A DNA stretch of 64,000 nucleotides from Rhizobiales bacterium 62-17 (lineage in GTDB: Bacteria > Pseudomonadota > Alphaproteobacteria > Rhizobiales > Beijerinckiaceae). The notes beneath the pieces were generated by a model. That model searched no databases and was not told where the DNA came from. It saw only the letters and a program-made list of their open reading frames with translations. Below, piece by piece: positions 1 through 64,000 of this stretch; the stretch's first letter is position 1, and every line of letters starts with the position of its first letter. A program made the position numbers and the translations under genes. The DNA is taken from positions 742,317 to 806,316 of the forward strand of contig MKVW01000001.1 of the NCBI GenBank assembly GCA_001898965.1, written 5' to 3'.

Positions 1-431
1 GGCTGCATCTGTGCCGTGGCAACACGCGCTCCATCGATCCGAAGACCGGGCAAATGGTGGCGCAATGGCATCGCGAAGGCCACTACGATTCGATCGCCGA
101 ACAGCTCTTCTCCAGCGTCAAGCATCAGCGCCTACTGCTGGAATATGATAGCCCGCGGGCAGGGGATTTCTCGCCGTTGCGCTATGTTCCGGCCGGCACG
201 ACCGCCGTTCTGGGGCTTGTGACGACGAAATCGACGGATATCGAACAGCCCGATTTTTTGAGAAGGCGGCTGGATGAAGCGGCGAAATATTTGCCCGTGG
301 ATCAAATGGCCATCAGCCCGCAATGCGGCTTCAGCAGCGATATCGAGCTGATCCAGCTTCCCGAAGACGTGCAGTGGCGCAAGTTCGAGTCGCTCATGGA
401 AACAGCCAACAAAGTTTGGGGAAACGCCTAA
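1..431 (+). CDS. MetE-like (cobalamin-independent methionine synthase family) protein, 5' end missing
   Basis: The reading frame is open from base 3 and ends at the TAA at 429-431, so only about 142 C-terminal residues are present. The visible part begins with LHLCRGN and later has SPQCGFSS. These two cysteine segments sit where the MetE C-terminal barrel binds its zinc ion and homocysteine. The family transfers methyl groups to thiols, but many stand-alone members of this size are of unknown substrate, so a true methionine synthase role is not shown. A strong hairpin follows the stop. A second MetE-like protein lies at 42767-43837. Confidence 0.75.
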   Translation, partial: LHLCRGNTRSIDPKTGQMVAQWHREGHYDSIAEQLFSSVKHQRLLLEYDSPRAGDFSPLRYVPAGTTAVLGLVTTKSTDIEQPDFLRRRLDEAAKYLPVDQMAISPQCGFSSDIELIQLPEDVQWRKFESLMETANKVWGNA

Positions 432-437
432 CAAAAG

Positions 438-463
438 ACGGCCGCGGGTTTTCCCGCGGCCGT
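438..463. terminator. Hairpin terminator between convergent genes
   Basis: Eleven-base perfect inverted repeat ACGGCCGCGGG / CCCGCGGCCGT with a TTTT loop, lying between the stop of the MetE-like gene (431) and the stop of the convergent cupin gene (483). The flanks are A-rich on the left and short T-rich on the right, so it can serve both strands. Confidence 0.75.
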
Positions 464-482
464 TCAAATAGGATCGAAAGAT

Positions 483-1016
483 TTAAGGTGCAGGGTGAGC
501 GTCGACGAGAACAGCAGCGATCACGCAGGGCTTGTCGCTGACATTCTTCCAGGCATGGTTGGTGCCGCGCTGGACAATGCAATCGCCGGCTTTCAGTAAA
601 ACCTCGCCCTTTTCCATCACCATCCACATCTCGCCTGAGATGACCACGAGATAATCGACCGAATTGGTCTTGTGCATCGTCGGATGTTTCGACTGGTCCT
701 TTTCCGTCGGCTGATTGCCGGACCCGAGTTGGGAGAAGGTCGCGGCCGTGTCGATCTTGGATTTGCCTTCCGGCGGTATTTCGACCACGCGGAAGATCGT
801 GCCTGACGGTACCGGGTCATGTTGCAGAGGCCGCAGCGATTGATCGCTTGCGCCCATATTGTCGACCGGCATTTCGCCCGTCACCCAGATCTCGGTGACG
901 CCGGCGCCCGGCCAGCCTTTCAGGGGCACCGCGTTCGGCGCATGATCGTCATAGGTGACGATGGCCGTGCCGTCCTGGTCGTGTCCGGTGACATATCGTT
1001 TGATCTTTTGAATCAT
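483..1016 (-). CDS. Cupin-domain protein
   Basis: A 177-residue protein starting at MIQKIKRYV, chosen because AGGAGGG stands about 10 bases upstream. A longer in-frame start runs back into the neighbouring gene and is unlikely. The C-terminal half is a small beta-barrel cupin: the segment around KHPTMHKTNSVDYLVV, the GEMWMVMEKGE strand and the GDCIVQRGTNHAWKN strand carry the histidines expected for metal binding in motifs 1 and 2. The stop of the upstream fumarylacetoacetase-like gene lies 13 bases before this start, so the two are probably cotranscribed and act in one aromatic or ring-cleavage pathway. The exact reaction is unknown. Confidence 0.8.
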   Translation of the reverse strand: MIQKIKRYVTGHDQDGTAIVTYDDHAPNAVPLKGWPGAGVTEIWVTGEMPVDNMGASDQSLRPLQHDPVPSGTIFRVVEIPPEGKSKIDTAATFSQLGSGNQPTEKDQSKHPTMHKTNSVDYLVVISGEMWMVMEKGEVLLKAGDCIVQRGTNHAWKNVSDKPCVIAAVLVDAHPAP

Positions 1017-1029
1017 TTCCCTCTCCCTC

Positions 1030-2016
1030 CTACTTATGCGTAAGCACCCGGTTGCGCAGAATGCCGATGCCTTCGACCTCCAATTCGACGACATCGCCAT
1101 GTTTGAGGAAACGCATCTGCTCCAGGCCGCAGCCATTGCCGACCGTACCCGAGCCGAAGAACTCGCCGGGGTAGAGCGTCTCGGAGCGCGAGACATGGGC
1201 GATCAGGTCTTCGAATTTCCAATGCATGGTGGATGAGCTGCCACGGCCCCATTCTTCGCCATTCACCCGGCAGATCATCGTGAGCTTATAGGGGTCTTTC
1301 AGTTCGTCGGCGGTGACGAGGCAGGGTCCCATGGCATTGCCATTGTCGAAATCCTTGCCCTTCGACGGTCCGAGCTGACCGCCCATTTCGGCTGTCTGTG
1401 CATCGCGCGCCGAGAAATCGTTGAAGATCGTATAGCCGTAGATATAGTCGCGCGCTTTGTCGCGGCTGATGTCGACGCCCTTCTTGCGGATGTAGAAACC
1501 GAATTCGAGTTCGAAATCCATCAGCTTGGAATAGGCGGGCCAAAGCACATCCTGGTCCGTGCCGATCACCGAGAAGCGGTTGGCCTTGTAGTAGATCGGC
1601 ATTTCATAAAAGGTCTTTGGCACTTGCAAGGTGCCATTGCGTTCGAATTCGGCCAGCGCCTTCTTCGGGTCAGGCATGGCGTTGGCGCGCACCTGCCGCG
1701 CGGCGGCGAAGGCCTGTTTCAGATGTTGTTCGAAACACAAGCAGTCGCGGATTTGTGGCGGCGGCTGGAGTGGCGCCAGGAGCTTCACCGACTTGCGATC
1801 GACGGCGCCCTTCTTTTTCACCTTCTTCAAGGTCTCGTAGGCGCGGTCGAGCGCATCGTCGCCGGCTTCGATCATGCTCAGAACTGAAGCGAAAGCCTTG
1901 TATTTATCGTCGAAGGTTTCGTGATGTGCATCGGCGAGATCGATGATTTTCCTGTCGCCGTCGATCAAGGCGCCGGCGCGCTGCTTTCCCTTCCTCTCAT
2001 AGGTGACAAGCTTCAT
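1030..2016 (-). CDS. Fumarylacetoacetate hydrolase (FAH) family protein
   Basis: 328 residues, the usual length for the FAH-family enzymes of aromatic catabolism. The C-terminal FAH barrel shows the metal-ligand pattern DFELEFGFYI (D-x-E-x-E) and the GYTIFNDFSARD segment with the second acidic ligand. Family members hydrolyse or hydrate beta-diketo and 2-oxo acids with Mg or Mn. The N-terminal 90 residues are the small domain typical of the longer family members. It is the first gene of a minus-strand pair with the cupin gene, and the TetR gene lies 42 bases upstream. Substrate not readable from sequence. Confidence 0.88.
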   Translation of the reverse strand: MKLVTYERKGKQRAGALIDGDRKIIDLADAHHETFDDKYKAFASVLSMIEAGDDALDRAYETLKKVKKKGAVDRKSVKLLAPLQPPPQIRDCLCFEQHLKQAFAAARQVRANAMPDPKKALAEFERNGTLQVPKTFYEMPIYYKANRFSVIGTDQDVLWPAYSKLMDFELEFGFYIRKKGVDISRDKARDYIYGYTIFNDFSARDAQTAEMGGQLGPSKGKDFDNGNAMGPCLVTADELKDPYKLTMICRVNGEEWGRGSSSTMHWKFEDLIAHVSRSETLYPGEFFGSGTVGNGCGLEQMRFLKHGDVVELEVEGIGILRNRVLTHK

Positions 2017-2058
2017 AGGTTCCTCCCCATCGGCAAATGTTCGGCTACAGATAACCCT

Positions 2059-2793
2059 TTACAAATTGCCTTTCCTCGGCGGCTCAGGCACGCGGCCATG
2101 TTTCAGCGCTGCGTGGAGCAGGGCGACCAGATGGGTCGCCGTCGACATTTCGTCATCGGGATCGCATGTGCCGTCGCTCAAACGATTGATGCGGCCGGTG
2201 TCGGCCATGATGAAAACCATCGCCCCGATCATCGTGTGATAGGCCCAGTGAATCTCTTCCGGCCGTCGATCAGGCAAAGCCTGCATCATGGCTTCGGTCA
2301 CTTTGCGCGCCACCGGATCGAAGAATTCGCCGATGATTTCCTTGCTGTGCCGGCTGGGACTGGACGTCTCGCGCGCCAGAATGCGGGCATAGCTGGAATT
2401 CTTTTCCGTATTGCGCAGATGGATCATCGGCACGATGAGTGCACGGATGATCAATTCCAGTTTGCGGTCCGGATTGGGCTCAAGCTCCGCCAGCCGCAGG
2501 CCGGCGAGACGATCATCGACGATCGCAGGCGAGCGCATTTCGAAGATGGCGCGATAAAGCCCTTCCTTGCCGCCGAAATGATAGTTGACGAGCGCGACGG
2601 GCACGCCGGCGGCGAGCGCGATCTGGCGCACGGAGACGCCGTCGAACCCATGTTCGCCAAACAGGTCTTCGGCACTGTGCAGAATTTTCGTGCGCGTCAG
2701 ATCTCCCGCGCGCGGCGCCTGGCCTGCGGCCTCATGTCCTTGATCTTCTTTGGTTCGGGCGGTTCGCGCACGCGGGCTCATGAGGGCGGCCAT
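2059..2793 (-). CDS. TetR/AcrR-family transcriptional regulator
   Basis: 244 residues. An N-terminal helix-turn-helix spans about residues 33-78 (DLTRTKILHSAEDLFGEHG through ALVNYHFGGKEGLYRAIF), the classic TetR pattern ending in YHFGGKEGLY. The C-terminal domain resembles the CecR-type ligand domain. It is divergent from the metallo-hydrolase gene at 2914 and upstream of the FAH/cupin genes, so it probably controls both sides and itself. An inverted repeat in the divergent spacer is a candidate operator. A later methionine (residue 5) could be the true start. Confidence 0.9.
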   Translation of the reverse strand: MAALMSPRARTARTKEDQGHEAAGQAPRAGDLTRTKILHSAEDLFGEHGFDGVSVRQIALAAGVPVALVNYHFGGKEGLYRAIFEMRSPAIVDDRLAGLRLAELEPNPDRKLELIIRALIVPMIHLRNTEKNSSYARILARETSSPSRHSKEIIGEFFDPVARKVTEAMMQALPDRRPEEIHWAYHTMIGAMVFIMADTGRINRLSDGTCDPDDEMSTATHLVALLHAALKHGRVPEPPRKGNL

Positions 2794-2811
2794 TCCTGTG
2801 ATTTCCGGAAA

Positions 2812-2848
2812 TTGAACTAGATATCAAAAATCTTGTCAACTTGTTCAA
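2812..2848. promoter_or_regulatory. Divergent promoter region with candidate TetR operator
   Basis: TTGAAC at 2812-2817 and GTTCAA at 2843-2848 form a spaced inverted repeat. A TTGACA hexamer reads on the minus strand across 2834-2839. The spacer is much more AT-rich than its surroundings. This is a candidate site by position and symmetry only. Confidence 0.4.
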
Positions 2849-2913
2849 ATCTGCTAGCCTCCTCTAATCAAGGGGTGGAGCGCAACAACGCGCGGCATCG
2901 CAGGGAGGAACCG

Positions 2914-3903
2914 ATGGCCAAATGGCAGTACAGCAAGGGACTTCACGACATCGGCCATGGCTGTTTCGCTTACCTGCAACCCGATGGCGGTTGGGGCTGG
3001 AGCAATGCCGGTCTGATCACCGACGGTGAGGCGAGCCTGCTGGTCGACACTTTGTTCGATCTCAAGCTGACCGCCGACATGCTCAAGACGATGCGCGATG
3101 CGGTGCCGCAGGCCAAGCACATCGGCACCTTGGTCAACACCCATGCCAATGGCGATCACACCTTCGGCAACGAACTGGTGAAGGGCGCCAAGATCATCGC
3201 CTCCAACGGCACCAACGATGAATTCAGCCACGTCACGCCGGCGGCGTTCAAGACGATCATGGACAATGTCCATCAATTCGGAAAAGCCGGCGAATTCGTG
3301 CTCGAATGTTTCCGTCCCTTCGATTTTTCCGGCATCACGCTGACGCCCCCGGATGAGACCTTCTCGGGCGAGATGGAAGTGACGGTCGGTTCAAAGAAAG
3401 TTCGGCTGATCGAAGTCGGCCCCGCCCACACCAAGGGCGATACGCTAGTCTATGTTCCGTCAGAGAAAATCCTCTACACCGGTGACATTCTCTTCCACGG
3501 CGGCACGCCGATTTCCTGGGCCGGCCCGATGTCGAATTGGGTGAAGGCGCTCGACAAGATTCTCGAACTCGATGTCGATATCGTCGTTCCAGGTCATGGC
3601 GGCATCGCCGACAAGGGCGCCGTGCGCGACATGCGAGGGTATTTGACCTTCGTGACCGACGAAACGCGCAAGCGCTATGACAAGGGCATGAGCGTGATCG
3701 AAGCGGCTTTCGATATCGCCCTTGGCGACTATGCCCATTGGGGCGATGCCGAGCGGCTCATGGTCAATGTGCAGACGCTTTATGATGATTTTAGCGGCCA
3801 CCAGGGCGGCCGCGATCCGATTCCCTACTTCGAACATATGAAGGCGCTGCGCGAGAAGCTGGATCGCGATTGCGCCACCGGCGCCTGCGGTCACAAGCAC
3901 TAA
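2914..3903 (+). CDS. Metallo-beta-lactamase-fold hydrolase
   Basis: 329 residues. The start at ATG 2914 is preceded by AGGGAGGA. The metal motif is the variant HANGDH at residues 77-82, where most family members have HxHxDH, so the second histidine is replaced by asparagine. Later metal-binding segments are GPAHTKGD, LYTGDILFHGG and VPGHGG. Members of this group hydrolyse thioesters, lactones or similar bonds. It is divergent from the TetR gene and may belong to the same catabolic regulon as the FAH and cupin genes. Substrate is unknown. Confidence 0.85.
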   Translation: MAKWQYSKGLHDIGHGCFAYLQPDGGWGWSNAGLITDGEASLLVDTLFDLKLTADMLKTMRDAVPQAKHIGTLVNTHANGDHTFGNELVKGAKIIASNGTNDEFSHVTPAAFKTIMDNVHQFGKAGEFVLECFRPFDFSGITLTPPDETFSGEMEVTVGSKKVRLIEVGPAHTKGDTLVYVPSEKILYTGDILFHGGTPISWAGPMSNWVKALDKILELDVDIVVPGHGGIADKGAVRDMRGYLTFVTDETRKRYDKGMSVIEAAFDIALGDYAHWGDAERLMVNVQTLYDDFSGHQGGRDPIPYFEHMKALREKLDRDCATGACGHKH

Positions 3904-3930
3904 TGCGGAGACCGGCTTGGATGGGCGCCG

Positions 3931-4983
3931 TTACGTTTGAATGGTGATCGACGGTGCTCCTGCTTCTGCCCGGCCGATGATCTTGGCGAAGGGATAGCCT
4001 GCTGCCTGGATCTGTTGCAGCACATCTGTGGCGGCGTCCGGCGCGCAGGCAACGAGAAGACCGCCTGATGTTTGCGGGTCCGTCAGCAGATGCCGCTGCC
4101 AATCGGCATAGCCGATGGGCAGATTGACCTCGTGACCATAGCTTGCCCAGTTCCGATGCGACGCGCCGGTGATGCAGCCTTCCTGCGCCAGGGCCGGTGC
4201 TGCGGTCAGGAAAGGCAGGTCGCTGGCGCGGATCGTCAGGCTCAGGTTCGAGCCGCGCGCCATTTCCAACCCATGGCCGAGCAGGCCAAAGCCGGTGACA
4301 TCGGTAAGGGCGTGGACGGCGGGGTGGCGTGCCAGTTCGCTGCCGATGCGGTTGAGCAGGGTGGTCGTCGCGATCATGTCGGTATAGCCGCCGTGCGGCA
4401 GCCGATCCTTCTTGATCGCCGCCGAGTAAATGCCGACGCCGAGCGGTTTGGTGAGGATGATCGCATCGCCGGCCTTGGCATCGGCATTGCGACGCACATG
4501 CTCCGGCCGGCAGGTGCCGATCACGGCCAGGCCATAAACCGGCTCCGGGCAATCAATCGAATGGCCGCCCGCCACCGGAATGCCGGCGGAAGCGCACACT
4601 GCTGAACCGCCTTCGAGAATCTTGCGCACGATCTCCGGCGCGATCTTGTCGACCGGCATGCCGAGAATAGCCAGCGCCATCACCGGCGTACCGCCCATGG
4701 CATAGACATCGGAAATCGCATTGGTGGCGGCGATACGGCCGAAATCATGCGGGTCGTCGACCATCGGCATGAAGAAGTCCGTGGTGGCGATGATGCAGGT
4801 ATTGTCGTCCACCTGCCAGACGGCGGCATCGTCGCCGGTCTCGATGCCGACGAGAAGCTGCTGATAGGGATTGTGCTTGGGTGCCGACGAGAGCAATTGC
4901 TGCAATACCGAGGGCGCGAGCTTGCAACCGCATCCGCCGCCATGGGCCAGGCTGGTCAGTCGAACCTGGGGAACATTCATCAT
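3931..4983 (-). CDS. selD: Selenide, water dikinase (selenophosphate synthase) SelD
   Basis: 350 residues, full length for SelD. It makes selenophosphate from selenide and ATP, the selenium donor for tRNA-Sec charging by SelA. The catalytic segment HGGGCGCK is at residues 14-21, with Cys18 and Lys21 matching the essential Cys17/Lys20 of E. coli SelD. This copy uses cysteine, not selenocysteine. The AIRS-type ATP-binding fold follows, with the GDDAAVW segment and an [10 protein letters not shown]-type motif near the C-terminus ([12 protein letters not shown]). It is the last gene of a minus-strand operon, six bases after the cysteine desulfurase, and faces the fdn/sel operon that needs its product. 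Confidence 0.97.
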
Positions 4984-4989
4984 TGACTC

Positions 4990-6150
4990 CTATGGAACGG
5001 ATGTGAGGCGGGCAGGCGCGGCTTGGCGCACCTGCTGCCAGGCGCTGGTCAGATGCGCCGCGGCGGTGTCGATATCGTTGATGGTGGTCAGGCGGCCGAC
5101 GGACAGTCTGACGGCGCCGAGCGCCTGTTCAGGCGCAATGCCTAAGGCGAGCAGGATGGCGGACGGATCCTCGCGGTCGGCATGACAGGCCGATCCGGTG
5201 GACGCGAAAACCTGCGGACAGGCTTCGAGCAGCAGGCGGCCGGAGACATCGGGAAACAACACGTTCAACGTATTGGGCAAGCGTTCCGTCGGATGCCCGG
5301 CGAGGAGAAGATCGGGGATGTCGGCGTGCAATTGCGCCAGCAATCGGTCTCGCATCTGCGTCATGTGAAGCGTCGTCGCCGAAAGCTTGGTTCTGGCCAG
5401 GCGACAGGCTTCGCCAAGGGCAACGATGAACGCGACATTCTCAGTCCCTGGCCGCCGGCCGTGTTCCTGTCCGGCGCCGACGAGGACCGAGGGCACATCG
5501 ATGCCGCGCCGGACATAGAGAACGCCGATACCTTTGGGCGCATAAAGCTTGTGCCCGGCGATCGACAGAAGGTCGACGCCCATGGCATTCACGTCCACGT
5601 TGAGCTTGCCGACCGATTGCGCCGCATCCGCATGCATCAGCGCGCCGTGTGCCTTGGCGATATCAGCGATCTCGGCGATGGGTTGGATCGTGCCGATTTC
5701 GTTCTGGGCGTGGATGACGCTCACCAGTGCGGTGTGGCTATCGACCATGGAAGCGAACTGCTGGGGATCGACCAGGCCATCCGCATCGGCATCGACGCGG
5801 CGGATGTCGTAGCCGTCCTGCGCCAATAATGTACAGCAGGCATCGGTGGCCGGATGTTCGATATTGGTCGTGACGATGGCATGCCGCGCTTCATTTGAGC
5901 GCGCGCCGGAGCGAAGCGCGATATTGCTCGCCTCCGTGCCACCGCTGGTAAAGATGATTTCGTCGGGCTCGGCGCCGATCAGGCTGGCCACATGCGCCCG
6001 TGCCGTTTCGATGGCGGTGCGGGCGCGTTGCCCAAGCGCGTAGGAGGAGGACGGGTTGCCATAGTCACCACGCAGATAGGGAAGCATGGCTTCCAGCACA
6101 TCGGGATCGACAGGTGTGGTGGCGTTATAATCGAGATAGACCGCTTTCAT
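4990..6150 (-). CDS. Cysteine desulfurase (NifS/IscS class), selenium-linked
   Basis: 386 residues of class V aminotransferase fold. The PLP-binding lysine lies in SIAGHKLYAPKG and the catalytic cysteine in STGSACHADRE, a long flexible loop of the NifS/IscS class. It removes sulfur (or selenium) from cysteine (or selenocysteine) as a persulfide or perselenide. It lies between a TusA-like gene (9-base gap) and selD (6-base gap), so its likely role is to mobilise selenium for SelD; this is inferred from context. The window holds two more cysteine desulfurases in the SUF operon, which supports a separate job here. Confidence 0.93.
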   Translation of the reverse strand: MKAVYLDYNATTPVDPDVLEAMLPYLRGDYGNPSSSYALGQRARTAIETARAHVASLIGAEPDEIIFTSGGTEASNIALRSGARSNEARHAIVTTNIEHPATDACCTLLAQDGYDIRRVDADADGLVDPQQFASMVDSHTALVSVIHAQNEIGTIQPIAEIADIAKAHGALMHADAAQSVGKLNVDVNAMGVDLLSIAGHKLYAPKGIGVLYVRRGIDVPSVLVGAGQEHGRRPGTENVAFIVALGEACRLARTKLSATTLHMTQMRDRLLAQLHADIPDLLLAGHPTERLPNTLNVLFPDVSGRLLLEACPQVFASTGSACHADREDPSAILLALGIAPEQALGAVRLSVGRLTTINDIDTAAAHLTSAWQQVRQAAPARLTSVP

Positions 6151-6159
6151 CGCATGCTC

Positions 6160-6396
6160 TCAACGCTGTTTGACGATGCGAAAAATATAAAGCTGCTCGC
6201 GCTGGCTTTGGTCCGACAGATGATGGCCGGTCTGATTGACGAAATGCGGGATGTCGATGACCGTCAGCGGATCGGTGCATTCGAGCACCAGGGCGCCGCC
6301 GACGGGCACGTTGCGCAACGCTTTCTTGGCGCGCAGCACTGGCTGCGGGCAACGCACGCCGCGCAGATCGAGTATCATGTCGCCTTGATCGTCCAT
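6160..6396 (-). CDS. TusA/YedF-like sulfurtransferase
   Basis: About 78 residues with the TusA hallmark ILDLRGVRCPQPVLRAKKAL, in which the cysteine of the CPxP motif is the sulfur or selenium carrier. The start is uncertain: TTG 6414, ATG 6396 and ATG 6378 are all in frame; ATG 6396 is given as the middle choice, and the conserved domain begins at 6378. It heads a tight operon with the cysteine desulfurase and selD. TusA relatives near selD (YedF type) have been linked to selenium metabolism, so it may pass selenium from the desulfurase to SelD. This transfer role is an inference. Confidence 0.85.
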   Translation of the reverse strand: MDDQGDMILDLRGVRCPQPVLRAKKALRNVPVGGALVLECTDPLTVIDIPHFVNQTGHHLSDQSQREQLYIFRIVKQR

Positions 6397-6416
6397 CAGG
6401 ATCACGAAAGCCAAAC

Positions 6417-6440
6417 GGCGGGTATCAGGAGATACCCGCC
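6417..6440 (-). terminator. Hairpin terminator of the transglutaminase/TlpA operon
   Basis: Ten-base perfect inverted repeat GGCGGGTATC / GATACCCGCC with a four-base loop, directly after the transglutaminase stop and before the TusA-like gene. The following T-run on the minus strand is short, so it may be leaky. Confidence 0.6.
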
Positions 6441-6448
6441 GCCTCTTG

Positions 6449-7543
6449 TCAAACGCTCACTTCCCGCGCCGTGATCGAATAGCGGAACGTGTCGGGATCG
6501 AGGCAATCGAGCCGTCCTGCCACGGTCTCGGCCTGCGGATACATCAGGAATTCCACCGCCGGCCCCTGGGCACCGGGCAGAGCGATGTCATGTCCGAAGT
6601 TATAGGCGAGCCAATTGCCTTCCCAGGCACCGAAGAGGGCGGCACGCGCGGCGGCGACCTTGGGATCGTTGAGCGGCAGATTGGCCGGCGGTTCTTCCAG
6701 GGCGACCTTGCGCACGTCGGCAGGATCGACCGGCACCCAGCCAAGACCCTCGAGATAGACCTCGGCGCGGCAATGCTGAGCCTTGGTGATATTGGCCGAA
6801 CCGGCGCCGAGGCTCTTGTAGCCAAACTGCGAGGGCGCCGCGCGAATGCCGTAGACATCCCGCGCCGGCAGGCCGGCGGCCCGCGCCAGGCCGACATAGA
6901 GCGCGTTAAGATCGGCGCATTTGCCGGTGAGGTTGCCGCTGGTCAACATGGCGGCAACATCGCCGATACCGCAGCCGCGTGTCGAGGCGTTGCGCGCGGT
7001 GTTTTCGACCACCCATTCGAAAATGCGGCGCGCCTTGTCGAGGTCCCGTGTCGCATCGCCGACGATCTTGTCGGACGTCTGCTTGACGATGCCATCGGTC
7101 GGGATGAGGGTCGTCGGCCCGGTGTAGAGCTTGCGATCGCTCTCGGAGAGGGCAGCCGCCAGGCCGGGTTTGCTCAGATCGATCGCGCGATCTTGCGTGG
7201 TGGCCGTGCTGACGACCTCGATAACGGGCGATTGGCCGGCATCCCAGGCGACATGAACGAAGCCAGCCTTGTATTTCGCATCATGCTGCAAGGACGCGGT
7301 GCCATTGGTCGTCCACTTGCTGTCGCCGGATTTGAACCAGTCGGCCTCGTTGACGGATGGCACCGGAATCCAGGCTTGCACCTTGCCGTCCGGTTTGGCG
7401 ATCTCGAGCTTGGTGACGATCTCGAATTTCCGCCATGTGCCCGGTTTGGGCGCGAAGCTCTGCGCGCGCGCAAAGCCTGGCATGGCGGCGATGGCCGTCA
7501 ACGCGCCACCGGCTTTCAACAGATCACGGCGATGGTACTGCAT
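6449..7543 (-). CDS. Exported transglutaminase-like protein
   Basis: 364 residues from ATG 7543, chosen because GGAGGGG stands just upstream. The N-terminus MQYHRRDLLKAGG is a twin-arginine signal ending near ARAQS, so the protein is exported, probably folded, by Tat. The central to C-terminal part is a transglutaminase/papain-like domain: the cysteine is in LTGKCADLNALY, the histidine in KAQHCRAEVY and the aspartate in VPVDPADV. Such domains act as amidases or proteases, or as scaffolds. It overlaps the end of the upstream tlpA-like gene by 20 bases, so the two are translated together. The substrate and any link to the flanking selenium genes are unknown. Confidence 0.8.
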   Translation of the reverse strand: MQYHRRDLLKAGGALTAIAAMPGFARAQSFAPKPGTWRKFEIVTKLEIAKPDGKVQAWIPVPSVNEADWFKSGDSKWTTNGTASLQHDAKYKAGFVHVAWDAGQSPVIEVVSTATTQDRAIDLSKPGLAAALSESDRKLYTGPTTLIPTDGIVKQTSDKIVGDATRDLDKARRIFEWVVENTARNASTRGCGIGDVAAMLTSGNLTGKCADLNALYVGLARAAGLPARDVYGIRAAPSQFGYKSLGAGSANITKAQHCRAEVYLEGLGWVPVDPADVRKVALEEPPANLPLNDPKVAAARAALFGAWEGNWLAYNFGHDIALPGAQGPAVEFLMYPQAETVAGRLDCLDPDTFRYSITAREVSV

Positions 7544-8147
7544 GTTGCTCCCCTCCATTTGACAGTGAATTCTCAAGTGCTGGGACATCGACCTGATCCC
7601 AGGAATAGTCGCTTTCGACGAACAGGCGTGGCTGCAGGTTGACGTCGAGAATGTAGGTCGTCGGCAAAGCCGAAACCTTCCACGATCGGGCGACGCTGCG
7701 ATCGCGATCGAGCAGGACCGGGAAGGTGAGTGGCATCTTGTCGAGGAAGGTGCGGACGCGCGCTTCCGGCTCGGCGACGGAAATCGTCAGGACACGGAGC
7801 GTGCCGGCGCGTTCGGTCAGCCGTTGCAACGCCGGCAGTTCGACACGGCAGGGCTCGCACCAAGTCGCGAAAAAGTGAACGAGGACAGGACGGCCATGCA
7901 GATCGTTCAGGACCGTTGAAACCCGTTCGCTGTCTTCCAGCGTGAAGGTGGGTTTGGGCTCTTGCGGGGCGGGGATGAGGCGGGGCGGCCCTTCGCTCTG
8001 CGCGAAAGCACTGACGCCAAGAATGTTCAGCGCCACTGCCGCAGCGATCGGCAAGGCCCGTTGCGTCCAAACGTGTGCGCCCCGAACCTCGGGAGCTGTT
8101 GCTTGCGCCACGACAACAATGTGCCGGCCAATGCGCGTGCGGGTCAA
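7524..8147 (-). CDS. TlpA/ResA-like exported thioredoxin
   Basis: 207 residues from a TTG at 8147; an in-frame GTG at 8111 is also possible. A hydrophobic signal segment (ALPIAAAVALNILGVSAFA) is followed by a thioredoxin domain with the redox motif FFATWCEPCRVELPAL, and the SALPTTYIL cis-proline segment. TlpA and ResA proteins reduce disulfides in the periplasm, often for cytochrome or metalloenzyme assembly. It is translationally coupled to the transglutaminase-like gene and divergent from the formate dehydrogenase operon, so a role in maturation of an exported enzyme is plausible but not shown. Confidence 0.85.
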   Translation of the reverse strand: MTRTRIGRHIVVVAQATAPEVRGAHVWTQRALPIAAAVALNILGVSAFAQSEGPPRLIPAPQEPKPTFTLEDSERVSTVLNDLHGRPVLVHFFATWCEPCRVELPALQRLTERAGTLRVLTISVAEPEARVRTFLDKMPLTFPVLLDRDRSVARSWKVSALPTTYILDVNLQPRLFVESDYSWDQVDVPALENSLSNGGEQHAVPSP

Positions 8148-8462
8148 TGGAAATGTAAGGGCCGACTGAGTCGTGTGCGGTGCGACAAAAGGCGACCGTT
8201 GCGACAGCCTGCTTGCAAGGACTTGCAGGCATGGTCGAGGTGTCGCTTAACGGTCAACAAACTCACCGTAAGTCTACGGTAAGAAAGACGATTCAGGCGC
8301 CGCGCCTACGACGAAAGTTTGTTTGTTCTCTTTCTAAGCTGTTTGACAGCTAAATGCTTCGCTCATAGGCTCGTTATCAGAACGAATTCAGTGTCGCTGC
8401 CGAGGGGCCGCACAACTGAATTGGTCACCTGTCCCCCCGGACAGGCGAAGGAGGACCCCGCG
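8148..8462. other. Divergent intergenic region upstream of fdnG
   Basis: This 315-base stretch holds no convincing gene. Three inverted repeats are visible: GCCTGC / GCAGGC at 8207-8230, ACCGTA-agtc-TACGGT at 8265-8280, and AGCTGT-ttg-ACAGCT at 8337-8351. No clear sigma-54 or FNR-type site was found. It must contain the promoters of both the tlpA-like gene and the fdn-sel operon. Confidence 0.6.
8265..8280. promoter_or_regulatory. Inverted repeat, candidate operator for the fdn-sel operon
   Basis: ACCGTA and TACGGT separated by AGTC, in the spacer between divergent genes about 180 bases before fdnG. A perfect six-base dyad of this spacing fits a dimeric regulator site. No regulator gene is next to it and the family is not known. 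Confidence 0.35.
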
Positions 8463-11400
8463 ATGAACATGGAGCTCTCGCGGCGCCGCTTTCTACAAGG
8501 CGCCGGTGCGGGTCTCGCAGGTACGACAATCGGCGCATTTGGATTTGGGGATGTTGAAACCGCATACGCGGCTGCTATTCGTCCCTTCAAACTCGCCAAC
8601 CTGACAGAGACGCGAAACACCTGTCCGTATTGCTCGGTGGCATGCGGCATCATCATGTATTCGAAGGGCGATTTGAAGAAAGGCGAAAAGGCCGACATCG
8701 TCCATATCGAAGGCGATGCCGACCATCCGACCAATCGGGGCACGCTCTGCCCGAAGGGGTCGGCGCTGCTCGATTTCGTTCATTCGGACACGCGCCTGCA
8801 ATATCCGATGATCCGCAAGCCCGGTTCGGACAAGTTCGAACGTGTGAGCTGGGATCAGGCGCTCGATCGGATCGCTCGTCTGTGGAAGGACGATCGCGAT
8901 CAGAATTTCGTCGCCAAGAACAACGATGGCACGACGGTGAATCGGTGGGTCACCACCGGCTTCCTCGCGGCCTCGGCGACCACCAATGAAACGGCTTTCG
9001 CGACCTACAAGGTGGTGCGCAGCGCCGGCATGCTCGTATTCGACAATCAAGCGCGGGTCTGACACGGCCCCACGGTGTCCAGTTTGGGCCCAACGTTTGG
9101 TCGCGGTGCGATGACGAATTCGTGGACGGATATCCGCAACACGGATCTGGTTGTGATCATGGGTGGCAACGCCGCTGAGGCGCACCCGTGCGGTTTCAAA
9201 TGGGTGACGGAAGCGAAGGCCAATCGCGGTGCGAAGCTCATCGTCGTCGATCCGCGTTTCACGCGCTCGGCCTCGGTAGCGGATTACTATTCGCCGATCC
9301 GCCAGGGCACCGACATCGCCTTCCTGCTCGGCGTCATCAACTACTGCATGACCAACGACAAGGTGCAGTGGGATTACGTCAAGGCCTTCACCAATGCGAC
9401 CTACTTGGTCAAGGAAGGTTTCCAGTATCAGGACGGCCTGTTCACCGGCTACGACGAGAGCCGACGCGACTATAACCGTTCGACCTGGGATCTGGAGATC
9501 GGTCCCGACGGCTATGTGGTCGTCGACGACACGTTGCAGAATCCGCGTTGCGTCTGGAACATGCTCAAAGCGCATGTCGCCCAGTACACGCCGGACATGG
9601 TCTCGCGCATCTGCGGCACGCCGAAGGACAAGTTCGTCAAGGTGTGCGAGATGATCGCCGAGACGTCGGCGAAGAACAAAACCATGACGTCGATGTATGC
9701 GCTCGGTTGGACGCAACACTCCAAGGGGTCGCAGAACATCCGCACCATGGCGATGCTGCAGCTCATTCTGGGCAATATCGGCGTGCGCGGCGGCGGCATG
9801 AATGCCTTGCGCGGTCATTCCAACATTCAAGGTCTGACCGACATCGGCCTCATGTCGAACCTCATCCCCGGTTATCTGACAATACCGACGGAGCGGGAAA
9901 CCACGATCGACACCTATATGTCGACGCGCGGCTTCAAGCCTCAGCGGCCGAACCAGATGAGCTTCTGGCAAAACTACAAGAAGTTCTTCGTCAGTTTTCA
10001 GAAGTCCATGTGGGGCGCGGCGGCCACCGCCGACAACAACTGGGCCTATGACTATCTGCCGAAGCTCGACGTGCCAGCCTATGACGTTCTGCGTGCCTTC
10101 GATCTGATGCATCAGGGCAAGATGAACGGTTACTTCTGCCAGGGCTTCAATCCGCTGCTCTCCTTCCCGAACCGGAAGAAGATCACGGCGGCGCTCTCCA
10201 AGCTCAAGTTCCTGGTCACCATGGACCCGCTGGAGACGGAGACGGCACGGTTCTGGGAAAACCACGGCGACTATAACGACGTCGATCCGTCGAAGATCCA
10301 GACCGAAGTGATCCAGTTGCCTTCGACTTGCTTTGCCGAGGACGAAGGCGCGCTGGTCAACTCCGGCCGGTGGCTGCAATGGCATTGGCCCGGCGCGACA
10401 CCACCGGGCGAGGCCAAGACGGACACGTGGATCATGGCGCAGATCTTTCTGCGCGTGAAAGCGCTGTACGAAAAGGAAGGCGGCGCCTTCTCCGATCCGA
10501 TCACCAAACTTTACTGGCCCTATAAGGACCCGAACGATCCTCTCGCCGAGGAGCTTGCCAGGGAACTGAACGGCTATGTCGTGGAGACGGTGACCGATCC
10601 GAGCGACCCGACCAAGGTTTTGCTCGAGAAGGGCAAGCAGGTGGCCGCTTTTGGCGTCTTGCGTGACGACGGCACGACGGCTTGCGGCTGCTGGATCTAT
10701 TCCGGCTGCTTCACTGAGGCGGGCAATAACATGGCCCGGCGCGACAACAAGGATCCGGACGAGACGGGCGCCTATTCCAACTGGGCGTTCTCCTGGCCGG
10801 CCAACCGCCGCATCCTCTACAACCGGGCCTCCGCCGACCTTGAAGGCAAGGCCTGGGATCCGACGCGCAAGCTTATCGAGTGGGACGGCACGAAATGGGC
10901 GGGCTATGATGTGCCCGACATCGCGGTGAACGCCAAGCCGAGCGAAGTCGGCCCGTTCATCATGAACCAGGAAGGCACGGCGCGCCTGTTCGCACGCGGA
11001 CTGATGCGCGACGGACCGTTCCCGGTCCATTACGAGCCGTTCGAGTCGCCGGTTCAAAACGTCGTGGCGCCAAAGGTGCGCGGCAATCCGGTGGCGCGCG
11101 TCTTCCGTGGCGACATGGAACAGTTCGGCGAGGCCAAGGAGTTCCCCTATGCGGCGACCTCCTATCGCTTGACTGAGCATTTCCACTTCTGGACCAAACA
11201 CGTGCGGCCCAACGCCGTCGTCCAGCCCGAATTCTTTGTCGAGATTTCGGAGCAACTGGCGAAGGAGAAGGGCATCACCTCCGGTGGCTGGGTCCGCGTC
11301 TGGTCGAAGCGCGGCTCGGTGAAGGCCAAGGCCGTGGTGACCAAACGCATCACGCCGCTGACCTGTGACGGCAAGACCGTCCATGTCGTCGGCGTGCCGC

Positions 11401-11543
11401 TGCACTGGGGCTTCACCGGTGTCGCCAAGAAAGGGTTCGGGCCTAACAGCCTGACGCCCTATGTCGGCGACGCCAACATCGAAACGCCCGAATACAAGGC
11501 GTTTCTGGTCGATATCGAGCCCATCGCCGGGCCGGTGGCATAA
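8463..11543 (+). CDS. fdnG: Formate dehydrogenase major (alpha) subunit, selenocysteine-containing
   Basis: One 1026-residue protein read through an in-frame UGA at 9060-9062, which encodes selenocysteine 200. The context VFDNQARV-Sec-HGPTV matches Sec196 of E. coli FdnG, and the downstream part ([15 protein letters not shown]) continues in the same frame. A twin-arginine signal lies at residues 6-11 (SRRRFL), so the enzyme faces the periplasm. The [4Fe-4S] cysteines are Cys54, Cys57, Cys61 and Cys96. The rest is the molybdopterin-dinucleotide-binding oxidoreductase fold of the DMSO reductase superfamily. It oxidises formate to CO2 and passes electrons to FdnH and FdnI. Automatic gene callers would split it into 8463-9062 and 9075-11543. 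Confidence 0.97.
9060..9091 (+). promoter_or_regulatory. UGA selenocysteine codon with bacterial SECIS-like hairpin
   Basis: After the UGA at 9060-9062 and an 11-base spacer, GG (9074-9075) pairs with CC (9090-9091) and GUCC (9077-9080) pairs with GGGC (9086-9089). U9076 is bulged and the loop is AGUUU. The same plan, with a bulged U and a loop containing GU, is known for the E. coli fdhF and fdnG SECIS elements bound by SelB. The selB and tRNA-Sec genes lie in the same operon. Confidence 0.85.
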
Positions 11544-11557
11544 GGGAGACGAAGAAC

Positions 11558-12493
11558 ATGTATCCTCCTCTCCCAAATCCCACGGTCACCCCATCCGCGC
11601 CCAAGTTGAGCGATAAGAATCTCGTTCGCCGGTCCGCTTCGAGCGTACCGGCGGCCGAGCCGATGACTCAGGTCGCCAAGCTCATCGACGTGTCGAAATG
11701 CATCGGCTGCAAAGCCTGCCAGACGGCCTGTCTTGAGTGGAACAATTTGCGCGAGGAGGTGGGTGTCAACACCGGCACCTACGACAATCCGCATGACCTG
11801 ACCACGGCGACTTGGACCTTGATGCGTTTCACCGAGTGGGTGAATCCGCAGACGCAGAACCTTGAATGGCTGATCCGCAAGGACGGCTGCATGCATTGCG
11901 CCGACCCCGGCTGCCTCAAGGCCTGTCCGTCGCCGGGCGCCATCGTGCAATATTCCAACGGTATCGTCGATTTCGTGAAGGAAAATTGCATCGGCTGCGG
12001 TTATTGCGTGAAGGGCTGTCCCTTCAACATTCCGCGCATCTCCAAGACCGAGGGCAAGGCGTATAAGTGTACGCTGTGCTCAGATCGTGTGGCCGTCGGG
12101 CAGGGGCCGGCTTGCGCCAAAGCCTGTCCGACCCAGGCGATCGTCTTCGGTCCCAAGGAGGACATGAAGAAACATGCCGATGAGCGCATCAAGGATCTGC
12201 AATCGCGCGGCTTCAAGAACGCCGGGCTTTACGATCCGCCGGGTGTTGGCGGCACGCATGTCATGTACGTGCTGCATCACGCCGATCAGCCCCAGCTCTA
12301 TGCGAACCTCCCGAAGGATCCGACGATCAGCCCGATCGTCGAAATCTGGAAGGGCATGACCAAATACGCGGGTCTGGCGGTGATGGGTGCTGTCGCCGCG
12401 GTCGGCTTGCTGCATCATATCGTGGCGGGCCCCAACCGGGTCTCTCCCGAGGATGAAGAAGCGGCGAAACGGTTGGCTGAGAGGGGACAATGA
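11558..12493 (+). CDS. fdnH: Formate dehydrogenase iron-sulfur (beta) subunit
   Basis: 311 residues. Four ferredoxin-like cysteine clusters are visible: [12 protein letters not shown] near the N-terminus, [28 protein letters not shown] and [10 protein letters not shown] with ACAKACP. These hold four [4Fe-4S] clusters that form the electron wire from FdnG to the cytochrome subunit. A single membrane helix near the C-terminus ([19 protein letters not shown]) anchors it. There is no signal peptide, as expected for a subunit carried by the Tat signal of FdnG. It begins 14 bases after fdnG and its stop overlaps fdnI. Confidence 0.96.
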
Positions 12494-13155
12494 GCAATTC
12501 AGAAATCGACCCCGGAGACGCAGTCCATCCTGGCAATCCTGTCACCGTCGACCGTTACACGGCGGCCGCGCGGGTCAACCATTGGATCACGGCGATCAGC
12601 CTCGTGCTGCTCGCTCTGTCTGGCCTGGCTCTCTTCCACCCAAGCCTGTTCTTCCTGACGGTCTTCTTCGGTGGTGGCGAATGGACCCGCACCATCCATC
12701 CTTGGCTCGGCGTGGTTCTGTTCGTGAGCTTCCTCGGTCTGTTCTTCCGCTTCTGGAAGCTCAATCTGTGGAAGCGCGAGGACGGCACGTGGTTGGCGCG
12801 TGTGCGTGACGTCGTCGCCGGCCACGAGGAGAAACTGCCGGAGGTCGGCAAATATAACGCCGGCCAGAAGCTGGTGTTCTGGTCGATGTCGCTCCTGATC
12901 CTGGTGCTGATCACCAGCGGCATCGTGATCTGGGATCAATATTTCGGTCCTTATTTCACGATCACGCAGAAGCGCGTCGCCGTTCTCGTTCACGCCGTCA
13001 CGGCGGTGATCGCGATCAGCGTCTGGATCGTCCACGTCTATGCGGCGATCTGGGTGCGCGGCACCATCGGCGCCATGACCAGCGGCCAGGTGACCGGCGG
13101 TTGGGCTTGGCGGCATCATCGCAAATGGTTGCGCAATTTGGTGGCGAAGCATTGA
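12490..13155 (+). CDS. fdnI: Formate dehydrogenase cytochrome b556 (gamma) subunit
   Basis: 221 residues with four membrane helices: about residues 30-55 ([19 protein letters not shown]), 75-95 ([17 protein letters not shown]), 130-150 ([19 protein letters not shown]) and 165-190. Histidines for two haem b groups include VNHWI near the N-terminus and [18 protein letters not shown] in the last helix. It passes electrons from FdnH to quinone. It overlaps the fdnH stop by four bases (ATGA), which indicates translational coupling. Confidence 0.95.
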
Positions 13156-13159
13156 GGTA

Positions 13160-13195
13160 GACGCGCCGCCGGCTGTCCGGCCGGCGGGGCGCCAC
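13160..13195 (+). other. GC-rich hairpin between fdnI and fdhE
   Basis: GCCGCCGGC and GCCGGCGGGGC pair around TGTCC in the 76-base gap after fdnI. There is no T-run, so it is more likely a partial terminator or mRNA stabiliser that lowers expression of the accessory genes than a full stop of transcription. Confidence 0.4.
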
Positions 13196-13231
13196 ACTGC
13201 ACGTGGCCCGGAGGGTTCGTGAGGTTGAGAG

Positions 13232-14149
13232 ATGAGTAATGCCGGCGCACCGCGCCATGATCCTGTTCCCATCGGGGCGGTGGCCAAGCCGCCCTTCGCC
13301 CGACTCCCCGATCCGACCAATTTGTTCGCGACCCGCGCCGAACGTTTGCGCGTGTTGGCGTCCGCACATCAGCTCGGGCCTTACCTGACTTTTTTGGCCG
13401 ATCTCGCTGAGACCCAGCATCGCATTCAGGATGGTCTGCCGGAGCCGGACGTGCCGCCGCTGGAGGCGCGCGAGCGTGCCCGGCAATTCGACATGCCGCC
13501 CATTGACCGCGCCCGTTTCGTCACCGAGCCGACGCTCGAAACCACGCTCGACCGGCTGTTCGACCAGGCCGTCACCATCGACATGCCGGACACCGCACGT
13601 GGCGCGCTCGATGCCGTCAGGCGTGCCAGCCCCTCGACGCGAGACGATATGGTGCGGGCAGTTCTCGCCAATGCCATTCCGATGGAGAGCCTGGCGAGCC
13701 ATGTCTTCGTCGCGGCCGCCATGCAGGTGCATTTCGCCCGCGTTGCGGCACGGCTTGATGCGGAACGACTGGTGCCCGTGGGCGATGCCTTATGCCCGGT
13801 CTGTGGCGGTCCGCCCGTTTCGTCCGTTGTCGTCGGTTGGCAGAATGCCGCCAATACGCGCTTTTGCGTTTGCGCGCTCTGCGAGACCTGGTGGCACTAT
13901 GTCCGCATTCGTTGCACCGTTTGCGGCACCACCAAGGGCATGGGCTACAAGGAGATCGATGGCGTGGCCTCGAACGTCCAGGCCGAGACCTGCGAGGAAT
14001 GCCGCAGCTATGTGAAAATCCTGCATCAGCATAAGGAGCCTTCGCTCGAGCCGGTTGCCGACGATGTGGCAACCCTGGGGCTCGATCTACTGGTGCGCGA
14101 AGCCGGCTATCGACGCGGTGCTTTCAATCCCTACCTGCTTGGTTATTGA
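13232..14149 (+). CDS. fdhE: Formate dehydrogenase accessory protein FdhE
   Basis: 305 residues, the normal FdhE length. The C-terminal half holds four paired-cysteine motifs, CPVC, CALC, CTVC and CEEC, which form the rubredoxin-like iron or zinc sites of FdhE. FdhE is a cytoplasmic factor needed for assembly or activation of Tat-exported respiratory formate dehydrogenases. It lies directly after the structural genes and 10 bases before selA. Confidence 0.95.
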
Positions 14150-14159
14150 GGAGGGGGCG

Positions 14160-15569
14160 ATGTCGCAGGCTGAAATCCACAATCCGCGCCGCCTCCCGTC
14201 AGTCGATGAAGTTCTGAAAACCGACGTAGCTGTGGCAGCCATCGCGCGGTTCGGCCGTCCGGCTGCTGTTGAGGCGGTGCGCGATACGCTGGCAGCTTTG
14301 CGGGCCGACAAGAGGCCGGGCACCAGTGCGGAAATAGCAGGCCTCGCCGCGCAGCGGCTGGAGGCGCAGGATCGCTCCAGCCTGCGTCCCGTGTTCAATC
14401 TCACCGGCACCGTCCTGCACACGAATCTCGGCCGCGCTTTGATCGCCGACGTGGCGATCGAGGCGGCCGTACAGGCGATGCGCAATGCGGTCTCGCTCGA
14501 ATTCGATGTCGACGACGGCAAGCGCGGCGAGCGCGACGATCATGTACGTGCGCTGCTCTGCGAACTCACCGGCGCGGAAGACGCGACGGTCGTCAACAAC
14601 AATGCCTCCGCTGTTCTGCTGGCGCTCAACACCCTGGGCCAAGGCCGCGATGCCATCGTCTCGCGCGGTGAGCTGATCGAGATCGGCGGTGCTTTCCGCA
14701 TGCCCGATATCATGGCTCGCGCCGGCGCGCGCCTGGTTGAGATCGGCACCACGAACCGCACCCATCGCAAGGATTATGTCGGCGCCATTGGGTCTGACAC
14801 CGGTCTGGTGCTGAAAGTTCACACGTCCAACTATCGCATCGAAGGTTTCACCGCCGAAGTCGAAGCGCGTGAACTGGTCGAGATCGCGCGCGAGCGCAAA
14901 GTGCCCGTCGTGCACGATCTTGGCTCCGGCACTCTGGTCGATCTGCGTCGTTTCGGCCTGAAACATGAGCCGACCGTAGCGGAGGCCGTCGCCGACGGCG
15001 CCGATCTCGTCACCTTCTCCGGCGACAAACTGCTTGGTGGCCCGCAGGCCGGCTTCATCGTCGGGCGCAAGGAACTACTGGCACAGGTGAACCGCAATCC
15101 GATGAAGCGCGCGCTGCGGGTCGACAAGGTCCGGCTGGCGATGCTGGAGGCGACACTCAAACTCTATCGCGATCCCGATCGCTTGGCTGAGCGCCTGCCG
15201 ACCATGCGCCTGCTGGCGCGGCCCCGCGCTGATATCGAAGCGCAGGCGAAACGGCTCGTGCCCGTTCTGACCAAAGCCATCGGACAGAAGTTTGCCGTCG
15301 ACATCGTCGCCTGTGCGAGCCAGATCGGCTCCGGTGCCTTGCCGCTCGAAGCCATTGCCAGCGCTGGTCTCGCCCTGCGCCCGGTCGATGGCAGCGGCCG
15401 TGCCTTGAATCAGCTTTCCGCCGCTTTGCGCAGCCTGCCCATTCCGGTGATCGGCCATATCGCCGACCAAAGTCTGGTGCTTGATCTACGCTGCCTCGAC
15501 GATGAAGCCGGCTTTATCGCCAATCTGTCGAAGCTCGATCTCAAGGGCGGAGCCGATGCAGTGGCTTGA
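14160..15569 (+). CDS. selA: L-seryl-tRNA(Sec) selenium transferase SelA
   Basis: 469 residues from ATG 14160, chosen because GAGGAGGGGG lies just upstream. It converts Ser-tRNA(Sec) to Sec-tRNA(Sec) using selenophosphate. The PLP lysine is Lys290 in [13 protein letters not shown]. The N-terminal part ([10 protein letters not shown]) and the [14 protein letters not shown] segment are typical of SelA. The stop lies 14 bases inside the next gene, so the Sel1-repeat gene is probably translated in coupling. Confidence 0.97.
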
Positions 15570-16365
15570 ACGCCTGTTCGGCAAATCGAAGGCCGAGGAT
15601 GTGGATGTTGCCGCCACCATGGCGGCCGCCTATCAGGCCTCGAGCCGGGGCGACTATGCCAAGGCTCTCGATCTTTGGGCACCATTGGCGCATGCCGGTG
15701 TTCCGCGTGCGCAAAACAATATCGGCGCCTGTTTCGCTGAAGGGCTTGGCGTCGAGCGTGATGACGCTCTGGCCCTGAAATGGCTGACGCTGTCCGCCGA
15801 TGCGGGCGACCCCGTCGGCCGACGCAATCTGGCGGCGCTCTATTTCAAGGGACAGGACTCGCTTGGCCAAGGCATCGAAGCCGATTTCGACCGTGCCGCC
15901 GAACTCTATCGGCTCGCGGCAGAGGCTGGCGATGGCCCGGCGCAGGACATGCTGAGCTGGATGCTGCTCGAAGGCGAGACCATCACGCTTGATCCGGCCG
16001 AGGCGCGGCGCTGGGCTTTAGCGGCGGCAGAGCAGGGCGTTGCCGCGTCGATGACCCGGCTTGGCATGATCTATCACAACGCGCTGGGCGTGGAGCGCGA
16101 TCCGGCGGAAGCCGCTGCCTGGTGGCGCAAGGCCGCGGCCGCTGGCGATGCCGATGGTCAGGCCATGCTGGGCGCGGCGCATCACCTTGGCGCCGGCGTG
16201 CCGCGCGATCCGGTGCAGGCACTCGCCTTGCTATTGCGCGCCAAAGCCAACGGCAGCGCGTTGGCGGATCCGTTTCTTCCGGCCGCCCGGCTATTTTTGA
16301 ACAGTACCGAGATCGCCGAAGCCGAGCAGCGGGCCGCCAAGCCGGATGTGGAGGCCGTCGCATGA
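15556..16365 (+). CDS. Sel1-like repeat (TPR-like) protein between selA and selB
   Basis: 269 residues from ATG 15556, overlapping selA by 14 bases. After about 35 residues the protein is built of Sel1-type helical repeats: units with the pattern A-x-x-x-L-G-x-x-Y/C-x-x-G-x-G-V-x-x-D-x-x-x-A appear as [20 protein letters not shown], the [22 protein letters not shown] region, [20 protein letters not shown] and [20 protein letters not shown]. No signal peptide is seen. Such repeats bind other proteins. Its stop overlaps the selB start (ATGA). The position suggests an adaptor for selenocysteine synthesis or formate dehydrogenase assembly, but no function is known. Confidence 0.88.
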
Positions 16366-18422
16366 TCGTCGGAACCGCCGGTCATATCGATCACGGCAAG
16401 ACCTCGCTGGTTCAAGCGTTGACTGGCGTCGACACGGATCGGTTGAAGGAAGAAAAGAAGCGCGGCATTTCCATCGATCTTGGCTTCGCTTATTTGCCGG
16501 CGCCCGATGGCTCCATCGTCGGCTTCATCGACGTGCCAGGGCATGAAGCTTTCGTGCGCAACATGCTAGCCGGGGCCACCGGTATCGATCTCGCCTTGCT
16601 GGTTGTCGCGGCCGACGACGGCGTGATGCCCCAGACGCGTGAACATCTGATGATCGTCGATCTCCTTGGCATCAGGCACGGCATTGTTGCCCTCACGAAG
16701 GCCGACCTGCTGGCGCCCGAGGATCGGGGCCGTGTGATCGCCGAGATCCATCAGGCTTTAAGCGGAACCGCTTTGGCGCAAGCCGAGATCATACCGGTTT
16801 CAGTGGTCAGCGGCGAAGGCGTCGACGAACTGCGGACACGCCTGTTCGATTGGCAGACGCGGTTGAAACGGCAGGCCGACGACGGCCGCTTTCGGCTTGC
16901 TGTTGATCGCTGCTTCGTGTTGCAGGGCGCCGGCACGGTGGTGACGGGCACGGTCCTGTCTGGCCAGGTGGCGGTCGGCGACCACGTCACGATCAGTCCC
17001 TCCGGCCTCTCAGCCCGCGTGCGGTCCATTCACGCCCAGAACCAGCCACGCGAGCGCGGACTGGCCGGCGAGCGGTGCGCGCTCAATCTGGCGGGTGAAG
17101 GCGTAGCCAAGGATGCCATCCGGCGTGGCGACGTGGTGCTTGATCCACATTTGCATGCGCCGACCGATCGCATCGATGCGAAGGTTCGGCTGCTGGCCGG
17201 CGAAAGCAAGCCTTTGGCGCAGTGGATGCCGGTGCGCCTGCATCATGCCGCCGTCGAAGTGGGCGCGCGCATCGTTCTGCTCGACGATGAACCGGTGCAG
17301 CCGGGCACCGAGGCCTTCGTGCAATTGGTTCTGGAACATCCGATCGCCGCGGCTGTCGGCGATCGGTTCGTTCTGCGTGACACCACTGGCCAGCGCACCA
17401 TTGGTGGCGGCACGCTCCTTGATCTGCGCGCCCCGGCGCGCAAACGCCGCACGCCGGAACGCCTTGGGCAGATCGAAGCCCTGGCGCTTGGTGAGCCTGC
17501 GGGCGTATTGGCGGCTTTGTTGGCACGATCGCCATTCTCGGTCGATCTAACAGCCTTCGCCCGCGATCACGCGCTTAACGCCCCGGCGATGGATGCGCTG
17601 ATCGACCGACAAGGTGTGTTGCGCATTCGCGCGCAAAACGCTGAACTCGGCCTCTCGCCCGCGACGTGGCTGAAACTCAAGCGCGATCTGTTGGCGACGC
17701 TCGAAAGCTTCCATACCGACAATCCCGATCTGCCGGGCATCGGTCTCGAGCGGCTGCGGCTGCAGCTTCTGCCGCGCCTGCCAGCGCCAACCTTTCTGTC
17801 TTTCTTGCAAGGATTGGCGAAGGGTGGCGAAGTCGGCTTGCAGGGCGCCTGGGTGCGCTTGCCAGGCCATGAGGTGCGCCTGACGTCGGCGGACGAACAG
17901 GTATGGAGCAAAATTCGGCCGATGATCGCCGATGCCGAGCGCTTTCGCCCGCCGCGCGTTCGCGATATCGCCGGCATTATCGGCCTGCATGAAAACGATA
18001 TCCGCCGCCTGTTCAAATTGCTGGGACGCATGGGCTTGGTCGACGAGGTGGCGCACGATCATTTCTTTCTGCGCGGCACCGTCGCCGAAATGGTCGATAT
18101 TGCTGTCGACGTGGCGAGCCAGGCGCCGAAAGGTGAATTCTCAGCCGCGCAATTGCGCGACCGGCTCGACAACGGTCGCAAGGTGGCGATCCAGATTCTT
18201 GAATTTTTCGATCGCCATGGCGTGACATTGCGGCGTGGCGATCTACGCCGTATGAACCGTCATCGGGTCGACCTGTTTCGTTCATCGAACGACAGGCCAA
18301 CAGATGGAAGAGAAGCGTTCCCGGTGGGGCGTCCGGACTTCAAATCCGGGAGGGGCCGCGAGACGGTCCTTGGTGGGTTCGACTCCCTCTCTCTTCCGCC
18401 ATCATCCAGGAGCGCGCTGTGA
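16362..18422 (+). CDS. selB: Selenocysteine-specific elongation factor SelB, extended through selC
   Basis: 686 residues as the frame reads. The GTPase domain is clear: GTAGHIDHGKTSL at residues 4-16, DVPGHE, and TKADL. Beta-barrel domains and C-terminal winged helices follow, ending near NRHRVDLF at about residue 643, where SelB proteins normally stop. Here no stop occurs and the frame runs through the tRNA-Sec gene (residues 649-680) to a TGA at 18420-18422, which overlaps the GTG of the next gene. SelB carries Sec-tRNA to the ribosome at SECIS-marked UGA codons. Whether the extra 43 residues exist in the cell is uncertain. Confidence 0.93.
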   Translation: MIVGTAGHIDHGKTSLVQALTGVDTDRLKEEKKRGISIDLGFAYLPAPDGSIVGFIDVPGHEAFVRNMLAGATGIDLALLVVAADDGVMPQTREHLMIVDLLGIRHGIVALTKADLLAPEDRGRVIAEIHQALSGTALAQAEIIPVSVVSGEGVDELRTRLFDWQTRLKRQADDGRFRLAVDRCFVLQGAGTVVTGTVLSGQVAVGDHVTISPSGLSARVRSIHAQNQPRERGLAGERCALNLAGEGVAKDAIRRGDVVLDPHLHAPTDRIDAKVRLLAGESKPLAQWMPVRLHHAAVEVGARIVLLDDEPVQPGTEAFVQLVLEHPIAAAVGDRFVLRDTTGQRTIGGGTLLDLRAPARKRRTPERLGQIEALALGEPAGVLAALLARSPFSVDLTAFARDHALNAPAMDALIDRQGVLRIRAQNAELGLSPATWLKLKRDLLATLESFHTDNPDLPGIGLERLRLQLLPRLPAPTFLSFLQGLAKGGEVGLQGAWVRLPGHEVRLTSADEQVWSKIRPMIADAERFRPPRVRDIAGIIGLHENDIRRLFKLLGRMGLVDEVAHDHFFLRGTVAEMVDIAVDVASQAPKGEFSAAQLRDRLDNGRKVAIQILEFFDRHGVTLRRGDLRRMNRHRVDLFRSSNDRPTDGREAFPVGRPDFKSGRGRETVLGGFDSLSLPPSSRSAL
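18306..18401 (+). tRNA. selC: tRNA-Sec (anticodon TCA)
   Basis: 96 bases including the encoded CCA. The eight-base acceptor stem GGAAGAGA / TCTCTTCC, the anticodon arm CCGGA-CTTCAAA-TCCGG with anticodon TCA at 18340-18342, a long extra arm and a T arm with GGTTCGA are all present, as in bacterial tRNA-Sec. It lies on the same strand as, and inside, the 3' part of the open selB frame. Confidence 0.97.
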
Positions 18423-18874
18423 CCGTTGCGACGCCGTCCTTTCTCGATCATCTCCAACGCGCCACCCACCGTAGCGACGAGGCCGAGGCGGCCTTGCGCC
18501 AGGAAATGTCGGCGCGCCTGAGAAAAATCGAGGAAGACCGCAAATTCGCTTATCGTCGGTTCAACTTCATGCGTGCGGTTGCCGAGGGCATGCAAAGCGC
18601 CGACAGCGAGGAAATCGCCTTGGCCCGTGCCGTCGGCGTTCTGCGCACCAAGCTCGGCTGGTCAAGCGACAGTGAGGTGCGGCAGGCGATTTGCGAGAAT
18701 TTCGCGCCCGTCGCGCAAGCCATTTTCGCCTGCCGCGATCCGGCGGGGGAGCCGGAAGCGGACGTGATCGCCGCCCTCGATCGGTTCGAAAGCTGGTATC
18801 ATGACAAGCATGGCTCGGCTTTCTGGATATTGTTCGAGCACTATATTCCGGAGACGCCCGTTGTCGACTTCTGA
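18419..18874 (+). CDS. Unknown protein after selB-selC
   Basis: 151 residues from a GTG at 18419 with AGGAG at 18408-18412. Its start overlaps the selB-frame stop (GTGA). I do not recognise the family. The middle is charged and helical, with a likely coiled segment around residues 20-50 (LRQEMSARLRKIEEDRKFAY). The C-terminus FWILFEHYIPETPVVDF is aromatic-rich and looks like a conserved motif. No signal peptide or membrane helix. It is the first of four packed genes after selB-selC, all on the plus strand, so it probably belongs to the formate dehydrogenase/selenium operon. Confidence 0.75.
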   Translation: MTVATPSFLDHLQRATHRSDEAEAALRQEMSARLRKIEEDRKFAYRRFNFMRAVAEGMQSADSEEIALARAVGVLRTKLGWSSDSEVRQAICENFAPVAQAIFACRDPAGEPEADVIAALDRFESWYHDKHGSAFWILFEHYIPETPVVDF

Positions 18875-19250
18875 GACTCCCGTCAGCGACTTCGAAGCCT
18901 GGATCGCCAGTGAATTTGCTGCGACCGGCGAGTTCACGGCGCTGGTCATCCTCGTCGACACGGGCACGGCGAAAGTGACGCCGCTGTGCTCGACCTATTT
19001 CAACGTCATCGGCGATGAGATCACATGGGGCGAGATCGTCGTCATGTTCGCCGGCTCTGGTGCTGATTGGGATGGCGCGGCTTTCTTTCCCACCACCGCA
19101 AGCCAGGGCGGCCCACTGGACAATCCAACCGCGCGCGTCAGGCTGCGTGAACTTGAGGCCCGTGTCGATGACGATCGTCTGGTGCTGAACGAAGGCCATT
19201 TCTTCGACAAATGGGGCCGCCGCATGCGCATCGACGAGGTAACGCAGTGA
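18861..19250 (+). CDS. Unknown protein, second gene of the sel-operon tail
   Basis: 129 residues from TTG 18861, chosen because GGAG lies seven bases upstream and the start overlaps the end of the previous gene by 14 bases. An ATG at 18801 is also in frame but lies deep inside that gene. I do not recognise the family. The sequence is mixed alpha/beta, acidic, with an aromatic stretch (ITWGEIVVMFAGSGADWDGAAFF) and no cysteine clusters except one Cys. No signal peptide. The overlaps on both sides of this set suggest a complex with the products of the neighbouring genes. Confidence 0.7.
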   Translation: MSTSETPVSDFEAWIASEFAATGEFTALVILVDTGTAKVTPLCSTYFNVIGDEITWGEIVVMFAGSGADWDGAAFFPTTASQGGPLDNPTARVRLRELEARVDDDRLVLNEGHFFDKWGRRMRIDEVTQ

Positions 19251-19266
19251 TCGGACATGTCCTGCC

Positions 19267-19644
19267 ATGAGCACGCGGCTGCTGGTCGTTCTTCTCAACA
19301 CCGATCCGCGCAATGCCGAGGAGTTGGGCGCGCCCTTCTATCATGCGGCGGTCGCGGCAGCGATGGACTACCAGGTCGATATCGTCTGCACGGCGGCTGC
19401 CGGCAAGCTGATGATCAAGGGCGTTGCCGAAAAGATTCACATCAAGCCCGGTCATCCTAAAACCGTCTATGACTGGATCAAGGAGGCGCATGACCACGGC
19501 GCCAAGCTTTGGGCTTGCCCGGCCAATCTCGATCTCTTCGACATTGACGAGAGCGACCTCATTCCCGAATGCAGCGGCTTGATGGGCGCCGCTGCCATGA
19601 TCCAGGATGTGATGGACGGCTCCTGCCGCGTTCTCACCTATTGA
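19267..19644 (+). CDS. DsrE-family sulfur-carrier-like protein
   Basis: 125 residues, the usual size of DsrE/YchN-fold proteins. It begins with the beta strand TRLLVVLLNTDP, has VDIVCTAAAG, and carries Cys84 in KLWACPANLDLF and Cys102 in PECSGLMGAA, the region where active DsrE proteins bind persulfide. Proteins of this fold carry sulfur between TusA-type and other partners. Its place 16 bases after the unknown protein and just before a GcvH-like gene, in a selenium operon, suggests a sulfur or selenium relay; this is inference. Confidence 0.8.
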   Translation: MSTRLLVVLLNTDPRNAEELGAPFYHAAVAAAMDYQVDIVCTAAAGKLMIKGVAEKIHIKPGHPKTVYDWIKEAHDHGAKLWACPANLDLFDIDESDLIPECSGLMGAAAMIQDVMDGSCRVLTY

Positions 19645-19652
19645 GGCGGGCG

Positions 19653-20093
19653 ATGGTCATCATCCAGGACTGCGATTTTCCCGAACATCTCCACTACGAC
19701 GTCGAAAACCAGATCTGGTACGAGCCGCTGGCTGACGGAACTGTGCGCACTGGCTTCACCCGCTGGGCGGCCAATCTCATGGGTGATGTGCTGGTCTTTA
19801 CGCCCAAGCGCATCGGCCGGGATTTCGAGAGGGACAAGTCTTTCGCCGTGGTCGAGGGCGGCAAATGGGTCGGCTCGGCCCGGGCTGCCTTCGAGGGGGC
19901 CGTCATCGCCCACAACGAACGGCTTGAGAAAAAGCCGGAACTTTTGAACCAGGACGCCTATGGCGAGGGCTGGATGCTGATCGTCCGGCCCGCCCACGCG
20001 GACTGGCAGGCCGGGCTCGTCACCGGGCCTGCCATCGCCCCCACCTTCCAAGCCTGGTTCGATACCGGGTCCTATAAGGATCGCACGGCGTAG
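19653..20093 (+). CDS. GcvH-like (lipoyl-domain) protein
   Basis: 146 residues from ATG 19653. The segments HLHYDVENQIWYEPLADGTV, GFTRWAANLMGDVLVFTP, KSFAVVEGGKWVGS and ELLNQDAYGEGWMLIV follow the glycine-cleavage H protein fold. Lys71 in VVEGGKWVG lies where the lipoylated lysine of GcvH stands (ESVKA), though the flanking residues differ. No other glycine-cleavage gene is in the window. GcvH-like lipoate-binding proteins are known in sulfur-oxidation systems with DsrE and TusA partners, so this may be a lipoyl carrier. It ends the operon before a hairpin at 20134-20155. Confidence 0.8.
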   Translation: MVIIQDCDFPEHLHYDVENQIWYEPLADGTVRTGFTRWAANLMGDVLVFTPKRIGRDFERDKSFAVVEGGKWVGSARAAFEGAVIAHNERLEKKPELLNQDAYGEGWMLIVRPAHADWQAGLVTGPAIAPTFQAWFDTGSYKDRTA

Positions 20094-20133
20094 AGCCCGC
20101 AGCCCAATTGGCGTAGAATTGATCGTCGGCCGG

Positions 20134-20155
20134 CCGCCTGTGCCTGGACAGGCGG
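20134..20155 (+). terminator. Hairpin after the sel-operon tail
   Basis: CCGCCTGT / ACAGGCGG, eight perfect pairs around GCCTGG, 41 bases after the GcvH-like stop. No T-run follows, so termination is only likely, and an operator for the LuxR gene is an alternative. Confidence 0.45.
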
Positions 20156-20200
20156 GACCGTTTGGTTTCTGGGTGGGGAAGAACCCGAGGGAGGGGATTG

Positions 20201-20995
20201 ATGCGGGTGCATGACCTTGGACATTCTGGCGCCGGCCGTCACGGTCTGCGGGCCATGGCCGCCATGGTCGCCCAAATTGGTCAGCCGGACTTTGGCGGCG
20301 CCTTGTTCAGCCTGTCCCATGACCTGCTGGCGGTGGATCATGTGACCGCCTTCTGCGCGGCGCCGGAAGGCATCATCCGCACCGTGGTGGCCGAGAACAA
20401 AGGACCGCGCCCGGTCGCGCGCGCGGTGGCCGAACGCTATGTACGGACCCATTGGATGAGCGATCCGGTGATGCGATTGCTTGCCGAAGCGCCACGGGAG
20501 CGGCGATCCGTCTCGACGAACCTCATCGTCGATATCAATGCCAGGGACGTCGACGATCGAGCCTATCGCAACGAATGCTATGGCGCCGTCAATCTCAACC
20601 ATCGCCTATCAATCGTCGAGACCCGCGACGACCATGTGATGCGATTGAATTTCTATCGTCGCTGCGGCCATGACTTCCGCGACGAGGATATCGATTGCCT
20701 GGCGGAGATGGCCGACCTGCTGTTGGCGCTCGTCTGGCGCCACGACTATGAGAGCCGCCCAAAGCCCGTCCAAGACCTTGAATGGCAGTTCAGCGAACGG
20801 TTGGCCGCCTTGGCGCCGGCTTTGACGGCGCGCGAGCGACAGGTTTGCGCCCTGGTCGCCCTTGGCCTGACGTCCGAAGGCATCAGCCTGCGTCTCAACA
20901 TCGGGCTCAACACGGTCCTGACCTATCGCAAACGTGCCTATGCCCGTTTGGGGATCAGTTCGCAGAACGAGCTGATGCGGCGCCTCATGTCATGA
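20201..20995 (+). CDS. LuxR-family transcriptional regulator
   Basis: 264 residues from ATG 20201 with GAGGGAGGGG upstream; a TTG at 20162 is less likely. The C-terminal 60 residues are a LuxR helix-turn-helix: LTARERQVCALVALGLTSEGI and LNIGLNTVLTYRKRAYARLGI. The N-terminal 190 residues contain no recognised acyl-homoserine-lactone domain; they may be a GAF- or PAS-like sensor. A good terminator follows, so it is likely transcribed alone. Its target could be the preceding selenium operon or the following dehydrogenase gene; neither is shown. Confidence 0.88.
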   Translation: MRVHDLGHSGAGRHGLRAMAAMVAQIGQPDFGGALFSLSHDLLAVDHVTAFCAAPEGIIRTVVAENKGPRPVARAVAERYVRTHWMSDPVMRLLAEAPRERRSVSTNLIVDINARDVDDRAYRNECYGAVNLNHRLSIVETRDDHVMRLNFYRRCGHDFRDEDIDCLAEMADLLLALVWRHDYESRPKPVQDLEWQFSERLAALAPALTARERQVCALVALGLTSEGISLRLNIGLNTVLTYRKRAYARLGISSQNELMRRLMS

Positions 20996-21031
20996 GGCTC
21001 TGTCACCAGATCGTGTGACAGAGCCCCTTTT
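20996..21031 (+). terminator. Rho-independent terminator of the LuxR gene
   Basis: GGCTCTGTCAC and GTGACAGAGCC form eleven perfect pairs around an eight-base loop, followed by CCTTTT. It starts at the base after the LuxR stop codon. Confidence 0.85.
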
Positions 21032-21086
21032 CCGATCCTGTTACCGTCTGTTCATGCTTCATGAAGGCAGATGGAAGGAATATCGA

Positions 21087-21860
21087 GTGACAGAGAGTCG
21101 TGCAGCGGGGCGGGGAGAATATGATCTTCGCGGCCGCATCGCGGTGGTAACCGGGGGCAGCAATGGCATTGGCGCCTCGACGGTTCGCCGTTTGGCCCGC
21201 GCCGGTGCGACCGTTGTCGTCGGCTATAATTCCGGCCGCGAACGCGCTGAGGAGATCATCGCGGGTCTCGGGGGCGGCCAACACATCGCGCTTCGCATTC
21301 CCATGGAGGACAGCGCCGCAATCGTGGCCGCCGCGGCGACGGTGCAACAGACTTTCGGCAAGGTACACGTGCTGGTGAATTCCGCCGGCGTCACCCGCGC
21401 GGTGCCACATGCCGATCTCGACGGGCTCGACGACGCGACCTTCGATCGTATCCTGATGACCAATGTGCGCGGACCGTTCGCCACCATCCGGGCTTTCGCG
21501 TCGCTGCTGCGCGGCAGCGGCGATGGCATCGTCATCAACATCTCGTCGATTTCCGGCTTCACCGGCCTCGGCAGTTCGATCGCTTATTGCGCTTCGAAGG
21601 CGGCGCTCGACACGATGGGTCTGTCCCTGGCGCGTGTTCTGGCGCCGGAAGTGCGCGTGATCACGATCGCGCCCGCGGCGGTCGCCACCGATTTCGTGCC
21701 GGGGCGCGGGCGCGAAGGCGTCGAAAAGCAGGCTGCTTCGACACCGCTCAAACAAGTCGCCGAGCCGGATGACGTCGCTTTGGCGATCATATCCGCCGTG
21801 ACGCATCTGCGCCTGACCACGGGCAGCTCGATCGTCGTCGACAGCGGCCGGCATCTTTGA
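21087..21860 (+). CDS. Short-chain dehydrogenase/reductase (SDR)
   Basis: 257 residues from a GTG at 21087 with GGAAGGAA seven bases upstream; an earlier in-frame ATG at 21054 lacks such a site. The NAD(P)-binding motif is VVTGGSNGIGAS, the NSAG element follows (LVNSAGV), the serine is in NISSISG, and the catalytic Tyr and Lys are in AYCASKAAL. Near the C-terminus TTGSSIVVDSGRHL is the usual SDR ending. Substrate unknown. It lies 26 bases before a Bug receptor gene, so it may act on the acid that the receptor binds. Confidence 0.9.
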   Translation: MTESRAAGRGEYDLRGRIAVVTGGSNGIGASTVRRLARAGATVVVGYNSGRERAEEIIAGLGGGQHIALRIPMEDSAAIVAAAATVQQTFGKVHVLVNSAGVTRAVPHADLDGLDDATFDRILMTNVRGPFATIRAFASLLRGSGDGIVINISSISGFTGLGSSIAYCASKAALDTMGLSLARVLAPEVRVITIAPAAVATDFVPGRGREGVEKQAASTPLKQVAEPDDVALAIISAVTHLRLTTGSSIVVDSGRHL

Positions 21861-21886
21861 ATCTGGAAATTGGGAGGGAGTTTTCC

Positions 21887-22852
21887 ATGCCTACGCGCCG
21901 TTCCGTCGTCGCGGGTCTCCTCGCGTCCGCCACATGCAGCCAACCGCTTTGGGCGCAGGACTGGCCGCGCAAGCCGATCGTGCTGGTGCATGGATTTGGC
22001 GCCGGCGGCAACGCCGATTCCATCGCCCGCGTGATGGCGGGCGAACTGTCAACCGCGCTTGGCCAGCAGGTGGTCGTCGAAGCCAAGGCCGGTGCTGGCG
22101 GCAATATCGCCTCGGAGAACGTCGCGCGTTCGGAGCCGGACGGCTACCGCATCATCATGTTGACTGGCGGCCATGCGGTCTCGGCGGCGCTCTACAAAAA
22201 CCTGCGCTTCAACCCAGTCGACGATTTTGCGTTCGTCTCCCTCGTCGCGACCTTTCCCTTCGTCATCGCCACCTATTTGCAGAGCCCGATCAAATCCATC
22301 GGCGATCTCATCGCGGCAGCCAAGAAGGAACCGGGCAAATTCACCTTTTCCTCGGTCGGTGTCGGCTCGACGCAGCACCTGACCGGCGAATTGTTCGCCG
22401 AAATGGCTGGGATCAAACTCACCCATGTGCCGTATCGCGGCGGCATGGAGCCGTTGTCCGATCTGATGGGCGGCCGCATCGATCTGATGGTCGATAGCAT
22501 CACGGTCACCGGCGAAGCCATCCGCTCGGGAACCATCCGCGGATTGGGCGTCACCAGCCGCGAGCCATGGCCGGGATTGACGCAGGTCACGCCGATCGCC
22601 GCGACGCTACCGGGATTTGAAGTGCGCTCGTGGAACGGCATCGCCGCGCCGGCCGGCACACCGCCCGATGTGGTGGCGCGCCTCAATGGTGCGATCGCCA
22701 AAGCTTTGCAGGTTCCAAAGGTCCGTGAGCAGTTGGGCTTTCTCGGTGTCCAGCCGGAAGCCACGACGCCGGAGGCCATGCGCAGCTTCATTGCGTCGGA
22801 AATCACGCGCTGGAAGGGCGTCGTCGACAAAGCGGGCATTCAGAGAATTTGA
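21887..22852 (+). CDS. Tripartite tricarboxylate transporter receptor (Bug/TctC family)
   Basis: 321 residues from ATG 21887 with GGGAGGGAG upstream. The N-terminus MPTRRSVVAGLLASATCSQPLWAQ is an export signal. The mature part has the family features KPIVLVHGFGAGGNADSIAR, GAGGNIASENVARSEPDGY and THVPYRGGMEPLSDLMGGRID. These periplasmic proteins bind carboxylic acids for TctAB-type transporters or as sensors. No TctA or TctB gene is in the window. It forms a likely pair with the SDR gene and converges with the LysR gene. Confidence 0.92.
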   Translation: MPTRRSVVAGLLASATCSQPLWAQDWPRKPIVLVHGFGAGGNADSIARVMAGELSTALGQQVVVEAKAGAGGNIASENVARSEPDGYRIIMLTGGHAVSAALYKNLRFNPVDDFAFVSLVATFPFVIATYLQSPIKSIGDLIAAAKKEPGKFTFSSVGVGSTQHLTGELFAEMAGIKLTHVPYRGGMEPLSDLMGGRIDLMVDSITVTGEAIRSGTIRGLGVTSREPWPGLTQVTPIAATLPGFEVRSWNGIAAPAGTPPDVVARLNGAIAKALQVPKVREQLGFLGVQPEATTPEAMRSFIASEITRWKGVVDKAGIQRI

Positions 22853-22856
22853 ATTC

Positions 22857-23765
22857 CTAACGCTTGCTCTTGCCTCTTGCTTCAACGATCGCGTTGATGA
22901 ACACGCGCACCAAGGGTTGCAGCGCCGACTTGCGGCTGATCGCGCCAAGCGGTCGGCGCAGGCGATCCGAATGGATGGGCAAGCGTGCCAATCCAGAGAT
23001 CGCGTTTGACGAAATCGTCAGAGCGGAAAGGGGCGTGAGGAAATCGGTCATTCGGGCGATTTCGATCGAGGCTTCCGTCGAGAGCGTTTCCAGCGCGACG
23101 CGCACCTGTTCCACACCCATTTCCTCCAGCGCACTGTCGGTTTGAAAGCGGAAGAGATTGCCGCGTGGCGGCATGATCCAGCGCATCTTGTTCAGCTCGG
23201 CCGCGCCGATCGTTTTGCGTTTAAGAAGGGGATGACCGGCGCGGCAAAAGAAGCCGATTTCATCGTCGAACAGCGTTTCGTAGATCAGATCGTCGCTGCG
23301 CTCGAACAGTCCGATCGGCCCGACAATCAGATCGATGTCGCCTTTGCGCAGTGTGTCGTTCAGCTCGCCAACGAGCCCCATCGACAGCGCGATGGAGACG
23401 CTTTCATTGGTCGTAAGAAAGTCACGGATGATGGGGGCCAGGAAGACGCCGGCGACGAGCGGCGTCGCGCCGATGCGCAGCCGTCCGGCCTGGCCACGGC
23501 TGAAACTTTGCGAAATGTCGCGTGCCCGCAGGGTGGCGGAGCGGATGGATTGGCCGATCGCCGCCAGCTCCAAGCCGACTGTGGTGGGAACGGCCCGGCG
23601 GGTTGTCCGATCGAACAAAGCGCTGCCGACCCGCTTCTCGAGGATCTGGATCGTGCGCGTCAGCGCTGGCTGGGTGACGCCCAGCGCATCGGCCGCCGCC
23701 TGGAAGGTGCCCAGCTCTACAATGGTCGCCAACTGAACCAGATGGCGTGGATCGAGAATCATCAC
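22857..23765 (-). CDS. LysR-family transcriptional regulator
   Basis: 302 residues. The N-terminal winged helix covers residues 5-65 (LVQLATIVELGTFQAAADALG, VTQPALTRTIQILEKRVGSALF), followed by a substrate-binding regulatory domain. It is divergent from the Bug receptor at 23862, with a seven-base inverted repeat at 23773-23792 in the spacer. It most likely controls the receptor and sulfatase genes, and itself. The inducer is unknown. Confidence 0.93.
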   Translation of the reverse strand: MMILDPRHLVQLATIVELGTFQAAADALGVTQPALTRTIQILEKRVGSALFDRTTRRAVPTTVGLELAAIGQSIRSATLRARDISQSFSRGQAGRLRIGATPLVAGVFLAPIIRDFLTTNESVSIALSMGLVGELNDTLRKGDIDLIVGPIGLFERSDDLIYETLFDDEIGFFCRAGHPLLKRKTIGAAELNKMRWIMPPRGNLFRFQTDSALEEMGVEQVRVALETLSTEASIEIARMTDFLTPLSALTISSNAISGLARLPIHSDRLRRPLGAISRKSALQPLVRVFINAIVEARGKSKR

Positions 23766-23772
23766 TTTTCCT

Positions 23773-23792
23773 GATGATTGATTCTAATCATC
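23773..23792. promoter_or_regulatory. Candidate LysR operator (divergent spacer)
   Basis: GATGATT and AATCATC pair as a perfect dyad around GATTCT, beginning eight bases before the LysR start codon and upstream of the Bug receptor gene. The position fits an autoregulatory site. Confidence 0.45.
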
Positions 23793-23861
23793 TGATTTTT
23801 TCGACCCTCTGCCGGTCTGTAAAGATGTCCTTCAAAGAGGAATAGATTGGCAGGGGGTATC

Positions 23862-24848
23862 ATGCGGCTGCGCTTTCATGCCTTCGTCTTAACCGTCGCT
23901 CTGTCCTGGGGAGGCGCGGCCTCCGTCTCGGCGGCATACGCGCTGGATTATCCCACGCGGCCAATCCGATTGATCGTGCCCTATGTCGCCGGTGGCCCCC
24001 TCGATGTCCTTGGTCGTTTGCTTGCCAATGGCATGAGTGGCGATCTGAACGGCACGGTGGTCGTCGAGAATATCGCCGGGGCTGGTGGGCGGGTCGGCAC
24101 AGCCGCGGTCGCGAAAGCCGAGCCCGATGGCTATACGATCGGTATCGGTGTCGTGGCCTCCCTCGCCATCGGGCCGCAGTTGGTGCACACGGCGCCCTAT
24201 GATCCGATTAAATCCTTCACCCATATTGGCCTGGTGACGTCAGGCACGCTGACCGTCACCGTCAACAAATCCGTGCCTGCGAAAACGTTGGGCGAATTCG
24301 TCGCTCTGGCGAAGGCGCGCCCGGATGAAATCTCTTACGGCTCTGTCGGTGTCGGATCGCTGCCGCACATGGCGGCCGAACTGTTTCAACGGGCGACGGG
24401 CACAAAACTGCGCCACGTGCCTTATCGGGGCGGCGCGGCCTCGATGGTGGATATGCTTGCGGGCCGCATCGATGCGACCTTTGAAATGCCCAATGTGACG
24501 GCGGTCTATCATAGGGAAGGGAGCCTGCGCGTTCTTGCCACCATGGATAAGGTGCGCAGCCCCGCGCTGCCCGATGTGCCGACGACGGCGGAAGCTGGCT
24601 TCAAAGGCCTCGAAATGGATTTCTGGGCCGGCGTCATTGGGCCCGCGAACATGCCGCCCGAGATCGCCAACAGGCTCGCCGCATCGATCCGGCATGTCAT
24701 CGACCAGCCGGGCTTTGGCGACAGTCTGACCGCGCAGGGCTTGCGCGTGCATTTTCTGCCTTCGGGCGAATTTGTCCAACTGATCCGCGATGAAACGGCG
24801 CGCTGGGGCGAAGTGATCGCCGGTGCCGGCATCAAGCTATCGGAGTAA
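23862..24848 (+). CDS. Tripartite tricarboxylate transporter receptor (Bug/TctC family)
   Basis: 328 residues from ATG 23862 with GGCAGGGGG upstream; a TTG at 23847 is an alternative. An N-terminal signal (about residues 1-28, ending VSAAYA) is followed by YPTRPIRLIVPYVAGGPLDVLGR, GAGGRVGTAAVAKAEPDGY and LRHVPYRGGAASMVDMLAGRID, all family hallmarks. It is the first gene of a pair with the sulfatase, whose start lies two bases after this stop, and is divergent from the LysR gene. It may bind the acid released from, or attached to, the sulfatase substrate. Confidence 0.92.
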   Translation: MRLRFHAFVLTVALSWGGAASVSAAYALDYPTRPIRLIVPYVAGGPLDVLGRLLANGMSGDLNGTVVVENIAGAGGRVGTAAVAKAEPDGYTIGIGVVASLAIGPQLVHTAPYDPIKSFTHIGLVTSGTLTVTVNKSVPAKTLGEFVALAKARPDEISYGSVGVGSLPHMAAELFQRATGTKLRHVPYRGGAASMVDMLAGRIDATFEMPNVTAVYHREGSLRVLATMDKVRSPALPDVPTTAEAGFKGLEMDFWAGVIGPANMPPEIANRLAASIRHVIDQPGFGDSLTAQGLRVHFLPSGEFVQLIRDETARWGEVIAGAGIKLSE

Positions 24849-24849
24849 A

Positions 24850-26430
24850 ATGATGGGAGCGAAGCGTCGGCCGAATTTCCTGCTGATCATGACCGATCAG
24901 CACCGGGCCGATCATTTGGGCTGCTATGGCAATCCGATTGTCCGCACGCCGGCGATTGATGGCTTGAGCCGGCAGGGCCTCAGGTTTGACAATTTCTTTG
25001 TCGCCAATCCGATCTGCATGCCGAACCGGGCGTCGATCATGACGGGGCGGATGCCGTCGCTCACCGGCGTGCGCCATAACGGCATTGCTTTATCCCGCAA
25101 TCACGCCAATTTCGTCGAACTGCTGCGCGATAGTGGTTATGCCACCGCATTGATCGGCAAATCGCATCTGCAATCCTTCACCGGCGAGCCGGCCGTCAAT
25201 CGCTTCAAGGCCGAGCCCGGCCTGGCAACGCCGCCCGAGCCGCTCCGCGACGCGCACAAGGATCACCGTACCGGCGCGGCCTATGAATATGAAAACATCA
25301 TGCAGTGGCCGGTCACCGCGCAATCGCGGCATAAGGAGGATAGTTTCTACGGCTTCGATCATTTCGAACTCGTCGCCGACCATGGCGATCGTGCCTGCGG
25401 CGACTATCGCCTCTGGGCGCTGGCGCGCGAGCCCAATTTCGACAAACTGGTCGGACCTGGCAATGCTCTACCGGATCAGCGCATCAAGGCGCCGCAAGCT
25501 TGGCGCACCGCCGTGCCGGAAGAGCTTTATTCGACCCGCTTCATCGAAGAACGCACCGTCGCGGCGCTTGAGCAGTGCGCGCTTGAGCCATCCAAACCCT
25601 TCTTCATCCAGATGTCGTTCCCCGATCCGCATCATCCATTCACGCCGCCCGGCAAATATTGGGACATGTACGATCCCGCCGACATTCCTCTGCCGGCCTC
25701 ATTCGACAATGGCGATCTGCCGCCGATTGTGCGGATGCGCGAGGCTCTGGCGAAAGGCAGCGATCCGCGCAACAAGCAAAGCCCGTTCGCCGTGACGGCC
25801 AGCGAAACCCGCGACATCATCGCCTTGACCTATGGTTCGATCTCGATGATCGACGATGCCATCGCGCGGGTGCGGGCCAAACTGGCCGAGCTGGAACTGG
25901 ATCAGGACACGATTGTCATTTTCACGTCCGACCATGGCGACTTCATGGGCGACCATGGCATCATGCTGAAACTGCTGTTGCACTATCGGGGCTTGATCCG
26001 CGTGCCCTTCATCTGGAGCGAACCGGGTCGCAACGCCGACATACGTCCCGATCTCGCCCAGTCGATCGATATCGCGCCGACCATTCTGCGGCGTGCCGGC
26101 ATCCAGCCCTACAACGGCATCCAAGGACGCAATCTCCTTGAGGAGGCGGAACCGAGCTCCCTGGTGATCGAAGAGGACAGCCAGCGGCCGATGACGGGCT
26201 TTGACAGGCCGCAGCGCGTGCGCACTTTGGTGACGAGAAAGTGGCGCATGAGCGTGCGCGATGGCGAGGATTGGGGCGAGCTTTACGATCTCGAAAACGA
26301 CCCCCAGGAGGTCGCCAATCTCTGGAACAGCCCGACGACTTTGGCGCGCAAGGCCGAACTTTTCGAAGAATTGGCGCGACGCCTGATCCAATTGCAGGAC
26401 CGTTCGCCTCTCCCGGCCTATCTCGCCTGA
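24850..26430 (+). CDS. Sulfatase (type I, formylglycine-dependent)
   Basis: 526 residues, starting at one of two adjacent ATG codons at 24850. The N-terminal metal site is in FLLIMTDQHRADH, with Asp16. The modification motif is CMPNRASIMTGR at residues 56-67: Cys56 would become formylglycine and Arg60 is the conserved arginine (C-x-P-x-R). Other ligands appear in IFTSDHGDFMGDHG. It hydrolyses sulfate or phosphonate esters. No signal peptide is visible, so it is probably cytoplasmic. It is coupled to the Bug receptor upstream. Choline sulfatase and phosphonate monoester hydrolase are close relatives and cannot be told apart here. Confidence 0.9.
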   Translation: MMGAKRRPNFLLIMTDQHRADHLGCYGNPIVRTPAIDGLSRQGLRFDNFFVANPICMPNRASIMTGRMPSLTGVRHNGIALSRNHANFVELLRDSGYATALIGKSHLQSFTGEPAVNRFKAEPGLATPPEPLRDAHKDHRTGAAYEYENIMQWPVTAQSRHKEDSFYGFDHFELVADHGDRACGDYRLWALAREPNFDKLVGPGNALPDQRIKAPQAWRTAVPEELYSTRFIEERTVAALEQCALEPSKPFFIQMSFPDPHHPFTPPGKYWDMYDPADIPLPASFDNGDLPPIVRMREALAKGSDPRNKQSPFAVTASETRDIIALTYGSISMIDDAIARVRAKLAELELDQDTIVIFTSDHGDFMGDHGIMLKLLLHYRGLIRVPFIWSEPGRNADIRPDLAQSIDIAPTILRRAGIQPYNGIQGRNLLEEAEPSSLVIEEDSQRPMTGFDRPQRVRTLVTRKWRMSVRDGEDWGELYDLENDPQEVANLWNSPTTLARKAELFEELARRLIQLQDRSPLPAYLA

Positions 26431-26828
26431 TAACCAGATAGGGGAACCGCGCTAAATGGTTCCCCACCATTCATGAATAGCGCGCATAAGCGCATGCGGA
26501 TTTAAGCCCCTAATGGAGGGCGTGATCGCGCATTATTTTCCTTCAGCTAGCCGCCCGTGATCCCCAACCGCGTGCCCACAGGTTCGTGGATCAGTTTCTC
26601 TTGACCGTTCACAGCGGTCAGGCAGGCCGGCCAAAGCGGAGAATTCAATGCTGAAACTGTCGGCATCGCCTGTTCAGGCGTTGCGATAACGGCTGCCATT
26701 TGGTGCCGCCGCGAAGCGTTCACGATTTCGTGTAGCGCGGCGCGGCGGCGGCCACTGCGAAGTTATCCCATCATTCCAAAGACAACTCCCAAGAAAATCC
26801 CGAATTAGCCCCTGAAATGGAGTTCGAC
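26431..26828. other. Intergenic region before the paoABC-like operon
   Basis: About 400 bases without a convincing gene. The only clear structure is a hairpin at 26441-26465. The rest contains no recognised promoter or RNA. Confidence 0.6.
26441..26465 (+). terminator. Hairpin after the sulfatase gene
   Basis: GGGGAACC / GGTTCCCC, eight perfect pairs around a nine-base loop, 10 bases after the sulfatase stop. No T-run follows. Confidence 0.55.
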
Positions 26829-27494
26829 ATGCATCCTCGTTGCGATTTCGAAGCAACCCGACGGCAGGTTTTGCAGGCCGGTGCCGCATCGGTTGTCGTC
26901 ACGGCCGCACCGGTCACGGCCAATGCTCAGGCCGGCGGCGCCAGTCGTGGTCGCGTGGCGGCGGCCGCTGTGGCCGGCACCGCATTGACGAAGGTCGCTT
27001 TCACCGTCAACGGCAAGCGCGAAGAGCTAGAGCTCGACACGCGCACGACCTTGCTCGATGCCCTGCGCGAGCATCTGCATTTCACCGGCACGAAGAAGGG
27101 CTGCGATCATGGCCAGTGCGGCGCCTGCACGGTGCTGGTCGACGGCCGGCGCATCAACGCCTGCCTGTCGCTGGCGGTCATGCACGAGGCCGATACGATC
27201 ACGACGATCGAAGGCCTGGGCCAACCGGACAATCTGCATGCCATGCAGGCCGCCTTCGTCAAACACGACGGCTATCAATGTGGCTACTGTACCCCCGGCC
27301 AGATCTGTTCGGCCATCGGCGTGCTGAACGAGATCGAGGCCGGCGTCCCCAGCCACGTGACGGCCGATCTGATCGCCACGCCCCAGCTCACGCCGGAAGA
27401 GCTGCGCGAGCGCATGAGCGGCAACATCTGCCGCTGCGGCGCTTATCAGAACATCGTCGACGCCATCACCGAAGTTGCGGGGAAAAAGGCATGA
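26829..27494 (+). CDS. paoA: Aldehyde dehydrogenase, 2Fe-2S subunit (PaoA/YagT-like)
   Basis: 221 residues from ATG 26829, chosen because GGAG stands six bases upstream; ATG 26817 is also possible. A twin-arginine-like signal ([15 protein letters not shown]) precedes two [2Fe-2S] domains: the plant-ferredoxin type in [16 protein letters not shown] with a later Cys in INACLS, and the alpha-helical type in [11 protein letters not shown] and [12 protein letters not shown]. It is the small subunit of a xanthine-oxidase-family enzyme exported as a whole by its Tat signal. It overlaps paoB by four bases. Confidence 0.93.
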
Positions 27495-28441
27495 AGTCCT
27501 TCACTTACGAGCGCGCGCAATCGCCGCGCGAAGCTGCAGCTGCGGTCGAGCGGGTTCAAGGCGCGAAATTCATCGCCGGAGGCACCAATCTTCTCGATCT
27601 GATGAAGCTTGAGATCGAAACGCCGGTTCACCTCATCGATGTCAATGGCCTGACGCTCGACAAGATCGAGCCGACGGCGGAGGGCGGTCTGCGCATCGGC
27701 GCCCTGGTACGCAACACCGATCTTGCCGCCGACGCACGCGTGCGGCGTGACTATGGCGTGCTGTCGCGCGCCTTGCTCGCCGGCGCTTCAGGGCAGTTGC
27801 GCAACAAGGCGACGACGGCGGGCAATCTGCTGCAACGCACGCGTTGTCCTTACTTCTATGACACCAACCAGCCCTGCAACAAGCGGCAGCCCGGCAGCGG
27901 CTGCGGCGCGCTCGCCGGTTTCAGCCGGCAGCACGCGGTGATTGGCGCTAGCGAGGCCTGTATCGCCACCCATCCCAGCGACATGGCGGTGGCCATGCGC
28001 GCGCTCGACGCGGTGATCGAAACGGTGCGGGCAGATGGCACGGTGCGGCGCATCCCGATCGCCGATTTCTATCGCGCGCCGGGTAACACGCCACATCTTG
28101 AAACCGCTTTGATGCCGGGCGAACTGATCACCGCCGTCGTTCTGCCGAAGCCCATCGGCGGCGTGCACGTTTACCGCAAGGTGCGCGATCGCGCCTCCTA
28201 TGCCTTCGCGCTGGTCTCGGTCGGCGCCATCGTCCAGTCCGACGGCAGCGGCCGGGTGGCATTGGGCGGCGTCGCGCACAAGCCCTGGCGAATGGAAGTG
28301 GCGGAGCGCGCCTTGCCGCGCGGTGCCAAGGCGGTGGCCGAGCAATTGCTCGCCGGCGCCAAGCCAACCCATGAGAACGAATTCAAACTACCGCTGGTCG
28401 AGCGCACGCTCCAGGCGGTGTTGATGCAAGCGAGGTCGTGA
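27491..28441 (+). CDS. paoB: Aldehyde dehydrogenase, FAD subunit (PaoB/YagS-like)
   Basis: 316 residues, starting by ATGA overlap. FAD-binding segments are [16 protein letters not shown] and the [18 protein letters not shown] region. The cysteines in [21 protein letters not shown] match the extra [4Fe-4S] loop known in E. coli PaoB, which sets it apart from ordinary xanthine dehydrogenase FAD subunits. No signal peptide, as expected for a partner carried by PaoA. It is followed by paoC after one base. Confidence 0.93.
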
Positions 28442-28442
28442 C

Positions 28443-30632
28443 ATGCGCTTTGACAGCCCTTCCACCACCAATCCCATCGATCAGCTGAAGGTTATCGGCC
28501 AACCGATTGACCGGATCGACGGGCCGTTCAAGACCACGGGCACGGCGCGCTACGCTTACGAGCAGCACGATGTCGTAGCCAATCAAGCCTATGGCTTCGT
28601 CGTCGGTGCGGCGATCGCCAAGGGGCGCATCGTTTCGATGGATCTGGCGGCCGCCGAGGCGGCGCCGGGTGTCGTGGCGATCGTCACGGCTGAGAATGCC
28701 GGCAAGCTCAGCAAAGGCAGTCTGAACACCGCCGTGTTGCTGGGCGGGCCGCGGATTCAGCACTACCATCAGGCGATTGCTTTGGTCGTCGCCGAGACGT
28801 TCGAGCAGGCGCGCGCCGCCGCAAACCTGGTGCGGGTCACTTATGCACGTGAAGACGGCGCCTTCGATCTCGCCGCCGCGCGCGACACGGCGCCGCTGCA
28901 AGACGAGAATGACCATACGTCGATTGGCGATTTCGCCGGCGCCTTCGCGGCCGCGCCGGTGCAGCAGGACGCGACCTATACGACGCCCGATCAATCTCAT
29001 GCGATGATGGAGCCGCATGCTTCGATCGCCGCCTGGGAGGGGGACAAGCTGACGGTCTGGACATCGAACCAGATGATTGCCTGGGGCGTGCGCGATCTCG
29101 CCATCACTTTGGGGGTTCCACGCGAAAACGTGCGGCTGGTTTCGCCCTATATCGGTGGCGGCTTCGGCGGCAAATTGTTCCCGCGCAGTGATTTGCTGCT
29201 GGCCTCGCTTGGCGCGCGCATCGCCAAGCGTCCGGTGAAAGTGGCGCTGACGCGGCCGTTGATCGCCAACAACACCACCCATCGTCCAGCCACCATCCAG
29301 CGTATCCGCATCGGTACCACAGCGGACGGCAAGATCACGGCGATCGGCCATGAGAGCTGGTCCGGCAATCTGCGCGGCGGTTCGCCGGAAAATGCCATCC
29401 AGCAGACGCGGCTGCTCTATGCCGGTGCCAACCGATTGACGGCGGTCCGGCTCGCCGTGCTCGATCTGCCGGAAGGCAATGCCATGCGTGCGCCGGGCGA
29501 AGCGCCGGGCCTCATGGCGCTGGAGATCGCCATGGATGAGATGGCGGAACAGCTCAACATGGATCCGGTTGAGTTCCGCATCCTCAACGACACGCAGGTC
29601 GATCCGGAACATCCCGAGCGGCGTTTCAGCCAGCGGCAACTGGTCGAATGCCTGCGCATCGGCGTCGAGCGGTTCGGCTGGGCCGGGCGCAAGGCGCAAC
29701 CAGCGCAGGTGCGTGATGGCCGCTGGCTTGTCGGCATGGGCGTCGCCGCTGGCTTCCGCAACAATCTGGTGACTGCGTCCGGCGCGCGCGTACGCCTCGA
29801 TGCACGCGGTATCGTGACGGTGGAAACCGACATGACCGACATCGGTACTGGCAGCTACACGATCATCGCGCAGACGGCGGCCGAGATGATGGGCGTCGAC
29901 ATCGAGAAGGTGGTGGTGCGCCTGGGCGATTCCAGGTTTCCCGCCTCCGCCGGCTCCGGCGGCCAGTGGGGCGCCAATATGTCGACCTCGGGTGTCTACG
30001 CCGCCTGCGTCAAACTGCGCGAGGCGGTGGCGCAGAAGCTGGGCTTCAATTCCAACGATGCGGCTTTCCGCGACGGCTATGTGCAGCAAGGCAATCGCCG
30101 CGTCTCCCTGGGCGAGGCGGCGGGGGAAGCTGGCCTGTCGGCGGAAGATACGATCGAGTTCGGTGATCTCAGCCGGCGCTATCAGCAATCGACCTTCGCC
30201 GCGCATTTCGTCGAAGTGGGTGTCGATGCCGCCACGGGCGAAGTGCGCATCCGCCGCATGCTGGCGGTTGCGGCCGCCGGCCGCATTCTCAATCCCAAAT
30301 CGGCGCGCAGCCAAATGATTGGCGCGATGACCATGGGCGTCGGTGCGGCGCTGATGGAGGAACTGGCCGTCGACAAGCGCCAGGGCTTTTTCGTCAATCA
30401 CGATCTCGCCGGCTATGAAGTGCCGGTGCATGCCGACATCCACAACCAGGAGGTGATCTTTCTCGATGAGGTCGATCCCATGTCCTCGCCGATGAAGGCC
30501 AAGGGCGTCGGCGAGCTGGGCCTGTGCGGCGTCAGCGCGGCGATCGCCAACGCGGTCCACAATGCCACCGGCGTGCGCGTGCGCGATTATCCGGTGACGT
30601 TGGACAAGTTGATCACCCGACTGCCAGCTTAA
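28443..30632 (+). CDS. paoC: Aldehyde dehydrogenase, molybdenum subunit (PaoC/YagR-like)
   Basis: 729 residues, the normal PaoC length. The molybdopterin-binding folds include IGGGFGGKLFPRSD and the substrate channel segment NAMRAPGEAPG. Glu691 in KGVGELGLCG corresponds to the active-site base of E. coli PaoC (Glu692). It oxidises aromatic or other aldehydes to acids in the periplasm, together with PaoA and PaoB. PaoD-type cofactor insertion and cytosine-dinucleotide genes are not in the window. Confidence 0.94.
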   Translation: MRFDSPSTTNPIDQLKVIGQPIDRIDGPFKTTGTARYAYEQHDVVANQAYGFVVGAAIAKGRIVSMDLAAAEAAPGVVAIVTAENAGKLSKGSLNTAVLLGGPRIQHYHQAIALVVAETFEQARAAANLVRVTYAREDGAFDLAAARDTAPLQDENDHTSIGDFAGAFAAAPVQQDATYTTPDQSHAMMEPHASIAAWEGDKLTVWTSNQMIAWGVRDLAITLGVPRENVRLVSPYIGGGFGGKLFPRSDLLLASLGARIAKRPVKVALTRPLIANNTTHRPATIQRIRIGTTADGKITAIGHESWSGNLRGGSPENAIQQTRLLYAGANRLTAVRLAVLDLPEGNAMRAPGEAPGLMALEIAMDEMAEQLNMDPVEFRILNDTQVDPEHPERRFSQRQLVECLRIGVERFGWAGRKAQPAQVRDGRWLVGMGVAAGFRNNLVTASGARVRLDARGIVTVETDMTDIGTGSYTIIAQTAAEMMGVDIEKVVVRLGDSRFPASAGSGGQWGANMSTSGVYAACVKLREAVAQKLGFNSNDAAFRDGYVQQGNRRVSLGEAAGEAGLSAEDTIEFGDLSRRYQQSTFAAHFVEVGVDAATGEVRIRRMLAVAAAGRILNPKSARSQMIGAMTMGVGAALMEELAVDKRQGFFVNHDLAGYEVPVHADIHNQEVIFLDEVDPMSSPMKAKGVGELGLCGVSAAIANAVHNATGVRVRDYPVTLDKLITRLPA

Positions 30633-30688
30633 AAGACTTCTAAAACAAAAGCTTGAACGATAGCAGGGAGGCAAAAATCTTTCGCGAA

Positions 30689-30721
30689 AGTCAGCTTCCT
30701 GTCAGCCGGCTTTCCTAGCCT
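30689..30721 (+). promoter_or_regulatory. Pho-box-like promoter of predicted small RNA 1
   Basis: AGTCAG (30689-30694) and TGTCAG (30700-30705) repeat with an 11-base period, as in Pho boxes. Ten bases later comes TAGCCT (30716-30721) in -10 position. The same arrangement, with the same 10-base gap, occurs 140 bases downstream. Confidence 0.5.
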
Positions 30722-30727
30722 CGCTCC

Positions 30728-30807
30728 TGGCGATAAGCAGTCCCCAATTGTGGTTCGCCGCACACTGCACACGAGCCCCGTTGTCTCCCCAAGACAGCGG
30801 GGCTTTT
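30728..30807 (+). ncRNA. Predicted small RNA 1 of a tandem pair
   Basis: About 80 bases. The 5' part is a stem GGCGA (30729-30733) / TCGCC (30755-30759) closing a loop with AAGCAGTCCCC. The 3' end is a terminator: GCCCCGTTGTCT / AGACAGCGGGGC around CCCCA at 30775-30803, then TTTT. No ORF with a Shine-Dalgarno site is inside. The same stem, the loop core AAGCAGTCCC and a like terminator recur in the second copy. I do not recognise the family. Confidence 0.55.
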
Positions 30808-30828
30808 GTTCGCCTCGTAGAGCGAGCT

Positions 30829-30861
30829 TGTCAGTTTCATGTCAGGCCGACGGCCTAGCTT
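30829..30861 (+). promoter_or_regulatory. Pho-box-like promoter of predicted small RNA 2
   Basis: TGTCAG at 30829-30834 and again at 30840-30845 (11-base period), then ten bases and TAGCTT (30856-30861) as -10. It matches the promoter of the first copy at exactly 140 bases distance. Confidence 0.5.
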
Positions 30862-30867
30862 GAGCAG

Positions 30868-30939
30868 TGGCGAAAGCAGTCCCTAATGTAATCGCCAACG
30901 GACTATGGCCCCGTTGCCCCGCAAGGCAGCGGGGTTTTT
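30868..30939 (+). ncRNA. Predicted small RNA 2 of a tandem pair
   Basis: About 72 bases. Stem GGCGA (30869-30873) / TCGCC (30892-30896) closes a loop with AAGCAGTCCCTAAT. The terminator is CCCCGTTGCC / GGCAGCGGGG at 30909-30934 followed by TTTTT. The core differs little from copy 1 while the terminator stems differ in sequence but not shape. A distance of 13 bases from -10 to the stem is the same in both copies. Confidence 0.55.
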
Positions 30940-30950
30940 GCGTGGCCGTC

Positions 30951-30979
30951 TTTACACGCCGCCACCGCATTCCTATCTT
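30951..30979 (+). promoter_or_regulatory. Promoter of the fluoride riboswitch-crcB unit
   Basis: TTTACA at 30951-30956, a 17-base spacer, and TATCTT at 30974-30979 form a good sigma-70-type promoter that would start transcription a few bases before the aptamer. Confidence 0.55.
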
Positions 30980-30987
30980 GCGTAGCG

Positions 30988-31038
30988 ATGGGGATGGAGT
31001 TCCCCGATACCCGCCGCGAAGGCTGATGACTCCTACTG
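30988..31038 (+). promoter_or_regulatory. Fluoride riboswitch aptamer (crcB motif)
   Basis: The sequence GGGGATGGAGTTCCCC followed by CCGCC and GGCTGATGACTCCTAC matches the conserved crcB RNA motif: a GATGG-type 5' part, a short hairpin, and the CTGATGACTCCTAC 3' part whose CTCC can pair with GGAG. It lies directly upstream of a fluoride channel gene and has its own terminator. Binding fluoride would prevent termination and turn crcB on. Confidence 0.93.
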
Positions 31039-31082
31039 CGACCTGGGCCGTAAAGGCTCCGCCGTGGTGGGATTCGATGATG

Positions 31083-31104
31083 ACCCGCCGATGGCGGGTT
31101 TTTT
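31083..31104 (+). terminator. Expression-platform terminator of the fluoride riboswitch
   Basis: ACCCGCC / GGCGGGT with loop GAT, followed by six Ts (31099-31104), between the aptamer and crcB. This fits transcriptional control by fluoride. Confidence 0.88.
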
Positions 31105-31133
31105 ATTGCCCCAAATGAATCGAGGGCAATCGT

Positions 31134-31511
31134 ATGACTTATCTGATCGTTTTCATTGGCGGGGGCATCGGCTCGGCGCTGCGGCATGGGGTCAATCTCG
31201 CCGCCGCGCGTTTTCTCGGCATCGGCTTTCCGTCCGGCACTTTGCTGGTCAATGTCATCGGCTCGCTCGCCATGGGCCTCATCGCCGGCTATTTCGCCTT
31301 TCGCGGCGATGCCTCCCAACACTGGCGGCTGTTTCTCACCACGGGCATTCTCGGCGGCTTCACGACTTTCTCGGCCTTCTCGCTCGACACGATCCTGTTG
31401 TGGGAGCGGCAGCAGTACGGGGCTTTGGCGCTCTATCTTGGACTCAGCCTGGTGCTCTCGATCGGCATGATCGCCGCGGGATTGGCGGTGATGCGTAGCC
31501 TGTCGGCCTGA
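31134..31511 (+). CDS. crcB: Fluoride ion channel CrcB/FluC
   Basis: 125 residues with four membrane helices, the normal FluC size. Family marks are the N-terminal GGGIGSALRHG, the LLVNVIGSLAMGL helix with its pore asparagine, and GGFTTFSAFSLD with the phenylalanines and threonines that line the fluoride path. It works as a dual-topology dimer that exports fluoride. It is controlled by the riboswitch directly upstream. Confidence 0.96.
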   Translation: MTYLIVFIGGGIGSALRHGVNLAAARFLGIGFPSGTLLVNVIGSLAMGLIAGYFAFRGDASQHWRLFLTTGILGGFTTFSAFSLDTILLWERQQYGALALYLGLSLVLSIGMIAAGLAVMRSLSA

Positions 31512-31612
31512 TGGCAAGGCCGACATTGGCGAGACCGTCGATCGCCTGTAGAACCTACCTCGCACGGTCGCGCTTAAAATAATCACATCGGACCGGCGGG
31601 AGGATGAATGCG

Positions 31613-33001
31613 ATGGGCGAGAGCCTGTTCGACAAGATTTGGGCGCGGCATAGCCTGGCCGAAGAGGGCGGCAAGACGCTGCTCTATATCGATCGTGTTG
31701 TCGTCGATGACGTGCGCGCGTCGCAGGTTTTGAAAAATCTGGACCGGCGCGGGCTCAGCATCCGCCGGCCAGATCTTGCCGTGGTGGTGATGGATCATTC
31801 GGTGCCATCCTTTCCAAAATTGTCCGCCGGCAGCAGTGCCTTCATCGATGCGGCGCGCGCGGCCGCGCGCCAGCATGATTTGCGGTTGCTCGATGTCGGC
31901 GATGCGGAGCAGGGGATTTCCCATGTAGCGGCACCGGAGACCGGCTTCGTCCTGCCGGGCTCGACCTATCTCTGCGTCGACAGCCATGCGCCGACCGTGG
32001 GCGGTCTCGGCGCTTTGGGTCTGGCCTGCGGCAGTTCCGAGCTGGAGCATGTGCTCGCCACGCAAGCCATGTGGATCCGCAAGCCGCGCCAGATGCGGAT
32101 CAATCTGGATGGAGCGCTTGGCGTTGGTGTTTGTGCCAAGGATGTCATTTTGCACGTGATCGGCCAGCTCGGGTTGGAGGCGGCGCGTGGCATGGCCTTG
32201 GAATTTGCCGGTCGCGTCGTGGCGGCGATGCCGGTCGAAGCACGCTTCACGCTCTGCAACATGGCGGTGGAGCTGGGTGCGCGCTCCTGCGTCATCGCGC
32301 CGGATGAGACGACATTCGCCTGGCTGGCGCAGCACCGCCTCGCACCTCAGGGCGATCTCTGGAACCGGGCGCAAGGCGATTGGCAGGGCATGCGATCCGA
32401 TCTGGATGCGCGGTTCGAGGCCGATCTGACGATCGATTGCACCGCTCTTGCGCCGCAAATCACCTGGGGCACGTCGCCGGCGCAGGTCGCCGCGATTTCC
32501 GGCCATGTGCCAACAGCCAAGGAGGCGGGGCTGGACGAGACGAGCTGGCAGCGCGCCGTCACCTATATCGATCTGGCGCCCGGCGCGGCGCTTGCCGGAA
32601 CGAAGATCGATCGCGTCTTCATCGGCTCCTGCACCAATGCGCGTTTGAGCGATCTTGAAAGCGCGGCGCAGGTTCTGGCGGGTCGCAAAGTGGCCGATCA
32701 TGTCACGGCGGTGGTCGTGCCGGGCTCGCGCACCGTGGCGCGTTTGGCGCAGGAGCGGGGCTTGCGCGATCTCTTCATGCGCGCCGGTTTCCTCTGGGGC
32801 GAACCCGGCTGTTCCATGTGTGCCGGAGGTGGCGGCGAGAAAGTCGCGCCCGGCGAGCGGATCGTCTCGACGACCAATCGCAATTTCGAGAACCGTCAGG
32901 GCCCCGGCGTGCGCACCCATCTGGCCAGCCCGGCGAGTGCCGCCGCTGCGGCCGTCATGGGGCAGATCTGCGATCCGCGCGCCTTGCTGGCGAAAGGTTG
33001 A
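31613..33001 (+). CDS. Aconitase/3-isopropylmalate dehydratase large subunit-like protein
   Basis: 462 residues from ATG 31613, preferred over ATG 31604 because GGGAGG touches the latter directly. Iron-sulfur cluster cysteines are in IGSCTNARLSDL and EPGCSMCAGGG. Other family marks are VDSHAPTVGGLGALG and TNRNFENRQG. It pairs with the small subunit six bases downstream. The LeuCD family hydrates several dicarboxylic and tricarboxylic acids, so isopropylmalate, citraconate/maleate or cis-aconitate-like substrates are all possible. The neighbouring Bug receptor and tricarballylate-dehydrogenase-like gene favour a catabolic acid over leucine synthesis. Confidence 0.87.
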   Translation: MGESLFDKIWARHSLAEEGGKTLLYIDRVVVDDVRASQVLKNLDRRGLSIRRPDLAVVVMDHSVPSFPKLSAGSSAFIDAARAAARQHDLRLLDVGDAEQGISHVAAPETGFVLPGSTYLCVDSHAPTVGGLGALGLACGSSELEHVLATQAMWIRKPRQMRINLDGALGVGVCAKDVILHVIGQLGLEAARGMALEFAGRVVAAMPVEARFTLCNMAVELGARSCVIAPDETTFAWLAQHRLAPQGDLWNRAQGDWQGMRSDLDARFEADLTIDCTALAPQITWGTSPAQVAAISGHVPTAKEAGLDETSWQRAVTYIDLAPGAALAGTKIDRVFIGSCTNARLSDLESAAQVLAGRKVADHVTAVVVPGSRTVARLAQERGLRDLFMRAGFLWGEPGCSMCAGGGGEKVAPGERIVSTTNRNFENRQGPGVRTHLASPASAAAAAVMGQICDPRALLAKG

Positions 33002-33006
33002 CCGCT

Positions 33007-33615
33007 ATGGAGACGTTCACCAGCGTTCGCGGCGCGGCCGCCCCACTGCTGATCGACAACATTAACACCGATCAGATCACGCCCGTGCAATTCATGCGCG
33101 CGCTTGAGCCCGATTATCAGGCGGGGCTCTTCGCCCGTTGGCGCGCCGATCCCGACACGCCTTTCGTGCTCGACCGGCCGCGGTTCCATCGCGCCCCTAT
33201 TCTCGTCACGGGACGTAATTTTGGCTGCGGCAGCGCGCGGGAAGTGGCCGTATGGGCGCTGGCGGCCCATGGCGTGCGCTGCATCGTCGCGCGCAGCTTC
33301 TCGGACGTCTATCGCGAGAGCCTCATCAAGAACGGCATGTTGCCGATCGTGCTCGATGCGCCGTCAGGGGCAGAGTTTGAGCAGCGCGTCGTTGACGTCG
33401 ATGGTCGCCAACCGTTCGAGGTCGATCTGGTGCGCAATGCGATCGTCTGTCCCGACGGCAAGGTCTTTTCCTTCGCGATCGACCCAGGCGAGCGCACCGC
33501 CTTGCTCGAAGGCCTTGATGATGTCGCCATGACGATGCGACATCGATCGCGGATCGAAGCTTGGGAAAAAGAAGCAGCCACGCGCCAGCCGTGGCTGCAA
33601 CGGATCGTCAGTTGA
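33007..33615 (+). CDS. Aconitase/3-isopropylmalate dehydratase small subunit-like protein
   Basis: 202 residues, the LeuD size. The swivel domain shows LLIDNINTDQITP at the start, GRNFGCGSAREVAVWAL and RSFSDVYRESLIKNGMLPI, which supply substrate-binding residues. It completes the active site of the large subunit encoded just upstream. The last eight bases overlap the end of the convergent Bug receptor gene, so no room remains for a terminator between them. Confidence 0.88.
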   Translation: METFTSVRGAAAPLLIDNINTDQITPVQFMRALEPDYQAGLFARWRADPDTPFVLDRPRFHRAPILVTGRNFGCGSAREVAVWALAAHGVRCIVARSFSDVYRESLIKNGMLPIVLDAPSGAEFEQRVVDVDGRQPFEVDLVRNAIVCPDGKVFSFAIDPGERTALLEGLDDVAMTMRHRSRIEAWEKEAATRQPWLQRIVS

Positions 33616-34606
33616 CGCCCATGATGCCGCCGACATGTTTGATGATCTCGGGCGTCGGTGTGCCAGCCTTGGCGAACAACTGATCGAGGTCTTCACCCGA
33701 TTTCGGATTGAGATCGAGATTGCGCCGCTTCGCGTCGGCAATCATCTCGTCGCTTTTCATGGTGGCATCGAAAGCCTGACGCAGGATGCGCAACCGATCC
33801 TCGGGCACGCCCGGTGCCGTCACATAGGCCGTGCCGAATTCGGATGGCAGGGCGACAAAATCCCACATCGCTTTCTTTTGCGGGTCGTCGATCAAGTCGC
33901 GGATTTTCGTGACGCCGGGAATGTCGGTAAAATCGAGTCCAGCAATGATGTTGATCTTTTTGTCGCGCAGCCAGTCGGGATGCAGGCTGAGCAAAGTCGA
34001 ATAGGCGATGGTGCTGACCTGCACCTCGCCCTGTTCCAGCGCCACGGCGGTGGGGCCTGAGCCCATGAAGCCGGTCACGATTTTCATCTTCGTGCCGAAA
34101 ATTTCGTTGATCAGAACCGGCTGGATCGTCGTCGTGGAACGGCGGGCCGATGTCGCCAGAACAGTTTCCTTGGTCTTCAGATCGTCCAACGTCTTCATGC
34201 CGCTCGTGTGCCAGGCGACCAAGGCGCGTCCGAAATCGCTCATGCGGCCGATGAAATGGAATTTCGCCGGATCGAATTTCGCTGCCTTCGGCTCGACGAA
34301 AGGCGTGACGAAGAAATTCGGCATCGCCACGGCAATGATGGTCCCATCCTTGGGCCCGGCATTGGCCACATAGTCGATGGCATTAACGCCCCCCGAACCC
34401 GGCCGATGTTCGATGACGACCGCCGGATTGCCAGGCACGTACTTGCCGAAATGGGAGGACAGCAATTGCGCGTAGCTGCTGAAACCGCCACCGACCTCGC
34501 TGCCGACGACGATTCTGATCTGCTTGCCGCGATAGAAATCATCTTGCGCTTGCGCTGCGCCTGCCAAAGCCACGAATGCCGTCAGCGCCAATACGCTTTT
34601 TCTCAT
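33608..34606 (-). CDS. Tripartite tricarboxylate transporter receptor-like protein (Bug family)
   Basis: 332 residues with the signal peptide MRKSVLALTAFVALAGAAQA. The mature protein starts DDFYRGKQIRIVVGSEVGGGFSSYA and has RPGSGGVNAIDYVANAGPKDG, a divergent Bug branch shared with the receptor at 60846. It would bind a carboxylic acid in the periplasm. It lies downstream of the tricarballylate-dehydrogenase-like gene (gap 87 bases, same strand) and converges on the dehydratase pair. No membrane subunits are present. Confidence 0.87.
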   Translation of the reverse strand: MRKSVLALTAFVALAGAAQAQDDFYRGKQIRIVVGSEVGGGFSSYAQLLSSHFGKYVPGNPAVVIEHRPGSGGVNAIDYVANAGPKDGTIIAVAMPNFFVTPFVEPKAAKFDPAKFHFIGRMSDFGRALVAWHTSGMKTLDDLKTKETVLATSARRSTTTIQPVLINEIFGTKMKIVTGFMGSGPTAVALEQGEVQVSTIAYSTLLSLHPDWLRDKKINIIAGLDFTDIPGVTKIRDLIDDPQKKAMWDFVALPSEFGTAYVTAPGVPEDRLRILRQAFDATMKSDEMIADAKRRNLDLNPKSGEDLDQLFAKAGTPTPEIIKHVGGIMGVN

Positions 34607-34693
34607 TACATCCTCCCTCGATACCGCTTTTGTGGTCGTCCAGTCCGAACTCCAATGGAGCCGAACGCAAAGTCTGCGGTTGGCGATAGAAAA

Positions 34694-36217
34694 TCAGTTT
34701 GCGCCGTGGCTTTCAACCGTGTTGGCCAACGCCGCTTGCGCCGCCGCACGGCCAGCGATCCGCCCGAAGACGGCGGCTGACATGAGGCCAGAGCCGCCGG
34801 GATAGTTGAAGTAAAACAGGCCGCCCACCATTTCGCCCGCCGCATGCAGGCCTGTGACACGCTGCCCACCTTCGTCGAGCACGCAGCAGTCGCCATCGAC
34901 GCGCAGCCCACCAAACGTGAAGGTGATGCCGCACGTCACCGCATAGGCTTCGAACGGCGGTTCGGCTATCGCGAGCGCCCAATTGGATTTGGGGATCGCA
35001 AGGCCTTCCGTGCGGCGGCCGTCTTTCTTGCCGGGATCATAGGGAATGTCCGTGCGCACGGCGGCATTGAAATTTTTGACGGTGGCAAGGCAGGCGTCGC
35101 GCTTGATGCCGTCGAACTGATCGATCAGCGCTTCCAGCGTCTCGGCCTTGAAGCGTGCCGATTGCTTGACGCGATATTCGCCATGCAGGCGCGCCGCGCC
35201 ATGTTTGTCGAAAATCTGCCAGGCGACCTGGCCCGGCTGAGCCAGAATGGCGCGTCCGAGTTTGGCATAGGTGAGGGCACGAATGTCGGCGCCTTCGTCG
35301 AAGAAGCGCTCGCCATCGGCATTGACGACTATGCCTTCGAGATAATCGTCGCGCTTGAAGACGGTGCCATATTCGAGCTCGTTGACGTCGGGCGCGTTGA
35401 GATCCCAACTGGCCGAATGGCAGCCCGACCAATTGCCGAAGGGCAGGGCGCCGCGTTCAAGCGCCATGCGCAGGCCGTCGCCCGTGTTGAAGCGCGAGCC
35501 GCGCACCTTGGCGAGATCCCACGAAGGGCCGAGATAGCGCGTGCGCCATTCCGTGTTGGCTTCGAAGCCACCACAAGCCAGGATCACGCGCCGCGCGCGG
35601 ATGGCGATGTCCTCGCCGTCGCAACGCGCGATGACGCCGGCGATGCGGCCGGCTTCATCGATCAGCGAGAGCGCCTTGGTTTGATAGAACACGCGCGCGC
35701 CGCGCCGCTCGGCGGTGCGGAAGAGAGCTTCCGACGCGCCTTCGCCGGCGCCATAAACTTCCAGCGCCGAGCCGCCGGAAAAACGGATGCGGCCATCGGG
35801 CAGTTTGAACTGCCATTCGTAGAGCGGCAGAAAGCGCAGGCCCTGCTGCTGCAACCAGAACAAGGTGTCGCGGCTGTTCTCGACCAGCATGTCAGCCATG
35901 TCGGGATGGCTGCGATATTGGGTGACGCGGGCAAGATCGTCGTAATATTGCTCGCGCGAATAGGAGCCGAATTCTGAGCGCTCACGCTCCGCTGCGCTCA
36001 AGCCGCCGACGAGCGCATCGATATCCTCGACGCCATGATAGACGGCGCGAATGGCGCCATTGGAAAAGCGCGTATTGCCGCCGCGCTCCGCTTCCGGCGC
36101 CTTCTCCAGCACGATGACCGATGCGCCGATGTCGCGCGCCGCGATGGCGGCACTCAAACCCGCCATGCCCGCGCCGATGACAAGCACGTCGGTGTCCTCA
36201 ATGGACGAGGGCGCCAT
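34694..36217 (-). CDS. FAD-dependent tricarballylate dehydrogenase-like (TcuA-like) flavoprotein
   Basis: 507 residues. The FAD dinucleotide motif VLVIGAGMAGLSAAIAARDIG starts near residue 11, and the fumarate-reductase-type FAD_binding_2 domain continues with GGNTRFSNGAIRAV, RVILACGGFEAN and the C-terminal GLHAAGEMVGGLFYFNYPGGSGL. TcuA oxidises tricarballylate to cis-aconitate, and 3-oxosteroid dehydrogenases are related. Gene order with a Bug receptor and an aconitase-like pair fits tricarboxylate use. No signal peptide, so cytoplasmic. Confidence 0.8.
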   Translation of the reverse strand: MAPSSIEDTDVLVIGAGMAGLSAAIAARDIGASVIVLEKAPEAERGGNTRFSNGAIRAVYHGVEDIDALVGGLSAAERERSEFGSYSREQYYDDLARVTQYRSHPDMADMLVENSRDTLFWLQQQGLRFLPLYEWQFKLPDGRIRFSGGSALEVYGAGEGASEALFRTAERRGARVFYQTKALSLIDEAGRIAGVIARCDGEDIAIRARRVILACGGFEANTEWRTRYLGPSWDLAKVRGSRFNTGDGLRMALERGALPFGNWSGCHSASWDLNAPDVNELEYGTVFKRDDYLEGIVVNADGERFFDEGADIRALTYAKLGRAILAQPGQVAWQIFDKHGAARLHGEYRVKQSARFKAETLEALIDQFDGIKRDACLATVKNFNAAVRTDIPYDPGKKDGRRTEGLAIPKSNWALAIAEPPFEAYAVTCGITFTFGGLRVDGDCCVLDEGGQRVTGLHAAGEMVGGLFYFNYPGGSGLMSAAVFGRIAGRAAAQAALANTVESHGAN

Positions 36218-36343
36218 GTTTCACTCCCGATATTGTCTTTGTTGCTTCGCCTTATGCCGGCTGCGGGATCAATCGTCCAGCTGACGATCAGCGGACGAAT
36301 GTTCGCCGGCTTGGCTCAATCGGGAGTGTTGTTAGGAGAGAAG

Positions 36344-36417
36344 TGGCTGGGGAACCTGGATTCGAACCAAGATTAACGGAGTCAGAGTCCGTCGTTCTAC
36401 CATTGAACTATTCCCCA
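36344..36417 (-). tRNA. tRNA-Gln (anticodon CTG)
   Basis: 74 bases including CCA on the minus strand. Acceptor stem TGGGGAA / TTCCCCA, D arm with AGTTCAATGGTAGAAC, anticodon arm ACGGA-CTCTGAC-TCCGT with anticodon CTG, and T arm GGTTCGAATCC are all present. Confidence 0.96.
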
Positions 36418-36596
36418 CCAGATTTCGCGGCGATTTCAATATCTTGAAGTTCAAGCTGCAAAATCGGGGCTGTCAAACCGAAGCAGTTTGCCAGTTCGCG
36501 GTTCATATGGCGTTCCATCGCCCTCTGTCAACCGCTGGTTCGGCTGGCACGATGTTGTTTTCCGCTGTCTTTTGCCACAGCCGATCACCGCGCATG

Positions 36597-36628
36597 AGAA
36601 AGCCCCGACGCTGCTTGACGTCGGGGCT
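36597..36628 (-). terminator. Terminator of porin 1
   Basis: AGCCCCGACG / CGTCGGGGCT around an eight-base loop, followed on the minus strand by TTTCT. A nearly identical hairpin ends the second porin transcript at 38625-38655. Confidence 0.85.
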
Positions 36629-36742
36629 GGAGGTCCGCCCAATCCTCGCTATTCCAGATCTGTTGCTGCTCAGAGGGAGCGGATTGAAACGGAGGTTGAT
36701 CCCAATCTCGCTTGTGCCTGGATGAACGAGGTGCGGTCGTTC

Positions 36743-36769
36743 CGGCCGGGGTATTGCGCCCCCCGGCCG
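36743..36769 (-). other. Proximal 3' hairpin of porin 1 transcript
   Basis: CGGCCGGGG / CCCCGGCCG around nine bases, 15 bases after the porin stop on the minus strand. The matching hairpin of porin 2 has T for C in one arm and A for G in the other, a compensating change. Confidence 0.6.
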
Positions 36770-36784
36770 AAATCGTTTGTCAAA

Positions 36785-38224
36785 TCAGAACTGGCGCTCA
36801 ACGCGCATGCGGCCGGTCCAGTTGTTCGGGTTGACGTTGGCGAGAACGCCAAGGTTGGCCGGAACCGACAGCGGCAGGTTCTGATTGAGACGCGCATAAG
36901 ACAGTTCGACGCCGATATCGAAGTTACGCACCGGCGACCAGATGAGCTGACCCACCGCGGTCCACACATTGGCGCGCGACAGACCGCCCTGCGACCAGGC
37001 GGTATTCTGGGTCACGCTACCCGGATCGATCCGCAGGTAAGAACCGATGAGGTTCGACCGCAGGGACGGGGTCCAGTAGTGGGTCAGAGTACCGGTGACG
37101 CTGAACGCCTTGGTCTGTTCCGAACCGCCGGCCGAACAGGCGGCGTTCACGCAGAACAAGGTGAGGTTACGATCGGCGCGCAGATAGCCGCCGAGGTAGT
37201 TGCTGGTGAGCAGCGTGTTGGCGCTGGCGCCGTTCGAGGCCACGTAGTCGAGCGCGCCGACACCGTAAGCCGCCCACACCTGCACATTGTCGCCTTGGGC
37301 GAGCATCGGCAGGTTGACCTTCAGGCCGCCGGCAACCGCCCAGCCCGTGCGACGGATCGCCGGACCGGCATTGCCGACCACCGCGAGATTGGCATTGCCG
37401 AAGGTCGCCGAGTTTTCAAGCACGGCGCCCGACACCATCGCCGAACCCCAGCCCTGATCGATGCGCAGGTTGGCGACGAGGGCGGGCAGGCGCTGCGCCA
37501 CCGGACCGGCAAGCGCGCCGGTGGCGGTGAACGGATTGGCGCCCAGCGTATTGGCGGTCATCGACATCGGCAGGTCGCCGCGGTTTTCGATCGCCAAGGT
37601 GGCGGAGAAGCCGCCGCCGAAGGTCGCGGTATAAGCGAGCTGGCGGATGCCGCTCGGGAAGGCCGCGTTCAGCATCGAGCCGTAGGGCAGGTTCGGCAGG
37701 AACGTGAAGTTCGAGGTCGCCTGACCGACGGTGAAGCCGGCGAAGCGGATGTAAGCCGCTTCGATCGTCGCCGTATTGGCATTGCCGCCGGAGAAGACAC
37801 CGCCGGTGTAACCCGGCGAGGCGACGCCGAGGCCGCTGGCCGCTTGCAGGCGCAGCGAGAACACGGTCTGCACCGTGCCCCAGGCCGATTGCGTGCGCGC
37901 GTCCATATTGACGATGCCGCGCGCATACCAGCCGGTTGAATCAACAGCGTTCGACGAGATGAACGTGCCGGTGCCGCCACCAGTCGAACGACCGGAAACC
38001 GCATTCTTTGAGGGCGTGTACCAGCCATCGACACGAACACGACCGCCAACACGCAGGCAGGTGTCCGTCCCGGGAATCCAGTAAAAACCTTCGCCATAGG
38101 CATCGCACACGCGGACATATTCCACGGGTGCCGCCTTGCGCGACGGCAGATCAGCCGCCTGCGCCCCAGCCACGGCGAGCAAAGCCGCCGAAGAACCAAG
38201 CAGAAGACTCTTGGTGAACCTCAT
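36785..38224 (-). CDS. Alphaproteobacterial outer-membrane porin, copy 1
   Basis: 479 residues. Signal peptide MRFTKSLLLGSSAALLAVAGAQA is cleaved before ADLPSRKAAPVEYVRVCDAYG, the hallmark N-terminus of rhizobial porins. Two cysteines (VCDAYG, DTCLRVGG) probably form a disulfide. The body has alternating beta strands and the last residues are RMRVERQF, with the C-terminal phenylalanine needed for outer-membrane assembly. It is a general diffusion channel. It shares length and most of its sequence with copy 2 directly upstream, a tandem duplication. Confidence 0.95.
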   Translation of the reverse strand: MRFTKSLLLGSSAALLAVAGAQAADLPSRKAAPVEYVRVCDAYGEGFYWIPGTDTCLRVGGRVRVDGWYTPSKNAVSGRSTGGGTGTFISSNAVDSTGWYARGIVNMDARTQSAWGTVQTVFSLRLQAASGLGVASPGYTGGVFSGGNANTATIEAAYIRFAGFTVGQATSNFTFLPNLPYGSMLNAAFPSGIRQLAYTATFGGGFSATLAIENRGDLPMSMTANTLGANPFTATGALAGPVAQRLPALVANLRIDQGWGSAMVSGAVLENSATFGNANLAVVGNAGPAIRRTGWAVAGGLKVNLPMLAQGDNVQVWAAYGVGALDYVASNGASANTLLTSNYLGGYLRADRNLTLFCVNAACSAGGSEQTKAFSVTGTLTHYWTPSLRSNLIGSYLRIDPGSVTQNTAWSQGGLSRANVWTAVGQLIWSPVRNFDIGVELSYARLNQNLPLSVPANLGVLANVNPNNWTGRMRVERQF

Positions 38225-38624
38225 TATTATGCTCCGTCAGAAAAACTCTGAACTCTTATCGACGTGGGAAAAGTCTGGATCTCGCCAATAGGCGGGCATA
38301 ATTCCCACGAACTTGCCGTAAATATGTCCTCGCGATCCAGCTCGACCGGAAAATACCGCAATCTAGCCTGGCCAGTGTTCACGAACACTTGAGCTTGCCT
38401 GTTTGCTGGGCGGGTGTGGCACTGCAGCAACGAATATATCGGCATACGCTCGCTTGTTGGGCGATATGCTGTTTCAAAACATTGATTCACTAGGAATAGA
38501 TCCCCCTCGCGACCCAAGCCGATCTCACCCAACAGGATGGCGGAGAGAGGCGGCCGAAGGATGGCGAAAACGCGGCCGGTATCGTGACGCGTTGGGCGCG
38601 GTTTGCCTGAGAAAAATGCTCAAG

Positions 38625-38655
38625 AAAAAGCCCCGACGCTGCTCGACGTCGGGGC
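38625..38655 (-). terminator. Terminator of porin 2
   Basis: GCCCCGACG / CGTCGGGGC around an eight-base loop, followed on the minus strand by TTTTT. It copies the terminator of porin 1. Confidence 0.87.
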
Positions 38656-38769
38656 GAAAGGTCCGCCCAATCCCCATTGTCCCGGATCTGTTGCTCAGAG
38701 GGAGCGGATTGAAACGGAGGCCGATTTCAATCTCACCGGATGCCCGGGTGCCACGAGGTGCGGCTGGTC

Positions 38770-38796
38770 CGGTCGGGGTATTGCGGACCCCGACCG
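38770..38796 (-). other. Proximal 3' hairpin of porin 2 transcript
   Basis: CGGTCGGGG / CCCCGACCG around nine bases, 33 bases after the porin stop. Compared with the porin 1 hairpin one C-G pair is replaced by T-A, so the pairing is kept although the sequence changed. Confidence 0.6.
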
Positions 38797-38829
38797 GAAA
38801 GTCTGCTGGATTAGCGAAATTCTCCGCTT

Positions 38830-40269
38830 TTAGAAGGTGCGCTCGACGCGCACGCGACCGGTCCAGTTGCTCGGATTGACATTGGCGAGAACGCCCAGGC
38901 CAGCCGGCACCGAGAGCGGCAGGCTCTGGTTCAGTTTGGCGTAGGAGAGTTCGACACCGATGTCGAAGTTGCGCACCGGCGACCAGATCAGGTCACCCGC
39001 GACGTTCCACAGATGCGCCTTCGACAGACCGCCCTGCGCCCAAGCCGTGTTCTGGCTCACGCTGCCCGGCGTGATCTGCACATAGGTGCCGATCAGGTTC
39101 GAACGCAACGACGGTGTCCAGTAGTGGGTGAAGATCGCCGTGGCGCTGAAGGCCTTGGTCTGCTCCGCACCGCCGGCCGTGCAGGCCGCGTTCAGACAGT
39201 ACAAGGTCAGGTTGCGATCGACGCGCAGGAAGCCGCCGAGGAAGTTGGTCTGCACGGCGAAGTTGCCGTTCAGGCCCAAGCCATAGAGGTAGTCGAGGGC
39301 GCCGACGCCATAGTTGGCCCAGAACTGGAAGTGATCGCCCGGTGCGAGCATCGGCAGATTGATGCGACCGCCGCCGCCGACAGCCCAGCCGGTGCGATTG
39401 ATCTGCGGACCGGCATTGCCAACCACGGCAAGCGCCGGATTGGCGAAGGTGCCGGTGTTCTGCATCACCATCGCTGACACCATCAGCGAACCCCACGCCT
39501 GGTCAACGCGCAGATTGCCGACGAGCGACGGCAGACGTTGCGCGACCGGTCCAGCCGTTGCCGCGGTGGCGGAGAATGGATTGGCACCGAGCGTGTTGAC
39601 GGCCGACGCCACGATCAGGTCGCCCTTGTTTTCAAGCGCCAGGGTGGCGGAGAAACCGCTCCCAAAAGTCACCGTGTAAGCCAATTGGCGGACGCCGTTC
39701 GGGAAGCCCGCATTATAGAGCGACTGATATTGATAGGGCGGCAGGAACGTGAAGTTCGACGCGGCCTGACCGACGGTGAAGCCGGCGAAACGGATGTAGG
39801 CCGCTTCGATCGTCGCCGTATTGGCGTTACCCGCCGCGAACACGCCGGCCGAATAGCCCGGCGGGGTGTTGGCGAGGCCGGAGGCCGCCATCAGACGCAG
39901 CGAGAACACGGTCTGCACCGTGCCCCAGGCGGACTGGGTGCGCGCATCCATGTTGACGACGCCACGGGCCAGCCAGCCGTTCTGATCGATCCCGTTGGAG
40001 CTGATGAACGTGCCGGTGCCGCCACCGGTCGAGCGACCGGAAACCGCGTTCTTGGCCGGCGTGTACCACATATCGACGCGGATACGGCCACCAACCTTCA
40101 AGCAGGTGTCGGTGCCCGGAATCCAGTAGAAGCCCGCGCCGTAGGCGTCGCAGACCCGTACATATTCAACAGGTGCGGACTTGCGCGACGGCAAATCCGC
40201 GGCCTGCGCGCTGGCCGCTGCGAGCAAAGCCGCCGCGGAGCCGAGCAGGATATTCTTGCTAAACTTCAT
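38830..40269 (-). CDS. Alphaproteobacterial outer-membrane porin, copy 2
   Basis: 479 residues from ATG 40269 with GGAGGG upstream; a 35-residue upstream extension in frame is rejected. Signal peptide MKFSKNILLGSAAALLAAASAQA, then ADLPSRKSAPVEYVRVCDAYG as in copy 1. It ends RVRVERTF with the terminal phenylalanine. Most differences from copy 1 fall in stretches likely to be loops, such as the YLYGLGLNGN region. It is probably a differently tuned or differently regulated channel of the same kind. Confidence 0.95.
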   Translation of the reverse strand: MKFSKNILLGSAAALLAAASAQAADLPSRKSAPVEYVRVCDAYGAGFYWIPGTDTCLKVGGRIRVDMWYTPAKNAVSGRSTGGGTGTFISSNGIDQNGWLARGVVNMDARTQSAWGTVQTVFSLRLMAASGLANTPPGYSAGVFAAGNANTATIEAAYIRFAGFTVGQAASNFTFLPPYQYQSLYNAGFPNGVRQLAYTVTFGSGFSATLALENKGDLIVASAVNTLGANPFSATAATAGPVAQRLPSLVGNLRVDQAWGSLMVSAMVMQNTGTFANPALAVVGNAGPQINRTGWAVGGGGRINLPMLAPGDHFQFWANYGVGALDYLYGLGLNGNFAVQTNFLGGFLRVDRNLTLYCLNAACTAGGAEQTKAFSATAIFTHYWTPSLRSNLIGTYVQITPGSVSQNTAWAQGGLSKAHLWNVAGDLIWSPVRNFDIGVELSYAKLNQSLPLSVPAGLGVLANVNPSNWTGRVRVERTF

Positions 40270-40630
40270 TTCGTTAACCCTCCGAAACTGCCGGAACCGC
40301 CTGAAGCGCCAGACCTGTCCATGTTGGCCCCCAGCCCGTCGGCACCCGCTCCTCGAACCGCCATGTGTTTTCACACCCGTGATTCTACGGATAAGGCGAA
40401 TGTATCGGAATCGTGACAGGCCGCCACAGCCGAATGGTTTCCCGCCGGCTGGCGACCGCCTTTTCTCCGCAGATGTGGCGGAATTGTTACAAAAATGTCG
40501 TCTATCAGACTGTTTTTGATGGATTTTTGATCGGCATTCGATCTATTCGTAAGGGGGTGTTTCCGAGCCGCTCATCCATTCTGACAGGGATCTGGGACTG
40601 CTCTCGATCCGTCGGGTATCAGGCCTCCGG
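40270..40630. other. Intergenic region upstream of porin 2
   Basis: About 360 bases between the porin 2 start and the stop of a Bug receptor gene on the same strand. It must hold the porin 2 promoter. No gene, repeat or clear hairpin was seen. Confidence 0.6.
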
Positions 40631-41617
40631 TCATTGCGGTTCGATCTTGGCGAGACGGGCATAATCACGCCAATCATCCACTTCCTTGCGCCAATATTGC
40701 TGGGCATCGTCGGGACCGATCATCCACGGATCGCTCGCGATCGAGGCGAGAAAGGCTTTGCCGTCTTCGCTGGCGATCACCTGCGCAAACGCTTCGCGTA
40801 GCTTTTCGACGATCGGCCGAGGCGTTCCCATCGGCACCATGGCGCCCCACCAGCTCACGAGGTTCATCTTGTAGCCAAGTTCGGTCATGGTCGGATATTC
40901 GGGCGCGGATTTCAGGCGCTCGCCCGTCGCCACGGCGAGAATGCGGATTTTGCCCTGCCTGGCCTGGATTGTGGCGAACACCGGATCGTAGATCGCATAG
41001 TCGACGACGCCGCTGGCCACATCGTTGATGGTATCGGCGGTGGTCCTGTACTGAACCTCGAGGGTGGAGAGGCCGGCGGCCTCCTTATACATGGCGCCGA
41101 CGACGCGGGCCGGCGGATTGGTGGTCGAATAGCTGCCTTTGTCGCCCTTCTCCTTCATCGCTTTGGTCAGCTCGTCGATGGTTTTGTGCGGCGAGGACGC
41201 GCTGACGGCGATCATCATCGGCATGCGATTGATGGTCGTGACCATTTGCAACTGCTTGATCACATCGACCGACGGTTTCTTGAAAATATGCATATTGGTC
41301 GCGAGCGCATCGCCGCTGGTCACATAGATCGTGTAGCCGTCCGGCTTGGCGCGCGCGACATATTCGGTCGCGATATTGCCGATGGCGCCCGGCTTGTTTT
41401 CGACGATCACGGTCTTGCCGAGGATCGGCTGCATCTTGTTGGCGAAGAAGCGGACGATGATGTCGGCGCCGCTGCCGGCGGCGAAACCGCAGATGAAATG
41501 AAGATTCTCAGCCGGGTAGGCCGCGCCCTGTGCTTTTGCGCCGTGGGGCAAAACGAACGGCAACGCGACGAGAATAGCGACGCTCAATCGGCGCAAGTGG
41601 CTTTTGAGTACGATCAT
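40631..41617 (-). CDS. Tripartite tricarboxylate transporter receptor (Bug/TctC family)
   Basis: 328 residues from ATG 41617 with GGAGGGAG upstream. The N-terminal signal ends near AKAQ. Family marks are LHFICGFAAGSGADIIVRFFA, NKPGAIGNIATEYVARAKPDGY and, near the end, VSWWGAMVPMGTPRPIVEKLR. It is divergent from a LysR gene, with a ten-base inverted repeat between them, so its expression is probably set by that regulator. Ligand unknown. Confidence 0.92.
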   Translation of the reverse strand: MIVLKSHLRRLSVAILVALPFVLPHGAKAQGAAYPAENLHFICGFAAGSGADIIVRFFANKMQPILGKTVIVENKPGAIGNIATEYVARAKPDGYTIYVTSGDALATNMHIFKKPSVDVIKQLQMVTTINRMPMMIAVSASSPHKTIDELTKAMKEKGDKGSYSTTNPPARVVGAMYKEAAGLSTLEVQYRTTADTINDVASGVVDYAIYDPVFATIQARQGKIRILAVATGERLKSAPEYPTMTELGYKMNLVSWWGAMVPMGTPRPIVEKLREAFAQVIASEDGKAFLASIASDPWMIGPDDAQQYWRKEVDDWRDYARLAKIEPQ

Positions 41618-41691
41618 GTCTCCCTCCAGACAGGCATACCGTGTGGCAAGCGTCACAAGCGTCACCTGGATCGTCTCGACTGCGTAGCGGC

Positions 41692-41718
41692 GATCTGGAA
41701 TAGTCCTCATTCCAGATC
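41692..41718. promoter_or_regulatory. Candidate LysR operator, ten-base perfect dyad
   Basis: GATCTGGAAT and ATTCCAGATC flank AGTCCTC, between the divergent Bug receptor and LysR genes and 21 bases before the LysR start. A shorter repeat with the same half-site (ATTCC-aatag-GGAAT, 42667-42681) lies before the MetE-like gene. Confidence 0.6.
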
Positions 41719-41739
41719 GGAACCGGGGAGGGGCGGATC

Positions 41740-42657
41740 ATGGATGAAAGCAATGTCAGCTTGCGGCATTTGCGCATTCTTGGCTTGTTGCTCGAAGTGC
41801 GCAGCCTGACGCGCGCGGCGCAAATCCTGGATACGACGCAGCCGACGATCAGCAAGGCGCTGACGAAACTGCGTGCCCATTTCGGCGACCCTCTCTTCGT
41901 ACGCGTTGGCCTGGCGATGCATCCGACGCCGCGCGCGCTCGATCTCGCGCAGCCGTTGAAGGATCTCTTGACCACCTCGGATGTGATGCGATCGTCCAGC
42001 GTGGCCTTCGATCCCAGATCATCGGCACGCGAGTTTGCGATCATCGTGACGGAGGTTGGCATGGCGCAATTGGTGCCGCCGGTCATCGCCCATCTGGAAA
42101 AGCAGGGGCCGGGTCTGCGCCTCAAGGCCATGCCGCTCGACTCGCGGCCGATCGAAGCGCGCCTGCAAGCGGGAGAGGCGGATGTTGTCTTGGGCGTATT
42201 TCCCAGCGTCTCCGCCAACATGCGCCGCCAAAGGCTCTATACCGACACCTATATGAGCGTGGTGCGCAAATCTCATCCCCGCGCCGGAAAACTGACGAAG
42301 CCCGAGGCCTTCCTGCGCGAGCGGCATGTGGTCGTCACGTCGTCTCCCACGGGGCATGGCGTGCATCAAGCGCTGGAGCGTATCTTCGCGACCAAGCTTG
42401 ATCCCGATCGCGTGCATGTGCGCGTGCCCAGCTTCGTGACGAGCGCCATGGTGGCGAGCAAGACCGACGCGGTCGGCACACTGCCGGCGCGCTTGGCCCA
42501 ATATTTGGCTGACGATCTCAAGCTCACGCCGTTTGCAACGCCGTTGCCGTTGCCGCGCATCGAAATCTGCCAGTTCTGGCACGAGCGCGTGCAACAGGAC
42601 GCCGGACATCGCTGGTTTCGCGGGACGCTGCGCACCTTGTTCGGCTCCAAGGACTAA
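41740..42657 (+). CDS. LysR-family transcriptional regulator
   Basis: 305 residues. The winged helix covers about residues 7-65 (LRHLRILGLLLEVRSLTRAAQ, TTQPTISKALTKLRAHFGDPLF), then a NodD-like effector domain. It is divergent from the Bug receptor at 40631-41617 and upstream of the MetE-like gene. Dyads with the same ATTCC half-site precede both, so it may control both sides. Confidence 0.93.
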   Translation: MDESNVSLRHLRILGLLLEVRSLTRAAQILDTTQPTISKALTKLRAHFGDPLFVRVGLAMHPTPRALDLAQPLKDLLTTSDVMRSSSVAFDPRSSAREFAIIVTEVGMAQLVPPVIAHLEKQGPGLRLKAMPLDSRPIEARLQAGEADVVLGVFPSVSANMRRQRLYTDTYMSVVRKSHPRAGKLTKPEAFLRERHVVVTSSPTGHGVHQALERIFATKLDPDRVHVRVPSFVTSAMVASKTDAVGTLPARLAQYLADDLKLTPFATPLPLPRIEICQFWHERVQQDAGHRWFRGTLRTLFGSKD

Positions 42658-42766
42658 GGAACTCACATTCCAATAGGGAATTCTTTCCATTCCCATTTAG
42701 GACTGGCTTGTGCGCTGCGACTTGACGGAGACTTGTGGCGGCGCGGAGCGGACAGGGGAGGTCGCC

Positions 42767-43837
42767 GTGGCGGATGCAAGGACGGCGGGCCACGCCCAAG
42801 ATAACGTGGAAGACAACGTTGTTGGCGCGCTGCTGGTGGGCAGTATGCCGCTGGCCGACGCCGAAGCGGTTTTTCGATTTGCGAGCGAACAGCTCGGCGG
42901 CCATCTCAAACGCATGCCTGACGGCGAAACCGGCGCGCGGATCAATTGGACGCAATGGCAACAGAGCGTGTTCAGCGCCGTTCCGGCACTGGCCTCCGAA
43001 ATCTTCGACGCGGGCTATATCAAGCGTCCGAAGTTTCGATTGAAAGCCGGTGCGACGGTCGATGACGTGAAATTTCCGCCGCTCGGCTATGCCGCTGCGG
43101 CCGAGGCTTCCTATGGTGCGTTCAAGGCACTCAAGAAAGCCGGCGAGATCGCGCCCGGTATGAAATTCCAAGTCTGTCTGCCGACGCCGATCGCACCGAC
43201 GACCATTTTCGTCTTCCCGGAAGATCAGATCAAACTGGAGCCGCTGTATGAGGCGGCGATGTTGGCCGAACTCGACGCGATCGTCGCCGCCATTCCCGCC
43301 GCCGATCTGGCCATCCAATGGGACACGGCGATCGAATTCGCCATTCTCGAAGGCGTGTTGCCCCACGCCTTCGAAAAGCCGGAGGCCGACATGGTGTCGC
43401 GGCTGGTGCGCCTCGGCAATCATGTGCCCAGCGGCGTCGAACTCGGCTTTCACCTTTGCTATGGCGACAGCGGCGGCCGCCATTTCAAGGAACCGGAAGA
43501 CACCTCGAAACTCGTCTCCGTCGCCAATGGCATCGTGCGCGGCCTGACGCGCCAGCTCGACTGGCTGCATCTGCCAGTGCCGAAGGAGCGGGCCGACGAG
43601 AAATATTATGAGGCGTTGGCGGGCCTGCGCCTTCAGCCGAAGACGGAACTCTACCTCGGCTTGGTCCACACGACCGATGGTGTGGACGGAACCCAGAAGC
43701 GCATCGCAGCCGCCCGAAAATACGCCGCGCCCTTCGGTGTCGCGACCGAATGCGGCTGTGGACGGCGAAAGCCGGAAACGCTGCCGGAATTGATGCGGGT
43801 TCACCGCCAAGTAAGCGCGCCGCTCAAAAGCAAGTGA
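42767..43837 (+). CDS. MetE-like (cobalamin-independent methionine synthase family) protein
   Basis: 356 residues from a GTG at 42767 with GGGGAGG five bases upstream; GTG 42710 is the longer option. The barrel resembles the C-terminal domain of MetE: RMPDGETGARINW near the start, ELGFHLCYGD with a His and Cys, and VATECGCGRRKPETLPELM with paired cysteines that could bind zinc. It is too short for a full MetE, which has two such domains. It probably moves a methyl group from a small donor, perhaps a compound taken up by the linked Bug receptor. Substrate unknown. Confidence 0.72.
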   Translation: MADARTAGHAQDNVEDNVVGALLVGSMPLADAEAVFRFASEQLGGHLKRMPDGETGARINWTQWQQSVFSAVPALASEIFDAGYIKRPKFRLKAGATVDDVKFPPLGYAAAAEASYGAFKALKKAGEIAPGMKFQVCLPTPIAPTTIFVFPEDQIKLEPLYEAAMLAELDAIVAAIPAADLAIQWDTAIEFAILEGVLPHAFEKPEADMVSRLVRLGNHVPSGVELGFHLCYGDSGGRHFKEPEDTSKLVSVANGIVRGLTRQLDWLHLPVPKERADEKYYEALAGLRLQPKTELYLGLVHTTDGVDGTQKRIAAARKYAAPFGVATECGCGRRKPETLPELMRVHRQVSAPLKSK

Positions 43838-43853
43838 GCGCGCCGCTCAAAAG
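43814..43853 (+). repeat. 17-base direct repeat at the end of the MetE-like gene
   Basis: AGCGCGCCGCTCAAAAG occurs at 43814-43830 inside the coding end and again at 43837-43853 after the stop, with a 23-base period. It looks like a recent small duplication. Confidence 0.8.
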
Positions 43854-44040
43854 AGGGTAGTCAGGCGCTCGCCATCCCTCTTTGATGTATTTTCTGGTAA
43901 AACAGACACTTAAATCCGCTCTCGGCCGTCGCTCCCCGTCCGAGGCGGGGCGCCCATATCGACGTTATCGGCGAGCATTCCTATCTTACGGACGGTGCAG
44001 GACAATCGTGGCTGCGGGCGTTCGTCGAGAGGAGGCTTCC

Positions 44041-44403
44041 ATGTCGCTATTTCGCGTGATTGCAATCGCGTCGGCCCTGGCCGCCGTGGTGGCGCTGGCT
44101 CTGCCGGCCGAGGCCAAAACGAAGCGGAAGAACCACCGGCAACCGGCCTATCACGGCCAGATGTACCGGCCGCACATCCCCCATTCCGTGCGAGTGGGGG
44201 GCGGTTATGGCCCCAATACCTATGCGCGGGCGCCCCGCGGCTATGGCGGCGATCCCGGCAACTATCGCAACGTGCCCCGTGGTCGGCCCGATGCCTTTCA
44301 GGCGGTAAATGGCTGTTATGGCGGCCGGGAACAGGTGTTGCGGGGCGGCCGGCTGGTCTGGGTGCCGAATGTGACCTGTCCCTATACGCCGGATTGGTTC
44401 TGA
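44041..44403 (+). CDS. Small secreted protein of unknown function
   Basis: 120 residues from ATG 44041 with GAGGAGG upstream. An N-terminal signal peptide (MSLFRVIAIASALAAVVALA to AEA) is followed by a basic, Gly-, Tyr- and Pro-rich mature part (TKRKNHRQPAYHGQMYRPH, RAPRGYGGDPGNYRNVPRGR) and two cysteines near the C-terminus that may pair. I do not recognise a domain. It stands alone between unrelated genes. Confidence 0.7.
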   Translation: MSLFRVIAIASALAAVVALALPAEAKTKRKNHRQPAYHGQMYRPHIPHSVRVGGGYGPNTYARAPRGYGGDPGNYRNVPRGRPDAFQAVNGCYGGREQVLRGGRLVWVPNVTCPYTPDWF

Positions 44404-44518
44404 GGATCGGCAGAAGGACGTCAGGGCGCCTGTCGTCAGGCGCCTTGGCGTTTGATCCGACGCGCTTTACATTAGTTTGAATCGCTCCGCTTCTTTGGAA
44501 GCGTGTTGGAGCAGGGTT

Positions 44519-45640
44519 TTGACGAACGAAGGCCTCCCGTTGCCGCGATCCGATGATGCCGGGCGCGACACTGCTTATGCCGGACCCGCCGGGCTCGCGC
44601 CCGCGGGGCGTCCGCCAGCCCCCGTTTACGCGGCGCTCGACCTCGGCACCAACAATTGCCGTCTGCTGATCGCCCGCCCGTCGCCGGATGGTTTCAAGAT
44701 ACTCGATGCCTTCTCGCGCATCGTGCGCCTGGGTGAGGGGCTGAGCCACACCGGCCGCCTCGGCGAGCCGGCCATTGCCCGCACCTTGGCGGCGCTCGCC
44801 GTCTGCCGTGAGAAGATGGAGGCGCGCGGCGTCGCCCGTACACGGCTGATCGCAACCGAAGCCTGCCGCTCGGCCGAGAATGGTTTGGCCTTCCTGTCGC
44901 AGGTTCATGAGCGGCTCGGCCTGCAGCTCGAAGTGGTCGATCGCGAGACCGAGGCCTTTCTCGCCGCTGCCGGCTGCGCCTCGCTCGCCGATCCCAGAGC
45001 CCGCGCCATTCTACTCTTCGACATCGGTGGCGGCTCGACGGAAATCGTCTGGCTCGCCGATTGCTGTCCTGAAACCGGTCGCAAGAAACTGCATGACCGT
45101 GTCCGCCTTTGGACCTCGCTGCCGCTGGGGGTCGTCTCCCTGGCCGAGCAATATGGTGGTCATGAGGTGACGCCTGAAACCTATCAGGCCATGGTCGATC
45201 ATGTCGCCGCCGAACTGGCCGATTTCGCCGAGGAGGCACGCTCGGAACTCTGCTGCGAGCATTTTCATCTGCTCGGCACATCGGGCACGGTGACGACCGT
45301 GGCCGGCGTGCATCTCGGCTTGCAACGCTACGACCGTCGCCGCGTCGATGGTCTATGGATGCGCAACACCGAGGTCGATACAGCCATCACCGATCTGCGC
45401 GGCATGTCTTATGACGCGCGCGCCGCCAACGGTTGTATTGGCGCCGAGCGCGCCGATCTGGTATTGGCCGGCTGCGCTATTTTTGATGCCATTCGGCAGG
45501 CCTTCCCAAGCTGCGGCATCCGCATCGCCGATCGCGGCCTGCGCGAGGGGCTGTTGATGCAGATGATGAGTTTCGACGGCGTGTGGCGCGGCGGCCAGAA
45601 TGGCAGCCAAAACGGCAGCCAAAACGGAAAGAGTGAATGA
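44519..45640 (+). CDS. ppx: Exopolyphosphatase/pppGpp phosphohydrolase (Ppx/GppA family)
   Basis: 373 residues from TTG 44519, chosen because GGAG lies seven bases upstream; TTG 44477 is the other choice. The actin-like phosphatase fold shows YAALDLGTNNCRLLIARP, TEACRSAENG, LFDIGGGSTEIVW and HLLGTSGTVTTVAGVHLGL. It splits polyphosphate or the pppGpp alarmone. The C-terminus carries a short NGSQ repeat coded by a 12-base tandem repeat (45597-45630). It overlaps rlmE by four bases, an arrangement common in this bacterial group. Confidence 0.93.
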   Translation: MTNEGLPLPRSDDAGRDTAYAGPAGLAPAGRPPAPVYAALDLGTNNCRLLIARPSPDGFKILDAFSRIVRLGEGLSHTGRLGEPAIARTLAALAVCREKMEARGVARTRLIATEACRSAENGLAFLSQVHERLGLQLEVVDRETEAFLAAAGCASLADPRARAILLFDIGGGSTEIVWLADCCPETGRKKLHDRVRLWTSLPLGVVSLAEQYGGHEVTPETYQAMVDHVAAELADFAEEARSELCCEHFHLLGTSGTVTTVAGVHLGLQRYDRRRVDGLWMRNTEVDTAITDLRGMSYDARAANGCIGAERADLVLAGCAIFDAIRQAFPSCGIRIADRGLREGLLMQMMSFDGVWRGGQNGSQNGSQNGKSE

Positions 45641-46401
45641 CCACGCCGAAAAAGGGATCGGGCGGCCCGAAAGTGCCGGGCCGGTCAGGCGGCAAGACTG
45701 CCGGCCGCGACAGCTCGCTCAAAGTGCATGTGAAGACGGCGCATAAGCGCTCGCACTCGTCGACGCTCTGGCTCGAACGCCAGCTCAATGATCCCTACGT
45801 CGCCCGCGCCCGTGCCGAGGGCTGGCGCACGCGTGCCGCTTACAAGCTCATCGAGATCGACGAACGCTATAAGCTGTTGAAGCCGGGTCAGAAGATCGTC
45901 GATCTCGGCGCGGCCCCCGGCGGCTGGGCGCAATATGCGGCCAAGCAGGTGGGCGTGCTGGAAGGCAAGGGCGCGGCGCGTGGTCAGGTCATCGGCATCG
46001 ATCTGTTGGAGATCGAGCCATTGGCCGGTGTTGAATTCGCGGTCATGGATTTCCTCGAAGAAGACGCGCCCGAGCGCCTGCGTGCCATGATGGCCGCCGA
46101 TGGCAGCGATGGCCGCGTCGATGGCGTGTTGTCGGACATGGCGGCCAACGCCACCGGCCATCGCCAGACCGATCACTTGCGCATTGTTCACTTGGCCGAA
46201 CTGGCCGTTGAGTTCGCGCGCGAAGTGTTGAAGCCCGGTGGCTTCTTTGTGGCGAAAGTGTTGCAAGGCGGCACGGAAGGCAATTTGCTTTCGGTGCTCA
46301 AACGCGATTTCACCACCGTGCGCCACGTCAAGCCGAAAGCAAGCCGTGCTGATTCCGCTGAGCTTTACGTTCTGGCGACGGGCTTTCGCGGCGACAACTG
46401 A
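45637..46401 (+). CDS. rlmE: 23S rRNA (uridine-2'-O-)-methyltransferase RlmE (FtsJ)
   Basis: 254 residues. A basic, Ser/Gly-rich N-terminus precedes the Rossmann methyltransferase fold. The SAM motif is IVDLGAAPGGWAQYAA, and the K-D-K-E tetrad appears as RAAYKLIEI, GVLSDMA, GGFFVAKV and SAELYVLATGF. It methylates the 2'-O of U2552 in 23S rRNA (E. coli numbering). Start by ATGA overlap with ppx. Confidence 0.95.
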   Translation: MTTPKKGSGGPKVPGRSGGKTAGRDSSLKVHVKTAHKRSHSSTLWLERQLNDPYVARARAEGWRTRAAYKLIEIDERYKLLKPGQKIVDLGAAPGGWAQYAAKQVGVLEGKGAARGQVIGIDLLEIEPLAGVEFAVMDFLEEDAPERLRAMMAADGSDGRVDGVLSDMAANATGHRQTDHLRIVHLAELAVEFAREVLKPGGFFVAKVLQGGTEGNLLSVLKRDFTTVRHVKPKASRADSAELYVLATGFRGDN

Positions 46402-46529
46402 TCTCTCAATCATCACTCTTCTCGAAGATCGCATCGCGCACGCGACGATTCAGGGTTGCCTTTTCAACGTTGCTCTTTTATTTTGCAGCGCATCGGCAAC
46501 CGCGCACATGCGCCTAGAGGAGAGATTGA

Positions 46530-46592
46530 ATGACAAATTTTCTGAATCTCCTCGCTGGGATGCAGTCGACCATGGTCGTCTCGACCAACTAG
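46530..46592 (+). CDS. Possible 20-residue small protein
   Basis: ATG 46530 follows GAGGAGAG by six bases, and the ORF codes for MTNFLNLLAGMQSTMVVSTN before a TAG. It is followed 20 bases later by a terminator hairpin, so it could be the only product of a short transcript. No similar protein is known to me. It may equally be an untranslated small RNA. Confidence 0.4.
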   Translation: MTNFLNLLAGMQSTMVVSTN

Positions 46593-46611
46593 GTCCCGCT
46601 TCTAGCCGTTC

Positions 46612-46628
46612 GGCCTTCGGGCCTCTTT
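46612..46628 (+). terminator. UUCG-loop hairpin terminator
   Basis: GGCC-TTCG-GGCC followed by TCTTT. A four-base stem with a very stable tetraloop; the run of Ts is interrupted. Confidence 0.5.
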
Positions 46629-46708
46629 CCTAAATTCCCGATCTTACGCCGCGCATCTTTGCGTCGGTATTGCCATGGAGACGGCGCTTCGCGCGCCGGG
46701 TTGCCGTC

Positions 46709-48502
46709 ATGACTCGTCAAGCCCGTCAAGCGGGCCGGAACCCTATTGCTGCGGTTCTTGCCTTCACATTTCGCCATTGGGCGAGCCATCGTTTGCTGGT
46801 CGCCGCGATCGCTTTCGGCGTCGGCGTTGCGACGCTGGCTGAAATCGCCATTCCGATTTTCGCCGGTCAGATGATCGACGCCATCACGGCTGGGCCCGAG
46901 CAAGCCAATCTGGCTTGGCGGGCGCTGGCGGTAATGCTCGTTCTCGCCGCGTTCGGTGTTGTCTGTCGTCAGCTGTTCTTCACCGGCATTACCTATCTCA
47001 CGACCGCGATCATGAGCCGGGTGGCGCAGGATGCCTTTGCGCGGCTGCAACGCTTCTCGACCGATTGGCACGCCAACAACTTCGCTGGCTCCACCGTGCG
47101 TAAGATCACGCGCGGCATGTGGGCGCTCGATCTGTTGTTCGACACGTTGTTGGTGGCGATCCTGCCGTCGATCTTCGTGTTGATCGGCACGACGATCATC
47201 CTGGCGCATCAATGGCCGGTACTCGGCCTCGTCGTCTTGGTCGGCTCGATCGGTTTCGTCGCGATGACGGTGGTGCTCTCGGTCTATTATGCGGCGCCCG
47301 CCGCGCGCCTGGCCAATCGCTGGGACACGCGCATGGGCGGCGCATTGGCCGATGCCATCACCTGCAACGGTGTCGTCAAAGCCTTCGGTGCGGAAGCACG
47401 CGAAGACAGCAGGCTCGGCGGTGTCTTGTGGAAATGGCGCAAGCGCACCACCCGGGCATGGTTGCGCGGGACCTGGTCGGGCACGGCGCAGCAGATCTTT
47501 CTGCTGGGGCTGCGCGCGGCGGTGCTCGGTGGCGTGTTGTTGTTGTGGCTGCGTGGCGAAGCCAGCGCCGGCGATGTCGCCTTGGTGCTGACGAGCTACA
47601 CGATCGTGCATGGCTATCTGCGTGATATCGGCCAGCACATCCACAACCTGCAACGGTCCGTCAACGACATGGAGGAACTCGTCGCCTTCTATGACGAAGC
47701 CCCCGGTGTCGAGGACAGGCCTGGCGCGCGCGACATCGTGATCTCCGACGGAGCCATCGCGTTCGAACACGTCACCTTCCACTACGGTGGTCATGTGACG
47801 CCGCTCTATCGCGATTTCTCCATGGCGATCAAAGCTGGTGAACGGGTTGGCCTTGTCGGTCATTCCGGCTCGGGCAAGACGACGTTCGTCAAGCTCATCC
47901 AACGGCTTTACGATCTCAATGGAGGACAGATCACGATCGACGGGCAGGATATCGCTGCGGTGACGCAGACGAGCCTGCGCGCCAGCATTGCCATCGTGCA
48001 GCAGGAGCCGATCCTGTTTCACCGTTCTCTCGCCGAGAACATCGGCTACGGTCGCCCGCAGGCAAGCCAGGCTGAAATCGAGCACGCGGCGAAGCTCGCC
48101 AATGCGCACGACTTCATCATGGCCCTGCCGAAAGGCTATGCCACTTTGGTGGGTGAGCGCGGCATCAAGCTGTCGGGTGGCGAGCGTCAGCGTGTGGCAT
48201 TGGCACGGGCCTTCCTGGCCGATGCGCCGATCTTGATTCTGGACGAGGCGACGGCCAGCCTCGATTCCGAATCCGAGCATCTGATCCAGGAGGCCATGGA
48301 GCGGTTGATGGCCGGTCGCACGACCATCATCATCGCCCACCGTCTCTCCACCGTGAAGGCGATGGACCGCATCCTCGTCTTCGAACGGGGACGGATCATC
48401 GAGGAGGGCGATCACGCCACCTTGCTGCGCCAGCCCGATGGCATCTATCGCGGCCTGTTCGAACTCCAGGCCGCCGGCCTGGAAGAGGGCCGGGCGGCAT
48501 AG
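46709..48502 (+). CDS. ABC exporter, fused membrane and ATPase domains
   Basis: 597 residues from ATG 46709; TTG 46670 would add 13. Residues about 25-310 form six membrane helices of the type I exporter fold. The ATPase domain shows Walker A GHSGSGKTTFV, signature LSGGERQRVALARAFL, Walker B PILILDEATASLD and the H-loop IIIAHRLST. It works as a homodimer or with a half-transporter partner to move lipids, peptides or drugs out. No periplasmic or accessory gene is linked. A good terminator follows. Confidence 0.92.
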   Translation: MTRQARQAGRNPIAAVLAFTFRHWASHRLLVAAIAFGVGVATLAEIAIPIFAGQMIDAITAGPEQANLAWRALAVMLVLAAFGVVCRQLFFTGITYLTTAIMSRVAQDAFARLQRFSTDWHANNFAGSTVRKITRGMWALDLLFDTLLVAILPSIFVLIGTTIILAHQWPVLGLVVLVGSIGFVAMTVVLSVYYAAPAARLANRWDTRMGGALADAITCNGVVKAFGAEAREDSRLGGVLWKWRKRTTRAWLRGTWSGTAQQIFLLGLRAAVLGGVLLLWLRGEASAGDVALVLTSYTIVHGYLRDIGQHIHNLQRSVNDMEELVAFYDEAPGVEDRPGARDIVISDGAIAFEHVTFHYGGHVTPLYRDFSMAIKAGERVGLVGHSGSGKTTFVKLIQRLYDLNGGQITIDGQDIAAVTQTSLRASIAIVQQEPILFHRSLAENIGYGRPQASQAEIEHAAKLANAHDFIMALPKGYATLVGERGIKLSGGERQRVALARAFLADAPILILDEATASLDSESEHLIQEAMERLMAGRTTIIIAHRLSTVKAMDRILVFERGRIIEEGDHATLLRQPDGIYRGLFELQAAGLEEGRAA

Positions 48503-48527
48503 CAGACGGGAAGCGCAAGACGGGAAA

Positions 48528-48560
48528 CGGGTGACAGGCCAAGCTTGTCACCCGCTTTCT
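48528..48560 (+). terminator. Terminator of the ABC exporter gene
   Basis: CGGGTGACA / TGTCACCCG, nine perfect pairs around nine bases, followed by CTTTCTTTTT. Confidence 0.88.
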
Positions 48561-48675
48561 TTTTGCCGCCTTGACGCAAGGCGAGGCGGGACGTCTGATG
48601 TCCCGGCGGTCCCGTTCGCGACCAATTTATTAAACAGCCTGCCAGATACTCCGCATCCTGTTGGTGGAGGATTCC

Positions 48676-49782
48676 ATGACCTGGTTCAGAGCAATCGGCT
48701 TGATGTCGGGCACATCGATGGATGGTGTCGACGTCGCCTTCATCGAAACCGACGGCAAGGGCGACGTGCGCCAGGGGCCGCGTGCATCTTTCTCCTATAG
48801 TGACGATGAACGGCGCACCTTGCGCGCCGCGCTCGATGAAGCGGTGCGGCTCACCGATCGCACAGCACGTCCCGGCGTGTTGGCGCAGGCCCATGCCATC
48901 GTCACCGATCGCCATCGTTCCGCCGTGGTCGACTTTCTCAAGGCCAATGGTCTCGACAAAGGCCATGTCGATGTCGTCGGCTTTCATGGCCAGACGGTGC
49001 TGCATCGCCCTGAGCGTCATCTCACCGTGCAGATCGGCGATGGCGCGGCGCTCGCCGCTTCGCTCGGCATTCCGGTGGTGTGGGACATGCGGGCGGCTGA
49101 CGTGGCCGCCGGCGGGCAGGGCGCACCGCTGGTGCCGGCCTATCATCGCGCGCTCGCCGGCGCGGCGCATCTCGAGTTTCCCGTTGCCGTGCTGAATGTC
49201 GGCGGCGTCGCCAACATCACCTTCCTGCCGGGCGAAGGCGATCCCATCGCCTTCGATACCGGTCCGGGCAATGCGCTCCTCGACGATCTGATGCTGGAAC
49301 GCACGGGGCAGGCGATGGATCGCGATGGCGAGACGGCGCGGACTGGCAAGGTCAATGCTCAGGCGCTGGCGCACCTCCTCGACAATCCTTATTTTATGGC
49401 GCCGCCGCCGAAGTCGGTGGATCGCAACGATTTCTCGCGTGCCGCCGTCGCCGATCTGTCGACGCCGGATGCGGCCGCGACCTTGGTGGCTTTCACCGCG
49501 CAGACGGTGGCGGATGCCTTCGTTTTGCTGCCGCAGCGTCCGCGCCGCCTTATCGTTAGCGGTGGCGGCGCGCGCAATCCGGTGTTGCTCGACATGTTGA
49601 AGGCACGTTGCGGCTGCGAGGTCGCGACGGCCGACGACATGGGCTGGAGCGCCGATGCGATGGAGGCGCAGGCCTTTGCTTATCTGGCGGTGCGTTCGCT
49701 CAATGGCCTGCCGCTGACCTTCCCTGGCACGACGGGTGTCGCAACGCCATTGACGGGCGGCGTGCTGTCGCGTCCTGCTTAA
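48676..49782 (+). CDS. anmK: Anhydro-N-acetylmuramic acid kinase AnmK
   Basis: 368 residues from ATG 48676 with GGAGG five bases upstream. The signature GLMSGTSMDGVDVAFIETDG begins at residue 8. Other marks are VGFHGQTVLHRP, GAPLVPAYHRAL, NVGGVANITFLPG and FDTGPGNALLDDLM, all typical of AnmK. It splits the anhydro ring and phosphorylates recycled cell-wall anhydro-MurNAc. It ends at a strong bidirectional terminator facing the hydrolase gene. Confidence 0.96.
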   Translation: MTWFRAIGLMSGTSMDGVDVAFIETDGKGDVRQGPRASFSYSDDERRTLRAALDEAVRLTDRTARPGVLAQAHAIVTDRHRSAVVDFLKANGLDKGHVDVVGFHGQTVLHRPERHLTVQIGDGAALAASLGIPVVWDMRAADVAAGGQGAPLVPAYHRALAGAAHLEFPVAVLNVGGVANITFLPGEGDPIAFDTGPGNALLDDLMLERTGQAMDRDGETARTGKVNAQALAHLLDNPYFMAPPPKSVDRNDFSRAAVADLSTPDAAATLVAFTAQTVADAFVLLPQRPRRLIVSGGGARNPVLLDMLKARCGCEVATADDMGWSADAMEAQAFAYLAVRSLNGLPLTFPGTTGVATPLTGGVLSRPA

Positions 49783-49786
49783 AAAG

Positions 49787-49813
49787 AAACCCGGTTCGAT
49801 CCGAACCGGGTTT
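49787..49813. terminator. Bidirectional terminator between anmK and the hydrolase gene
   Basis: AAACCCGGTTC / GAACCGGGTTT, eleven perfect pairs around GATCC. AAAAAG lies on the left and TGATTTCTT on the right, so it fits both convergent genes. Confidence 0.87.
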
Positions 49814-49819
49814 GATTTC

Positions 49820-50515
49820 TTACGCGCTCGGCGCCGGGCCCTTTAGCGCCCGTGTCGGTGTCGGGCGCTTGGTCGGATTGTCGAGACGCTTGTCGAGATA
49901 GGTGCCGACTTCGGCGATCAGCGGGTCGACGCAATTTTCGAAGAAGTGGTTGGCACCCGGAATGACGGCATGTTCGATGAGAATGCCCTTCTGGGTCTTC
50001 AGCTTCTCGATCAGCGCCATCACTTCCTTCAGCGGTGCCACGCGGTCCTGATCGCCATGGACGAACAGGCCTGACGACGGGCAGGGAGCGAGGAAGGAAT
50101 AGTCGAAGCGATTGGCGGGCGGCGCGATCGAAATGAAGCCTTCGATCTCCGGACGACGCATCAGGAGCTGCATGCCGATCCACGAGCCGAAGGAGACGCC
50201 GGCGATCCAGCAGGCGCGCGCTTCCGGATTGATCGATTGCGCCCAATCGAGCGCCGCCGCCGCATCCGACAACTCGCCCTGGCCATGGTCGAAATTACCT
50301 TGGCTGCGGCCGACGCCGCGGAAGTTGAATCGCAGCACCGAGAAGCCGCGCTCGGCGAACGTATAATAGAGGTTGTAGACGATCTGATTGTTCATCGTCC
50401 CGCCGAACTGCGGGTGCGGATGCAGAATCACCGCGATGGGGGCGCCGCGTTGCTTGGACGGGTGGAACCGCCCCTCAAGCCGTCCAGCCGGACCGGTGAA
50501 AATGACTTCAGGCAT
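49820..50515 (-). CDS. Alpha/beta hydrolase
   Basis: 231 residues from ATG 50515 with GGAG six bases upstream; a 32-residue longer frame is rejected. It shows the oxyanion part VILHPHPQFGGTMNN, the RFNFRGVGRSQG strand, the nucleophile elbow IAGVSFGSWIGMQ, the acid region VHGDQDRVAPL and the histidine in PGANHFFEN. This is the short dienelactone-hydrolase/acyl-CoA-independent esterase-like family common in Alphaproteobacteria. Substrate unknown. It is divergent from the SUF operon. Confidence 0.88.
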   Translation of the reverse strand: MPEVIFTGPAGRLEGRFHPSKQRGAPIAVILHPHPQFGGTMNNQIVYNLYYTFAERGFSVLRFNFRGVGRSQGNFDHGQGELSDAAAALDWAQSINPEARACWIAGVSFGSWIGMQLLMRRPEIEGFISIAPPANRFDYSFLAPCPSSGLFVHGDQDRVAPLKEVMALIEKLKTQKGILIEHAVIPGANHFFENCVDPLIAEVGTYLDKRLDNPTKRPTPTRALKGPAPSA

Positions 50516-50828
50516 CGTCGCTCCAACTCTGCGCCGGTCGCGGGGGCCGCTCCGCCTGTCCGGCTGAAAATCCTGCGAAACCGGGCCGTTTCCTTGACTT
50601 GGACGCCGCAACGCATCAAAATAGTGTTAGAAAAGTTCTAAACTACAACCTAATCCGTGAGATACACGTATTAGGCGAGGCGTCGGTGGCGCAAGTCAGG
50701 TTGAACCTCCGGTTTAACCTGGGCGCTTCTAGCATGCCCGGTGGTTCGGAATGCAAGTATTAATACGAGATATAGGGTGGCGGACGGCGTAGAGAAGCCG
50801 GCGATCACCTATTTAGGGCCCGAACCGC
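50516..50828. other. Divergent region upstream of the SUF operon
   Basis: About 310 bases with no gene. It contains a promoter-like TTGACT (50594-50599) and an Irr-type iron-control box (50627-50641). No Rrf2/IscR regulator gene is present here, unlike many SUF operons. Confidence 0.65.
50627..50641 (+). promoter_or_regulatory. Iron-control-element-like box (Irr) before the SUF operon
   Basis: TTAGAA-AAG-TTCTAA is a perfect dyad matching the ICE motif bound by the iron regulator Irr in rhizobia and relatives. It lies 28 bases after the TTGACT hexamer, at or just past the likely -10 region, a repressing position. Confidence 0.65.
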
Positions 50829-52001
50829 ATGTCCTTGTCGCGTAGCTATATGGACTACAACGCCACCGCGCCGCTGAGCGCGCCGGCGCGGCAGGCCATG
50901 CTCGCGGCGCTCGATCTGCCGGGCAATGCCTCCTCCGTGCATAGCGAGGGCCGGGCCGTCCGTGCGCTCATCGAGAAGGCGCGGGGCGAGGTCGCGGCCC
51001 TGGTCGGTGTTCCACCCGCTCAAGTGACTTTTACCGCCGGCGGCACGGAAGCCGCCAATACGGTGCTGACGCCCTATGTCTCGGTGCGCGGCGATTCGCG
51101 CCCCTTCGATTGGTTGTTGGTGGCGGCCGGCGAACACCTTTGTGTTTTGCAGGGCCATCGTTTCCCGGCCGATCGCGTGCGCTTCGTGCCACTGACCGCC
51201 GACGGGGTGCTCGATCTTGCCGCTTTGGAGCGCGAGCTCGACAGTCTCGGTGCAGCCCGCGTCATGCTGGCGTTGCAAGCGGCCAATAATGAAACGGGCG
51301 TCCTGCAACCGGTGCGCGAAGCCGCGCAAATGATGCAAGCTCATAATGGTATTTTGGTCTGCGACGCCGTTCAGGCGGCCGGCCGTATCGATATTTCAGC
51401 CGCTGCCTTGGGCGCGGACATTATATTTGCCTCGGCACACAAGCTTGGCGGCCCAAAAGGCGTCGGAATGCTTGCCTTTGCCGCCGCTTCCACCCATATC
51501 AGCCCTGCATTGGTGCGAGGCGGCGGTCAGGAGCGCGGTCTTCGTGCCGGCACGGAAAATATCGCCGCGATTGCCGGCTTCGGTGCTGCTGTTGTATCAG
51601 CCCTGGCGGATCGCGATGCGCAGATGGCGAGCTTTGGCCAATGGCGCGATCGGCTCGAATCCGGGCTGACAGCGATGTTTCCGGACCTTGTGGTGTTCGG
51701 CGCCGCCGCGTCGCGCCTCGGTAACACCAGTGCATTCGCTTTGGCGGATGCGCCGGCCGAAACTCTCCTGATCGCCTTGGATCTGGAAGGTTTCGCGGTT
51801 TCGTCGGGCTCGGCCTGTTCGTCGGGCAAGGTGCAGCCCTCGCACGTGCTCGCGGCGATGGGTGTCACGGAGGATCTGGCCAAAGGCGCGCTGCGCGTCA
51901 GCCTCGGGCCGGGCAATACGATCGACGATGTCGACCGCTTCGTTGCGGCATTCGGCAAAGTCGCCAACGGAATACGCGCCCGTCGCAAGCGGGCGGCATA
52001 A
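50829..52001 (+). CDS. Cysteine desulfurase (NifS/IscS class), first gene of the SUF operon
   Basis: 390 residues. PLP lysine in FASAHKLGGPKGVG, catalytic cysteine in SSGSACSSGKVQPSHVL, a long-loop class I desulfurase. It supplies sulfur for iron-sulfur cluster building. A second desulfurase, SufS, lies later in the operon, so the two may serve different acceptors. There is no clear Shine-Dalgarno site before ATG 50829, which may lower its expression. sufB begins 70 bases downstream. Confidence 0.93.
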   Translation: MSLSRSYMDYNATAPLSAPARQAMLAALDLPGNASSVHSEGRAVRALIEKARGEVAALVGVPPAQVTFTAGGTEAANTVLTPYVSVRGDSRPFDWLLVAAGEHLCVLQGHRFPADRVRFVPLTADGVLDLAALERELDSLGAARVMLALQAANNETGVLQPVREAAQMMQAHNGILVCDAVQAAGRIDISAAALGADIIFASAHKLGGPKGVGMLAFAAASTHISPALVRGGGQERGLRAGTENIAAIAGFGAAVVSALADRDAQMASFGQWRDRLESGLTAMFPDLVVFGAAASRLGNTSAFALADAPAETLLIALDLEGFAVSSGSACSSGKVQPSHVLAAMGVTEDLAKGALRVSLGPGNTIDDVDRFVAAFGKVANGIRARRKRAA

Positions 52002-52071
52002 GTGCACCGGGCGACCGGTGATGACGTGTCCTACCAGCGGTCCTTGAAACCGCCCACGGTGGAGAAGTGAA

Positions 52072-53541
52072 ATGGCAGCCGTCCTCGAGACTCTCGAAAC
52101 GGTGAAGTCTGTCGATGTTGATGCCTACAAGTATGGCTTCGTCACCGACATCGAATCCGACAAGGCCCCCAAGGGCCTGAACGAAGATATCGTCCGCTTC
52201 ATTTCAGCGAAGAAGAACGAGCCCGCTTGGCTGACCGAGTGGCGGCTTGATGCCTATCGCCGTTGGCTCACCATGACCGAGCCGAAATGGGCGCGCGTCG
52301 ATTATCCCAAGATCGATTATCAAGACCTCTATTATTATTCGGCGCCGAAGACCCATGCCGGCCCGAAGTCATTGGACGAGGTCGATCCCGAGCTGCTCAA
52401 GACCTATGAGAAGCTCGGCATCCCGCTGCGCGAGCGTGAAATCCTGGCGGGCGTGCAGGGTGCCAAGGTGGCGGTCGACGCGGTTTTCGACAGCGTCTCC
52501 GTCGCCACGACCTTCCGCGAGGAATTGTCCAAGGCGGGCGTGGTTTTCTGTCCGATCTCCGAAGCGGTGCACAGCCATCCGGAGCTGGTGCAGAAATATC
52601 TCGGCTCCGTCGTTCCGGTGACCGACAACTATTTCGCCACGCTCAACAGCGCCGTCTTCTCCGACGGCTCGTTTGTCTACATTCCGCCGGGTGTGCGCTG
52701 CCCGATGGAGCTGTCGACCTATTTCCGCATCAATGAGCAGAACACCGGCCAGTTCGAGCGCACGCTGATCATCGCCGATAAGGGTTCTTACGTCAGCTAT
52801 CTCGAAGGCTGCACGGCGCCCAAGCGCGACGAGAACCAGCTCCATGCGGCCGTGGTCGAACTCATCGCCCTCGAAGATGCCGAGATCAAATATTCGACGG
52901 TGCAGAACTGGTATCCGGGCGACAGCCAGGGCCGGGGCGGCATCTACAATTTCGTCACCAAGCGTGGCGACTGCCGGGGCGATCGCTCGAAGATTTCCTG
53001 GACGCAGGTGGAGACCGGCTCGGCCATCACCTGGAAATATCCATCTTGCATCCTGCGCGGTGACCATTCCCGTGGCGAGTTCTATTCGATCGCCATTTCC
53101 AACGGTCGCCAGCAGGTCGATAGCGGTACCAAGATGCTGCACCTCGGCCGCAACACGACGAGCCGTATCATCTCGAAGGGCATTTCCGCCGGCCGTTCCA
53201 GCAATACCTATCGCGGCCAGGTCTTCGCTCATCGCAAGGCCGACGGCGCGCGCAACTTCACCAATTGCGACTCGCTTCTGATCGGCAATGCCTGCGGCGC
53301 CCACACCGTGCCTTATATCGAGTCGCGCAACTCCGGCGCCGTCTTCGAACATGAAGCCACCACCTCGAAGATTTCCGAGGATCAACTGTTCTACTGCATG
53401 CAGCGCGGGTTGAGCGCCGAAGAGGCGACGGCCCTGATCGTCAACGGCTTCGTCCGCGACGTGCTGCAGCAATTGCCGATGGAATTCGCCGTCGAAGCGC
53501 AAAAACTCATCGCCGTCAGTCTTGAAGGCAGCGTGGGCTGA
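52072..53541 (+). CDS. sufB: Fe-S cluster scaffold subunit SufB
   Basis: 489 residues, the normal SufB size. The beta-helix core shows [38 protein letters not shown] and, near the end, [23 protein letters not shown] with the histidine and glutamate used in cluster assembly, and the cysteine of [11 protein letters not shown]. It builds clusters with SufC and SufD. Its C-terminal part is followed by sufC 38 bases later. Confidence 0.96.
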
Positions 53542-53579
53542 TCGCCCCGGCCTTTAACGGCACGATCGAATGGAATTGG

Positions 53580-54332
53580 ATGATGCTTGAGATCAGAAAC
53601 CTCCACGCCGAAATCGACGGCAAGAAGATATTGAACGGCCTGACGCTGACCGTGAAGGACGGCGAAGTGGCAGCGATCATGGGGCCGAACGGTTCCGGCA
53701 AATCGACCTTGTCTTACGTCGTTGCTGGCCGCAGCGACTATACGGTGACCGCCGGTGAAGTGTTCCTCAACGGCGAGAACATTCTCGAACTGCCGCCGCA
53801 TGAGCGCGCGGCCCGCGGCCTGTTCCTGGCGTTCCAGTATCCGGTCGAAATTCCCGGCGTCACCACGCACGTGTTCCTGCGCACGGCTTTGAATGCGCAG
53901 CGCAAGGCACGCGGTGAAGCCGAGTTGAAGACGGCAGAATTCATGAAGCTGATGCGCGCCGCCGCCGACAAACTGTCGGTGACCCAGGAAATGCTGCGCC
54001 GTCCGCTCAACGTCGGCTTTTCGGGCGGCGAAAAGAAGCGCCTCGAAATCCTGCAGATGACTTTGCTCGCGCCGAAGTTCGGCATTCTCGATGAAACCGA
54101 CTCCGGTCTCGACATCGATGCGTTGCGCGTCGTCTCCGACGGCGTCAACGATTTGCGCGCGCCCGATCGCGGCTTCCTCGTCATCACCCACTATCAGCGC
54201 CTGCTCGATCACATCAAGCCGGACACGGTGCATATCATGGCGCAAGGCCGCATCATCAAGACGGGCGGGCCGGAACTGGCGCTCGAATTGGAGAAGAACG
54301 GCTACCGCGACTTCGTCGCCGACGCGGCGTGA
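53580..54332 (+). CDS. sufC: Fe-S cluster assembly ATPase SufC
   Basis: 250 residues. Walker A GPNGSGKST at residues 35-43, signature NVGFSGGEKKRLEILQM and Walker B GILDETDSGLDIDALR. It hydrolyses ATP to drive shape change in the SufBCD complex. sufD begins seven bases after its stop. Confidence 0.97.
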   Translation: MMLEIRNLHAEIDGKKILNGLTLTVKDGEVAAIMGPNGSGKSTLSYVVAGRSDYTVTAGEVFLNGENILELPPHERAARGLFLAFQYPVEIPGVTTHVFLRTALNAQRKARGEAELKTAEFMKLMRAAADKLSVTQEMLRRPLNVGFSGGEKKRLEILQMTLLAPKFGILDETDSGLDIDALRVVSDGVNDLRAPDRGFLVITHYQRLLDHIKPDTVHIMAQGRIIKTGGPELALELEKNGYRDFVADAA

Positions 54333-54339
54333 GGTTGTC

Positions 54340-55611
54340 ATGGCTGTACAGCTTCAGACAGTAAGGACGCCGGCCGAGGAAGCCATTCTGGCGCGCCTCG
54401 CCGAAGGCGGTCGTCGCCACACACAGACCCGCGAGAAGGCGGTCGCGCGGTTGCGCGCCAATGGTCTGCCGAACCGTCGGGTCGAAGCCTGGCACTATAC
54501 CGATCTGCGCACCTTGATGCGCGATGCGCCGCCGCCGTTCGAAGCCTTCACAGACGATCTCGTCGCCGAGGCGATGAGCCAGTCGGCGGCTTTGTCGCTG
54601 AAGGACGCGGCGCATGTTCTGTTCGTCAACGGTCGCTTCGTGCGCCATGCCGGTGCGCTGGAAGTGGTTGATGCCGACACGGGCGATCAGGCCGCCGCTG
54701 CTGGCGATGCCTATGGCGATGACGGCGCGGTGGCTTTGCATCGTGCTTTTGCCGGCCGCACCACGACGCTGCGCGTGCCGCCGTCCCATCGCAGTATCGT
54801 TCATCTCGATTTCCGCGAACTGGGCACCGATGCTTTCTCGACCTTTCCGCATCTGGTGATCGAAGTGGTGGAGGGCGCCGATGTGCTTGTCCTCGAAACC
54901 CATCGTGGCCCCAACGACGTCAGCTATCAGACTCATGCGTTGATCGAATTCCACGTCGCATCGTCGGCGAAGGTCGAGCATGTGCGCGTCAATGAAGCGG
55001 GCAACAAGGCGCTGAGCCTGTCGACGCTTGGTGTCGATCTTGCGGCGCGCGCGGCCTTCCAGTCGTTCTCGCTGTCGTCGGGCGCCAATGTGGCGCGCCA
55101 TCAGATTTTCCTGCGCAGCCTGGGCGAACATGCCAAGATCGGCCTGGCTGGCGCCACCTTGGCACGCGGTCGCCAGCATGCCGACACGACGCTCGTGGTC
55201 GATCACACTGCGCCGCGCTGCGAGAGCCGCGAATTCTATCGCTACATCGTCGATGACATGGCGACCGGCGTCTTCCAGGGCAAGATCGTCGTCGCGCCCA
55301 ATGCTCAGAAGACCGACGGCGGCATGAAATCGCAGACCATCCTGCTGTCCGATACGGCGGCGATGAACAACAAGCCGGAACTGGAAATCTTCGCCGACGA
55401 CGTGGTCTGCGGCCATGGCGCAACCTGCGGATCGCTGAACGAGAACCAGCTCTTCTACGCCCATGCGCGCGGCATTCCGCCGGTCGAGGCCGAGGCGCTA
55501 CTGCTCGAAGCTTTCGCGGGCGAGGCCATTGACCGCGTCGGTGATGAACAGATTCGCGAACAGCTCATGGATAAGGTGCGCGACTGGCTCGCGCAGCGCG
55601 TGAAATCATGA
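54340..55611 (+). CDS. sufD: Fe-S cluster assembly protein SufD
   Basis: 423 residues from ATG 54340. The N-terminus has the NRRVEAWHYTDLR motif common to SufD, and the C-terminus GATCGSLNENQLFYAHARGI resembles SufB, its paralogue. It partners SufB and SufC and is needed for iron entry. Its stop overlaps the sufS start (ATGA). Confidence 0.95.
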   Translation: MAVQLQTVRTPAEEAILARLAEGGRRHTQTREKAVARLRANGLPNRRVEAWHYTDLRTLMRDAPPPFEAFTDDLVAEAMSQSAALSLKDAAHVLFVNGRFVRHAGALEVVDADTGDQAAAAGDAYGDDGAVALHRAFAGRTTTLRVPPSHRSIVHLDFRELGTDAFSTFPHLVIEVVEGADVLVLETHRGPNDVSYQTHALIEFHVASSAKVEHVRVNEAGNKALSLSTLGVDLAARAAFQSFSLSSGANVARHQIFLRSLGEHAKIGLAGATLARGRQHADTTLVVDHTAPRCESREFYRYIVDDMATGVFQGKIVVAPNAQKTDGGMKSQTILLSDTAAMNNKPELEIFADDVVCGHGATCGSLNENQLFYAHARGIPPVEAEALLLEAFAGEAIDRVGDEQIREQLMDKVRDWLAQRVKS

Positions 55612-56843
55612 ATACGCGGGTTCAGCCTTACGATGTCATGAAGGTGCGGCAGGATTTTCCGATCCTGAACGAAAAGCCCTATGGCAAGCCGCTTGTCTAT
55701 CTCGACAATGGCGCCTCGGCCCAGAAGCCGCGTCAGGTGCTCGACCGCATGACGCATGCCTATGAGCATGAATATGCCAATGTGCATCGCGGCCTGCATT
55801 ACCTCGCGAATGCGGCAACGGAAGCCTATGAGACGGCGCGCGAGCGCGTCCGCGCCTTCCTCAATGCCGGCTCGACCGAGGAAATCATCTTCGCGCGCGG
55901 CGCTACCGAGGCGCTGAACCTGGTCGCCAGTTCCTTCGGTCAAGCCCATATCGGTCCCGGCGACGAGATCGTTCTGTCGATCATGGAGCACCACTCCAAC
56001 ATCGTGCCCTGGCATTTCCATCGCGAGCGCAACGGCGCCGTGCTGAAATGGGTAGGGATCGACGACGACGGCAATTTTCCGCTCGACGAATTCGAGAAGG
56101 CGCTGACGCCGCGTACCAAGATCGTGGCGCTCACCCATATGTCGAACGTGCTCGGCACCATCGTGCCGATCAAGAAGGTGGTCGAGATCGCCCATGCGCG
56201 CGGCATTCCCGTGCTGGTCGATGGGTCGCAGGGCGCCGTTCACCTCAATGTCGACGTGCGCGATCTCGATGTCGATTTCTACATCGTCACCGGCCACAAG
56301 CTCTATGGCCCGACCGGCATCGGCGCGCTCTATGGCAAGCGCAAGTGGCTCGAAACTCTGCCGCCGTTCGAAGGCGGCGGCGAGATGATCGAGACGGTGA
56401 CCATGGACACCGTCACCTATAATGCGCCGCCGCATCGCTTCGAGGCCGGTACGCCGCCGATCGTCCAGGCGATCGGGCTCGGCGCTGCGCTCGACTATAT
56501 GGACACGCTCGGCCGCGATGCCATCCGTGCCCATGAGGACGCTTTGCGCGACTATGCGTTGGAGCGCCTGTCGCGCATCAATTCGCTGCGTATTTTCGGC
56601 AAGGCCCGGGATCGGGGCGCCATTATTTCCTTCGAGATGAAGGGTGCCCATGCCCACGACGTCGCCACGGTGATCGACCGGGCAGGGGTTGCGGTGCGCG
56701 CCGGCACCCATTGCGCCATGCCGCTGCTGAGCCGCTATGGCGTCACCTCCACTTGCCGTGCCTCATTTGGCCTGTACAACACCATGGACGAAGTCGACGC
56801 TTTGGCTGAAGCGCTGTTGAAGGCGCAGTCCCTGTTTTCGTAG
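55608..56843 (+). CDS. sufS: Cysteine desulfurase SufS
   Basis: 411 residues, class II desulfurase. PLP lysine in YIVTGHKLYGPTGIG and catalytic cysteine in VRAGTHCAMPLL, in the short loop typical of SufS. It starts by ATGA overlap with sufD. No sufE or sufU partner is seen in the window; SufS of this class usually needs one, which could be encoded elsewhere. Confidence 0.96.
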   Translation: MNTRVQPYDVMKVRQDFPILNEKPYGKPLVYLDNGASAQKPRQVLDRMTHAYEHEYANVHRGLHYLANAATEAYETARERVRAFLNAGSTEEIIFARGATEALNLVASSFGQAHIGPGDEIVLSIMEHHSNIVPWHFHRERNGAVLKWVGIDDDGNFPLDEFEKALTPRTKIVALTHMSNVLGTIVPIKKVVEIAHARGIPVLVDGSQGAVHLNVDVRDLDVDFYIVTGHKLYGPTGIGALYGKRKWLETLPPFEGGGEMIETVTMDTVTYNAPPHRFEAGTPPIVQAIGLGAALDYMDTLGRDAIRAHEDALRDYALERLSRINSLRIFGKARDRGAIISFEMKGAHAHDVATVIDRAGVAVRAGTHCAMPLLSRYGVTSTCRASFGLYNTMDEVDALAEALLKAQSLFS

Positions 56844-56871
56844 CAGGTCTGTTTTTGTAGAAGGTAGTCCG

Positions 56872-57270
56872 ATGAGCAATACCTTGCCCGCCCAGAAGCA
56901 GGACGGCGAAGAGCAGCCGAACCGGCCGGATCTGACGCTCGATCCCGGCATTCCGCCCGAGGAGCTGGAACGGCTCACCGAGGATATCGTCGCGGCGCTG
57001 AAAACCGTGTTCGACCCGGAAATCCCGGTCGACATCTATGAACTCGGCCTCATTTACAAGGTGGCCGTCGGCGAGAACCGCTCGGTTGAGATCGAAATGA
57101 CCCTGACGGCGCCTGGCTGCCCGGTGGCGGGTGAGATGCCGAAATGGGTCGAGGACGCGGTTGCGACCGTCAACGGCGTGTCCGGCGTCAACGTCAACAT
57201 GGTTTTCGACCCGGCTTGGGACCAGAGCCGCATGTCGGACGAGGCGAAAGTCGCCCTGGATATGTGGTGA
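56872..57270 (+). CDS. sufT: SufT (DUF59/MIP18-family) Fe-S assembly protein
   Basis: 132 residues. The MIP18 domain covers about residues 40-130: AALKTVFDPEIPVDIYELGLIY, LTAPGCPVAGEMP with the conserved cysteine, and FDPAWDQSRMSDEAK. SufT helps iron-sulfur protein maturation. The first 35 residues are acidic and probably flexible. It follows sufS by 28 bases. Confidence 0.94.
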   Translation: MSNTLPAQKQDGEEQPNRPDLTLDPGIPPEELERLTEDIVAALKTVFDPEIPVDIYELGLIYKVAVGENRSVEIEMTLTAPGCPVAGEMPKWVEDAVATVNGVSGVNVNMVFDPAWDQSRMSDEAKVALDMW

Positions 57271-57387
57271 AACAACAGTTTGGAACGATGAAAGGTCAAA
57301 ATCATAGGCCCTGACATCGTCCCAATGGCTCCCTATATTGTTGAGGGAGATTCTTTCCCCGGGCCTTGAACCCGGTCGGAGGATGAG

Positions 57388-57771
57388 ATGGCAAATGTGA
57401 CGGCGGCCCCGCGGCCGCGCCCCAAGGTGATGACATTGACGGACGCCGCTGCCGAGCGCGTTCGGGAGATCATGACCCAGGCTGAAACGCCGATGGCTGC
57501 CTTGCGCGTCGGGGTCAAGAACGGCGGCTGTGCCGGCATGTCCTACACGATGGACTGGACCAATGACATCGGCCGCTTCGACGAAGTGGTCGAGATGAAA
57601 GGCGTCAAGGTCATCGTCGATCCCAAGGCGGTGCTGTTTCTGCTCGGCACCGAAATGGACTTCAAGATCGACAAGCTGTCTTCCGGCTTCGTCTTCAACA
57701 ATCCCAATCAGACCTCCGCCTGCGGTTGCGGCGAGAGCGTTGCCTTGACCCCCGCCAAACTCGAAGATTGA
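57388..57771 (+). CDS. sufA: A-type Fe-S carrier SufA/HesB-like
   Basis: 127 residues. Cys48 (GGCAGMSYTMDW), Cys112 and Cys114 (SACGCGES) are the three ligands of A-type carriers. It receives clusters from SufBCD and passes them to apoproteins. The stop overlaps the TfoX-domain gene start by one base (TGATG). Confidence 0.95.
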   Translation: MANVTAAPRPRPKVMTLTDAAAERVREIMTQAETPMAALRVGVKNGGCAGMSYTMDWTNDIGRFDEVVEMKGVKVIVDPKAVLFLLGTEMDFKIDKLSSGFVFNNPNQTSACGCGESVALTPAKLED

Positions 57772-58187
57772 TGCCTGACCGGACGGAACTCGAAGACCTG
57801 TTCCGTCCTTTCGGTCCGGTGGCGATCAAGCGCATGTTCGGCGGTCACGGCATCTATGCCGACGGCCTGATGTTCGCTTTGGAAGCCAGCGGCGAAGTCT
57901 ACCTCAAGGTCGATGCTGAAAGCCTGCCGCGCTTCGAGGCGGAGAATCTGCCGCCCTTCGTTTACGAAACCAAGCACGGTCAGAAGCACTCGATGTCTTA
58001 TCATCTGCTGCCAGCTGCGGCCTATGACGATGACGACGTGCTGAAACATTGGGCCAGGCTCGCGCTGGAAGCCGCCTATCGCGCCGCCGGCGCTAAGGCT
58101 GGGAAGGCAAGGCCCAAAACGGCGGCTGCTAAAAAGGCCCCGGCCAAGAAGGTCCCGGCAAAGAAAGCACCGCCGAAAAAGCGCTAG
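57771..58187 (+). CDS. TfoX N-terminal-domain protein with Lys/Ala/Pro-rich tail
   Basis: 138 residues from ATG 57771. Residues 1-105 form a TfoX_N domain (LFRPFGPVAIKRMFGGHGIYADGLMFAL, VYLKVDAESLPRFE, MSYHLLPAA). The last 30 residues are almost all Lys, Ala and Pro in AKKAP-type repeats, like the tail of histone H1. TfoX-domain proteins act in competence regulation in some bacteria; here the basic tail suggests nucleic-acid binding. It is coupled to sufA, which is unusual. Confidence 0.85.
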   Translation: MPDRTELEDLFRPFGPVAIKRMFGGHGIYADGLMFALEASGEVYLKVDAESLPRFEAENLPPFVYETKHGQKHSMSYHLLPAAAYDDDDVLKHWARLALEAAYRAAGAKAGKARPKTAAAKKAPAKKVPAKKAPPKKR

Positions 58188-58208
58188 CAACGGCTACTCG
58201 AATACCTG

Positions 58209-58348
58209 CCGTCTTTGCGAGCGCAGCGAAGCAATCCAGGGGTCAAGGTGTAAAGCCATGGACGCAAACAGGCTGCGCCACAGGGCTATCCTTGGACTGT
58301 ACCGCACGCCCCTAGATTGCTTCGTCGCTGCGCTTCTCGCAATGACGG
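58209..58348. repeat. REP-like palindromic repeat
   Basis: Two long arms pair imperfectly: 58209-58242 (CCGTCTTTGCGAGCGCAGCG then AAGCAATCCAGGGG) and 58309-58348 (CCCCTAGATTGCTTCGTCGC then TGCGCTTCTCGCAATGACGG), with about 65 bases between them. Elements of this type, with TTGCGAGCG and GAAGCAATCC cores, recur in intergenic regions of many Alphaproteobacteria. Confidence 0.8.
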
Positions 58349-58358
58349 GTAGCGATTG

Positions 58359-59243
58359 CTAGCGTTTGCGCTTGAAAGCGGCGCAGAGATCGCGCGCGAG
58401 CGGCGAGAGCGCGACATTGCGGCGGGACAGGATGCCGATCGTCCTTGATATGCGCGGACGGCTCAGCGGCAAGATCGCGACGGCGCGATCGTTGAGAGCG
58501 TCGACGGCGCTGCGGGGCATGATCGTCAGGCCCAATCCTTCGCGCACCAGCCGGAAGGCGGTGAGGGTGTGTTGTACCTCATAGGCCCAGTTTGGCGTCT
58601 CGCTGCGGTTGCCGAGCGCCTGATCGACGATGAAGCGGTTGGCCGTCTGCGGATTGACCCGAATGAGCTTCTCCTTGACGAGATCGCCCCAGGTGATCTG
58701 CTTGCGCTTGGCCAAGGCATGATCGGCCGGACAGACCGCCACATAATCCTCGCTGAACAGAGCCTCGGTCACCAGGTCATGATTGCCGGCGGCGACGATG
58801 GTCAGGCCAAACTCGACGCTGCCGCTGGCGACCAGGGCGCCGATCTCGCTGGCTGAGGTGTCGACGACGCTGACCGTGACGTCGGCATGTTCGGCATCGA
58901 AAATCCGCAGAGCTTGCGGCAGCAGATCCATGGCGATCGTCGGTAGGCAGGCCAAGGTCAGTTTCTGCCGCTTGGCGACGGCCTGCGTCCGCACGCGTTC
59001 CAGCTCCGCGTCCATGCCGGCGAGCATGCTCTTGATCTTGGGCAGCAGCGTCGCGCCGTCGTCGGTCAGCACGACATCGCGATGCGAGCGCCGAAAGAGC
59101 TGCACGCCCAGGCTGCCTTCGAGTTTCTTCACCCGATGGCTGATTGCCGTCTGCGACAGGTTGAGATGTTCGGCCGCGCGCGTGAAGGAGGCGAGTTCCG
59201 CCACGCCGACAAAGGCTTCCAGGCCGAGAAGATCGATTTTCAT
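58359..59243 (-). CDS. LysR-family transcriptional regulator
   Basis: 294 residues. Winged helix at residues 5-62 (LEAFVGVAELASFTRAAEHLN, LSQTAISHRVKKLEGSLGVQLF), then a periplasmic-binding-like domain. It is divergent from the GlcG-like gene, with the dyad ATGAA-agtaa-TTCAT at 59280-59294 in the spacer. It probably controls the GlcG/SsuA/Bug group. Confidence 0.93.
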   Translation of the reverse strand: MKIDLLGLEAFVGVAELASFTRAAEHLNLSQTAISHRVKKLEGSLGVQLFRRSHRDVVLTDDGATLLPKIKSMLAGMDAELERVRTQAVAKRQKLTLACLPTIAMDLLPQALRIFDAEHADVTVSVVDTSASEIGALVASGSVEFGLTIVAAGNHDLVTEALFSEDYVAVCPADHALAKRKQITWGDLVKEKLIRVNPQTANRFIVDQALGNRSETPNWAYEVQHTLTAFRLVREGLGLTIMPRSAVDALNDRAVAILPLSRPRISRTIGILSRRNVALSPLARDLCAAFKRKR

Positions 59244-59279
59244 GGGCGTTCCCGGAGCATTTCCAAGATGCTCTCAAGC

Positions 59280-59294
59280 ATGAAAGTAATTCAT
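59280..59294. promoter_or_regulatory. Candidate LysR operator
   Basis: ATGAA-agtaa-TTCAT holds a T-N11-A core within a dyad, the general LysR box form, in the spacer between the divergent LysR and GlcG-like genes. Confidence 0.4.
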
Positions 59295-59386
59295 TCACTG
59301 CTTAAAATAAACCATTTGATTCATGTCGTTCCGACACCGATTGTGCCCCCGATTTTCAATCCAACCAGACTATTGCGGGAGGCCTG

Positions 59387-59887
59387 ATGCGCGGCATCAC
59401 CATGGACCAGTCGCTGTCCATCATTTTGAACACCTTCAAGAAAGCCGAAGAGATGGAAGCCTATGCGCTGGCCGCGATCGTGCTCGACGCGGGCGGGCGG
59501 GTGAAGGCTTTCCTGAAACAGGATGGCGCGTCGCTGATGCGTTTCGAGATCGCGCGGGGCAAAGCCTTCGGCGCTCTGGCGCTCAATCGCTCGTCGCGCA
59601 TGGTGTTGCAGAAGTCGCGCGAAAAGCCGCCGTTCATGGACACGCTGCGCGATCTCGCCGATGGGCCGATCTTTCTGGAAGCCGGCGGCCAGTTGATCCG
59701 CGATGAGTTCGGCGAAGTCATCGGCGCCATCGGCGTTACCGGCGATGTCAATGAAGTCGACGACATCTGCGCCATTGCCGGCATCCGCGCCACCGGCCTG
59801 AAGTCGGATGAAGATTTTTCGGAAACTGAAGCCAAGCGCCTCAACATCAAGACTGGCCCGAAGCTGGTCGATCCCCGGCAGCGGTGA
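59387..59887 (+). CDS. GlcG/HbpS-family (heme-binding-like) protein
   Basis: 166 residues from ATG 59387 with GGGAGG upstream; ATG 59402 is also possible. The GlcG/HbpS fold shows ALAAIVLDAGGRVKAFLKQDGA, GKAFGALALNRSS and, later, GGQLIRDEFGEVIGAIGVTGDVNEVDD. No signal peptide. Family members bind small ligands or haem and stand beside catabolic genes. It is first in a three-gene group with the SsuA-like and Bug genes. Confidence 0.85.
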   Translation: MRGITMDQSLSIILNTFKKAEEMEAYALAAIVLDAGGRVKAFLKQDGASLMRFEIARGKAFGALALNRSSRMVLQKSREKPPFMDTLRDLADGPIFLEAGGQLIRDEFGEVIGAIGVTGDVNEVDDICAIAGIRATGLKSDEDFSETEAKRLNIKTGPKLVDPRQR

Positions 59888-59892
59888 GGAGA

Positions 59893-60825
59893 ATGGCCTT
59901 GGATCGTTTGGTCGTCAGCACATTTCCGAATGCCAAGGCCCTGCCGCTCTGGGCCGGCGTGGAGCAGGGGATATTCACGGCCAAGGGGCTCGATCTCGTC
60001 GTGCATGAAACCGGCAGCTCCCGCGAACAGCGCGAGCTTCTGGCCAAAGGCGAGATCGATGTCGTGCAAGCAGCGCTCGACAATGCGCTGGCGATGATCA
60101 AGGCCGGTCACGACGTCATCATTCTGATGGGCGGCGAAGGCGGCATGAACGATTTCATCGTCCGCAAGGATATCCGTTCGCCGCGTGATCTGAAGGGACG
60201 CATTCTGGCCGTCGATTCACCTGATACGGCCTACGCTCTGTTGCTGCGCAAAGTGCTGACCGCCCATGGCCTGCAGAAGGACAAGGACTATCAGCTTCGA
60301 GCTGTTGGCAATGGCGCCAAACGCTTGCGTGCCTTGGCTGCCGATCCGCGGCTTGCCGGCGCGATCTTGAATCCGCCGTTCTCGGCGGAAGCCATCCTGG
60401 CCGGTTTGCACAGTCTCGGCCGTCTGGATGAACTCGTCGGGCCATATCAAGCGGGCGGCGCTTTCGCGCTGCGTGCTTTCGCGCAAAAATCGGGTTCGCT
60501 GATTGAACGTTACATTCAAGGCTATGTCGCGGCGCTCGACTGGCTGAGACAGTCCGACAATGCGCCGATAGCCCAGCGTTTGCTGCGCGAACGGCTCGCC
60601 ATCGCCGACGATGTCGCCGAGGCCACCTATCGGCAGCTGATCGATCCGGCATTCGGCTTCGCCCCGCAAGCGCAGCTCAATTGGGCCGGCTTTCGCGCCA
60701 TGCTCGATGTGCGCTCCGCAACGGAAGGGCGCGACGCGCGGCTCGCCAAGACCGGCGCCTATGTCGACGAAAGCTACTACCAGCGCGCCTTGGCGCAGAT
60801 GACCAACGAGACAAGCGTGCAATAG
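59893..60825 (+). CDS. ABC-transporter-type binding protein (SsuA/NMT1-like) without signal peptide
   Basis: 310 residues from ATG 59893; GTG 59884 is also in frame. The fold is that of SsuA/THI5-like binding proteins: PLWAGVEQGIFTAKGLDLVV near the start, GEIDVVQAALDNALAMIKAG, and PRDLKGRILAVDSPDTAYAL. No signal peptide or lipobox is seen, so it would stay in the cytoplasm unless the start is wrong. No permease or ATPase gene is adjacent. It may be a cytoplasmic sensor or ligand-binding enzyme. Confidence 0.8.
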   Translation: MALDRLVVSTFPNAKALPLWAGVEQGIFTAKGLDLVVHETGSSREQRELLAKGEIDVVQAALDNALAMIKAGHDVIILMGGEGGMNDFIVRKDIRSPRDLKGRILAVDSPDTAYALLLRKVLTAHGLQKDKDYQLRAVGNGAKRLRALAADPRLAGAILNPPFSAEAILAGLHSLGRLDELVGPYQAGGAFALRAFAQKSGSLIERYIQGYVAALDWLRQSDNAPIAQRLLRERLAIADDVAEATYRQLIDPAFGFAPQAQLNWAGFRAMLDVRSATEGRDARLAKTGAYVDESYYQRALAQMTNETSVQ

Positions 60826-60845
60826 CGCGCCAGGGGAGAACGCAC

Positions 60846-61898
60846 ATGTTTGAGAACCGAAGACTATTCGGCGCCGTTGCTCTGTTCGCTGGTGTCGCTG
60901 CCAGTGCCATCGCCGCACAGCCTGCTTCGGCGCAATCGGCGGCGGAGAAGTTCTTTACCGGCCGCCAGCTCGATTTCATCGTCGGTTCGCGCGCCGGCGG
61001 TGGTTATGCGATTTACGCCAGCCTGCTCAGCCGCCATTTCGGCAAACATCTGCCGGGCAAGCCCAACGTGGTGGCACGCAATATGGATGGCGCCGGCAGT
61101 CTGATCGCCGCCAATTATCTTTACACGAAGGCGCCGAAGGATGGCTCCACATTCGGCGCGCTGTTCATGGGCGCGGTTATGGATCCGCTGATCGGCGAAG
61201 AGGCGCAAGCGCGTTTCGATCCGCGCAAGTTCAGCTTCATCGGCAGCGCCAATAAGGAGACGAGCATCTGCGTTGCCTGGCACACAGCCGACGTGAAGAC
61301 GTTCGAGGATATGTTCAGCAAGGAGCTGATCATCGGCACGTCGGGCATCACCTCGTCGATCCGCCAATATCCGACTGTGCTCAACAATGTGCTGGGCACC
61401 AAGTTCAAACTCATCACCGGCTATCCCGGCTCGCAGGATGCGGCGCTGGCGATGGAACGCGGCGAGACGCAGGGGCTCTGCGGCATCCAGTGGTCGAGCT
61501 TCATCACCAACTATCCGCAATGGCTGGAGAAAAATCAGGTTCGCATCCTGGCGCAGTTGTCATCGCCTGATGGCGATCCGGAGTTGAATCGTCGCGGCGT
61601 GCCCAACATGTGGACCTTCGTGAAGAACGATGTCGACCGGCGCGTGCTCTCGGTTATCTTCAGCCAGTTGGAGTTCGGTCGTCCCTATGTGTTGCCGCCG
61701 GGCGTCCCAGCCGATCTCATCGCCGCTTATCGCGCCGCATTCGATGCAACCATTCAGGATCAGGAGTTTCTGGCTGAAGCCAAAAAGCTTCAGCTCGATA
61801 TCGATGCGGTCTCGGGCGAACGCGTGCAGAAACTGGTCGAGGACATTTACGCGACGCCTAAAGAAGACGTCGAGAAAGCCAAAGCCGCGTTGCGCTGA
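60846..61898 (+). CDS. Tripartite tricarboxylate transporter receptor-like protein (Bug family)
   Basis: 350 residues from ATG 60846 with AGGGGAGAA upstream. Signal peptide MFENRRLFGAVALFAGVAAS to AQ. The mature part FIVGSRAGGGYAIYASLLSRH, NMDGAGSLIAANYLYTKAPKDG resembles the receptor at 33608-34606. It ends a group with the GlcG- and SsuA-like genes and is followed by a terminator. Confidence 0.87.
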   Translation: MFENRRLFGAVALFAGVAASAIAAQPASAQSAAEKFFTGRQLDFIVGSRAGGGYAIYASLLSRHFGKHLPGKPNVVARNMDGAGSLIAANYLYTKAPKDGSTFGALFMGAVMDPLIGEEAQARFDPRKFSFIGSANKETSICVAWHTADVKTFEDMFSKELIIGTSGITSSIRQYPTVLNNVLGTKFKLITGYPGSQDAALAMERGETQGLCGIQWSSFITNYPQWLEKNQVRILAQLSSPDGDPELNRRGVPNMWTFVKNDVDRRVLSVIFSQLEFGRPYVLPPGVPADLIAAYRAAFDATIQDQEFLAEAKKLQLDIDAVSGERVQKLVEDIYATPKEDVEKAKAALR

Positions 61899-61922
61899 GA
61901 AGCGATATCTCGGTTCAAATCG

Positions 61923-61949
61923 AAAAGGGGCCTGTCGGGCCCTTTTTTT
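61923..61949 (+). terminator. Rho-independent terminator
   Basis: AAAAGGGGCC pairs with GGGCCCTTTT around TGTC, and a run of seven Ts follows at 61943-61949. It lies 24 bases after the Bug gene stop. Confidence 0.85.
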
Positions 61950-62009
61950 GTGTTTTCAGCCACTCGATCCATCTACTCCAAAATAGTGTAAAAACTGTAA
62001 TTTGATGCA

Positions 62010-62038
62010 TTGACACTTAAATGTAGCTAAGGCTACAA
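62010..62038 (+). promoter_or_regulatory. Promoter region with dyad before the TonB-dependent receptor gene
   Basis: TTGACA at 62010-62015 is a good -35. The dyad TGTAGC-taag-GCTACA (62022-62037) covers the likely -10 position and could be an operator, for example for a metal regulator. The -10 itself is poor. Confidence 0.4.
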
Positions 62039-62066
62039 GTCGGGAGGCGAGCTAAAGGAGAAGTGT

Positions 62067-64000
62067 GTGAGGGGCGTGGCGCTGGATCGTGTTCGTACGA
62101 AGGGTTTTTCGCGTTTTCATCGCAGTTTCAGGCCGCAAAAGGCCCTGCTGATTTCCACTTTGATGAGCCCGGTGATGGTGCCGGAGAGCGCGGCCCAGGA
62201 AATGCTGCTGCCCGAAATCGTCATCGAAGCCGGGCGCCTTTCATCCCGCGATGCCTCTGACGGCAACGGGCAGGGGCGGCAGACTGTCATCGATCGGGCC
62301 TTCGTGCCGGTGACTGTGGTCAGCCAGGATGAACTCGAGCGCAATGCCGGGCGCACCTTGGGCGACCAACTGCAATATCAACCGGGCATCACCACATCGG
62401 GCTTTGCGCCGGGCAGCGCTTCGCGCCCGATCATTCGCGGTTTGGACACCTATCGCGTGCGCATTCAGGAAAATGGCGTCGGCGTGCAGGACGCCTCGGA
62501 TCTTGGCGAAGACCATGCCGTTCCCATTGACCCGATGGCCGCCCAGCAGATCGAGGTCATTCGCGGTCCCGCCTCGCTGCGCTTTGGTTCGGGTGCGATC
62601 GGCGGTGTCGTTAGTGCCGTCAACAATCGCATTCCCTCACCGTCGACGCCTGAAGGCGTTTCCGGCCAGACCCGGCTTGGCGTCACGTCGGTCGATCGCG
62701 GCGTGGAGGCCGGTCAGAGCATTACCATGCGGCAGGGCCAATATGCCGTGCATTATGACGGCTATGCGCGGCGCACGCAGGATTACCAGACGCCGATTGG
62801 CTCCCAGTTCAACAGCTTCACCAACACGCATGGCTTTTCGCTCGGTGGTTCCTATTTCTTCGACAATGGCTTCATCGGCGCCAATGTCAGCCGCACCAAA
62901 AGCCTCTACGGCATTCCCGGGTTGTCGTCCTATGCCGATCGCGCGCGCATCGACATGGAGCAGACGAAATTCTCGCTGCGCGGCGAAGTGCGGCCTGAAG
63001 CGTCGGTGATCGAAGCCATTCGCTTCTGGGCTGGCGGATCGCTCTACAGTCATGACGAAAACAGCTTACAGCCGTTTGGCGGCTTCGGTACCGATCTTAC
63101 CTTCCGCAATCGCGAATTCGAAACCCGCACCGAGATTTTGTTTCAGCCGTTGCCGACGGCATTCGGTGAGCTGTCGATCGCCACGGGCGTTCAAGCGGGC
63201 ATGCAGGAAGTCGCCGCGACGGGTGATGCAGCTCTTCTGGCACCGTCCACGACCAAATCAATCGCGGCTTATGCCTTTGGCACGTTGACGGTTACCTCAT
63301 CGACGCGCCTGCAGCTTGCCGGCCGTGTGGAGCACGCATCCGTCCGGGGCACCGCCGCCACATTTCCAGGAGACTATCTGGGGGCTTCCGGAGCGCCCAG
63401 CGAACATGGGATCGCCAAACAGTTCACGCCTCTGAGTGTGAGCTTTGGCATTTTGCAGGATCTGCCATGGGATTTCGTCGCGTCGGCCACCGCGACCTAC
63501 GCACAGCGTGCGCCGCGCATCAATGAATTGGCGTCCAAGGGCGCTCATGCTGCGCCAGGCACATTCGACATCGGCAATCCGAATTTGACCAAGGAAATCG
63601 GGCAGACGATCGAGGTCGGGTTGCGCCGCGCCGTCGGGCCGCTGCGCTTCGATGCGTCGTTCTATCAGACCTCCTTCAAGGGCTTTATCTACAAGCGGCT
63701 CACCGGCAATAGCTGTGTCGACACCTTCTCGACCTGCGTACCGGGCATCATTCCAGGCGACTTGAAGCAGATCGCTTATGGTCAGCAGGATGCGACCTTC
63801 CGTGGCTTCGAAGTGAAGGCGCAATATGACGTCGGCGAGCTTGGCTCGGGGCTGTGGGGCGTGGAAGGCCAGTACGATGTGCTGCGCGCGCGCTTCGCCA
63901 ATGGCGCGGCGGTGCCGCGCATTCCGCCGCAACGGCTTGGTGGTGGCATTTTCTGGCGCTCGGAGACCTGGTTCGCGCGGACGAATTTCATTCGCGCCTT
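62067..64000 (+). CDS. TonB-dependent receptor (ZnuD-like), 3' end beyond the window
   Basis: The frame is open from GTG 62067 to the window edge, about 644 residues so far. GTG 62067 is chosen because AAAGGAG lies six bases upstream. A long N-terminal signal region is followed by the plug domain: VPVTVVSQDELERNAGRTLG, RPIIRGLDTYRVRIQENGVG, LGEDHAVPIDPMAAQQIEVI and RGPASLRFGSGAIGGVVSAV. The DHAVPIDP segment is like that of zinc receptors ZnuD. Then come beta-barrel strands. It would import a metal ion or metal chelate across the outer membrane using TonB energy. Zinc is a guess from similarity only. Confidence 0.85.
   Translation, partial: MRGVALDRVRTKGFSRFHRSFRPQKALLISTLMSPVMVPESAAQEMLLPEIVIEAGRLSSRDASDGNGQGRQTVIDRAFVPVTVVSQDELERNAGRTLGDQLQYQPGITTSGFAPGSASRPIIRGLDTYRVRIQENGVGVQDASDLGEDHAVPIDPMAAQQIEVIRGPASLRFGSGAIGGVVSAVNNRIPSPSTPEGVSGQTRLGVTSVDRGVEAGQSITMRQGQYAVHYDGYARRTQDYQTPIGSQFNSFTNTHGFSLGGSYFFDNGFIGANVSRTKSLYGIPGLSSYADRARIDMEQTKFSLRGEVRPEASVIEAIRFWAGGSLYSHDENSLQPFGGFGTDLTFRNREFETRTEILFQPLPTAFGELSIATGVQAGMQEVAATGDAALLAPSTTKSIAAYAFGTLTVTSSTRLQLAGRVEHASVRGTAATFPGDYLGASGAPSEHGIAKQFTPLSVSFGILQDLPWDFVASATATYAQRAPRINELASKGAHAAPGTFDIGNPNLTKEIGQTIEVGLRRAVGPLRFDASFYQTSFKGFIYKRLTGNSCVDTFSTCVPGIIPGDLKQIAYGQQDATFRGFEVKAQYDVGELGSGLWGVEGQYDVLRARFANGAAVPRIPPQRLGGGIFWRSETWFARTNFIRA

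Follow-up and report, generated by a model that had tools for sequence, protein, structure and literature searches.

A DsrE3C- and LbpA-related gene pair at the end of a selenocysteine formate dehydrogenase operon

The window, a 64,000-nucleotide stretch of DNA from Rhizobiales bacterium 62-17, contains an operon for a selenocysteine-containing formate dehydrogenase (Sec-FDH) that continues past selB into four further genes, here called g1 to g4, and the question is what these genes do there. A sequence-only reading had placed all four on the plus strand, overlapping or closely set and starting on the stop codon of the selB frame, and all of this is present (Table 1). It had also proposed that they form one carrier system for sulfur, selenium, or one-carbon units.

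Two modules behind selB

The selB reading frame runs through the nested selC up to the start of g1, whose GTG overlaps the selB stop codon (18420-18422). Genes g1 and g2 share 14 nt, and gaps of 16 nt and 8 nt separate g2 from g3 and g3 from g4. The TTG start of g2 is our choice, as the open reading frame listed for it begins further 5', at 18801; that listed for g4 likewise begins further 5', at 19569. Scanning 17800-20400 by consensus gave no sigma-70-like promoter on the plus strand, and the same interval has three terminator-like sites (2.2 expected), of which one, within g2, is on the plus strand. Cotranscription of g1-g4 with the selB operon is plausible. All four genes are under purifying selection, with dN/dS values between the window genome (G000) and G022 of 0.107 (g1), 0.092 (g2), 0.025 (g3), and 0.159 (g4), compared to 0.120 for selB. 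The stop codon at 9060-9062, which ends the frame ahead of the fdnG SECIS element, is read as selenocysteine.

Table 1. Features of the operon and its surroundings, in window coordinates
Feature	Position	Strand	Description
selD, cysteine desulfurase-like gene, tusA-like gene	3931..6414	-	Potential donors for the proposed relay
tusA-like gene	6160-6414	-	
fdnG	8466..11543 (start approximate)	+	Selenocysteine formate dehydrogenase alpha subunit
SECIS element of fdnG	9057..9115	+	RF01989, 79.1 bits
fdnH, fdnI, fdhE, selA, Sel1/TPR-like gene	11558..16365	+	Remainder of the operon ahead of selB; order conserved in relatives
selB	16362..18422	+	TIGR00475, 435.7 bits
selC	18306..18401	+	tRNA-Sec, anticodon TCA; wholly within the selB frame
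g1	18419..18874	+	151 aa, GTG start; helical protein without assigned function; probably ORF1 of Mukai 2021
g2	18861..19250	+	129 aa, TTG start; alpha/beta protein without assigned function, SelB-linked; probably ORF2 of Mukai 2021
g3	19267..19644	+	125 aa; DsrE family, close to DsrE3C of sHdr clusters
g4	19653..20093	+	146 aa, ATG start; LbpA-like, GcvH domain

The idea of a single four-gene unit was not supported, and the genes divide into two modules, g1-g2 and g3-g4. DsrE-g4 follows g2 in 7 of the 21 named g2 loci and is missing behind g2 in the other 14, two of which (L068 and L069) lie on contigs that end within 600 bases of g2. Thus, g3-g4 are not essential for Sec-FDH. The first module agrees in position with ORF1 and ORF2, which sections of Mukai 2021 (PMC8124441) describe behind nested selB-selC in Alphaproteobacteria; by position, g1 and g2 are probably these ORFs.

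Wide occurrence in genomes devoid of selenocysteine genes would count against a tie to selenium, and for g2 none was seen. In a sample of 297 genomes of the order, g2 was found in 13 of 22 SelB-positive genomes and in 0 of the 275 without SelB over the cut-off, and since 8 of these 13 positives belong to one genus, the P value of this comparison overstates independence. A match to g1 also lies behind selB in G544 (f108), and plasmid records yielded g2 in 60 cases and g3 in none. The g1 and g2 proteins would be accessory proteins.

Relationship of g3 and g4 to the sHdr carrier pair

Judged by sequence, the second module is related to the DsrE3C-type carrier and the lipoate-binding protein LbpA of sHdr sulfur oxidation. 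The g3 protein scores above the cut-offs of both PF13686 (40.6 bits) and PF02635 (28.7 bits), shares 59% identity with a DsrE encoded in an sHdr cluster (the L023 copy), and has the DsrE domain and conserved cysteines by which the DsrE3C type is recognized. Its cysteines are at residues 41, 84, 102, and 120. Cys84 and Cys102, to which the sequence-only reading had drawn attention together with Lys71 of g4, are indeed found in the translations, and both are present in all Sec-FDH rows of the alignment. In the tree, the g3 proteins of Sec-FDH genomes, that of the window included, form one clade (15 rows, 99/95) that is separate from the sHdr and hydrogenase copies. In every genome contributing to this clade, sel genes were seen in a formate dehydrogenase operon; loci L114, L121, L128, and L177 were excluded from the larger trees.

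The g4 protein has a GcvH domain (PF01597, 86.2 bits) but falls below the gcvH cut-offs of TIGR00527 (65.6 versus 115.85 bits) and NF002270 (93 versus 117), and true gcvH sits elsewhere in the window genome. In trees it is placed with LbpA and well away from true GcvH, with the caution that the branches joining GcvH to the rest are long. Lys71 is at the lipoylation position, within GGKWVG, and no Sec-FDH row lacks this lysine. LbpA proteins, some archaeal ones excepted, are described in part of PMC6067878 as having two conserved cysteines, one near each terminus. The g4 protein of the window has Cys7 and lacks the C-terminal cysteine; among the nine rows of its reduced type, the C-terminal cysteine is lost in all nine and the N-terminal one in seven, while G011 and three f108 rows retain both. 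Because the two-cysteine pattern is incomplete, we call g4 LbpA-like rather than LbpA. The window operon contains no hdr genes, and a search with HdrB1, the sole hdr query, gave no match in G000, G022, or G011, which by this query places the window genome outside the sHdr system.

Gene order in relatives and possible cargo

Relatives link the pair both to Sec-FDH and to lipoate genes. Locus L142, from the genus of the window organism, contains in one run fdnGHI-fdhE-selA-TPR-selB-selC-g1-g2-LipS1-LipS2-ligase-DsrE-LbpA. Its LipS proteins score 178 and 181 bits against NCBIfam LipS1 and LipS2, under the cut-offs of 230 and 270, and its ligase has a lipoyl-ligase domain (143 bits). G011 has the same gene order across two contigs, and L062 and L064 have the ligase between g2 and DsrE. 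Some loci without the full run have only ligase-DsrE-g4 or only DsrE-g4, and all four genes occur in Bradyrhizobium sp. Ec3.3 (locus L063). In another family (G544, G639, and G715), ligase and DsrE-LbpA adjoin fdnG-selA, the G715 locus breaking off inside selA. The seven named loci with g3-g4 were found via g2 and thus cannot by themselves show that g3 goes with selenocysteine; support free of this bias comes from G022 and G011 and from G544, G639, and G715, which were found by a search with g3 only.

The g3 family as a whole is not a general selenocysteine marker, and that candidate role was rejected. Matches occur in 27 of the 297 order genomes, and after 7 weaker ones were dropped, the 20 above 100 bits comprised 9 in sHdr clusters, 5 beside hydrogenases, 5 with no Hdr, hydrogenase, or LbpA match nearby, and 1 in a Sec-FDH operon. 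Occurrence without selenocysteine genes, not seen for g2, was thus common here: 16 of the 20 genomes had no SelB over the cut-off, and the association with SelB is weak (4/22 with SelB versus 16/275 without; Fisher P = 0.05). Among 385 genomes of the class, g3 matched in 17, of which 15 were above 100 bits (sHdr, 9; Sec-FDH, 4; other, 2) and 2 were dropped. SelB was over the cut-off in 13 of 16 chosen genomes (missing in G368, G603, and G715), a figure that is not a class-wide rate and on which we base no claim; in six of the 13, selB is more distant (40-42% identity) and the stretch read has no fdn matches.

A related cassette adjoins a [NiFe] hydrogenase of the Cys type, without selenocysteine, in five order genomes. 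The motif DPCLAC was read in L119 and L120 only. Selenium as the factor common to all such cassettes was rejected on this account, and it is not their general cargo. Trees of the order and of the class sample place the copies next to hydrogenases in other clades than those of Sec-FDH operons.

The proposal of a sulfur or selenium carrier is supported. Many genomes have DsrE-like and GcvH-like genes of this kind tied to Sec-FDH operons, and since these genes are members of the DsrE/LbpA lineage of lipoyl sulfur carriers, such a carrier is the natural reading. We consider it an even call that g3-g4 are a specialized DsrE3C-LbpA lipoyl carrier branch serving the selenocysteine-containing membrane formate dehydrogenase. 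The observations behind this reading are the gene order, the phylogeny, the link to Sec-FDH operons, the genes for lipoate synthase and ligase that relatives have in this operon, and the conserved lysine and cysteines. Precedents are the part of LbpA and DsrE in sulfane sulfur transfer and that of the TusA-DsrE protein YedF/FdhU in selenium metabolism and Se-dependent formate dehydrogenase. Lipoylation in the window organism and the direction, cargo, and partners of the relay are inferred, as follows. Sulfur or selenium on a TusA-type carrier would pass to Cys84/Cys102 of g3 and then to the lipoyl group on Lys71 of g4, whose dithiol would hand the cargo on, or release sulfide or selenide, to the operon's machinery for selenocysteine synthesis or formate dehydrogenase maturation. 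Dihydrolipoamide dehydrogenase would reset the lipoyl group.

As to the cargo, a selenium shuttle based on lipoic acid is a tentative idea: DsrE would take selenium from a TusA or cysteine desulfurase donor, and the lipoylated LbpA-like protein would reduce it and release selenide to SelD. In a wider sense, sulfur, formate, and hydrogen oxidation would each have acquired LipS-ligase-DsrE-LbpA as a portable lipoyl cassette for sulfur or selenium. An equally tentative version of the preferred reading has g3-g4 supply sulfane sulfur, and never selenium, for maturing formate dehydrogenase, whether for its Fe-S clusters or for the sulfido ligand of its Mo cofactor, with the hydrogenase copies acting alike. 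This agrees with the five hydrogenase-linked cassettes, with a YeeE-type transporter gene behind g4 in L061, and with DsrE and LbpA having been published as sulfur proteins that act in sulfane sulfur transfer (sections of PMC6067878 and PMC12423496), although the separate clades of the hydrogenase and Sec-FDH copies speak against it. FdhD, the known sulfurtransferase of formate dehydrogenases, is likewise a point against this version, since 22 of 24 genomes have it (all but G011 and G334, from which L062 comes). A role of g3-g4 as a substitute for FdhD was dropped as the main idea on the same grounds.

Rather unlikely, in our view, is redox coupling, with the lipoyl protein as a cytosolic carrier exchanging electrons of the respiratory complex for formate or hydrogen with a thiol/disulfide or NADH pool and with DsrE merely keeping it loaded or protected. 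The hydrogenase-linked cassette adjoins a CCG-domain, HdrD-like protein, plausibly a disulfide reductase, and the potential of lipoamide is low (in part of PMC6067878), but the Sec-FDH operons read contain no Hdr-like subunit, and DsrE would be superfluous. It is less probable still that the pair is a cassette for sulfane sulfur handling or detoxification, cotranscribed with Sec-FDH because both are needed at low oxygen and having no direct contact with it. Related DsrE genes in sHdr clusters (9 of the 20 order matches) and away from Hdr, hydrogenase, and LbpA matches (5 of 20) would fit such a hitch-hiker. Against it, different families show two arrangements next to the same Sec-FDH operon, G423 has LbpA behind g2 and DsrE and ligase elsewhere, and the dN/dS of g3 indicates strong constraint.

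That g4 of the reduced lineage has lost its lipoate and works as a binding or scaffold protein is improbable. A hallmark of LbpA is lipoylation by a dedicated sLpl ligase. Neither LipS nor a lipoate ligase of the types seen in relatives turned up in G000 or G022, the ligase search having used two queries, and the machinery of E. coli or B. subtilis reportedly leaves LbpA unmodified (parts of PMC10332631 and PMC6067878); g4 may therefore lack lipoylation in the window organism, and most of the LbpA cysteines are gone. On the other side, Lys71 with GKWVG is exact in eight of the nine reduced-type rows, the ninth having AKWVG, and a canonical ligase would lie outside the search. The remaining suggestion of the sequence-only reading, a glycine cleavage-like carrier of aminomethyl or formyl groups for formate metabolism, has the GcvH domain in its favor but is highly improbable given the missed cut-offs, the position of g4 with LbpA in trees, and the separately encoded gcvH.

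The presence of a DsrE-LbpA pair inside a Sec-FDH operon suggests an unrecognized route of sulfur or selenium to that enzyme. To our knowledge, few lipoyl carriers have been described beyond the 2-oxoacid and acetoin dehydrogenases, glycine cleavage, and sHdr; here, a lipoyl carrier cassette occurs in Sec-FDH operons, in some lineages accompanied by a lipoate synthase and a ligase of its own, and a further type of copy occurs beside hydrogenase. This leads to a testable claim, namely a role of lipoate in delivering sulfur or selenium to a metalloenzyme of respiration. The route of selenium to the selenocysteine machinery is still under study, and a selenium shuttle, if true, would give lipoate a part in selenocysteine synthesis. 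Among the openly licensed papers that our searches listed, part of PMC8538045 included, we saw none that describes DsrE/LbpA in Sec-FDH operons.

Comparison with known systems

GcvH of glycine cleavage resembles g4 in PF01597 and the lysine position and differs from it in clade and score. ORF1/ORF2 resemble g1/g2 in their site behind selB-selC, their start/stop overlap, and their distribution, and the passages of PMC8124441 concerned with them mention DsrE, GcvH, or lipoate genes zero times. YedF/FdhU, a TusA-DsrE protein of selenium metabolism and Se-dependent formate dehydrogenase (sections of PMC5322559, which cites the C. jejuni FdhU/FdhT work), resembles g3 in having a DsrE-type domain tied to SelD and to that enzyme. 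In contrast, the DsrE3C-like g3 is a protein on its own and forms a pair with a lipoyl-type carrier, a partner that those sections do not give for YedF/FdhU. Closest is the lip-DsrE3C-sHdr-LbpA cluster of Hyphomicrobium denitrificans (parts of PMC6067878, PMC10332631, and PMC12423496), which has a homologous DsrE and LbpA-like protein in common with g3-g4 and whose order of LipS1, LipS2, and lipoate ligase recurs in the Sec-FDH relatives. In contrast to sHdr, the Sec-FDH loci read have no hdr genes, g3 and g4 are in clades of their own, the reduced-type g4 is without the C-terminal cysteine, and the partner of the pair is the selenocysteine formate dehydrogenase operon.

Layout of the window locus

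All four open reading frames (g1 to g4) that the sequence-only reading had placed behind selB are present at the positions it gave, with an overlap of 14 nt between g1 and g2 and gaps of 16 nt between g2 and g3 and 8 nt between g3 and g4. All are under purifying selection: dN/dS values for g1, g2, g3, and g4 are 0.107, 0.092, 0.025, and 0.159 between the window and genome G022 (selB, 0.120) and 0.132, 0.071, 0.066, and 0.101 between the window and locus L061 (selB, 0.178). Upstream of selB, the operon contains fdnG (with an in-frame UGA and a SECIS), fdnH, fdnI, fdhE, selA, and a Sel1/TPR-like gene.

Features of the window locus and its surroundings
Feature	Position	Strand	Description
selD, cysteine desulfurase-like and tusA-like genes	3931-6414	-	adjoining genes
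Transglutaminase-like and TlpA-like genes	6449-8147	-	before fdnG
selB	16362-18422		reading frame
selC	18306-18401		tRNA-Sec
g1	18419-18874	+	ORF
g2	18861-19250	+	ORF
g3	19267-19644	+	ORF
g4	19653-20093	+	ORF
Fluoride riboswitch match	30981-31042		RF01734, 53.5 bits

The tRNA gene selC sits inside the reading frame of selB, whose stop codon is also where g1 begins. This nesting was found in 17 of the 36 rows read (at least one genome being present twice), and the selB frame ends in ATGA or GTGA in 11 of the 17. The nested selC and the two following ORFs, ORF1 and ORF2, are already known, being described by Mukai 2021 (PMC8124441). On Sinorhizobium meliloti pSymA, selC is displaced from selB and g2 lies directly behind selC.

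The selD, cysteine desulfurase-like, and tusA-like trio is a possible selenium donor set. The pair before fdnG encodes a transglutaminase-like protein, which matches a TAT signal weakly, and a TlpA-like protein of the thioredoxin fold; the same pair precedes fdnG on a Terrarubrum plasmid.

Two modules behind selC

The four genes had been taken for a single carrier system, but they fall into two modules, g1-g2 and g3-g4, and the second pair is absent from many operons for selenocysteine formate dehydrogenase (Sec-FDH), being missing at 14 of 21 named loci.

Neither g1 nor g2 reached a Pfam or NCBIfam family, and their best structure models, although confident (mean pLDDT, 91.8 for g2 and 86.7 for g1), had no meaningful PDB match. 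Of 297 genomes of the order, 22 have a SelB that exceeds the curated cut-off; g2 occurs in 13 of these and in none of the 275 others. The Fisher p value of 3e-17 is overstated because 8 of the 13 positives belong to one genus. Scanning titled genome contigs yielded 21 g2 loci, and selB lies within the fetched stretch at all except L072 (Methylopila jiangsuensis); in the matching genome, G112, the contig that carries g2 also has the fdn-sel operon, ~29 kb away. g1 often precedes g2 and is far more divergent. From position and distribution rather than sequence, the two are taken to be ORF1 and ORF2, which Mukai 2021 (PMC8124441) limits to Alphaproteobacteria. A contig titled uncultured Burkholderiales, which falls outside that range, carries selB, selC, g1, and g2 (L068:5002-7588) and ends just behind g2, inside a lipoate ligase of which it holds the beginning; it is a metagenome bin whose label may be wrong.

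Domain searches place g3 in the DsrE family and give g4 a GCV_H domain. The glycine-cleavage-like role once suggested for g4 does not hold: g4 scores below the gcvH cut-offs, contig C9 of the same genome carries a better gcvH (143 bits versus 86), and true GcvH falls far outside the g4 Sec-FDH clade, although long branches there call for caution. Homologues in other genomes of the order lie within clusters of the sulfur oxidation system sHdr, alongside hdr genes, LipS, lipoate ligase, and LbpA. Searches of the window genome and G022 with HdrB1, the sHdr ligase, and the ligase of locus L062 as queries found nothing. In the trees, the Sec-FDH rows (11 each) form their own clades, with support of 100/98 for g3 and 99/93 for g4, and smaller trees agree with larger ones. 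Every genome in a g3 clade of 15 rows (99/95) was seen to carry sel genes in a formate dehydrogenase operon.

Gene content and genomic context of the cassette

The fullest arrangement, at L142 in the window's genus (G361), is a single run of fdnGHI-fdhE-selA-TPR-selB-selC-g1-g2-LipS1-LipS2-ligase-DsrE-LbpA; G011 has this order spread across two contigs, each of which breaks off within LipS2. LipS1 and LipS2 score 178 and 181 bits against NCBIfam models, under the cut-offs of 230 and 270, and the ligase has a lipoyl-ligase domain. Nine rows are of a reduced type: L062 and L064 keep a ligase between g2 and DsrE, and in the window, G022, L061, L063, L065, L066, and L067, DsrE and g4 follow g2 directly. 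The C-terminal Cys that marks LbpA (Cao 2018, PMC6067878) is absent in all nine; the N-terminal Cys is retained only by the window and G022, and the lysine of g4 is retained throughout. We read this staircase, from gene content and trees, as a probable loss series. Behind g4 at L061 (L061:11447-14205) are a sulphur transport gene of the YeeE/YedE type, another that resembles it, and an ArsR-family regulator, a set that recalls SoxT/sHdrR in sHdr islands.

Support that does not depend on g2 came from searches in which g3 was the only query. In 61 relatives there were six matches, three in a Sec-FDH context (the window genome, G022, and G011) and three in an sHdr context (G045, G054, and G056). 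Among 385 genomes of the class, 15 matches exceeded 100 bits: nine sHdr, four Sec-FDH, and two other. Three new Sec-FDH cases (G544, G639, and G715) belong to another family and have a ligase directly before fdnG (ligase domain shown in two of the three), with DsrE-LbpA divergent and both cysteines present in LbpA; in G715, whose contig ends inside selA, no SelB exceeded the cut-off. The two other matches are G423, with an LbpA-like gene directly behind g2 at its Sec-FDH locus and DsrE and ligase elsewhere, and G596, with g2 beside the Sec-FDH operon and DsrE and LbpA elsewhere.

In five genomes of the order (loci L119 to L123; e.g., L120:2957-14613), a [NiFe] hydrogenase of the type named Isp is preceded by lipoate ligase, DsrE, and LbpA. 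LipS1-LipS2 are also present except where the contig ends, an HdrD-like CCG-domain protein adjoins if the contig extends far enough, and no sHdr matches were found nearby in the five genomes. In both copies read, the large subunit contains Cys rather than Sec, which argues that the theme shared by these cassettes is sulfur or thiol chemistry beside respiratory enzymes, with selenium entering only with formate dehydrogenase.

A putative relay and its known counterparts

The general direction of the sequence-only reading, a carrier for Sec-FDH, stands. The DsrE protein (g3) would hand sulfur or selenium to a lipoyl carrier (g4), which would bring it to the Sec/FDH machinery; lipoylation in the window organism is predicted. 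Such a relay, in general terms, is the most economical reading, and we hold it to be evenly balanced between right and wrong; selenium as its cargo appears unlikely. The main gaps in the relay reading are the putative lipoylation in this organism and the pair's absence from many Sec-FDH operons.

Parts of such a scheme have precedents in the literature. Cao et al. (PMC6067878) propose that the Hdr-like complex is presented with sulfur by LbpA and note that sulfane sulfur can be taken up by dihydrolipoate; sulfur is also carried by DsrE and TusA proteins (PMC6067878). The TusA-DsrE protein YedF has a link with SelD and, under the name FdhU, with Se-dependent formate dehydrogenase (PMC5322559), and complexes of thioredoxin with selenium have been put forward as standing between selenite and selenoproteins (PMC8538045). 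A lipoyl DsrE-LbpA cassette tied to Sec-FDH operons was not found in the literature searched; the cassette is a variant on known sHdr-type parts.
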